A stretch of DNA of 33,913 bases from Candidatus Poribacteria bacterium. GTDB taxonomy: Bacteria > Poribacteria > WGA-4E > WGA-3G. Location: positions 1 to 33,913 of the forward strand of contig JAGWBV010000020.1 of NCBI GenBank assembly GCA_021295715.1. Reading direction: 5' to 3'. Of this stretch, positions 1 through 33,913 are shown piece by piece. The notes beneath the pieces are model-generated. The model saw nothing but the letters and a program-made list of their open reading frames with translations, was not told where the DNA came from and made no database searches. The translations under genes and the position numbers were made by a program. The stretch's first letter is position 1, and each line of letters starts with the position of its first letter.

Positions 1-30
1 AGCAGGAAGTCGACACAAACTCAAAGATCT

Positions 31-68
31 ATAGGTTTTGATAGGTTCTTTAGGTTTTGATAGGTTCT
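31..68. repeat. Two tandem 19-bp units
   Basis: Two adjacent 19-base units differ only in their first base and share the core TAGGTTTTGATAGGTTCT. They lie upstream of the first hydrolase gene. No promoter or open frame is evident in them. A related TTAGGTTTTCATAAA string occurs near 9847. Confidence 0.7.
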
Positions 69-124
69 ACACAACGGTGTCTAATGAGTTCTAAAATCTA
101 CCATAAAAGAAAAAGGAAAATAGA

Positions 125-1450
125 TTGATAAAAATAACCTACACATGTTTACTGCTTTTTTGTGTCACTACATTTGCTTTCGGACAAAGACTACCCATGG
201 CAATGCCGGAGGAGGTCGGTGTTTCCGCTGAGCACCTTGGGCGCATCCGCCCTGTCATGCAAAATTATGTTGATGACGGACGTATACCCGGATTTCTGAC
301 AGTCGTGGCGAGACGCGGAAAGGTCGTTCATTTTGAAACCCTCGGTATGCGAGATATTGAAAATAACAAGCCTATTGAAGCAGACACAATATTTCGTATC
401 CATTCGATGTCGAAACCGATTACCAGTGTCGCCGTCATGATACTCTACGAAGAAGGGCATTTTCAACTTGACACGCCTGTGTCCGATTTCATCCCTGAAT
501 TTAAAAACATGAAGGTCTACACCGAGGACCAAACCGAAATCTTAGATGCCAAGAAAGCGCTAACCATCAAACATCTTCTCACACATACCGCTGGGTTAGT
601 CTATGGATGGGGCAATGAATCGATCGATAAACGCTATCGGGAGGCGAGCCTTTTTCAGCCCGGCACGCCGCTCGGAGATTCGGTAAAGAAACTGAGCGAC
701 ATTCCGCTTGCTCATGAGCCGGGTGAAAAGTGGACCTACGGTGTCTCAACGGATGTGCTCGGCTACCTTGTGGAAGTGGTGTCAGGGATGCCGTTTGAAG
801 AATTCCTCCAAACACGACTATTTGAACCCCTCGGTATGGTGGACACCGCATTTTCAGTGCCTGTGGAGAAGGTGGACCGGTTTGCCGCAGTGTATCAACT
901 TACGGCACAAAAGGCGGTGAAAGATGGTAAAGAAAAAGAGAAAAAAATGGATGATGATAAAGGCAAAGGAAAGGGGATCAAAGGGGATCAAAAAGAAAAA
1001 ATGAAGTTGGAACGTGTTGATAAAGATCCACGACTCGCGAGCGGTGAGATCCGTTTCTTTCCAGGCGGCGGTGGCGGACTCGTCTCAACTGCTCCGGATT
1101 ATTTGCGGTTTTGTCAGATGTTGCTCAACGGTGGTGAACTCGCTGGTGTCCGTATATTGGACAAAAAAACGGTCGAATTAATGCGGTATCCGCATCACGA
1201 TGGTTGGTTTGGACTCGGTTTTTCCGTCGTAAATGATAAAGAATCGAAAGATACTGATGATAAAGAACCCAAAGACACACCAGAGTCGATAGGAAGTTAC
1301 AGTTGGGGCGGTGCTGCTGGTACCCTCTTCTGGATTGACCCCGAAAAAGAGTTGATCGGTCTGCTCATGACGCAAGTCAGTGACGTGTCCACTTCCCACG
1401 ATCAATTTAAAATGCTAACCTATCAGGCATTGTCCCGCGAGCCTCTATAG
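125..1450 (+). CDS. Exported serine hydrolase (beta-lactamase / CubicO family), paralog A1
   Basis: This is a penicillin-binding-like serine hydrolase of 441 residues, of the family that includes class C beta-lactamases, family VIII esterases and D-aminopeptidases. An N-terminal hydrophobic segment ending in AFG-Q (about residues 1-20) predicts export. The SxxK nucleophile motif is SMSK (S94, K97), and the second-motif tyrosine is Y205 in WTYGVS. A glycine-rich loop (FFPGGGGG, about 311-318) and a late SWGGAAG correspond to the third conserved region. Residues about 264-298 are a Lys/Asp-rich insertion missing from the three neighbours. The start must be TTG at 125 with AAGG at 113-116: the position homologous to the ATG of the gene at 2788 is ATA, and a 2-base deletion puts it out of frame. 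The substrate is unknown. The family is secure, but the start is unusual and translation may be weak. Confidence 0.85.
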   Translation: MIKITYTCLLLFCVTTFAFGQRLPMAMPEEVGVSAEHLGRIRPVMQNYVDDGRIPGFLTVVARRGKVVHFETLGMRDIENNKPIEADTIFRIHSMSKPITSVAVMILYEEGHFQLDTPVSDFIPEFKNMKVYTEDQTEILDAKKALTIKHLLTHTAGLVYGWGNESIDKRYREASLFQPGTPLGDSVKKLSDIPLAHEPGEKWTYGVSTDVLGYLVEVVSGMPFEEFLQTRLFEPLGMVDTAFSVPVEKVDRFAAVYQLTAQKAVKDGKEKEKKMDDDKGKGKGIKGDQKEKMKLERVDKDPRLASGEIRFFPGGGGGLVSTAPDYLRFCQMLLNGGELAGVRILDKKTVELMRYPHHDGWFGLGFSVVNDKESKDTDDKEPKDTPESIGSYSWGGAAGTLFWIDPEKELIGLLMTQVSDVSTSHDQFKMLTYQALSREPL

Positions 1451-1469
1451 GCTTGCGCCCAGGAATAAT

Positions 1470-1572
1470 GGCGATCAGTAATCAGCAATCAGCGAAAGAC
1501 GCAAGCGTAACCGAGCGATTTTTGTTACCATACACCTCTTTACTGATTGCTGAAAACCGACTGCTGATAACT
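1470..1572. repeat. Imperfect palindromic spacer element (CAGTCAGC/ATCAGC family)
   Basis: The left arm is an array of ATCAGC-like words (GATCAGTAATCAGCAATCAGC-type) and the right arm carries the complementary GCTGATTGCTG and CTGCTGATAAC words, so the roughly 100-base spacer can fold on itself. Similar elements occur at about 4022-4233, 22052-22146 and 28874-28978. It stops just before the ribosome binding site of the next gene. Confidence 0.6.
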
Positions 1573-1588
1573 AATACAGGAGATTTTG

Positions 1589-2773
1589 ATGGCAGTATAT
1601 GAAGGATTACCGCGAGCGGTCCCGGAAGATGTCGGTATGTCAACCTCGCGGTTAGGACGTATCGCGCCGGTCATGCAAGGCTATGTTGACAACGGAAAAA
1701 TCCCGTGCGCATTGACGATGATCGCGCGTGAGGGTAAACTCGTCCATTTTGAAAAGTGTGGTATGCAGGATATCGCCGCCGCTAAACCGGTGGAATTTGA
1801 CACCATTTTCCGCCTCTACTCAATGACGAAGCCGATTACCAGTGTCGCCGTCATGATGCTTTACGAAGAAGGGCATTTCCAGCTCAGCACACCTGTTTCC
1901 GAATTTGTTCCCGCTTTCAAAGACATGAAGGTTTATACGGAAGATGGCAGTGCAATTGTGGATGCAGAACGTGAGGTGACAATCAAACATCTACTCACGC
2001 ATACCGCTGGACTTATCTATGAAAGCGATAGGGAGGATCATCCAATCGATCAGCGATATGAAGATGCAGATCTCTACGGCGGCGACCTCGCCAATATGGT
2101 AAATAAGCTCGGAAGTATCCCGCTCCTGTACCACCCAGGGGACGCATGGAAATACGGCATGTCTACTGATATACTCGGCTACCTTGTCGGAATCGTATCG
2201 GGGATGCCGTTTGAGACGTTTTTGAAAACCCGTATTTTTGAGCCTTTAGGCATGAATGACACCGGTTTTTCAGTGCGCGTTGAAAATGCTGACCGATATT
2301 CAAAGGTGTATGAATTCGGGGAAGACGGTGAGCTTCAAGCAATTGAGAAAGTCCATGCCGCAACTGGACCGCTGAGTTTCTTCCATTCTGGTGGTGGGGG
2401 ACTACAATCGACCGCGCCGGATTATCTCCGCTTCTGCCAGATGGTGCTCAACGATGGTGAACTCGATGGCGTTCGGCTCCTCGGAAGAAAAACTGTTGAA
2501 CTCATCACGATGGACCATATTGCGAACCAATGGCAACCCAATCAGAGAACGGGGACCGGTTTCGGGCTTGGATTCTCCGTTGTCACGGATGTCGCTGAAA
2601 CGCACACGCTCGGTTCTTTAGGTACTTGCGGTTGGGGCGGCATGGCAAGCACTACATTTTGGATTGATCCTGTGGAGGACCTGATCGGCGTTTTCATGAC
2701 ACAATTGGTCGGTGCCGATTCTCCCTTCCATGCCCAATTCCGGATCCTTACCTATCAGGCGATTATTGATTGA
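1589..2773 (+). CDS. Cytoplasmic serine hydrolase (beta-lactamase / CubicO family), paralog B1
   Basis: This 394-residue paralog of the preceding gene has no signal peptide, beginning MAVYEGLPRAVPEDVG. The SxxK motif reads SMTK within RLYSMTKPITS. The second motif is KYGMSTDILGYL, and HSGGGGL with GWGGMAS mark the C-terminal part of the fold. ATG at 1589 is chosen over an in-frame TTG three bases upstream because AGGAG at 1578-1582 is spaced 6 bases from it. It is closest to the gene at 4247, with which it shares the N-terminal sequence almost word for word. Its stop lies 14 bases before the ATG of the next paralog, so the two are likely cotranscribed. The substrate cannot be read from the sequence; an esterase, beta-lactamase-like or peptidase role is possible. 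Confidence 0.87.
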   Translation: MAVYEGLPRAVPEDVGMSTSRLGRIAPVMQGYVDNGKIPCALTMIAREGKLVHFEKCGMQDIAAAKPVEFDTIFRLYSMTKPITSVAVMMLYEEGHFQLSTPVSEFVPAFKDMKVYTEDGSAIVDAEREVTIKHLLTHTAGLIYESDREDHPIDQRYEDADLYGGDLANMVNKLGSIPLLYHPGDAWKYGMSTDILGYLVGIVSGMPFETFLKTRIFEPLGMNDTGFSVRVENADRYSKVYEFGEDGELQAIEKVHAATGPLSFFHSGGGGLQSTAPDYLRFCQMVLNDGELDGVRLLGRKTVELITMDHIANQWQPNQRTGTGFGLGFSVVTDVAETHTLGSLGTCGWGGMASTTFWIDPVEDLIGVFMTQLVGADSPFHAQFRILTYQAIID

Positions 2774-2787
2774 GAAGGAAAATTACC

Positions 2788-4020
2788 ATGACTGAAAAGG
2801 GAAAAAACAGATTGAGGAAATTATTGGCTTACACATGTTTGCTGCTTTTTGGTGTCACCACACTTGCTTTCGGACAAGGATTACCGATGGCAGTGCCAGA
2901 AGCAGTCGGTGTTTCTGCCGAACGCCTTGAACGTATCCGTCCTGTCATGCAGGGGTATGTCGATGAAGGACACCTGCCCGGATTTCTAACGGTTGTAGCA
3001 CGGCGCGGGAAGATTGTCCATTTTGAAACCATGGGCATGCGAGATGTTGAGGATAACAAACCGGTTGAGCCGGACACGATATTCCGCATTTATTCGATGT
3101 CGAAACCGATTACCAGCGTTGCTGTGATGATGCTCTATGAGGAGGGGCATTTTCAACTCGGCACACCCGTTTCTAAATTTATCCCTGAATTTAAAAACAT
3201 GGAGGTCTACAACGAGGACCAAACTGAAATTTTGGAGACGGAGAAGGAGATGACGATCAAGCACCTCCTCATGCACACCGCAGGACTCACCTACGGGTGG
3301 GGCAATAAACCCGTTGATGAACGCTATAAGGCATCGAAAATTTTTGAACCCAACACAACGCTCGTTGATATGGTGAAAAAACTGAGTGACATTCCGCTCG
3401 TTCACGAACCGGGTGAAAGGTGGACCTATGGGGTCTCCGTTGATGTGCTCGGCTACCTTGTGGAAGTTGTGTCCGGAATGCCGTTTGAAGAATTCCTCCA
3501 AACCCGTCTCTTTGGTCCGCTCGGTATGGTAGACACCGGGTTTTCAGTGCCACCAGAGAAGGTTGACAGATACGCAGCACTGTACCGGCATAACAGGGAA
3601 GAGGGACAGAAACAACGTGTTGAAGATGCACCCCTCGCAAACGATGAGGTCAGTTTTTTCCCATCGGGTGGTGGGGGACTCGTCTCGACCGCTGCGGATT
3701 ACATGCGGTTTTCTCAAATGTTGCTCAACGGCGGTGAACTCGACGGGGTCCGCATGTTAGGGAAGAAAACCGTGGAACTGATGCGGTATCCGCATCACGA
3801 TGATTGGTTTGGACTCGGCTTTGCTGTTGTTACAGATAAGGAACCCCCAAACACTCTGGAATCGGTAGGGAATTTCAGTTGGGGCGGTGCCGCGGCTACC
3901 ACTTTCTGGATTGACCCTGAAGAGGAATTGATCGGCTTGCTTATGACGCAGCTTCTCAATAACCCGCACCCTTTCCAACAGCAATTTAAAGTGCTGACCT
4001 ATCAGGCACTCACTGAATAA
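2788..4020 (+). CDS. Exported serine hydrolase (beta-lactamase / CubicO family), paralog A2
   Basis: This 410-residue protein has a basic n-region (MTEKGKNRLRK), a hydrophobic core and an AFG-Q cleavage region, so it is probably periplasmic. The catalytic SxxK is SMSK in RIYSMSKPITS, the second motif is WTYGVSVDVLGYL, and FFPSGGGGL and SWGGAAA follow. It is the closest relative of the gene at 125 but lacks that gene's charged insertion. ATG at 2788 is preferred over a TTG at 2770 that would overlap the previous gene, because GAAGGA lies at a normal distance upstream. The pair B1-A2 is tightly spaced. Family assignment is secure; physiological substrate is unknown. Confidence 0.88.
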   Translation: MTEKGKNRLRKLLAYTCLLLFGVTTLAFGQGLPMAVPEAVGVSAERLERIRPVMQGYVDEGHLPGFLTVVARRGKIVHFETMGMRDVEDNKPVEPDTIFRIYSMSKPITSVAVMMLYEEGHFQLGTPVSKFIPEFKNMEVYNEDQTEILETEKEMTIKHLLMHTAGLTYGWGNKPVDERYKASKIFEPNTTLVDMVKKLSDIPLVHEPGERWTYGVSVDVLGYLVEVVSGMPFEEFLQTRLFGPLGMVDTGFSVPPEKVDRYAALYRHNREEGQKQRVEDAPLANDEVSFFPSGGGGLVSTAADYMRFSQMLLNGGELDGVRMLGKKTVELMRYPHHDDWFGLGFAVVTDKEPPNTLESVGNFSWGGAAATTFWIDPEEELIGLLMTQLLNNPHPFQQQFKVLTYQALTE

Positions 4021-4246
4021 TGGTTGTCAGTTATCGGTTATCAGTTCTCAGTTAAGAGGGTGAACTTAAACGAGCGGAAATCCGCAGAAATACCCCGCTG
4101 ACTCTCACTGCGAGGCAACACGCACATTCAGCGTTGATTCGCAAATACCTCTATCAAAAACACCTCTTACCTGACTGCTGAAAGGTTTTTTCGCAGAAAA
4201 AACTGACCTGATCGCTGACTGCTAACAGCGAATATAGGAGCTTTTA
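4021..4246. repeat. Spacer with palindromic CAGTCAGC/ATCGGT-family element
   Basis: The left arm (about 4024-4053) contains TCAGTTATCGGTTATCAG and the right arm (about 4170-4232) contains CTGACTGCTGAAAGG and GCTGACTGCTAACAGC. The centre is GC-richer with no open frame that looks real. It separates paralogs A2 and B2 just as the element at 1470-1572 separates A1 and B1, which suggests the spacer was duplicated with the genes. AGGAG at about 4236 serves the next gene. Confidence 0.5.
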
Positions 4247-5425
4247 ATGACATTATATGAAGGATTACCGCGCGCAGTGCCTGAAGATGTCGGTATGTCA
4301 ACATCGCGGTTAGCGCGTATTAGCCCGGTCATGCAAGGCTGGGTTGACGATGGTAAAATCCCCGGTGCGCTAACGATGATCGCACGTGAAGGCAGACTCG
4401 TCCATTTTGAAAAATTCGGTATGCAGGATGTTGCTACTGAGAAACCGTTAGAATTTGATACCATTTTTCGTATCTATTCGATGACGAAGCCGATTACCAG
4501 TATCGCAGTGATGATGCTTTACGAGCAAGGACACTTCCAACTCGGCACCCCCGTCTCTGAATTGATTCCTGCTTTCAAAGATATGCAGGTCTACACTGAG
4601 GGCGGCGAGGCTATTGTTGACGCTGAACGCGAGATGACGGTAAAGCATTTGTTGACGCACACCTCTGGAATTATCTACGGTGGGGATTGGGAGCACCCGA
4701 TTAATGAGCGGTATAGAGAAGCGAATTTCTACGGGGGCGACCTTGCGAACATGGCGCAAGAACTCGGAAATATTCCGCTCCTTCACCATCCGGGTGATGG
4801 GTGGAACTACGGTATGTCTACCGATGTACTCGGATACCTCGTCGAGGTCGTCTCTGGAATGCCGTTTGAGGAGTTTCTGAAAACCCAGATTTTTGAGCCT
4901 TTGGGGATGACGGACACTGCTTTCTCGGTGCCGGACGAAAAGGCGGATCGGTACCCGACGTTATATGAACCCGCCGAGGACGGTGGTATTCAGGTGATTG
5001 AGAACGCTCCTGTTTCCAGTGGACCGCGCAGTTTTTTCCATTCTGGGGGTGCTGGACTGCAGTCAACCGCTGCAGATTACCTCCGTTTCTGTCAAATGCT
5101 ACTCAACGATGGCGAACTTGATGGGGTTCGACTGCTTGGAAGGAAAACCGTCGAACTCATCAGAATGAATCATATCTCTGACGATTGGCATCCGCTTGAG
5201 AGAACGGGATGCGGTTTCGGACTTGGATTTGCTGTTGTCACGGATGTCGCTGAGACGCACGCTCCCGGTTCTGAAGGCACGTATAGTTGGGGCGGACTCG
5301 CAAGTACGACATTTTGGATTGATCCCGTGGAAGATTTGATCGGTATCTTGATGACGCAATTGATCGGCGATTCACCGTTCCATGCCCAGTTCCGCGTGCT
5401 AACCTATCAGGCAATTACCGATTAG
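4247..5425 (+). CDS. Cytoplasmic serine hydrolase (beta-lactamase / CubicO family), paralog B2
   Basis: This 392-residue paralog has no signal peptide (MTLYEGLPRAVPEDVG). It carries SMTK as the SxxK motif, NYGMSTDVLGYLVEVV as the second-motif region, and HSGGAGL and SWGGLAS near the C-terminus. AGGAGC precedes ATG at 4247. It is the B-type partner of A2 and closely resembles the gene at 1589, including the QVYTEGGEAIVDAER-type segment. The four genes are best explained by duplication of an exported/cytoplasmic gene pair followed by divergence. Nothing in the sequence fixes the substrate. Confidence 0.88.
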   Translation: MTLYEGLPRAVPEDVGMSTSRLARISPVMQGWVDDGKIPGALTMIAREGRLVHFEKFGMQDVATEKPLEFDTIFRIYSMTKPITSIAVMMLYEQGHFQLGTPVSELIPAFKDMQVYTEGGEAIVDAEREMTVKHLLTHTSGIIYGGDWEHPINERYREANFYGGDLANMAQELGNIPLLHHPGDGWNYGMSTDVLGYLVEVVSGMPFEEFLKTQIFEPLGMTDTAFSVPDEKADRYPTLYEPAEDGGIQVIENAPVSSGPRSFFHSGGAGLQSTAADYLRFCQMLLNDGELDGVRLLGRKTVELIRMNHISDDWHPLERTGCGFGLGFAVVTDVAETHAPGSEGTYSWGGLASTTFWIDPVEDLIGILMTQLIGDSPFHAQFRVLTYQAITD

Positions 5426-5450
5426 ATTTGTGGTTGCTGTGCCATTTCCG

Positions 5451-5475
5451 GTAGGTGCGGTTTCTAACCCCACCG
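5451..5475. repeat. GTAGG-type palindromic repeat
   Basis: GTAGGTGC is followed by the palindrome GGTTTCTAACC. The same GGTTTCTAACC core recurs at 19442 inside the acyl-CoA ligase gene and at 33318. The rest of the 5426-5590 spacer shows no gene. Confidence 0.6.
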
Positions 5476-5590
5476 AATCTGAGACCTAAACCGTGTGTAT
5501 TCCCAATCCGTGGACGGGTAGGCAAAAACCTATCCTGAGTTAGGCATGGGATGAACGCCAACGCTTTCATGAAATCTTGGAATAAAAACG

Positions 5591-6514
5591 ATGAACCTCC
5601 TCCAACTCGAAAATGTCCATAAAAAGTTTGGCGATTTCACAGCCGTGTCGGATATTTCCTTCAGCATTGAGAAGGGAAGTATATACGGACTCTTGGGTCC
5701 CAACGGTGCCGGAAAAACAACCACGCTCCGCATGATAATGGATATGATCGCACCGGATGCGGGCAGTATTACCTTCAGTGGCAATCGGCACATCCGAGAT
5801 TTTTTGGATCAGATTGGATATCTGCCGGAGGAGCGCGGCTTATACCGCAAAATGAAGGTGCGGGATGTCATCCTTTTTATTGCCGAATTAAAAGGCTTAT
5901 ATAAGCAGCAAGCACTCGGTGAGATTGAGCGATGGTTGGAGAAAATGCAGCTGTCAGAATGGGCGAACAAGCGGATCGATGAGCTTTCTAAGGGGATGGC
6001 TCAGAAAATTCAGTTCATCACCACAGTGATTCACAAACCGGAGCTGATTATCCTTGATGAACCCTTTTCCGGTCTGGACCCCATTAACATGACGCTCCTC
6101 AAAGATATGATGCTTGAATTACGTGATAACGGCAGTACAATTATCTTCTCAACCCATGTCATGGAACAGGTGGAAAAACTCTGTGATCGCATCTGTCTTA
6201 TACATCAAGGCGAGGTGTTGCTTGAAGGCGAACTCCGCGCTGTGAAGCGTGCCTTCGGCAAAAATTCCGTTGAGATTGAATGTGTAGGGAGTCTTGAACC
6301 GATTCGCAACTCCGCTTGGATTCAAGGAGTCAACGATTTTGGACAGTATGCTGAGGTAAAATTGAGAACCCCAGAAGACTACCGTTCATTGCTCCGTGAA
6401 CTGGTTGAGAAGGGCATTGATGTGACACGATTTGAATTAGTTGAACCGACGTTACACGAAATTTTCGTCCAGAGCGTTGAAGCGCACGGAGGCGTCGTGC
6501 AAGATGCCGAATAA
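5591..6514 (+). CDS. ABC transporter ATP-binding protein, NatA-like
   Basis: This 307-residue cytoplasmic ATPase has Walker A GPNGAGKT (residues 36-43), the signature loop LSKGM (132-136, a variant of LSGGQ), Walker B LIILDEP (about 152-158) and the switch histidine in STHVMEQ. A roughly 80-residue C-terminal extension (IECVGSLEPIRN onward) is typical of ABC-2 exporters such as NatA and YhaQ. It overlaps the following permease gene by 11 bases, so the two form a translationally coupled exporter. The export substrate is unknown; sodium, drugs or peptides are family possibilities. The ribosome binding site is weak. Confidence 0.93.
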   Translation: MNLLQLENVHKKFGDFTAVSDISFSIEKGSIYGLLGPNGAGKTTTLRMIMDMIAPDAGSITFSGNRHIRDFLDQIGYLPEERGLYRKMKVRDVILFIAELKGLYKQQALGEIERWLEKMQLSEWANKRIDELSKGMAQKIQFITTVIHKPELIILDEPFSGLDPINMTLLKDMMLELRDNGSTIIFSTHVMEQVEKLCDRICLIHQGEVLLEGELRAVKRAFGKNSVEIECVGSLEPIRNSAWIQGVNDFGQYAEVKLRTPEDYRSLLRELVEKGIDVTRFELVEPTLHEIFVQSVEAHGGVVQDAE

Positions 6515-7835
6515 AATTATCACCGTCATTAAACGTGAATACATGACGCGGGTTAAATCTAAAGGGTTTCTTGCTTCCTTGTTTCTCATGCCGGTGTTGA
6601 TGTGCGGGTTGGTGTTGTTGTCCAGTTTTCTCGCAATCATGGAGGACAAAACCCAAGAGATGAGAAAACTCGCAGTTATCGATGAGACGGGTGAAATCTT
6701 TGCAGAGATGCAAGCAGCTGTTGCAGGGCATTCGACCTTTCAACATAAAGGAGAACTCGTCTATCGACTCCATGAAGAGACTGCTACAACAGAGGAGGCA
6801 AGAACCGCACTCCGAGAGCGCGTCAACACAAAAGATCTCTACGCCTATCTTGAAATCCCGAAAGATGTTTTTGCCAACGGAGAGGTCCGCTTCTATGCCA
6901 GAACAGCGACGAATTTTGAGATACAAAGCGCATTCCGCCGTATCATCTCAGACATTGTCCGCGACAGACGGTTTGCTGAAAGTGGTTATTCTCGGAGCGA
7001 AGTCAGTCAACTGATGCGCTCCGTCAGATTCAACGCTTACGCTATTAAAAGCAGTAGGGGGAAGGATGGCACTGCGGAGGTTGAAAGTCCTATAGAGACA
7101 GGCGCGCGCATCGGACTCGGATACATTCTGGTTTTTGTGCTTTACATGTTTGTCCTTATCTACGCCAACTCCATCATGCGGAGTGTGCTTGAAGAAAAAA
7201 CGACCCGAATCGTTGAAGTTATCATTTCATCGATTAAACCGCACCAACTCCTACTCGGCAAACTCGTTGGGGTCTGCTCTGTCTGTTTGACGATGTTCGC
7301 CATCTGGGTAGTATTCGGTGTGCTGTTGGTCATGAACATAGAGCCACTGCTCAGCATCTTTGGCATTGATAGCCTACCGATACAGTTTATCCAAGTAATT
7401 GAAACTATCAAAGCAAGTAGTGCCGAAGTGCTTACCTATTTCTTCATCTATTTCATTGTCGGTTTCTTCATGTATTCGACGCTTTATGCCGTTGTCGGCG
7501 CGATTTGCAGCACTGAAGAGGAGGCACAGCAGACAGGCGTACCACTCACGATGCTCATCGTCGTTCCGTTTGTCCTGATGTTTCAGTTATTTAGAATCCC
7601 CGATTCGATAGTCAGTGTGCTGCTCTCTCACGTCCCATTTTTCTCGCCGATACTGATGTTTATGCGTATCAACGTGCTAATGCCACCTTTGTGGGAAATT
7701 TTGCTGAACATCTTATTGATGTGCGTGACTGTCCTGCTTGTCACGCTTATCAGTGGGAAAATCTATCGGATCGGGATTTTGATGTATGGTAAACGTCCCA
7801 CCTTGAGGCAATTATGGCAATGGGCGCGATATTAA
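6504..7835 (+). CDS. ABC-2 type permease, NatB-like
   Basis: This 443-residue membrane protein pairs with the ATPase just upstream. ATG at 6504 lies inside the end of that gene and follows GGAGG at 6488-6492; the longer upstream frame is read-through. The layout is one N-terminal membrane segment (SLFLMPVLMCGLVLLSSFLA), a large soluble domain of about 170 residues containing RFYARTATNFEIQ, then five or so membrane segments starting with LGYILVFVLYMFVLIYA. The loop SVLEEKTTRIVEVIISSI is a hallmark of NatB/ABC-2 permeases, as is the CSTEEEAQQTG segment. Substrate is unknown. Confidence 0.92.
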   Translation: MPNKIITVIKREYMTRVKSKGFLASLFLMPVLMCGLVLLSSFLAIMEDKTQEMRKLAVIDETGEIFAEMQAAVAGHSTFQHKGELVYRLHEETATTEEARTALRERVNTKDLYAYLEIPKDVFANGEVRFYARTATNFEIQSAFRRIISDIVRDRRFAESGYSRSEVSQLMRSVRFNAYAIKSSRGKDGTAEVESPIETGARIGLGYILVFVLYMFVLIYANSIMRSVLEEKTTRIVEVIISSIKPHQLLLGKLVGVCSVCLTMFAIWVVFGVLLVMNIEPLLSIFGIDSLPIQFIQVIETIKASSAEVLTYFFIYFIVGFFMYSTLYAVVGAICSTEEEAQQTGVPLTMLIVVPFVLMFQLFRIPDSIVSVLLSHVPFFSPILMFMRINVLMPPLWEILLNILLMCVTVLLVTLISGKIYRIGILMYGKRPTLRQLWQWARY

Positions 7836-7880
7836 GAATCGGTAATTCTATAAGGATGGTTTTCGGTCAAGAAGGACATC

Positions 7881-7962
7881 CAATCCTGAAAATCCTTGAA
7901 TCCTGAAAATCCTGATTCAGACAATCAACACCACGCATTGCCGAATTAAATTCTGAATCTTC
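7881..7962. repeat. AATCCTG-family dispersed repeat
   Basis: Words of AATCCTGAAAATCCTTG are followed by CCTGATTCAGAC and, after about 30 bases, TCTGAATC, giving an 8-base inverted repeat GATTCAGA / TCTGAATC. A homologous copy lies at 12573-12657, and a fragment near 10970-11000. It fills most of the gap before the ThuA-like gene. Confidence 0.6.
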
Positions 7963-8009
7963 GTCTAACCTTGCTCATATACTATAAAAACCTTGAAAGG
8001 AGAAAAATT

Positions 8010-8621
8010 ATGAAGATCGCAGTCGTAACCGGTGAACACGGCTTCCAAGAAAAACAGTTTGACGCGGTTTTTGAAAGTATGGAAGGCGTTCAATTCGTCC
8101 GGGAAGACTTGGACGATTTTGTAGACAACCCAAGCCAAAAGGACTACGATACCGTTGTCTTTTACAACTTTCACCGTCCCTATCCAACGGATCCACAAGC
8201 ACAGGCGATTCTCGGTTTAACGGAACGTGGACAGGGCGTGGTAATTCTGCATCACGCCATCTTAGCCTTCCCAGAATGGGATGCCTACTCTGAGATGTGC
8301 GGTATCCATGCGCGCGATTTTGGCTACTATCCGCGACAAACGTTGCAGGTGCAAATCGCTGATGCGACGCACCCAATCACAGAAGGGCTCACCGAATGGG
8401 AGATGGGCGACGAAACCTATACCATGGAGTCCGCGGGTGATGATAGTTCGATCCTGTTGACCGTTGATCACCCGAACAGTATGGATGTATTGGGATGGGC
8501 GCGTGAATACGGCAATTCTCGTATCTTCTGTTTCCAGAGTGGACACGATGATGTCACCTTTTCTAATCCGAACTTCCGAGAAGTACTGACGCGCGGCATT
8601 CGTTGGTGCGCTCAAAAGTAG
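8010..8621 (+). CDS. ThuA-like domain protein
   Basis: This 203-residue protein has a class I glutamine-amidotransferase-like fold of the ThuA (trehalose utilization) family. The N-terminus MKIAVVTGEHGF, the central GQGVVILHHAILAFPEW with its LHHA turn, the THPITEGL segment and the C-terminal GHDDVTFSNPNFREVL are the usual ThuA blocks. ATG at 8010 follows AAAGGAG with good spacing; an upstream TTG is rejected. There is no signal peptide. In related bacteria these proteins accompany sugar catabolism genes, and the next gene here is a mutarotase-like protein, which fits. The exact reaction is unknown for most family members. Confidence 0.85.
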   Translation: MKIAVVTGEHGFQEKQFDAVFESMEGVQFVREDLDDFVDNPSQKDYDTVVFYNFHRPYPTDPQAQAILGLTERGQGVVILHHAILAFPEWDAYSEMCGIHARDFGYYPRQTLQVQIADATHPITEGLTEWEMGDETYTMESAGDDSSILLTVDHPNSMDVLGWAREYGNSRIFCFQSGHDDVTFSNPNFREVLTRGIRWCAQK

Positions 8622-8642
8622 TAGGCACGCTCCGTCGTGCCG
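8621..8642. repeat. GTAGG-type palindrome at the stop codon of the ThuA-like gene
   Basis: GTAGGCACG, CTCCGT and CGTGCC form a 6-bp hairpin (GGCACG / CGTGCC) that begins at the last base of the TAG stop. No T-run follows, so it is more likely a repeat of the GTAGG group than a terminator. Confidence 0.55.
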
Positions 8643-8670
8643 TAAAGCATAAGAGAGGGGCTAATCGATA

Positions 8671-9801
8671 ATGGGTATTTTTTCTTTTCGTCGATCTGGA
8701 GGAAGGAGATGGCACCACGCGCTCCGTATTGGCATGGGGTGTCTTCTTTTTGGACTTTCAACGATACTCACAAACGCAGATGGGGAGAAAACGATGGCGC
8801 ATACAGCGTATTCAGTAGCCGTAGAAACAGTAACTGCCCTTGGGTCAAAATATCAAGTATACTACATCCAGCAAGATGGAAAGGCTGTCGCTGAGATCGT
8901 GCCTGCACTTGGTAATAACTGCTACGCCTTCAAGGTCGCAGATGGGGATACTTGGTTGAACCTGATAGATGCACCGCCGGACCTCGCCACCTTGGAGGAA
9001 CGTCCGACCGCTTACGGCAATCCGATTTTGTTTCCCTTCCCCAACCGAATCCGCAACGGCACGTGGCAATTTGAGGGGGAAACCTATCAGTTTGACAAAG
9101 CACCCGACTCTCCAACAACGATCCACGGCTTGTTGTTGAATCTACCGTATCAGGTCGAGAGCCATGTCGCCGATGAGAACGGAGCAACACTCGTATGCTC
9201 ACTGAATTCTCAAGATTTCCCCGATGTTGCTCGCCAATATCCGTTCCCTTTTAGAATCGAGATTACCTATACACTCAAAGATGCCGCGCTAATGATGGGG
9301 ATTGCCATCAAGAATACGTGTGACCGAAATATGCCTGTTGGGTTCGGTATACACCCTTATTTTAGCGTAGACCTCGGCACCGAGGCGAATGCCGCCAAAG
9401 CGATAATTACCGTTCCTGCTGCGAAGTATTGGGAATTGGACGAGGTCCTCGTGCCAACCGGTACACAACACGATGTCGCTGACACACTGGACCTCCAGAA
9501 AGGACAACCCTTCGCTAAACTGAAACTCGACCATGTTTTCACGGACGTTCAATTGGTTGATGGGGTCAGTCGATGTCTCATTGAAAATAAAGATACCGGA
9601 TACGGCATGGTGATGGAATCGGACGCACAATTCACGGAGCTTGTCGTCTATACACCGCCTGATAGGGATGCCATCTGTTTTGAGCCTTACACCTGCCCAA
9701 CGGATGCCATCAATTTAGAGGCGAGGGGTATCCCAGCAGGCGTGATTGTGCTTGCCCCTGATGAAACCTTCTCTGGGACCGTCCGCTTTATGTTAAAGTA
9801 A
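8671..9801 (+). CDS. Aldose 1-epimerase (galactose mutarotase)-like protein, probably exported
   Basis: This 376-residue protein carries mutarotase-family motifs: NPILFPFPNRIRNG, the histidine in TIHGLLL, the second histidine in VGFGIHPYF and the C-terminal glutamate in CFEPYTCPTDAIN, matching the His/His/Glu active site of aldose 1-epimerases. The family interconverts alpha and beta anomers of sugars. The first 38 residues (RRSGGRRWHHALR then GMGCLLFGLSTIL) look like a signal peptide with a long basic n-region. An internal ATG at 8794 with GGGGAG 8 bases upstream could give a cytoplasmic form, so two starts are possible. The ThuA-like neighbour supports a sugar role. Confidence 0.85.
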   Translation: MGIFSFRRSGGRRWHHALRIGMGCLLFGLSTILTNADGEKTMAHTAYSVAVETVTALGSKYQVYYIQQDGKAVAEIVPALGNNCYAFKVADGDTWLNLIDAPPDLATLEERPTAYGNPILFPFPNRIRNGTWQFEGETYQFDKAPDSPTTIHGLLLNLPYQVESHVADENGATLVCSLNSQDFPDVARQYPFPFRIEITYTLKDAALMMGIAIKNTCDRNMPVGFGIHPYFSVDLGTEANAAKAIITVPAAKYWELDEVLVPTGTQHDVADTLDLQKGQPFAKLKLDHVFTDVQLVDGVSRCLIENKDTGYGMVMESDAQFTELVVYTPPDRDAICFEPYTCPTDAINLEARGIPAGVIVLAPDETFSGTVRFMLK

Positions 9802-9897
9802 CCCAAGTTGCTATCTTGAAGTAAAAGGGTATTTTCAGCGCGTTTTTTAGGTTTTCATAAATCGTAAACCTTTTAAGCCTAATCTATGATGCTTTAA

Positions 9898-9977
9898 AGC
9901 CCCAGCGGGGCGGCATGTGTGTAGAAGCGGGTTCTCCCCAAGAATATAGCCCCAGCGGGGCGGTATCTGTGTAGAAG
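9898..9977. repeat. Two 30-bp direct repeats with a 50-bp period
   Basis: Units at 9898-9927 and 9948-9977 both read AGCCCCAGCGGGGCGG, then CAT or TAT, then a TGTGTAGAAG-like end. The inner CCCCAGCGGGG is a small palindrome. The remaining 9802-10003 spacer is A/T-rich and without a gene. Only two units are present, so this is a dispersed repeat pair and not a CRISPR. Confidence 0.75.
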
Positions 9978-10003
9978 CTTATATTCACAAAAGGAGCACA
10001 CTT

Positions 10004-10957
10004 TTGATTCGTGCCTTATTGCTTTTTCCGATTCTGATTCTAACGGCGCAGCCCTCTATGGCAATCCGGGAAGGCACAGCAACCGCTGCCGTCTTTATCG
10101 AACGCTACACGCAATCCGGCGATTATGGGAGGCTTGCCCTCTGGCACGAAGCCGCCGCAGAATGCCTCGTGCGCATCTCAGTCCCGATGACCGAGATTGC
10201 ACACGCTTACTATACGCGGCACGGCTACGAGAAATGGGCTGCGCGGGCACAGAAGGAAGCACTGGAGATTCAGGAACAGTATCAGTCTCACCTGACTCGC
10301 GCCGAAACGGCGTGGCAGAAGTTTGTCGGAGAGGTGTTTTCTGCGGATTTTCCCGACTCCTGTTCGGTGCTGGTTGCTGAACACCAGAACATCGCAAAAT
10401 TTATCGCAACGTGGTTACCACGCTACCCGAATCGGTTTTACGAGTTTGGCATCTATCCCACGTTTTTCAGGAAACAGCAGGAGTTGGCAGAGCAAGAGGG
10501 GAATTATGCCGAAATTTTGCGTCTCGAAGCCGATGCTGCTGACATGTGTGCCGCGCAGTATCAGCAAATTCCAATTGCTTATGGACTCAGGGGCTACGAA
10601 AAACACCGAGACGCATACCGTCAATACGCGACACATCTCCGAAAACTCCCACAGCAAAATCCGAACGCATTACCACCGGAGATAGACAGAGGCAGACGGA
10701 TATCGGATTCACTTGGAATTCAGACCGTTCCCTCTCAACAAAAAACGAACACAATCCTTCAAATCGCAAAGTCAGATACACGGGTCAAAACCGCTTTAGT
10801 GGGTCGGCGCGCGGTTCACGCATATCCCACCTTTCAAGGATTTGCCTGGATCGTCAGTTTCTCTAACCACAGTCGCGGGCATCTTGCTACTGCAATTATT
10901 GACGCAAAAACTATGAAAGTTTTGGACGTGTGCATTCCCAGTAAGAGCGGTTTATAA
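10004..10957 (+). CDS. Secreted protein of unknown function with a possible PepSY-like C-terminus
   Basis: This 317-residue protein is not recognised. It starts at TTG 10004 behind AAGGAG (9990-9995), and has a clear signal peptide (ALLLFPILILTAQPSMA). The middle, about residues 30-215, is helix-rich and alternates aromatic and charged residues, as in TPR-like helical arrays, with AQKEALEIQEQYQSHL and QQELAEQEGNYAEILRLEA as examples. The C-terminal 60 residues (AYPTFQGFAWIVSFSN, HLATAIIDAKTMKVLDV) resemble a PepSY-type alpha/beta unit, which is an inference from pattern only. It stands alone between two repeat-filled spacers. Confidence 0.7.
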   Translation: MIRALLLFPILILTAQPSMAIREGTATAAVFIERYTQSGDYGRLALWHEAAAECLVRISVPMTEIAHAYYTRHGYEKWAARAQKEALEIQEQYQSHLTRAETAWQKFVGEVFSADFPDSCSVLVAEHQNIAKFIATWLPRYPNRFYEFGIYPTFFRKQQELAEQEGNYAEILRLEADAADMCAAQYQQIPIAYGLRGYEKHRDAYRQYATHLRKLPQQNPNALPPEIDRGRRISDSLGIQTVPSQQKTNTILQIAKSDTRVKTALVGRRAVHAYPTFQGFAWIVSFSNHSRGHLATAIIDAKTMKVLDVCIPSKSGL

Positions 10958-10970
10958 CCTCGCCTTTTTT
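10945..10970 (+). terminator. Weak hairpin plus T-run after the secreted protein gene
   Basis: GGTTTATAACC overlaps the stop codon and is followed by TCGCC and six T residues. The stem is only four to five pairs, so termination here is uncertain. Confidence 0.3.
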
Positions 10971-11294
10971 CAATCCTGGCCATCCTCTAATCCTGATTTG
11001 AATTAAGTGCTGTACTTTCTGTTAATTGTAACTGAAACCGATAGCTGTATCTCTCCGTTTTTTGAATTGACAACGACTGCCAACTATGAAACAATAGTTG
11101 GCAAAGATTGATTTTTTTACATTAGAGTGTTGTCTTAAAATGCTTGATCTCCAAGCGGTTTTTGGGGTATCAGTAGGGGCTTAATACAAAATTTGTTCTT
11201 TCTGAGGACAACGAATCTGGTTTAAGGGCGGTTTTTAGTTAACCCGCCTGAACGTTTCATAATGGAAATAGTTAGTAATATAAAGAGATTTAAA
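10971..11294. other. Gene-free spacer with a perfect 10-bp inverted repeat
   Basis: TGCCAACTAT (11078-11087) and ATAGTTGGCA (11094-11103) form a perfect 10-bp inverted repeat around a 6-base loop. TTGACA at 11067-11072 precedes it, and AACAAT lies 17 bases further, overlapping the right arm. A run of seven T residues begins about 8 bases after the repeat. It could be an operator over a promoter or a terminator. A fragment of the AATCCTG repeat lies at about 10970-11000. I see no gene in the rest. Confidence 0.5.
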
Positions 11295-12449
11295 ATGAAC
11301 CTGAAAAGAATCATAACATTCGCGTTTGTATTCGCGATTGTTGCTTTGACTGTCGGACTTTCCGGCTGCGAAAAGATCGCACCGATGGTGCCTGACGATA
11401 CAACGACAATGCCTGAAACGATGGATAGAGAGGTTCCGATTGGTCTGGTCGTCTCCCTGACAGGGAAAGATGCAGAGCCGTATGGACTCCCAATGCAACG
11501 TGGCTTTGAGTTAGCACGAGAAGAGATTAACGCCCTCGGTCATGGGAACCTCATGTTTGTCCCCGCAGACGATCAGAGTTCCGAAGACGGGGCAATTGCC
11601 GCCGTCCAGCAATTAGTGGACCTGGGCGTACCTGCCATCGTCGGAATCGCTATCTCAGATTATCTTGAAGATGCTTTTCCGATTGCGCAAGAGAATGGAG
11701 TCGTCGCTTTTAGTTCAGTTTCTACCGCTGCGGGTTTGAGCAGCATCGGGGATTTCGTCTTCCGCACCGGTCTCGCTGTAGACATAGCGAATTCCAATGG
11801 CGTGATGATCACTCACGAGAAACTCGGTTATGAGAAAGTTGCACTGATATACGATGCCGCGGATGCCTACTCGACAAGTAGCAACGAGGAAATAGTGAAA
11901 GCCCTTGAGGCAGGCGGTGTTGAGATTCTGGCGCAGGAAACCTTCCAAACCGGCGACACCGATTTTACTGCGCAGTTGACCAATATCATGAGCATGGGAC
12001 CTGACGCACTCTTTATCTCTGCGTTGTCAGTAGAGATGACGCAGCTTGTCATTCAAGCGGGAGATCTCGGTATTCAACTGATTGTGCCTGATTTGACGGC
12101 AAAAGAGATCCAAGATGCGGGCGATGCCGCTGAGGGAGCGATCGCTTTTACAGGGTGGACGAGTCTGTCTAACATCCCTGGAAACCAAGTGTTCATCCAG
12201 AAGTATCGGGCGAAATACGGTATCGAACCCGAACCGTGGGCAGCACAGTCGTATGCAACGCTCTATATTCTCGCCAATGCGATTGCGCATGCACAATCGG
12301 CAAATTCCACCGCGATTCGCGACGCACTGGCGCAAACGATGGATTTCCCGACGATTTTAGGAAACTTCTCGTTTGACCCCAACGGTGAAGCAGTGTATGA
12401 CCCAATTGTCCTTATGGTCAAGGATGGGGAGCTTCAGCTCTTTGAATAA
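11295..12449 (+). CDS. LivJ/LivK-type ABC substrate-binding lipoprotein (branched-chain amino acid family)
   Basis: This 384-residue periplasmic-binding protein of fold type I has a lipoprotein signal peptide ending in the lipobox GLSGC. The start at ATG 11295 puts a KR n-region directly before the hydrophobic core; the longer frame from 11262 has no ribosome binding site. The mature part begins PIGLVVSLTGKDAEPYG, followed by RGFELAREEIN and FVPADDQSSEDGA, the standard opening of this family. GYEKVALIYDAADAYS and YGIEPEPWAAQSYATLYI mark the second lobe. Ligands in the family are Leu/Ile/Val, other amino acids, amides or urea, so specificity is open. No LivHMGF permease or ATPase genes are in the window, so it is an orphan that must use a distant transporter or act as a sensor. 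Confidence 0.88.
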   Translation: MNLKRIITFAFVFAIVALTVGLSGCEKIAPMVPDDTTTMPETMDREVPIGLVVSLTGKDAEPYGLPMQRGFELAREEINALGHGNLMFVPADDQSSEDGAIAAVQQLVDLGVPAIVGIAISDYLEDAFPIAQENGVVAFSSVSTAAGLSSIGDFVFRTGLAVDIANSNGVMITHEKLGYEKVALIYDAADAYSTSSNEEIVKALEAGGVEILAQETFQTGDTDFTAQLTNIMSMGPDALFISALSVEMTQLVIQAGDLGIQLIVPDLTAKEIQDAGDAAEGAIAFTGWTSLSNIPGNQVFIQKYRAKYGIEPEPWAAQSYATLYILANAIAHAQSANSTAIRDALAQTMDFPTILGNFSFDPNGEAVYDPIVLMVKDGELQLFE

Positions 12450-12477
12450 TCTCACCATTGGATGAATATAATCAGAG

Positions 12478-12518
12478 CCTGTCATCAGTTCCACGCTGCT
12501 GACAGGTTCTTTCATTTT
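12478..12518 (+). terminator. Rho-independent-like terminator of the substrate-binding gene
   Basis: CCTGTCATCAG and CTGCTGACAGG form a stem of about 10 pairs with one mismatch around TTCCACG, followed by TTCTTTCATTTT. It lies 28 bases after the stop codon. Confidence 0.75.
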
Positions 12519-12572
12519 ATAATCCAAGTTGCTACTAACAGATTTTCCGCTTTTACTATAATCAAGCAGGTT

Positions 12573-12657
12573 CCAGAATCTTGTAAATCCTTGAATCCTG
12601 TAAATCCTGATTCAGACGATGAATACCGACATGACCCGATTCAATCCTTAATCTTCA
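12573..12657. repeat. AATCCTG-family dispersed repeat, second copy
   Basis: It is homologous along about 85 bases to the copy at 7881-7962: AATCCTTGAATCCTG, then AATCCTGATTCAGAC, then a diverged tail ending in AATCTTC. The 12519-12766 spacer holds no other feature I can support, apart from an AGGAGGTGAG at about 12712 too far from the next start to serve it. Confidence 0.6.
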
Positions 12658-12766
12658 TGAGGGATAAAATTTTTGGGATTGACAATAACACGCAACTATG
12701 GAATAATAAGCAGGAGGTGAGTTCTTCACACCGAGACAGCCGATCGCTAACACGCCAATAGCCATT

Positions 12767-15700
12767 ATGAAATACTTAAGCATTTTATTCATAGGCATCC
12801 TCCTTGTAGGAGCGAGCTGGGCTCGCGATACCGAAACCTCTCCAGAGAACTTGCCTTTCGCGGCCATCGCTTCCGAAATAACCCCCGGTGAGTTGCTAAT
12901 CCGTTTGACACCTGATGCTGCCTCAGATGTCGAGCGGTTGCAAGCGAACGCGCCAATCTCTGTCCTGCACGTCCAGCATAAGGTTGAATCCTTACACCCA
13001 CTGTTTCCCTACCTCGCGCGTCCAGCACTGAATCCTAACCTGAAGCGTATCTATCTGTTGCGATTTTCCCCTAACGCACCGCTTGAGGATCTCAAGTCTG
13101 TTTACGAACAGAGTCCACTCGTTGAGACTGTCGAGTATAACTACCTCCGTCCCACACTTGTAGACACTGTCGTTCCCAATGATCCGATGTATCCTGAACA
13201 GTGGAACCTACCACTGATGAAGTTACCGCAGGCGTGGGCAATCGAAAAAGGCGACAGGAACGTTGTAATTGCGATTATTGATTCCGGTATCGATTACAGA
13301 CACGATGATTTGGCACCCAAAGCGTGGATAAATCCGGGCGAGGTGCCTGAAAACGGATTGGACGACGACGGCAACGGTTACGTTGACGATGTCTATGGTT
13401 GGGATTTTACCGACGCACCTAATTTACAAGCAGAAGGCGATTACCTTGAAGGCGATAACGAGCCGATTGATGAAAAAGGGCACGGCACGCACGTCGCTGG
13501 TATCGCTGGTGCTATGCCTGATAATGGGATCGGTGTCGCCGGTGTCGCGTGGGAGTGTCCGCTCATGGCAATACGCGCTGGACTCTCACTCGGTGGGAGT
13601 TCCCGAATGCAGGATGATGACTCCGCTGCAGCGATTGTCTACGCCGTTGACAACGGGGCAAGTGTTATCAACATGAGTTGGGGTAGCGAACGTCGCTCTT
13701 TTGTTATTCAGGACGCAATTGATTACGCTTATGCACGGGGGGCTGTCCTTGTCGCCGCTGCTGGCAATTCTCAGAAACCTGCCGCAATTTTTCCCGCGGG
13801 CTATCGGAAGGTCATTGCTGTCGCCTCTACTGAACAAAATCAACAGCGGTTCTATCAATCTAATTTCGGTGCATCCATAGACATCGGTGCTCCCGGCAAC
13901 GTAATTCTCAGTACACAAATTAATAACCAATATCGGCTCCTCACGGGTACGTCAATGGCGTCCCCACACGTGGCGGGCGTTGCCGCGTTAATCCTCGCCA
14001 AACGTCCCGCGCTGACGCATGAAGAGGTGCGACACATACTCATCAGCACTGCTGATCCAGTCTATCAAGAGGATAGCGATGAATTGGACGAGAGATTTGC
14101 AGGGGCGGGCACTGTCAATGCCGAACGCGCACTCCTCGCAAGCGGGGCATTGCAGGCACGTATCCTTGCTCCTGAAACCAATAGCGGTGGTGCGGATACA
14201 ATTACTATCGTTGGGACTGCAGGTGGCTATAAGTTCCGCTCTTGGCAGCTCAGTTATGGCGAATCTACAGTTCCAACCCAATTTACACCTTTCACACAAT
14301 CTTCCGGCGCACAGAAAATCGGTGAGACGCTGACTATTTGGGATACCACAACCGTTCCAGAGGGGATTTATACTGTCCGTTTAATAGCAACTGCCACCGA
14401 TGGACGACAGATACACGATCAAGTCGTGTTGAGTGTAGACCGGACCCCTCCTCAAATTATTTCCCTGACCGCGACAGATACACTTTACGGCGAGCGACCC
14501 CTGACGATTTTTACATGGGCAACGGATGATGTCACTCAGAATACACTCTATTATCGCCGAAAGGGGAGTCTCGCGCCTTTTGCTCCTGTTGAAACAACCG
14601 ATCTTGGCGTAGAGCAATTTCTATTTTTAGGTTTGGAACGCGGAACTTACCAGTTTTTTGTTGAAGCTGAGAATACCACAAATCTCAAGACGAGAGAGGA
14701 TAACGGCGGAGCGTTTTACACCACTGACACTGTTGCCAGTTATATCTCACCGAGTGGATTCGCTGAAAAATTTCTTGATATTCCACCCCTCCACATTGCC
14801 AGCGTCACCGCAGACTTCGACAGAGACGGTCAGCTTGAAATCGTCGGGAGTCCTTTGTCTTCGGAAACTCTCAACGCCGAGTTGCAGGCTGCTATCCTCG
14901 CGGTTTATGAACGTCTGCCAAGCGGAAGATATGAGCTGGCACATACCCTTGAAAGTGTAGAAGGACTCTCCAATCTCGAAAAGTTTGTTACGTGGGCAGT
15001 AGATGATACCGATGGCGACGGTTTGCTCGAAGTCTTGGCGACCGACGACGCAAGAACTTTCCTCATGGAGAGTCTTATACCACGCGGATACCCTCAACAG
15101 ATCATCTGGGAGACCCCATTTCTCTCCGGTGGCACAATCGCCGATCTCGATGGTGATGGGCAAAAGGAAATTATCGGAGCAGATAACAACAATGACCGAC
15201 TCCTTGTTTTTGAATATGACCCTGCGACAAACACATATCTTGAGCAGGCTGTCTTGATTAACGAATCCGCTGGCTCTAATGTATTCGCGCAAAACTTCGC
15301 TATTAACGATTTTGATGCTGATGGCAGTGTGGAACTGGTAGCGGCAGATAGCGAAGGTGATCTTTTCGTTTATGAATCTACCTCTATTCGCAATACGTTT
15401 CGTCTTGAGTGGCAGACACAACTTCCGCTTGAGGACATCACGCAAATCGCTGCTGGGGATCTCACCGGTGATGGCATACCTGAGTTTGTTGTTGGAGGAT
15501 TACTATCGTTACCAGATAACCCATCGGGACCGCTCATCTGGAAGTTTTTTGTCTTCACGCACACGTTAAATGGCTACGCTGTGCTCTCGGACGGGACACG
15601 TGATGCAACTGTCGCAATCGCACCACACCGACGAAACGGGAATAGTCTCACGATCGCGGACTTGGAAGGTGATGGGCGCAATAGGTTGATCATTGCTGCG

Positions 15701-16939
15701 TATCCGAATCTCTATGTGATGCAGTGGGATGGCACGGCGATGGTACCCCTCTGGCATCGAAAGATGGAGGAAACCCCTGCTCTTCTTACCGCGGAACTCA
15801 ATCAAAACGGGTTCGACGAGTTTTACGTTAACCTTGAAGATGGTATTTACCGCCTTGAATCCATCTTCGCAACCGACCCGAATGCCATTGGTACGCTTAA
15901 ACCGTGGAATGTTGAAGCGAGACCACTGACACAGAAAGCGGTTCACGTTACATGGGATGCCGAGGAGAACGACGAAACAGATACCGAACAGTCAAATCAG
16001 ACGCGCTACTTTACTGTCTATCGTGCACAAGGGGAAAAGAAAGAATCACCCGCCTCTGACGCTTATGGAAAGGTGGCAGAAAACCTCGCCGTCACAAGGT
16101 TTCTCGATAGACGTGTTACGAAGGACAATACTTACTGGTACGCTATTACGACGAAGGATGAAAACGGGGACGAAACGGAACGCACTGAGCCTGTTTCTGC
16201 GACACCGCGGGAGCCACCGCAGCTGATTGGGGCGACCTATCACCGTCCAGGGAGTGATGGACATCCGACACAACCTGCATCTCAAATTCAGACACCTCAT
16301 GCGGATTCTGCGCAAGCCTCTAAAGGAAACTTACGGGACAATGGAAATTTCTGGGTCCTCGTTACATTTGACCGGCGAATGGATCCCGGGATTGGGAACG
16401 AGAACCGATATGTCTTACGAGCCGCGGAGCGGATTGGTGGTGTGAGTCCGGTATCCGCGATCCGAGACCGGATGGGTAGACGCGCGCTCTTGGCGTTTGA
16501 TACAGAGAGTCTGCTTGAGCACTTCGGTCAGTCACTTACGGATACAACCGACCAGTATGAGATTACCGTCTCCAATGTGGTCGATATTGATGAGAATCCT
16601 ATCCGTGCTTCTACACAACCTCTTGAAATACCGCTCGATGTTATCGGAGCCGCAGTGTCTGATTTGACACAGGTGCGGGTTTATCCAAATCCGGTGCGTC
16701 CCAACGTCGCTGACAAAGGGGTAATCACTTTCGACAGGTTGCCTGTCGGCACCCGCATCCAACTCTTTACCGTGAGGGGTGAGTTGCTTGAAACGTTGGA
16801 TGTGACCGCTCAGGATCACAACCGCAAGGAGTGGTGGCTTACGAGCAATAACACCGCAGACGTATCAACTGGTATCTATATCTATGTCCTTGAGTTTGAT
16901 ACCGAAAAAAGAATCGGTAAAATCGCGGTGATTAAATGA
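12767..16939 (+). CDS. Secreted subtilisin-like (S8) serine protease with FG-GAP-like repeats and a type IX-like C-terminal sorting domain
   Basis: This 1390-residue exoprotease has a signal peptide (residues 1-19, cleavage after ASWA), an N-terminal propeptide of roughly 110 residues, and an S8 catalytic domain with Asp172 (AIIDSG), His239 (GHGTHVAG) and Ser396 (GTSMASPHVAG). After an all-beta region come at least six FG-GAP/VCBS-like calcium-binding units at about residues 675-990, each with DxDxDG (DRDGQLEIVG, DGDGLLEV, DGDGQKEIIG, DADGSVELV, TGDGIPEFVVGG, EGDGRNRLII). A fibronectin type III-like domain follows (HVTWDAEEN to YWYAITTKD). The end (VRVYPNPVRP, PVGTRIQLFTVRGELL, STGIYIYVLE, IGKIAVIK) matches the type A sorting domain used by type IX secretion. 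Bases 12806-12836, coding for the cleavage region, are a GTAGG-type palindrome. It overlaps the next gene by ATGA. Confidence 0.92.
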   Translation: MKYLSILFIGILLVGASWARDTETSPENLPFAAIASEITPGELLIRLTPDAASDVERLQANAPISVLHVQHKVESLHPLFPYLARPALNPNLKRIYLLRFSPNAPLEDLKSVYEQSPLVETVEYNYLRPTLVDTVVPNDPMYPEQWNLPLMKLPQAWAIEKGDRNVVIAIIDSGIDYRHDDLAPKAWINPGEVPENGLDDDGNGYVDDVYGWDFTDAPNLQAEGDYLEGDNEPIDEKGHGTHVAGIAGAMPDNGIGVAGVAWECPLMAIRAGLSLGGSSRMQDDDSAAAIVYAVDNGASVINMSWGSERRSFVIQDAIDYAYARGAVLVAAAGNSQKPAAIFPAGYRKVIAVASTEQNQQRFYQSNFGASIDIGAPGNVILSTQINNQYRLLTGTSMASPHVAGVAALILAKRPALTHEEVRHILISTADPVYQEDSDELDERFAGAGTVNAERALLASGALQARILAPETNSGGADTITIVGTAGGYKFRSWQLSYGESTVPTQFTPFTQSSGAQKIGETLTIWDTTTVPEGIYTVRLIATATDGRQIHDQVVLSVDRTPPQIISLTATDTLYGERPLTIFTWATDDVTQNTLYYRRKGSLAPFAPVETTDLGVEQFLFLGLERGTYQFFVEAENTTNLKTREDNGGAFYTTDTVASYISPSGFAEKFLDIPPLHIASVTADFDRDGQLEIVGSPLSSETLNAELQAAILAVYERLPSGRYELAHTLESVEGLSNLEKFVTWAVDDTDGDGLLEVLATDDARTFLMESLIPRGYPQQIIWETPFLSGGTIADLDGDGQKEIIGADNNNDRLLVFEYDPATNTYLEQAVLINESAGSNVFAQNFAINDFDADGSVELVAADSEGDLFVYESTSIRNTFRLEWQTQLPLEDITQIAAGDLTGDGIPEFVVGGLLSLPDNPSGPLIWKFFVFTHTLNGYAVLSDGTRDATVAIAPHRRNGNSLTIADLEGDGRNRLIIAAYPNLYVMQWDGTAMVPLWHRKMEETPALLTAELNQNGFDEFYVNLEDGIYRLESIFATDPNAIGTLKPWNVEARPLTQKAVHVTWDAEENDETDTEQSNQTRYFTVYRAQGEKKESPASDAYGKVAENLAVTRFLDRRVTKDNTYWYAITTKDENGDETERTEPVSATPREPPQLIGATYHRPGSDGHPTQPASQIQTPHADSAQASKGNLRDNGNFWVLVTFDRRMDPGIGNENRYVLRAAERIGGVSPVSAIRDRMGRRALLAFDTESLLEHFGQSLTDTTDQYEITVSNVVDIDENPIRASTQPLEIPLDVIGAAVSDLTQVRVYPNPVRPNVADKGVITFDRLPVGTRIQLFTVRGELLETLDVTAQDHNRKEWWLTSNNTADVSTGIYIYVLEFDTEKRIGKIAVIK
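12806..12836. repeat. GTAGG-type palindrome coding for the signal-peptide cleavage region
   Basis: GTAGGA is followed by GCGAGC TGG GCTCGC, a perfect 6-bp palindrome at 12812-12826. In frame it encodes V14 to R20 or so (VGASWAR), which is exactly the predicted signal peptidase I site of the subtilase. Confidence 0.6.
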
Positions 16940-17934
16940 ATAATTTTATTCTCATCGCAAACCCCATTTCTGGTAAGGGACACGCGGAAAGCATTGCTGA
17001 ACAGGCGTATGCTGCGCTTACCGAAGCCGGAGCTCACGGACAGTTGGTGTTCACTTCGGCATCCGGCGATGCCAAGCGTTTCACGCAGGAAGCCGTCTCT
17101 GATGGAATTCGATCCGTGATTGCGTGCGGTGGCGATGGGACGCTCCACGAGGTTGTCAACGGTATCGCGACGGTTCCAGATGTGACCTTAGGTCTGCTCC
17201 CGTGTGGTCGTGGCAACGATTTCGCAGCGGCGATCGGTGTGCCGCTGAAACCGGAAGCCGCAATTGCAACCCTCTTATCTGGCACGCCTATCCACGTGGA
17301 TTTAGGATGTTGCTATAATAGCAGTCAGCAGTTAGTTGTTAATCCAAATGATGTAGCCCGTAATGAAATGGAGGGCGGATCTACGGAAAGGTGCTTCACT
17401 GTCCAAACCTCACTGACCGAACCGCAAGGAAAAATTAAAAACTATTTTACCACCATTGCGACCTGCGGTTACGATACGGAAGTGAGCCGCCGTGCGGCGA
17501 AAGGAACGCCGCTGTTTGCAGGCACTGCCTCCTACGCTTACGCCGCAGTGGAGACACTTTTCTATTACGAACCGCCGTTTGTGCGTCTTGAAGGCGATTT
17601 CGGTGTCCACGAGGGACCCCTGCTCCTTGCTGCGACAGGCATCACAAGTCGATATGGGGGCGGATTTCAGATTGTGCCGAACGCTCGCATCGACGATGGA
17701 CTTTTCGATGTCTGTATTATCCGTCCAGTGTCCGCTCTAACGGTGTTACGGCTACTGGTAACGCTTTTCTGGGGTGGACATGTTTCGCATCCCGCCGTAT
17801 CCATACACCAAACCCGCACTTTAACAATCGAGACCGACACCCCCATGCTGCTGTATGCCGATGGCGAGCCAATGTGCGAAACCCCCGCCACAATTGAGAT
17901 TATCAAAGACGGACTCACTGTCCTGGCACCCTGA
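16936..17934 (+). CDS. Diacylglycerol/lipid kinase (YegS/DgkB-like)
   Basis: This 332-residue cytoplasmic lipid kinase has the DAGK catalytic domain motifs: IANPISGKG at the N-terminus, ACGGDGTLHEVVNG for nucleotide binding, LPCGRGNDFA, and DDGLFDV in the C-terminal half. YADGEPM near the end is also typical. It phosphorylates a membrane lipid such as diacylglycerol using ATP. Residues about 126-169 (starting at NSSQQLVVNPNDVARNEM) interrupt the usual continuity between VDLGCCY and NYFTTIATCGYD and are encoded by repeat DNA, including a structured element at 17353-17441. The frame stays open, so the protein carries a repeat-encoded insertion of about 43 residues. ATG at 16936 overlaps the upstream stop as ATGA. 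The insertion lies on the beta-sandwich side and may or may not disturb activity. Confidence 0.88.
   Translation: MNNFILIANPISGKGHAESIAEQAYAALTEAGAHGQLVFTSASGDAKRFTQEAVSDGIRSVIACGGDGTLHEVVNGIATVPDVTLGLLPCGRGNDFAAAIGVPLKPEAAIATLLSGTPIHVDLGCCYNSSQQLVVNPNDVARNEMEGGSTERCFTVQTSLTEPQGKIKNYFTTIATCGYDTEVSRRAAKGTPLFAGTASYAYAAVETLFYYEPPFVRLEGDFGVHEGPLLLAATGITSRYGGGFQIVPNARIDDGLFDVCIIRPVSALTVLRLLVTLFWGGHVSHPAVSIHQTRTLTIETDTPMLLYADGEPMCETPATIEIIKDGLTVLAP
17353..17441 (+). repeat. Structured GTAGCC/GNRA element A, in frame inside the lipid kinase gene
   Basis: It begins GTAGCCCGTAATGAAAT and ends ACCGCAAGGAAAAATTAAAA. GCCC (17356-17359) pairs with GGGC (17373-17376), and CCGCAAGG gives a GCAA tetraloop. 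Compared with copies B and C it lacks the central A/T-rich hairpin, so it is an internally deleted form. It is translated in frame as part of the kinase. Confidence 0.7.
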
Positions 17935-17958
17935 GCAGACTGCGATCCCTCCTGAGTC

Positions 17959-17974
17959 CTCCGCAAGCGCGGAG
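17959..17974. other. 6-bp hairpin between convergent genes
   Basis: CTCCGC AAGC GCGGAG lies between the stop codons of the lipid kinase and the acyl-CoA ligase. No clear T-run adjoins it on either strand, so a bidirectional terminator role is only possible. Confidence 0.35.
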
Positions 17975-18036
17975 AGAGGCAGGCTACCGTCTTCAGTAGG
18001 AAGATACTCCGATTCCTGACTGTCTTTTTCAAAACC

Positions 18037-18166
18037 GTAGCCCGTAATGAAATTAGGTTTCCTTAAATGGCATAATTTGTCTTTGCTTTACATTTGGAGG
18101 GCGGCTCGAACACGGAAACCGCTAAATCCACAGATGCCATAACTTATCCGCAAGGAAAAATTAAAA
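18037..18166 (+). repeat. Structured GTAGCC/GNRA element B, overlapping the 3' end of the acyl-CoA ligase gene
   Basis: GTAGCCCGTAATGAAATTA opens the element; GCCC (18040-18043) pairs with GGGC (18099-18102). The central part shares TTAAATGGCATAATTTGTC and TTTGCTTTACATTTGG with copy C. The end is TCCGCAAGGA followed by AAAATTAAAA, a GCAA-capped hairpin. Its last six bases, read on the other strand, give the TAA stop codon and final Phe codon region of the ligase. Confidence 0.7.
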
Positions 18167-19939
18167 GTCCTCTGGATACATCTCCTCAATCGTATCGCCG
18201 TATCGTTCCATAATAACGTTCCGCTTCAACTTTAGCGTGGGTGTCATCTCATCTGCTTCTTGAGAAAATTCTTTATCGAGTAGCGTAAACCGTCGTACCT
18301 GTTCAAAGTCCGAGAAATCGGTTAAACGGCTCCGGATTTCGCCTTGAATCAGTTGTTGCACCTCACGCGTTTCAAGCATCGTCGCGAGGTCATCCGTCGC
18401 AACGTTATTCTCTGCCGCCCACGCCTTGAGTGCATCAAAATTGGGAACGATCAGTGCCGCGAGATTCTTGCGTTCGTTGCCGACTAACAGAATCTGGTTA
18501 ATGAAGGGGCTTTGCACCAACTCGCTTTCTATCGGTTGCGGTGCGACATTCTTGCCGTTGGAGAGCACAATGATGTTCTTCTTCCGATCGGTAATCTTAA
18601 CGAACCCATCCTCATCAATGATACCGATGTCGCCTGTGTGAAACCAACCCTCTCCATCAATAACCTCTGCTGTCGCTGATTCGTTGTTAAAATAGCCCTT
18701 CATGACGTGTGGACCGCGAGTTAAAATCTCACCATCTTCAGCGATGCGCACCTCTACACCCTGGACAGGCACACCAACGGTTCCGAACCTCCATTGTGCT
18801 GGGTGGTTCATACTGATGACAGGTGAGGTCTCTGTTAAGCCGTACCCTTCCAAGATCAGTATCCCCGCCGCGTGGAAAAATTCAGCGATCGATTGTGGTA
18901 ACGCTGCGCCACCTGAGACGAAAAAGCGTAAACGCCCCCCCGTTGCTGCCTTCAATTTCGCGAAGACCAGTTTGTCGGCGATATTCTGTTGTAATTGCAA
19001 AATCGCAGACGGCTTTTTCCCCTTTTGAATCGCTGAACTGACGGATGAACCGACTGAGACTCCCCAATGAAAAATCTTCTGTTTCAGCGATGAGCCTTCT
19101 TGCACGGCGCGCAGAATTCTGTCATGCATGGTTTCATAGAGTCTCGGCACACTGAGCATCACTGTCGGAGCCACCTCCCGCATATTCTGTGCGACCGTGA
19201 ACGTGCTCTCCGCATAAGCCACCTTCGCACCGGAGAACAACGGCACGTAGTGCCCGCCGAGCCGTTCAAATACATGCGATAAGGGTAGGAACGACAACAA
19301 CACGTCTGTATCACTGACATCAATCAGCGATTTACACGCCTGTAAATTTGAAATGAAATTCGCATGTGTCAGCATAACCCCCTTCGGATCTCCTGTTGTC
19401 CCTGACGTATAGATAATCGTTGCGATGTCGTCTTCGCTCGCGTAGGAGGGGTTTCTAACCCCGATTCCTTGTCCGTCCAGTTCACAGACCGCCTCAAATT
19501 GGATAACACCCTCTGGGAGTTCACCTTCAATCGGGTCAAAGACAATTATCTGTTCCAGTGTCGGCACTTCGTCTCGGATAGCGGTTACCTTTTCCAACTG
19601 CCTACTCGTGGAGACACAGATAATTTTTGATCCGGAATCTTTTAGAATGTAACCCACCTGTGCCGCAGTCAGCGTTGAGAACATCGGTACGGTTACCGCA
19701 CCGGCTTTGAGGCTACCAAAATCCGTGATTGCCCATTCAGGACGGTTCTCGGAGAGGAGTGCAACCCGGTCGTTCTTTTGCACCCCTAAGGCGGTTAACC
19801 CTTTACGAAACGCGTCCACCGATTCACCGAATTCAGTGTAAGAGATGTCTTGATAGGTGCCACCTTTCGGTTTATGTGCCAATGCCGGTTTACTACCATA
19901 ATGCTGGATTGAATGTTCTAACAAAGATATGAGTGTCAT
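18161..19939 (-). CDS. Long-chain acyl-CoA synthetase / AMP-dependent ligase
   Basis: This 592-residue adenylate-forming enzyme activates fatty acids with ATP and CoA. The P-loop-like YTSGTTGDPKG is at residues 177-187, FLPLSHVFER follows, GYGLTETSP is the A5 motif, and GWFHTGDIG with TDRKKNIIVLSNGKNVAP is the FACS signature region. The length and SSAIQKGKKPS region fit the FadD15/FAA1-like long-chain group. The start (CAT at 19937-19939) has GGAGAAG 7 bases upstream on the minus strand. Residues 160-167 (GVRNPSYA) are encoded by a GTAGG-type palindrome, and the stop comes from structured element B, so both ends of the insertion history are visible. It is divergent from the proteasome cluster. 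Confidence 0.93.
   Translation of the reverse strand: MTLISLLEHSIQHYGSKPALAHKPKGGTYQDISYTEFGESVDAFRKGLTALGVQKNDRVALLSENRPEWAITDFGSLKAGAVTVPMFSTLTAAQVGYILKDSGSKIICVSTSRQLEKVTAIRDEVPTLEQIIVFDPIEGELPEGVIQFEAVCELDGQGIGVRNPSYASEDDIATIIYTSGTTGDPKGVMLTHANFISNLQACKSLIDVSDTDVLLSFLPLSHVFERLGGHYVPLFSGAKVAYAESTFTVAQNMREVAPTVMLSVPRLYETMHDRILRAVQEGSSLKQKIFHWGVSVGSSVSSAIQKGKKPSAILQLQQNIADKLVFAKLKAATGGRLRFFVSGGAALPQSIAEFFHAAGILILEGYGLTETSPVISMNHPAQWRFGTVGVPVQGVEVRIAEDGEILTRGPHVMKGYFNNESATAEVIDGEGWFHTGDIGIIDEDGFVKITDRKKNIIVLSNGKNVAPQPIESELVQSPFINQILLVGNERKNLAALIVPNFDALKAWAAENNVATDDLATMLETREVQQLIQGEIRSRLTDFSDFEQVRRFTLLDKEFSQEADEMTPTLKLKRNVIMERYGDTIEEMYPEDF
19442..19466. repeat. GTAGG-type palindrome inside the acyl-CoA ligase gene
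   Basis: GTAGGA is followed by GGGGTTTCTAACCCC, a perfect 6-bp palindrome around TCT. On the minus strand it codes in frame for GVRNPSY, just before the conserved EDDIATIIYTSG. Confidence 0.65.
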
Positions 19940-19974
19940 AAGAGTGCTTCTCCTGTTTGCCTCGCAGATTTCTT

Positions 19975-19999
19975 GTAGGAGGGATCTCCGAATCCCGAC
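19975..19999. repeat. GTAGG-type palindrome between divergent genes
   Basis: GTAGGA, then GGGAT CTCCGA ATCCC. It lies 36 bases upstream of the ligase start on the minus strand and could be in its leader. Confidence 0.55.
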
Positions 20000-20075
20000 G
20001 CTATCCTAACATATGAACTGACGGAAGTCAAGTTAATCGTTCGCAAATGGCATTCTTCCTAAACTTGTTTTTTTC

Positions 20076-20105
20076 TTGCTTTTGTGTGACGAATTGTGCT
20101 AAACT
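20076..20105 (+). promoter_or_regulatory. Candidate promoter for the proteasome cluster
   Basis: TTGCTT, an 18-base gap and TAAACT preceded by TGC lie about 120 bases before the arc start. A second TGGTAAACT at about 20177 is an alternative. The match is only moderate. GAGGAG at 20212-20217 is the ribosome binding site of arc. Confidence 0.3.
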
Positions 20106-20225
20106 ATTGAAAATTATCGCAGTAGACCCCAATTTAAGCGGCATCTGAATATATATTCGCAAAATTGTGGGAAATGTGGTAAACTCTATCGTAAAGTCAT
20201 CCGCGCTGTCTGAGGAGACATCCAA

Positions 20226-22046
20226 ATGTACGATAAGAAGAATCGTAAAACTGCCGGTCCAGGTCCCGATAGGAACGACCTGTTTATTGAAGATGACGAG
20301 GAAATTGAAGAGGAACTCACCCCCGAAGAGGAGGCAATGGGTTCTGGCTATTCGTTGCAGTTAATTCACCACATTATTGCCGAGACCCCTGTAGATGACC
20401 GCCGCCGTCGCTGGCTCATGGAACTCCGTCGCTCTATTCTCAACGATGAAGGTGAATTTCAGGAGAGGGTCCGCGCGATTCAGCAGGAGGCACTCCGTAT
20501 CCACGCCGAAATGGAGGAGCAAATTGAGAAACTCACCGCACCCGCGAATCGGATCGGAACCTTGCTCGGATTGCCCAAAGAGGACATTGCCCGCGTTATC
20601 GTCGGCGGCTCCGAGTACTATGCGAACATTGATACGGAACTGAAGGCATCTAACCTCAAAAAAGGGTTCAGCGTCCTGTTAAACGACGCTTTTGTCGTTG
20701 TCGGTGAACTCGGATACAACGATGCGGGTCCTATTGCAAAGATAGCCGATGTCATGCCCGATGGTCGGCTCCGTATCGGTCAAGAACCGAATGCTCAAAC
20801 TGTCATTCTTGAACGTTCCGCAGACCTCGTGGATGAGAAACTCAAGCCCGGTGATGAAGTGCGGATTGACTCCAACTTCCGTGTTGCCCTTGAACATATC
20901 GCAGCCAAAGAGACAGACGCTTACGCACTTGAAGCAGTGCCGAATATACCGTGGTCAAAGGTCGGTGGGCTTGACGATACTATCCAACGCATTAAGGACA
21001 CGATTGAACTTCCAATCTTGCACCCTGAACTTTTTGAACGATTCCAGTATAGCGCACCGAAAGGTTTCCTGCTCCACGGTCCGCCAGGATGTGGAAAAAC
21101 ACTCATTGGAAAAGCGACCGCTTACAACTTAACACAACGTCTCCGAAGGGAAAGCGGCGAGGATGTTGAAGGCTGTTTCCTACATATCAAGGGACCTGAG
21201 ATTCTCAACATGTGGCTCGGTGAATCTGAGCGGAAGGTGCGAGAGATTTTTCAGATTGCCCGTGAGAAAAAAGAGGACGGCAAACTGGCGTTTGTCTTTA
21301 TTGATGAAGCGGAGTCAATATTGGGTACACGGCGGGCACTCAGATCCCACAGTATCTCGAATACACTGGTCCCGATGTTTTGTGCAGAGATGGACGGTAT
21401 TGAATCTCTGCAGGATGTCGTCATTATCTTGGCGACGAACCGTCCTGACCTGATTGACCCTGCCATTTTGCGTCCAGGACGCATTGATAGAAAAATTAAA
21501 GTAACACGTCCAGATGCAAAGGCTGCAAAGGATATCTTCCGCATTTACCTCACCCCTGAACTCCCCATCGCTTCACTCCTTGATGGAGAAAACGAGACCG
21601 AAACAGGAGAAGGTGAAACACCGCCCGAAGTTATCCCAGCTGAGAAAGCCGTGGCAGACCTGATCGCACAGGTCATTGATGAGATGTTCCGTGAAGACGA
21701 AAACAACCGATTCCTTGAGGTGTCTCTCAGGAGTGGCAGACGCGATATCCTCTATAAGGGACATCTGTGCAGCGGGGCAATTATTGAGTCGATTGTGCAG
21801 CGGGCGAAGGAGTCCGCACTCAAACGTGCGATTCAGAACCCAGACAAGGAAAGTGGTATTACACGCACTGATCTGTTAGACGCACTCGCCGCAGAGTATA
21901 GCGAAAGCGAAATCTTCCCACCGACTGAGGCGACTGAAGATTGGCTCAAACTTCTTGATTACGATCCCGCGAACGTTGTCAAAGTTACGCCTATGAAGGC
22001 TGAGAAACAGGAACGACGCAAAGCATCCGGATCACGCGTCATTTAG
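20226..22046 (+). CDS. arc: Proteasome-activating AAA ATPase (ARC/Mpa family)
   Basis: This 606-residue hexameric unfoldase feeds tagged substrates into the 20S core. An acidic N-terminus (about 18-37) leads into a helical, coiled-coil-like region (about 60-115, with EFQERVRAIQQEALRIHAEM), where Mpa binds Pup. Next come OB-like domains (about 116-230) and one AAA domain with Walker A GPPGCGKT (285-292), Walker B FVFIDE (356-361), ATNRPDLIDPAILRPGRID, and a C-terminal helical part. Single AAA domain plus coiled coil plus OB domains distinguishes ARC/Mpa from Cdc48. The C-terminus is SGSRVI and lacks the GQYL-type end with penultimate Tyr that docks Mpa to the core in actinobacteria. It is the first gene of the cluster, 108 bases ahead of dop. 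Confidence 0.93.
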   Translation: MYDKKNRKTAGPGPDRNDLFIEDDEEIEEELTPEEEAMGSGYSLQLIHHIIAETPVDDRRRRWLMELRRSILNDEGEFQERVRAIQQEALRIHAEMEEQIEKLTAPANRIGTLLGLPKEDIARVIVGGSEYYANIDTELKASNLKKGFSVLLNDAFVVVGELGYNDAGPIAKIADVMPDGRLRIGQEPNAQTVILERSADLVDEKLKPGDEVRIDSNFRVALEHIAAKETDAYALEAVPNIPWSKVGGLDDTIQRIKDTIELPILHPELFERFQYSAPKGFLLHGPPGCGKTLIGKATAYNLTQRLRRESGEDVEGCFLHIKGPEILNMWLGESERKVREIFQIAREKKEDGKLAFVFIDEAESILGTRRALRSHSISNTLVPMFCAEMDGIESLQDVVIILATNRPDLIDPAILRPGRIDRKIKVTRPDAKAAKDIFRIYLTPELPIASLLDGENETETGEGETPPEVIPAEKAVADLIAQVIDEMFREDENNRFLEVSLRSGRRDILYKGHLCSGAIIESIVQRAKESALKRAIQNPDKESGITRTDLLDALAAEYSESEIFPPTEATEDWLKLLDYDPANVVKVTPMKAEKQERRKASGSRVI

Positions 22047-22051
22047 GAATG

Positions 22052-22146
22052 GCTATCGGCTATCGGTTATCGGCAGTCAGCAAAGAGATGACTTTTTTCG
22101 ACACGCTTACCTCTTTGCTGACGGCTGACCGCTGACGGCTGACCGC
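22052..22146. repeat. Palindromic CAGTCAGC/ATCGGC-family element between arc and dop
   Basis: The left arm is GGCTATCGGCTATCGG, then CAGTCAGCAAAGAG; the right arm is CCTCTTTGCTGACGGCTGAC with further GCTGACGGCTGACCGC words. CAGCAAAGAG and CTCTTTGCTG are exact complements. It occupies nearly the whole arc-dop gap, so it would form a hairpin in a cotranscript. Confidence 0.65.
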
Positions 22147-22154
22147 TTTAAAAT

Positions 22155-23681
22155 ATGGAAAGACTTTTTGGAATCGAAACTGAATACGGAATAACGCTCG
22201 AAAATGAAGCGCATATTGATGCCGTCAAGCAGTCTATTGAGCTAATAAAAAGTTACCGACAAGAAGATTTTCGACCCGTGTGGGATTACCGCGGTGAGGA
22301 TCCGTTTCGAGATGAACGCGGCTTTCGGGCGAGCGCACTTTCCAATCATCCCGATGAGAAGGAAGAAGAACAGCGCGACCGAAAACGCAATATTAAAGAA
22401 CGGCTCTCTTTTGCTGAAATCAAAAGTGATCATATTCTCACCAACGGGGCGCGACTCTACAACGACCACGCACATCCGGAGTACTCAACGCCTGAATGTA
22501 GGAGTCTCTTTGACCTCGTCGCACACGATAAAGCCGGCGAGCGCATCCTTCAACGGTGTGCCGAAACACGCACTGAGAAACTCGGAAAACGGGTGCTTTT
22601 ATACAAAAATAATACCGATTTCCATGGGCATAGTTACGGGTGCCACGATAACTACCTCATGGCACGCGAAGTGCCTTTTGAAACGCTCAAGCAAGGTATC
22701 ATGCCGTTCTTTATCACGCGCCAGATCTTCGCCGGGGCAGGAAAACTCGGCATTGAAACAGAAGCTGGACTCGCGACACCAGGGCACTATCAGTTATCTC
22801 AACGATCCGATTTCTTTCACGTGGAAGCGAGTGTCGATACGATGCATAATCGTCCTATCGTCAATACGCGAGATGAACCGCACGCCGATGCATCTAAATA
22901 TCGTAGGCTGCACGGCATCGCGGGAGATGCGAATATGTCCGAATACGCAACGGCACTCAAGGTCGGCACGACAGCACTCGTGATTGCCTTGATTGAACAG
23001 CGGATGGTGCCGGAGAGGTTAGCACTCGTCAACCCGATTGATACCATCAAAACTGTATCGCATGACCAAACGTATCGTTGGATAGTAATGACGGCAGAAG
23101 GGAAATCAATGTCCGCTATCGACCATCAACGTGAGTATCTTGCCCTCGCGCAGAAACATCTCAGTAAGGGCGAGGGTGCCTCGTTCCTACCGGAAACGGA
23201 CTGGGTGCTCACTGAGTGGGAGGATACCCTCAACGCGCTTGAGGCGGATCCAATGTCGCTCACCGATCGACTTGATTGGGTCGCGAAGAAATGGCTGCTG
23301 GAAACGTTTGCTGAGGAAGAGGAAGTCGCTTGGGATGACCCATGGCTCCAAAGTTTGGATTTAGAATATCACAATATCGCTCTCGATGAAGGGTTATACT
23401 ATGGGATTCCGATGCGGCGCCTCGTCACAGACGAGCAAATTAATGCCGCACTCCATAATCCGCCTGCCGACACACGGGCATACTTCCGCGGACGCGCTGT
23501 AGATCGATTCAGCAGTGCCATAAAAGCGATCCAGTGGGATAGTATTACCTTCACTGTAAAGGGACGCACCCAAGAAATCAATCTGAATGCCCTCGCCGAT
23601 GCGGCGATCGCACGTCAATATAACGAGGCACTCGATCAATCGCCAAACGTTGAGACGCTCATTGAAAAGTTGCATCTATAA
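22155..23681 (+). CDS. dop: Deamidase/depupylase of the Pup/UBact system (Dop)
   Basis: This 508-residue enzyme of the glutamine-synthetase-like PafA/Dop family begins MERLFGIETEYG, with the metal/ATP-binding Glu8. It has the long N-terminal insertion that marks Dop (about residues 38-94, with DPFRDERGF) before ILTNGARLYNDHAHPEYS (catalytic-type Asp104). VNTRDEPHAD, RRLHGIAGDANMSEYATALK and the C-terminal DLEYHNI are further family blocks. In actinobacteria Dop deamidates Pup-Gln and removes Pup from substrates; here the modifier already ends in Glu, so removal and recycling would be its role. No strong ribosome binding site is seen before ATG 22155. It lies 16 bases before ubact. Confidence 0.93.
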   Translation: MERLFGIETEYGITLENEAHIDAVKQSIELIKSYRQEDFRPVWDYRGEDPFRDERGFRASALSNHPDEKEEEQRDRKRNIKERLSFAEIKSDHILTNGARLYNDHAHPEYSTPECRSLFDLVAHDKAGERILQRCAETRTEKLGKRVLLYKNNTDFHGHSYGCHDNYLMAREVPFETLKQGIMPFFITRQIFAGAGKLGIETEAGLATPGHYQLSQRSDFFHVEASVDTMHNRPIVNTRDEPHADASKYRRLHGIAGDANMSEYATALKVGTTALVIALIEQRMVPERLALVNPIDTIKTVSHDQTYRWIVMTAEGKSMSAIDHQREYLALAQKHLSKGEGASFLPETDWVLTEWEDTLNALEADPMSLTDRLDWVAKKWLLETFAEEEEVAWDDPWLQSLDLEYHNIALDEGLYYGIPMRRLVTDEQINAALHNPPADTRAYFRGRAVDRFSSAIKAIQWDSITFTVKGRTQEINLNALADAAIARQYNEALDQSPNVETLIEKLHL

Positions 23682-23697
23682 AAAAAGGAGACATAAA

Positions 23698-23895
23698 ATG
23701 ACAGCCAAGATGATTGCTCAACTTGAACGTAAGCAAAGAGACACCAAACCCATCGGACCCGGTGACGGCGATGGCGATAACGAGGGACCCAAAAGACAGA
23801 AAGTCAGCCGGCCCGATACACAAGAACTGCTCAAGCGGATGCGCCGTGTGGACAAAGATCAGTCCAGACGGTACCGCCAAAGAACGGGAGAGTGA
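23698..23895 (+). CDS. ubact: UBact, ubiquitin-like protein modifier (Pup-like)
   Basis: This 65-residue, mostly polar protein is the modifier. Its C-terminal half (PDTQELLKRMRRVDKDQ, then SRRYRQRTGE) has the basic RYRQR-[T/S]-G-E ending that I recall for UBact proteins of Nitrospirae and candidate phyla, not the acidic, GGQ-ending Pup of actinobacteria. A Gly/Asp-rich linker lies at about residues 20-30. The last two residues are Gly-Glu, so the side-chain carboxylate of Glu65 can be used by PafA without deamidation. ATG 23698 has AAGGAG at 23685-23690, 7 bases away; the longer upstream frame overlaps dop. Its stop overlaps the prcB start as TGATG. Position between dop and prcB is the standard location of the modifier gene. 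Confidence 0.9.
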   Translation: MTAKMIAQLERKQRDTKPIGPGDGDGDNEGPKRQKVSRPDTQELLKRMRRVDKDQSRRYRQRTGE

Positions 23896-24740
23896 TGAAT
23901 CAAGAACCAAAGAACCTCACGCCTTCAGGTGTGGGAGTTGTCAGCCATAAAGGGGACTTCCTAAGCCTTTTAAAACACGCAAACTATCCCTTGAAAATAG
24001 ATTTGCCATCCGAAACAACACAGCACGGGGCTGACCTTGAAATAGCACATAGTACGACAGTTGTCGCTGTTCGTTACCGGGATGGTGTTATGATCGCAGG
24101 GGATCGGCGTGCTACCGCTGGGACTTCTGTTATCTATGATCGAGCAGAGAAGGTTTTGCAGATTGATAAGCATTCTGTGCTCGCGATTTCAGGTTCACCC
24201 GCAATCGCTTATGAGATCGCCAGAATATTGGAGCACTCGTTTCAATACTTTCGCCGCAGCCAACTCCAGGAATTGAGTCTTGAGGGTAAGCTCCGAATGC
24301 TATCGCGACTCATCCGGGAGAATCTACCGATGGCACTTCAAGGCATCGGAGGCGTTATCCCAATCTTTGCACTCTACGATTTGAATGCCGCTGATGATGA
24401 GAATGGTGGTAAAATTTTCTTCTATGATGCACTCGGTGCACACTTTGAAAATGTCAATTTTGCTACGACCGGTTCCGGTTCTATCTGGATCCGCGGTGTC
24501 TTGCGTTATCTCTCTCGGTTTGGTGATACACCCTTGCAGGAGATGGATGAGCGGCAGGCGATCATCACGATCTTACGTCTCTTGGACACAGCAAGCGAGT
24601 ACGATGCCGCAACGAGCGGTTACAACGCAAGGGCACAAATATTTCCAAATATCAAGACAGTGACGCGCACCGGCGTTGAAGATGTTTCCGATGATGAATT
24701 GGAAACCTGTTACGCTGAAGCACAATCAGAGCAAGTGTAA
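23895..24740 (+). CDS. prcB: 20S proteasome beta subunit (PrcB), catalytic
   Basis: This is the N-terminal-nucleophile protease subunit, 281 residues as a precursor. A propeptide of 53 residues precedes Thr1 (Thr54 of the precursor; codon at 24054) in AHS-TTVVAVRY. Counting from Thr1, Asp17 is in AGDRR and Lys33 in AEKVLQI, completing the catalytic Thr/Asp/Lys set; GSGS and SEYDAATSG are the later structural motifs. The residue before Thr1 is Ser, where Gly is usual. The start is ATG 23895, overlapping the ubact stop by one base (TGATG); a GTG at 23892 would add one residue. Coupling to ubact suggests coordinated translation. The partner alpha subunit follows after a 402-base repeat-filled gap, which is longer than the near-zero prcB-prcA spacing usual in actinobacteria. 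Confidence 0.94.
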   Translation: MNQEPKNLTPSGVGVVSHKGDFLSLLKHANYPLKIDLPSETTQHGADLEIAHSTTVVAVRYRDGVMIAGDRRATAGTSVIYDRAEKVLQIDKHSVLAISGSPAIAYEIARILEHSFQYFRRSQLQELSLEGKLRMLSRLIRENLPMALQGIGGVIPIFALYDLNAADDENGGKIFFYDALGAHFENVNFATTGSGSIWIRGVLRYLSRFGDTPLQEMDERQAIITILRLLDTASEYDAATSGYNARAQIFPNIKTVTRTGVEDVSDDELETCYAEAQSEQV

Positions 24741-24779
24741 CTTGAAACCCTACTGCTTGTGAAAACTTTGGTGCCGTCG

Positions 24780-24852
24780 CACCCCGTAGGAGTGCTATGT
24801 CTATAGAAAATGGTATATTCAGGTCCACCCCACCCCGTAGGAGTGCTATGTC
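24780..24852. repeat. Two 22-bp direct repeats, 51-bp period
   Basis: Units at 24780-24801 and 24831-24852 are identical: CACCCCGTAGG followed by AGTGCTATGTC. They contain the GTAGG motif of the other palindromic repeats but no obvious palindrome of their own. They lie between prcB and structured element C. Confidence 0.75.
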
Positions 24853-24880
24853 AAACAGGTGGCTTCTTCATCCAAAGCGC

Positions 24881-25027
24881 GTAGCTCGTAATGAAATTAT
24901 GCCTTAAATGGCATAATTTGTCTTTGCTTTACATTTGGAGAGCGGATTTCAGAACGGGATGTCAAAGTTCAAACCCGCCATGTTTAACCGCAAGGTAAAA
25001 TTAAAAAACCGTAAGGAAAATTAAAAA
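24881..25027 (+). repeat. Structured GTAGCC/GNRA element C between prcB and prcA
   Basis: GCTC (24884-24887) pairs with GAGC (24940-24943), a compensated change relative to GCCC/GGGC in copies A and B. Inside is a perfect 10-bp hairpin AAATTATGCC TTAAAT GGCATAATTT (24894-24919). AACGGG and CCCGCC form a second stem. The terminal unit is present twice: ACCGCAAGGTAAAATTAAAA and ACCGTAAGGAAAATTAAAAA, with GCAA and GTAA loops. Confidence 0.7.
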
Positions 25028-25054
25028 GTTTTCAGTTAAACATAAATCTAAACC

Positions 25055-25141
25055 GTAGCCTGCAACATCGGCGCAGGCGGATATGAGGGACGCACGCCAA
25101 AGTTCAAACGCACGCTGTTCCTCCGCAAGGAATAATTAAAA
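25055..25141 (+). promoter_or_regulatory. Structured element D forming the immediate leader of prcA
   Basis: GCCTGC (25058-25063) pairs with GCAGGC (25073-25078), and GAGGGACG (25085-25092) can pair with TGTTCCTC (25116-25123). The end TCCGCAAGGAATAATTAAAA carries a GCAA loop and supplies the Shine-Dalgarno-like AAGGA. It stops one base before the prcA ATG. TTCC can alternatively pair with GGAA of the ribosome binding site. Confidence 0.55.
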
Positions 25142-25142
25142 G

Positions 25143-25913
25143 ATGCGAGATGAACCGTATCGCTGGATAGAAGCGATCCAGGACCGACGAGATTACATTG
25201 AAGACCAGCTCCGTGTCGGAAGTCCTGTTGTAGGACTTACCTATGACGAGGGGATGGTCCTACTCACTATTGGTAGAGGACAACGCAAAATTTTTGAGGT
25301 GCATGACCGGATCGCACTCTCCGCAATCGGACACCCTGCCGATATTGAGCGCCTCCGGATGCTTGTTACCGACACCGCCAGCGTCCAAGGTTTTCAAAAT
25401 GCCACCGAAGACGTGAACCTACACCGACTCACGAACTTTGTTTTAGCACATACTTTCAAACAGGCGTTTGAGTCCATTGTTGGTGAAGCGTATATCATTA
25501 AAATGTTGCTCGCTGAACTCGGCAGCACTGATGATAAAAACCGTTTTACCTGTATCAACTACGACGGCAATGTCCGAACAGACACAACCTCCACTGTTAT
25601 CGGCGGTACAGAAACAATCGAGACCGGAATGCAAAACTATCTCGCTACTGCTTCTACGGGTGCCGACAGAGATTTAACCGCTGCACTCCAGTTGGGTTTA
25701 GAAGCATGGGCAGTTGGTAAAGAATTGAGTTCGCGGGAACCGGAGGAAACTGAATCGGAGGAAACCCAGATGGATACTGCCCAGATGCATGAAATTATTA
25801 ATGCTGCACGGGAAGACGGTGAAATTGAAGCAGGAATTTTGGAAATAACCCAGCGCGGATCAAGTAAATTTCGTCTGCTGACTTCTCAAGAAATCGAAGC
25901 CATCCTCCCGTAA
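25143..25913 (+). CDS. prcA: 20S proteasome alpha subunit (PrcA)
   Basis: This 256-residue subunit forms the outer rings and gate of the core. An N-terminal helix region (RWIEAIQDRRDYIEDQL) precedes SPVVGLTYDEGMVLLTIG, the first strands of the proteasome fold, then RKIFEVHDRIALSAIGHPAD, equivalent to the K-I-x-E-L-Y-D-R block of actinobacterial PrcA. No Thr nucleophile follows the start, as expected for alpha. The C-terminal 55 residues begin with a Glu-rich linker (SREPEETESEETQ) and end in ILP. ATG 25143 sits one base after structured element D, whose AAGGA is the only ribosome-binding-like sequence. The assignment rests on pattern and on its place between prcB and pafA. Confidence 0.9.
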   Translation: MRDEPYRWIEAIQDRRDYIEDQLRVGSPVVGLTYDEGMVLLTIGRGQRKIFEVHDRIALSAIGHPADIERLRMLVTDTASVQGFQNATEDVNLHRLTNFVLAHTFKQAFESIVGEAYIIKMLLAELGSTDDKNRFTCINYDGNVRTDTTSTVIGGTETIETGMQNYLATASTGADRDLTAALQLGLEAWAVGKELSSREPEETESEETQMDTAQMHEIINAAREDGEIEAGILEITQRGSSKFRLLTSQEIEAILP

Positions 25914-25938
25914 TTTCTTTTCCTTTTTCTACCAACCT

Positions 25939-26048
25939 GTAGCCTGCAACAACGGCGCAGGCGGTTTTTAAGGAACATCCTTAGATAGTCTAAATGCTCG
26001 TTGTTCCTCCGAAAGGTAAAATTAAAAATCCGCAAGGTAAAATTAAAA
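25939..26048 (+). promoter_or_regulatory. Structured element E forming the immediate leader of pafA
   Basis: GCCTGC (25942-25947) pairs with GCAGGC (25957-25962). GGAACA (25972-25977) pairs with TGTTCC (26002-26007) around an inner TTAGA TAG TCTAA hairpin. The terminal unit is doubled: TCCGAAAGGTAAAATTAAAA and TCCGCAAGGTAAAATTAAAA, with GAAA and GCAA loops. The second copy runs directly into the pafA ATG and provides AAGG as ribosome binding site. Confidence 0.55.
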
Positions 26049-27491
26049 ATGAAGAAAAGAATTTTTGGGATCGAAACTGAATTTGGATGCATGACAGATG
26101 CTGAGCGAATTCGTGGCACCTCTGAAGGGGTTGCGGCGCGCGTCCGCGATTATGTCTTCGATGTGTTGGAACTTGGTCTTCGGGATATTCACTACCGAGA
26201 CTGGGGCGAACCGCCGGGCAACGGCGGTTTCCTATTCAATGGCGGGCGTCTCTACATCGATATGGGACATCTGGAGTACGCTACACCCGAATGTGGTACA
26301 CTCTTTGACCTTATCGCTTACGATAAAGCCATTGAACATGTCATCAACAATATCCTTACGGATACAGGGTTGCCCACGGCGTTCTTCAAAAATAATATTG
26401 ATCATTTTACGGGGGCGACCTTTGGATGCCACGAAAACTTCCAAATCAGTCGAGACGTTCCCTTTTACCGTATTGTCATCCCGACCCTGATGCCCTTCTT
26501 CGTTACACGCCAAATTTACGCAGGGGCAGGCAGAGTCGGAGCTTATGATGAGATGATTGAATTCGGCGATTTTCACGACGATCTTGCTGAGCAACAATAC
26601 TATCAAATCTCGCAACGCGCCGATCACATCGTCACTGAAATTTATGAATGGATCCAGTTCAGTCGCGCGATCATCAATACACGGGACGAACCCCTCAGCG
26701 ATTACACGAAATACCGTCGTCTCCATCTTCTCGTTGGGGATTCCAATATGTCAGAGTACGCAACCGCTCTGAAGGTAGGCACGACTGCACTTTTGCTCAC
26801 TGCTATTGAAACATTCCACGAGATGCATGGCGAAAAATTGCCGCTCCCGGGTTTTGAACTCGCCGATCCAGTCTACGCCATTCGACACATCTCGCGCGAT
26901 AATACCTTCACGTGGCGCGTTGAGTTGAAATCCGGAAAAACGATCTCTGCTATTGATTTACAAAGGGAATATCTTAACTTCGTTCAGGCTTTGGTTACCG
27001 AACGGGACGAAGAGACCGAATGGGTGCTTGCGGCGTGGGAGTCTATCCTTGACGAACTCGAAGATGATTGGCTAAATGTTATTGATCGCGTCGATTGGGC
27101 AGCAAAGAAATGGCTACTTGAAGCTTTCATTGATGAAGAGAAATTAGATTGGGAAGACCCTTGGATTAAAAGTCAAGATTTGGAGTATCATAATATCCGG
27201 ACTGAAACTGGACTCTACTACGCACTTCAGGAACAAGGACAGATGCAAAGAGTTGTCACTGATGAACATATTCGCTACGCCGTAGACAACGCGCCACAAG
27301 ATACCCGTGCCAAAGTTCGGTCGTTCCTGATGCGTGCCCTCACCCAAAACCGAATGCCTTGTATTGTTGACTGGCATCAAATATATGCAGGACATACAGA
27401 ATATTTTGAGATGAAGGAGCCGTTTGATACCAATATCGCGAAGGCGCAAAGATGGATGAAACGGCTGCGGAAGCGACCCCCACGAACCTGA
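26049..27491 (+). CDS. pafA: Pup/UBact-protein ligase (PafA)
   Basis: This 480-residue glutamine-synthetase-like ligase phosphorylates the C-terminal Glu of the modifier and joins it to substrate lysines. It begins MKKRIFGIETEFG with Glu9 and has GGRLYIDMGHLEYATPEC with catalytic Asp71, but no Dop-type insertion between them, which identifies it as PafA. VGDSNMSEYATALK, SAIDLQREYL and SQDLEYHNI are shared with the Dop at 22155. ATG 26049 is the start: the longer frame from 26001 would translate the repeat leader (KVKLKIRKVKLK) and lies before the conserved N-terminus. It ends the proteasome cluster; 64 bases separate it from the DUF1501 gene. Confidence 0.93.
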   Translation: MKKRIFGIETEFGCMTDAERIRGTSEGVAARVRDYVFDVLELGLRDIHYRDWGEPPGNGGFLFNGGRLYIDMGHLEYATPECGTLFDLIAYDKAIEHVINNILTDTGLPTAFFKNNIDHFTGATFGCHENFQISRDVPFYRIVIPTLMPFFVTRQIYAGAGRVGAYDEMIEFGDFHDDLAEQQYYQISQRADHIVTEIYEWIQFSRAIINTRDEPLSDYTKYRRLHLLVGDSNMSEYATALKVGTTALLLTAIETFHEMHGEKLPLPGFELADPVYAIRHISRDNTFTWRVELKSGKTISAIDLQREYLNFVQALVTERDEETEWVLAAWESILDELEDDWLNVIDRVDWAAKKWLLEAFIDEEKLDWEDPWIKSQDLEYHNIRTETGLYYALQEQGQMQRVVTDEHIRYAVDNAPQDTRAKVRSFLMRALTQNRMPCIVDWHQIYAGHTEYFEMKEPFDTNIAKAQRWMKRLRKRPPRT

Positions 27492-27555
27492 TTTTTTAAT
27501 GGTTGAAGGGTTTTTGAAGACAACCCGCGCTGATAACCATGAAAGGAGAAAGGCC

Positions 27556-28872
27556 ATGGCAGAAGACAGATGCTTACACACAGATTGTGAAGGATTTTAC
27601 CGCCGAGACTTTCTCAAAGCCGGTGCCCTTGGTTTATTCGGTCTCAGTCTCACAGACCTATTCCAACTCAAAGCGCACGGTGCAACTACATTTCAGGGAA
27701 GGGAAACCGCTACCTCCGTTATTCTTGTCTGGTTGGGAGGCGGTCCGAGCCACCTTGATATGTGGGATCTCAAACCGGATGCACCCGAAGAAATTCGTGG
27801 AATTTTCAAACCGATAACGACAAACGTTACGGGTATCCAGATGAGCGAGCATCTCCCCAGACTCGCACAACAAACCGATAAACTCTGCATTATCCGCTCG
27901 ATGACTTCTCCAGAGGCGGCGCATGAGCGTGGAACACACTATATGATGACAGGTTATCAACCCTTACCGGGTTTTGCTGTCCCAGGATATGGTGCCGTTG
28001 TTTCCAAGCTCAAGCAACAGCGGAGTGCATTACCTCCCTACATCGCCGTGCCGGCGCCAGTCGCTTATGGTGGCGGTGGATTTTTAGGCGCGTCACTCGC
28101 ACCTTTCTCGCCCGGAGGAAACCCCGCAAGCAGGAACTTCAAGGTCCGGGATTTAGAACCTCCCAAAGAGGTTTCCTTTGAACGCGTTGAACGCCGTCGT
28201 TCATTACGCCAAGCCGTGGATGCCGCTTTTAAAAAGTATGAGGCAGGCAATCCAGCTGCAGAGGCAGTCGATAGTTTCTATACCTCCGCTTACGATTTGA
28301 TGAGCTCCACCGATGCACGGGCTGCGTTTGATCTCAGCAACGAGTCGGGCAAAACGCGCGATGCCTATCAACGGAACACCTTCGGACAAAGTTGCCTCCT
28401 TGCCAGAAGACTTGTTGAGGCAGGGGTTAACTTCGTCACTGTCAGCAACGGTGGGTGGGACAACCACAACAACATTTTCTCATCGTTGCCGGGTAAACTC
28501 AATGCCTTTGATCGGACGATGGCTACTTTAATCGGGGACTTAAGCGATCGAGGATTGTTGGAAACAACCCTCGTTTTGGCTATGGGTGAATTTGGCAGAA
28601 CCCCGGTCATTAACCGCAACGGTGGACGCGACCACCATTCCCGTGTTTTCTCGATTATGTTAGCTGGCGGCGGTGTCCGAGGCGGACAGGTCATTGGGGC
28701 TTCAGATCCGCTTGGTATGGAACCTGCGGAGACCCCTGTCCGTCCTGAAGATTTGTCGGCAACGCTCTATCGATCCCTCGGTATTGATTATAATCAGCAT
28801 CTCGAATCGCCTGATGGGGTTCGCATTGTCCTTTCACGTGGCGGCAAACCCATTCGCGGCGTTCTCGCATAG
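27556..28872 (+). CDS. DUF1501 family protein, Tat-exported
   Basis: This 438-residue protein belongs to DUF1501, a family in the alkaline phosphatase/sulfatase-like superfamily abundant in planctomycete-like bacteria. The N-terminus has the twin-arginine motif RRDFLKAG (Arg16-Arg17) and a hydrophobic stretch (ALGLFGLSLTDLF). Family blocks are VILVWLGGGPSHLDMWDLKP, PAVMTSPEA-like RSMTSPEAAHERGTHYMMTG, GGWDNHNNIF, LAMGEFGRTPVIN and GRDHHSRVFSIMLAGGGV. Metal-binding residues of the fold are probably among these Asp/His positions. ATG 27556 has AAAGGAG 7-8 bases upstream; the frame from 27499 is longer but lacks that support. Such proteins usually pair with cytochrome-containing genes, as here at 30208. 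The reaction is unknown. Confidence 0.92.
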   Translation: MAEDRCLHTDCEGFYRRDFLKAGALGLFGLSLTDLFQLKAHGATTFQGRETATSVILVWLGGGPSHLDMWDLKPDAPEEIRGIFKPITTNVTGIQMSEHLPRLAQQTDKLCIIRSMTSPEAAHERGTHYMMTGYQPLPGFAVPGYGAVVSKLKQQRSALPPYIAVPAPVAYGGGGFLGASLAPFSPGGNPASRNFKVRDLEPPKEVSFERVERRRSLRQAVDAAFKKYEAGNPAAEAVDSFYTSAYDLMSSTDARAAFDLSNESGKTRDAYQRNTFGQSCLLARRLVEAGVNFVTVSNGGWDNHNNIFSSLPGKLNAFDRTMATLIGDLSDRGLLETTLVLAMGEFGRTPVINRNGGRDHHSRVFSIMLAGGGVRGGQVIGASDPLGMEPAETPVRPEDLSATLYRSLGIDYNQHLESPDGVRIVLSRGGKPIRGVLA

Positions 28873-28873
28873 T

Positions 28874-28978
28874 TAGCGGTCAGTAGTCAGCAATCAGCAA
28901 GGCAACCTTGTGGTAGAGGCATAGAACTAATATGCCATACACTCAAACCGACTGCCGATAGCCGACTGCTGATTGCCA
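28874..28978. repeat. Palindromic CAGTCAGC-family element between DUF1501 and WD40 genes
   Basis: The left arm is GCGGTCAGTAGTCAGCAATC, the right arm ends CGACTGCTGATTGCC, and AATCAGCA / TGCTGATT are exact complements. It fills the 122-base gap apart from the ribosome binding site region. Confidence 0.6.
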
Positions 28979-28994
28979 TTTCCGAGGTCTAAGC

Positions 28995-30044
28995 ATGGAC
29001 AACAGACTTCGCAATGTAGGCATGTTGTTAGCAGCATCCTACATCATCTTCGCAACCTCTCTCTGTTTCGCAGCAGCTCCTCTATCCCCGATCTGGTCAC
29101 TTGAATTTAGCCCCGATGGTAAGACACTTGCCGTCGGAAAATATCAGTGGGTGGAAATCTGGGATCTCGAAACGCAACGCGTCATTCACACGTATGAGCC
29201 GCATGCCGGCGACGTGCGGAGTCTCACGTTTTCTTCGGATGGCAAAACCCTCTATACAAGCAGTGGTCTCGCTTCTCGAATCGGCGAAGTCCGAGTGTGG
29301 AATGTCTCCTCTGAGGAACTCATTAAAAATTTTGAAATTCACGGCGATACTATTGAATCCATCTCGCTCAGCCCGCGTAACACGACATTGGTCACCGCAA
29401 GTATGGATGAGTATAGTGCTGTTATCGACTTAACACGACTTCAGGATACTGACTTTTCGGTAGATAAATGGCTTACCCAACACGTTGGCAGGGTCCTCTG
29501 TACTTTATATCATCCAGAGGGCAATTACTTTGTCACCGGTAGTGAAGATAAAACCATTAAGGTCTGGAATCCGAACAGTCTTTCCGTTTTAGTGAACTTG
29601 GATGCCAACGATGGCGCCGTTTATAGTCTCGCGTATTCAGCCGAAGAAGGTGTGATTGTCTCTGGTTCCGCCGATAATACCGTTCGGACGTGGCGTGTTA
29701 CACAGACAGAAAATGGTGATCAGTCTGCCGTGGGACAGATGACGGGGGCACTCGTTCGCGAATACAACGGGCATCAAGGTGCCGTCTATAGTGTTGATTC
29801 TGGACTTGTATCACTGAGATCCGCAAATGATCGGACGACAATGATTGCGTCCGGGAGTGCGGATACTTCGGTAATTATCTGGAGTCTCCGGTCCGGCAAC
29901 CGCTATGAGACTTTCGATGCGTCAACGGATGCTATTTACGCTGTCCAGTTCAGTCCAAATGGCGAGTTTGTCGCTGCCGGTGGCAGAGACGGCAAAGTCC
30001 GACTCTATAAGCTCCGTAAGCGCGCCTTAACCCACGAATTTTGA
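28995..30044 (+). CDS. Secreted WD40-repeat beta-propeller protein
   Basis: This 349-residue protein has a signal peptide (MLLAASYIIFATSLCFAAA) and about seven WD40 blades. Clear ones are WSLEFSPDGKTLAVG to VEIWDLETQ, VRSLTFSSDGKTLYT to VRVWNVSS, CTLYHPEGNYFVTGSEDKTI to KVWNPNS, VYSLAYSAEEGVIVSGSADN to VRTWRV, and IYAVQFSPNGEFVAAGG to VRLYKL. One propeller is expected, acting as a binding scaffold with no catalytic residues. It lies between the DUF1501 and PPC-cytochrome genes in the same direction, so an interaction at the cell surface or periplasm is plausible but not shown. Confidence 0.92.
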   Translation: MDNRLRNVGMLLAASYIIFATSLCFAAAPLSPIWSLEFSPDGKTLAVGKYQWVEIWDLETQRVIHTYEPHAGDVRSLTFSSDGKTLYTSSGLASRIGEVRVWNVSSEELIKNFEIHGDTIESISLSPRNTTLVTASMDEYSAVIDLTRLQDTDFSVDKWLTQHVGRVLCTLYHPEGNYFVTGSEDKTIKVWNPNSLSVLVNLDANDGAVYSLAYSAEEGVIVSGSADNTVRTWRVTQTENGDQSAVGQMTGALVREYNGHQGAVYSVDSGLVSLRSANDRTTMIASGSADTSVIIWSLRSGNRYETFDASTDAIYAVQFSPNGEFVAAGGRDGKVRLYKLRKRALTHEF

Positions 30045-30052
30045 GGAATACC

Positions 30053-30147
30053 TATCGGTTCTCGGCTTTCGGCTATCAATCTTGGGAAGTTGTAAAGTGT
30101 ACTAAAGTTTCAAAGGGTTTACCAAAGTTGAAGAAACTCCACAACTT
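30053..30147. repeat. Spacer with partial palindromic repeats
   Basis: CTATCGGTTCTCGGC and TTTCGGCTATC at about 30053-30080 are the left-arm words of the CAGTCAGC/ATCGGC family without a right arm. AAGTTGT (30087-30093) and ACAACTT (30141-30147) form a second inverted repeat. No gene is seen in the spacer. Confidence 0.4.
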
Positions 30148-30207
30148 GCAAACTTTCTACTGACTTTGATGGTTATTCCTCTGATAACTATTTTGGGGAC
30201 TTTCACG

Positions 30208-33200
30208 ATGCGTACCAGTACCTTCCCTTTTCTGACGCACAATTTACCTTCGTATTGCATACCATTTTTTGCGTTGCTGTTCCTTTCAATCGCTATGCCT
30301 ACCTTTGCGCAAGGTGTGCCACGGCTCAATTCGCTGTTTCCTGCAGGCGGGCAGCTCGGAACCATTATCGAGATCGCAATCCAAGGTTCCGATTTAGAGG
30401 GCGCACACACCCTTATTATTGAAGGTGAACCCGGCATCACCGCCCAGCTTTATCCTGGTGGTGGCGCGGTTGATAATACATATAAACCCGTCTTTGAGGC
30501 GAATTGTGGGCAATGTCACGAACTCCGATCACCAAATAACCGATCGATGACACCAGCACAGTGGGAAACCACTGTCCGACGGATGGTTACAGAGAAAGGC
30601 GCGGAGATCAATGCAGAAGCACAGTCCCAAATTATCGCTTATCTGACATCGGCAGCGAGAGTTTCCAGTGGTGGGTTAACCGCGGCGTTGTCAATCGCAT
30701 CGGATGCCCCTATCGGGATGCGCGAAATTCGGGTCGTCGGTAAGCACGGCACCACCACAGCGTGGCCCTTTGAGGTTAGCCAAATCCCTGATGTCCTTGA
30801 AACAGAATCGAATAACACCCCAGAAACCGCTACCATTATTGAATTGCCGAGTCTCATCAACGGGCTGATTAATCCCGGTGGCGATGAAGATTATTACGTT
30901 TTTGAAGGCGCGAAGGGGCAGCGGTGTATCTTCAGTGTCAACGCCTATCGTCTCAACAACATTAGCCAGCAATTCTTCAATCCCACACTCTCTCTTTTCG
31001 ATGCAAAGGGGGTTGAATTGGCACGGAGTAACGGATTCTACAGTTTAGATCCGCTTCTTGATGTTACACTTCCTACCGACGCGTTTTATGTGTTGCGCAT
31101 CCGAGATCTGTTGCATCGCGGCAACCCGGATTCCGTTTATCGCTTAACAGGCGGTGTCCTGCCTTACAATACCTATCTCTTTCCAACTGGTGGCACGCTC
31201 CCCAATGGAGGTCGGGAAGTAGGGACAGGTCTTGTGCCTGCCCACTTCTACGGACCGCCCACGCCTCCCGAAGCCAATATCGTTCAGTGTGTTATTGGAG
31301 GCGAGAATCTTCCGCAAACCGAATGGCAGGTTGAATTAACTGCAGATGAACACCCAGGACTCAAGCAGATTCGCACACCCTACGGCATTTTTCCCTTTAT
31401 TGTTAACACACACTCGGAAGTTGTCGAAGAAGGGCTGGTAGTTCAATCCGCGTCAGATGAAACAGTTGCACAGGAAATCGCGCCTCGATTCACGGAGTCC
31501 GAAATCCTTTTTGGGGCGAAATGTTCCGCGTGCCATGAACTCCGTTCACCGAGCAATCGCGCACTCTCTGCAGAGGAATGGGAACGCACCATTACACGCA
31601 TGTCGAATAAAGAAAACGCCGACATTACGCCGACCGAACGCGACCGTATCATCGCTTTCGTTGCGCAAGAGGCACAACGTTTAGCCGAACTCGACGCACG
31701 CCAACTTGAACACACACAGCATCTCACGACCCCGGGCGCACTCAGTGGACGCATCTCAGAACCCGGTGAGGTCGACTACTATCGGCTTACCATGTCAGAG
31801 GGAACCAGCCTCGGCCCGTGGTGGGTGATTTCTCCGTTTGATAATATTGACGAGCAGGGGTTCGATACCGTCTATCCACCTGAAATTGAGATAGATTTTG
31901 AGAAAGAATATGTCGGCAAAGAGGGACGAAGAATCGGATGGTATAAAACCGATAGTAGAGGCGAAAATGTTTTCTCAAATGTCCCCGAAGACGATGTCAC
32001 AGGCTATGCCTTAACCTACCTCGAATCTGATCGGGACCAAAACTATCTCTTGTCCCTCGGCTCTGACGATACGATCAAGATATGGGTGAACGATGAACTT
32101 GTTTTTAGCAAATACGTCCACCGTCCCCTCCGCCGTGCTGATGATGTGATCCTGCTGCCGGTCTCTAAGGGCAGAAACAAAATTCTGGTGAAAGTTACGA
32201 ATGGGTACGGACCGTGGGGATTTTTCGCAGACATAGGCGGTTATTCGTTGACTGTCTCCGCAGAACGTCTCAATTCACCGCTAAGCCCCTCACTCACCTT
32301 ACTCAATGCCCGCGGCGAGGTGTTGGCGAATAATGCTGGTGTCGGCGGAAGGCGCAACGCCATCATTGATTACAGTTTCGATGAACCCGGTGTATATGCT
32401 GTTCGCATCGAGGACATCGCTGGCAATGGCGGACCAGGGTATGTTTACCATTTAGATGCCCGTCCGACAACTCCAGACTTTGCTATCTCCGTAACACCCG
32501 ATAACCCGAATATCGGGCGTGGTGGAACCGTCCTATTGGAAGTGACCCTGCAACGCCGCGTCGGGTTCACAGAACCGATACGACTCTCCGTTGAAAACTT
32601 ACCTTCCGCCATTACTGCCAGCGAAAGCGCAATTCTCTCCGGGACGGGGGTGACACAAGGATACATAACTCTGACTGCTACTCCCGATGCTGAGTTGACG
32701 CATCGTGTCGTTCAGGTCGTTGGTGCCGTCACGACCGCCACTGGCAATCAATACCGTCGCACCGCGATACCCGTTGAAGTCTATCGTATTCAAAACAATG
32801 ACCAGACCGTCCAACGGAAAAACGTTGTAGTCAGCGTCACAGAAACCGCCTCTATTATAGTGTCAACCGGAATCGAGGAGGTTGTGGTAACGCCTGATAC
32901 CCCAATAGACATCCCCGTTACAATTGAGCGGCAGAGCGGCAATCGACAGAACCTTAACCTCACTGCCGTCGGTCTACCCTTTGGCGTGCGGCTCCAACGG
33001 CGAACGACGGTCCTCCGCAAGCGTGCAACCGAAGCCGTCTTGACGCTTATGCCGAATATTATTACGACAGGGACCACCAGTAATCAGTTACGCCGTAACC
33101 CCTTCGTCGGGGCGCAGCAAACGCTTCCCTATACCTTTGTTATCAACGCCTCGGTGGGGCAAAGGGTTGTAGCGAGCAGTCCCGCCATCAAACTATGGCT

Positions 33201-33249
33201 TGGAAGACCCGAAAATTCAGGTCAAGATGCGATACTGGGTGGCAATTAG
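30208..33249 (+). CDS. Exported PPC-domain protein with two c-type haem motifs
   Basis: This protein of 1013 residues (1026 if the ATG at 30169 is used) has a signal peptide ending AMPTFAQG. ATG 30208 is preferred because GGGGA lies 8 bases upstream. An Ig/TIG-like opening (RLNSLFPAGGQLGT) is interrupted by a cytochrome c-like unit with CGQCH (100-104), then PPC-type beta domains (TESNNTPETATIIELP, GDEDYYVFEGAKGQRCIF, DPLLDVTLPTDAFYVLRIRD). A second unit has CSACH (439-443), followed by further PPC and beta domains, including IKIWVNDELV. The two haem units are clearly duplicates, sharing CHELRSPxNR, a Trp and RM. Haem iron may use that Met. The bases at 31219-31243 are a GTAGG-type repeat translated as VGTGLVPA. 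Similar PPC proteins with cytochrome insertions accompany DUF1501 genes in planctomycetes. Confidence 0.88.
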   Translation: MRTSTFPFLTHNLPSYCIPFFALLFLSIAMPTFAQGVPRLNSLFPAGGQLGTIIEIAIQGSDLEGAHTLIIEGEPGITAQLYPGGGAVDNTYKPVFEANCGQCHELRSPNNRSMTPAQWETTVRRMVTEKGAEINAEAQSQIIAYLTSAARVSSGGLTAALSIASDAPIGMREIRVVGKHGTTTAWPFEVSQIPDVLETESNNTPETATIIELPSLINGLINPGGDEDYYVFEGAKGQRCIFSVNAYRLNNISQQFFNPTLSLFDAKGVELARSNGFYSLDPLLDVTLPTDAFYVLRIRDLLHRGNPDSVYRLTGGVLPYNTYLFPTGGTLPNGGREVGTGLVPAHFYGPPTPPEANIVQCVIGGENLPQTEWQVELTADEHPGLKQIRTPYGIFPFIVNTHSEVVEEGLVVQSASDETVAQEIAPRFTESEILFGAKCSACHELRSPSNRALSAEEWERTITRMSNKENADITPTERDRIIAFVAQEAQRLAELDARQLEHTQHLTTPGALSGRISEPGEVDYYRLTMSEGTSLGPWWVISPFDNIDEQGFDTVYPPEIEIDFEKEYVGKEGRRIGWYKTDSRGENVFSNVPEDDVTGYALTYLESDRDQNYLLSLGSDDTIKIWVNDELVFSKYVHRPLRRADDVILLPVSKGRNKILVKVTNGYGPWGFFADIGGYSLTVSAERLNSPLSPSLTLLNARGEVLANNAGVGGRRNAIIDYSFDEPGVYAVRIEDIAGNGGPGYVYHLDARPTTPDFAISVTPDNPNIGRGGTVLLEVTLQRRVGFTEPIRLSVENLPSAITASESAILSGTGVTQGYITLTATPDAELTHRVVQVVGAVTTATGNQYRRTAIPVEVYRIQNNDQTVQRKNVVVSVTETASIIVSTGIEEVVVTPDTPIDIPVTIERQSGNRQNLNLTAVGLPFGVRLQRRTTVLRKRATEAVLTLMPNIITTGTTSNQLRRNPFVGAQQTLPYTFVINASVGQRVVASSPAIKLWLGRPENSGQDAILGGN
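31219..31243. repeat. GTAGG-type palindrome inside the PPC-cytochrome gene
   Basis: GTAGGGACAGGTCTTGTGCC continues as TGCCC; GGACAGG and CCTGCC form an imperfect palindrome around TCTTGTG. It is read in frame as VGTGLVPA between two PPC-like domains. Confidence 0.55.
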
Positions 33250-33268
33250 ACTTTATAGTAAAGTCTAA
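33246..33268. terminator. Perfect 10-bp hairpin at the end of the PPC-cytochrome gene
   Basis: TTAGACTTTA TAG TAAAGTCTAA includes the TAG stop codon (33247-33249). A-rich sequence follows instead of a T-run, so intrinsic termination is doubtful; mRNA 3'-end protection is possible. Confidence 0.45.
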
Positions 33269-33317
33269 AAATATGTGTGGGCAGCATTATGATTTGATGC
33301 CTCTCTCCACTTCTTCT

Positions 33318-33361
33318 GTAGGTGCCCCCTTCTGTGGGAGGGGTTTCTAACCTCGACTCCC
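33318..33361. repeat. GTAGG-type repeat before the rRNA region
   Basis: GTAGGTGCCCCCTTCTGTGG is followed by GAGGGGTTTCTAACCTCGA. The GGTTTCTAACC palindrome is the one seen at 5451 and 19442. The 33269-33381 spacer holds no gene. Confidence 0.55.
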
Positions 33362-33381
33362 AATGCAAATGCAAAATAAAT

Positions 33382-33410
33382 TTGACATCTGTCGTATTTT
33401 GTAGTATACT
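33382..33410 (+). promoter_or_regulatory. Consensus sigma-70 promoter 1 of the tRNA/rRNA region
   Basis: TTGACA (33382-33387), a 17-base gap and TATACT (33405-33410). Five of six bases match the -10 consensus and all six match the -35 consensus. It precedes a second identical arrangement. Confidence 0.8.
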
Positions 33411-33429
33411 TAACTCTGTTGCAAAAAAT

Positions 33430-33458
33430 TTGACAAAGTTAATTTTTTATGCTATACT
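33430..33458 (+). promoter_or_regulatory. Consensus sigma-70 promoter 2, directly before tRNA-Ala
   Basis: TTGACA (33430-33435), a 17-base gap and TATACT (33453-33458), with TGC before the -10. The predicted start of transcription is at about 33465, eight bases before the tRNA. Confidence 0.85.
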
Positions 33459-33472
33459 ACATACTGTCGTTT

Positions 33473-33545
33473 GGGGGTGTAGCTCAGTTGGGAGAGCATC
33501 TGGTTTGCAACCAGAAGGTCAGCGGTTCAAATCCGCTCATCTCCA
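33473..33545 (+). tRNA. tRNA-Ala (anticodon TGC)
   Basis: A full cloverleaf can be drawn. The acceptor GGGGGTG (33473-33479) pairs with CATCTCC (33538-33544) including two G-T pairs, and the discriminator is A33545. The D stem is GCTC/GAGC, the anticodon stem TCTGG/CCAGA with loop TTTGCAA, giving anticodon TGC at 33506-33508. The T stem is AGCGG/CCGCT with loop TTCAAAT. CCA is not encoded (TCC follows), so it must be added. tRNA-Ala(TGC) normally sits in the 16S-23S spacer; here it precedes 23S without a 16S gene. Confidence 0.95.
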
Positions 33546-33594
33546 TCCAGAACTGGTCAAATTTGGCGAAAGTTAGATTTTTTTCAAAATAAAT

Positions 33595-33623
33595 TTGACA
33601 AAGTTATTTTTTTGTGGTATACT
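33595..33623 (+). promoter_or_regulatory. Consensus sigma-70 promoter 3, before the tRNA-like sequence and 23S
   Basis: TTGACA (33595-33600), a 17-base gap and TATACT (33618-33623), the third copy of the same -35/-10 pair. It would drive the tRNA-like sequence and the 23S gene independently of tRNA-Ala. Confidence 0.82.
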
Positions 33624-33640
33624 TACCATTGACGAACATC

Positions 33641-33709
33641 GGAGTAGCTCATTCAGGCGAGCATCTGTTGAGAGTATGACAGAAAACGGTTCGATCCCGT
33701 TCAGCTCCA
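33641..33709 (+). pseudogene. Degenerate tRNA-like sequence
   Basis: It has a D arm (GCTC/GAGC with TTCAGG in the loop) and a perfect T arm (AACGG TTCGATC CCGTT), and ends CAGCTCC-A like an acceptor strand. The 5' side reads GGAG then TAGCTC, so three acceptor bases (CTG would complete the pairing) are missing. The anticodon region TCTGT/ACAGA encloses a 10-base loop and leaves only one variable-loop base. No anticodon can be assigned. It occupies the place of the second spacer tRNA, usually tRNA-Ile, so a decayed tRNA gene is the simplest reading. Confidence 0.6.
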
Positions 33710-33731
33710 TCACCTATAATTGAATAGGTGC

Positions 33732-33744
33732 TGTTCTTTGACAA
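33732..33744 (+). promoter_or_regulatory. boxA-like rRNA antitermination site
   Basis: TGTTCTTTGACAA matches the boxA leader motif of rRNA operons (TGCTCTTTAACA in Escherichia coli). It lies about 40 bases before the 23S start. The TTGACA inside it has no suitable -10 at 16-18 bases, so a promoter reading is less likely. Confidence 0.65.
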
Positions 33745-33784
33745 TTGTATATAGAGGGTAAATCGGTAGAATGATGATATTACT

Positions 33785-33913
33785 TATCAAGCTACTAAGA
33801 GCTTACGGTGGATGCCTTGGTGCCAGGAGTCGACGAAGGGCGTGACAGGCTGCGATAAGCTTCGGGGAGCCGCTTAATAGGCTTTGATCCGGAGATTCCC
33901 GAATCGGGCAACC
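33785..33913 (+). rRNA. 23S ribosomal RNA, 5' end (partial)
   Basis: The sequence from about 33785 aligns by eye to the conserved 5' end of bacterial 23S rRNA: AAGCTACTAAGAGCTTACGG, TGGATGCCTTGG, GACGAAGGGCGTG, CTGCGATAAGCTTCGGGGAG and CCGAATCGGG. The gene runs off the window. The exact first base is approximate. No 16S rRNA lies in the preceding 530 bases after the PPC-cytochrome gene. Confidence 0.93.

Follow-up and report, generated by a model that had tools for sequence, protein, structure and literature searches.

Contig C20 (JAGWBV010000020.1) of the 5.14 Mb Candidatus Poribacteria draft genome, here called G000, carries five copies of a short element in which a compensated palindrome is combined with an A-rich tail. 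The question raised by this locus is whether such copies are conserved RNAs or pieces of mobile DNA, and what they do where they end at a start codon. The whole 33,913-nt stretch analysed is referred to as the window. Statistics for G000 based on open reading frames (ORFs) and on covariance-model hits cover 0.8 Mb of it, and pattern counts cover the whole genome.

Copies and architecture of the element

The five copies named in the preliminary description were all found on the + strand, starting with GTAGC and ending in CCGNAAGG followed by a AATTAAAA tail, and when 32 short copies were used to build a covariance model, it recovered exactly these five in the window and no others. For the tail pattern, the window gave 7 occurrences where 0.12 would be expected, a count reached in no shuffle. 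The short-form copy at 17353–17440 lies in frame within a YegS/DAGK-type lipid kinase ORF (16936–17934), where it is translated as VARNEMEGGSTERCFTVQTSLTEPQGKIKN. The copy at 18037–18166 is a long form with an insert in the first-stem loop, and the TTA of its tail (18161–18163) is the stop codon of an acyl-CoA synthetase-like ORF on the minus strand (18161–19939). A further long form (24881–25006) is located in the gap that separates the genes for proteasome beta and alpha and is followed by a duplicated tail unit (CCGTAAGGAAAATTAAAAA, 25009–25027); the corresponding copy directly abuts the alpha ATG in the relatives L110 and L134. In the window, a short-form copy (25055–25141) is inserted between the tail of this older copy and the alpha ATG at 25143, and the preceding stretch at 25028–25054 (GTTTTCAGTTAAACATAAATCTAAACC) is probably the left leader of the younger unit, as judged from its absence at the L110 site and from left-flank conservation. 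The last short-form copy (25939–26027) precedes the second Pup-ligase (PafA/Dop-type) gene, and its duplicated tail unit (26030–26048) ends flush with the ATG at 26049. The terminal unit is thus duplicated in two copies, as had been described.

These docked genes belong to a Pup-proteasome cluster of Poribacteria (20226–27491) that comprises an AAA ATPase, two Pup-ligase-family genes (a PafA/Dop pair), and proteasome beta and alpha. A short ORF at about 23692–23895, ending in ...RQRTGE, looks like Pup with an unusual C-terminus. Near the start of the window, four paralogous serine beta-lactamase-like/esterase-like genes follow one another in a tandem array (125–5425).

Short forms are 84–89 nt long; their 3' half and tail are conserved, and the conserved right end reads ...CCGNAAGG(T/A)AAAATTAAAA. 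This right end is fixed, the left part is variable, and tail-only units occur. The left end is ill-defined; a conserved, T-rich left leader of roughly 10–27 nt is present, and it shows weak complementarity to the right tail as compared by eye. Among copies selected by the AG(C/T) part of the head, the head positions were G in 58%, T in 64%, A in 100% and G in 95%, and the GTAG head stands directly before the complementary palindrome, as in REPs. A nested module of about 19 nt (GTTTTTGCTTGGGTGTTTC) was seen in either orientation in first-stem loops of long forms (e.g., L062:4929–5037 and L072:18558–18667), and a different first-stem insert (TTAAATGGCATAATTTGTCTTTGCTTTACATTT) occurs in the copies at 18037 and 24881.

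The first stem and the question of a conserved RNA

The first-stem variants GCCC/GGGC, GCTC/GAGC and GCCTGC/GCAGGC and the terminal loops GCAA, GAAA and GTAA are all present in the window copies, and the compensated change of the first stem proved to be real. In 32 sequences, 97.9% of the first-stem cells were paired, and the covariation exceeded that of all 500 shuffles and of all slid registers; none of 500 partner swaps within each of two subfamilies was as strong either, and the stem's own arms out-paired swapped arms in both subfamilies (z −6.1 and −7.0). Among the 216 pairs given by four positions in 54 non-redundant copies, 208 were Watson-Crick, 1 was G-U, 2 were A-C and 5 were other combinations. 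Given that G-U pairs are nearly absent, selection at the RNA level cannot be claimed over upkeep of a DNA palindrome, and DNA repeats such as REPs would equally be expected to have compensated palindromes free of G-U. The preliminary statement that this is the pattern of a conserved RNA and not of a DNA-only repeat was therefore unsupported.

The GNRA-capped end is supported as sequence and not demonstrated as a helix, since the CC/GG around GNAA was invariant in 32 of 32 sequences. A second stem, considered as a conserved helix, was rejected: it held in type 2 as a consensus feature only, and partner swaps inside subfamilies cost nothing. Neither feature thus counts as evidence of covariation, and one helix is supported where a structured RNA was looked for as several covarying helices with G-U exchange. 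The element had not been recognised as a named family, in agreement with the absence of any Rfam 15 match at the gathering threshold; a search of 24750–26100 gave no Rfam 15 match up to E = 1.

Mobility and docking on start codons

The exact tail occurs in 388 copies in G000, in both orientations, and the reversed control pattern in none. Tails were present in all 38 genomes of the genus, which consists of sponge-symbiont Poribacteria, at 1–388 copies each, and genomes of 54 other genera gave 0–2 matches each. The covariance-model search agreed, with at least 150 matches in three high-copy genomes, 0–23 in four low-copy genomes, and up to 6 weak or scattered matches outside the genus. Such a wide spread of copy number within one genus is typical of mobile DNA. 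Together with presence and absence in close relatives, it supports the mobility of the element, which the preliminary description had raised as one option.

The insertion in the lipid-kinase gene (the 17353 copy) is shared within a clade, with the same insertion in five relatives, and in seven others it is absent or replaced by other sequence. The arrangement in the proteasome beta–alpha gap differs in most species examined, with the end always at the same ATG; here the younger unit of the window separates an older tail from the ATG to which that tail is adjacent in L110. Empty and filled sites could be paired, with the empty G017 CTGGAAGGAGCACCTAAAATGG against the filled G000 ...CCGCAAGGTAAAATTAAAATATGG, and with the empty G000 GAGGGTCAAGTAATGAG against the filled G010 ...AAGGAAAATTTAAAAAATGAA. 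Empty sites have native Shine-Dalgarno leaders, as in the G017 example. Between G000 and G010, 18 docks were filled in both genomes, the bodies being at least 88% identical at 10 of them and at most 80% identical at 8, and 9 further G000 docks had no recognisable element in G010. Target-site duplication was in general not found, as own flanks shared k-mers no more than swapped flanks did; the exceptions (4 versus about 1) appeared at 2 of 48 settings, and one candidate AATGA pair flanks an element in G010.

The position of the copies was strongly biased. Genus-wide, 2,197 of 4,173 tails (53%) were followed by ATG within 0–2 nt, compared with 49 (1.2%) for the control triplet GTA. Of 83 model hits in the 0.8 Mb of G000, 47 ended where an ORF of at least 60 codons starts, 8 (about 10%) gave a convergent ORF its stop codon through TTA on the opposite strand, 7 were closely followed by a further copy and 1 lay within an ORF. 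The other 20, about a quarter, were unclassified and off gene boundaries by the criteria used, although some of these are evidently docked via irregular tails. For comparison, a start codon lies at −2 to 15 of 14.7% of random positions. Among 510 ORFs with at least 200 codons, 35 (about 7%) have a docked copy in front of them. The possibility that the tail is a host signal found generally before ATG was rejected, TTAAAA preceding only 3.4% of other ATG starts. The docking bias may come from target choice, from selection that keeps the start region intact, or from both. Selection for a ribosome-binding site alone can hardly account for docking on antisense stop codons, which suggests some target preference. 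A stronger version, in which a dedicated mechanism targets translation starts, placing the A-rich end exactly before ATG, and the element, spreading as a portable ribosome-binding site, rewrites the leader in about 7% of the longer genes per genome, is a tentative possibility that we would not favour at present. No bacterial repeat family docking so precisely on start codons was found in the literature searched, nor did searches of databases and papers return an earlier description of this element family or of its docking.

At their starts, ordinary G000 genes have AAGGAG at about −8 to −13. Docked copies have AAGG about 13–16 nt before ATG, so that the AAGG–ATG spacing is about 3 nt longer than the native one. 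Taking AAGG in docked copies for a Shine-Dalgarno core is simpler than assigning it to a GNRA hairpin. Computed with a general bacterial anti-Shine-Dalgarno sequence, rather than one read from G000, the median pairing energy was −5.3 kcal/mol for docked starts, −6.4 for native starts and −3.3 for an upstream control, and by the same calculation pairing at −4 kcal/mol or better was reached by 45 of 45 docked starts, 69% of native genes and 38% of the upstream control. The computed paired probability at positions −12 to −1 was 0.26 for docked and 0.53 for native starts. This predicted Shine-Dalgarno pairing, together with low structure before ATG, indicates that the element can replace a native initiation region. 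Promoter and terminator scans gave no excess over shuffles.

We consider it probable that the element is a non-autonomous, REP/MITE-like piece of mobile DNA of about 85–130 nt plus the left leader, which acts as a portable translation leader at start codons. It would move as DNA, its first-stem hairpin presumably being recognised by an enzyme supplied in trans, and would land, or survive, with its right end flush on a start codon. The conserved end would then become the translation-initiation region and displace the native Shine-Dalgarno site, with AAGG putatively used by ribosomes as the Shine-Dalgarno core and the A-rich stretch serving as an unstructured spacer. If copies do act as leaders, a selfish element has overwritten the initiation region in hundreds of genes of an uncultured sponge symbiont. 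This would amount to a natural experiment in the reshaping of translation by mobile DNA, and the choice between targeting and selection would be directly testable over the 38 genomes. More generally, covarying repeats located in leaders should not be taken as riboswitch candidates before their mobility has been checked.

Other repeats were seen at similar positions. A second family (GTTATCAGTTAAGAGG ... CTCTTAACTGATAACTGACAACTATTAAAA) ends flush with ATG upstream of dop in L117–L139 (e.g., L133, L131 and L128); it occurs in species without the first element at dop, and in its left arm it is similar to the left leader seen in some first-family copies. The two families may share a docking mechanism. 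On contig C22 of G000 (L272:110–980), a RAYT-like gene is flanked by a GTAG palindrome like GTAGCATAGGCTGTTAGCCTGTG, different from that of the element and probably the true REP of that RAYT, and L117, L120 and L123 have similar sequence upstream of dop. In the G010 counterpart of the minus-strand dock at 60331 of G000 contig C3, a tail belonging to the first element carries another inserted palindromic repeat (TAGGACTTACGCA ... TGCGTAAGTCCTA), apparently with duplication of TAATTAA.

Mobilisation and relation to known systems

G000 has a single RAYT (REP-associated tyrosine transposase), 34 TnpB matches and one Y1 transposase, the last lying close to a tnpB gene, and none of these is associated with the element. 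An association with TnpB/omega-RNA was rejected, as tails occurred at 6 of 31 tnpA/tnpB loci against about 7 expected from copy density. RAYT or other Y1 transposases were likewise rejected as the source of movement, with no flanking copies at the loci checked and a Spearman coefficient of −0.11 between Y1 count and copy number over 38 genomes. The corresponding coefficient for reverse transcriptases was 0.08, and these are absent from several high-copy genomes, so this candidate was dropped as well. The analysis thus identified no gene that mobilises the element.

How the element arose can be read in several ways. Imperfect ends TTTTCnTTAnACC / GGTnnAATTAAAA would fit a MITE derived by internal deletion from a DDE-type insertion sequence, as would the conserved, T-rich leader, its weak by-eye complementarity to the right tail, and the stacked and nested copies; a consistent target-site duplication was not found, the AATGA pair in G010 being the one candidate, an insertion sequence that carries such ends and could be the parent was not identified, and we regard this origin as rather doubtful. 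A true REP mobilised by a RAYT of the IS200/IS605 group would agree with the undetected target-site duplication, with a compensated GC-rich palindrome that begins right after the GTAG head, with the high copy number, and with the RAYT-like genes in the genus, one of which is in G000. Yet no tail flanks the RAYT-like loci checked, the G000 RAYT has a different GTAG palindrome at its flanks, and Y1 counts do not follow copy number. Moreover, the element is longer than the 20–40 bp given for REPs (PMC3733652), its 3' half and tail are conserved and non-palindromic, and it docks on start codons, so that we judge a true REP to be unlikely.

Readings in which RNA is central fare worse. A cis-regulatory RNA, that is, a riboswitch- or thermosensor-like leader that multiplied by duplication and governs access to AAGG and ATG through its fold, would account for the location in 5' leaders directly before ATG, for the strongly covarying first stem and for the conservation of CCGNAAGG and the A-rich end. 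Against this, there is a single covarying stem nearly without G-U, the second stem being unsupported inside subfamilies; copies are translated in frame, give stop codons in antisense or, between orthologous docks, differ entirely; the docked genes of the window encode a housekeeping proteasome and lack a common ligand theme; and no Rfam family matches. We consider such an RNA quite improbable. Retroposition, in which a resident reverse transcriptase copies an RNA whose 3' end is precise and A-rich, agrees with the fixed right end, the variable left part and the tail-only units. It is largely refuted by the lack of any RVT_1 domain match in the high-copy genomes G000 (388 copies), G010 (376, a single contig) and G024 (302), and we give it hardly any credence.

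The non-autonomous mobile element that we favour resembles several known systems. REPs are 20–40 bp long (PMC3733652), and the element is like the REP/RAYT system in its GTAG beside a compensated palindrome, its hundreds of copies, the undetected target-site duplication and the RAYT-like genes in the genus. It differs from REPs in its length of 85–130 nt, which goes beyond a palindrome alone, its conserved A-rich tail and its right end docked on start codons; its copies stack in the same direction rather than forming inverted pairs, and at the RAYT-like loci checked no RAYT gene was found between two inverted copies. A review of bacterial MITEs describes their locations as mainly intergenic and does not mention start codons or ribosomes (PMC10969869). 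With MITEs such as ERIC, Correia and Chunjie the element shares short size, non-autonomy, interspersed location, hairpin potential, lineage-specific expansion and modular inserts. The bcr1 repeat of Bacillus cereus is a short non-autonomous repeat with the same hairpin potential, lineage specificity and modularity. In contrast to MITEs, the element has no known parent insertion sequence, and no general target-site duplication was detected for it. Rickettsia palindromic elements (RPEs) are known mainly as inserts inside genes. A CGTC tag at one end has been reported for them (PMC3733652). The Poribacteria element is likewise a palindromic repeat that can be tolerated in frame within a protein gene, as the 17353 copy shows, but unlike RPEs it has most of its copies at gene starts.
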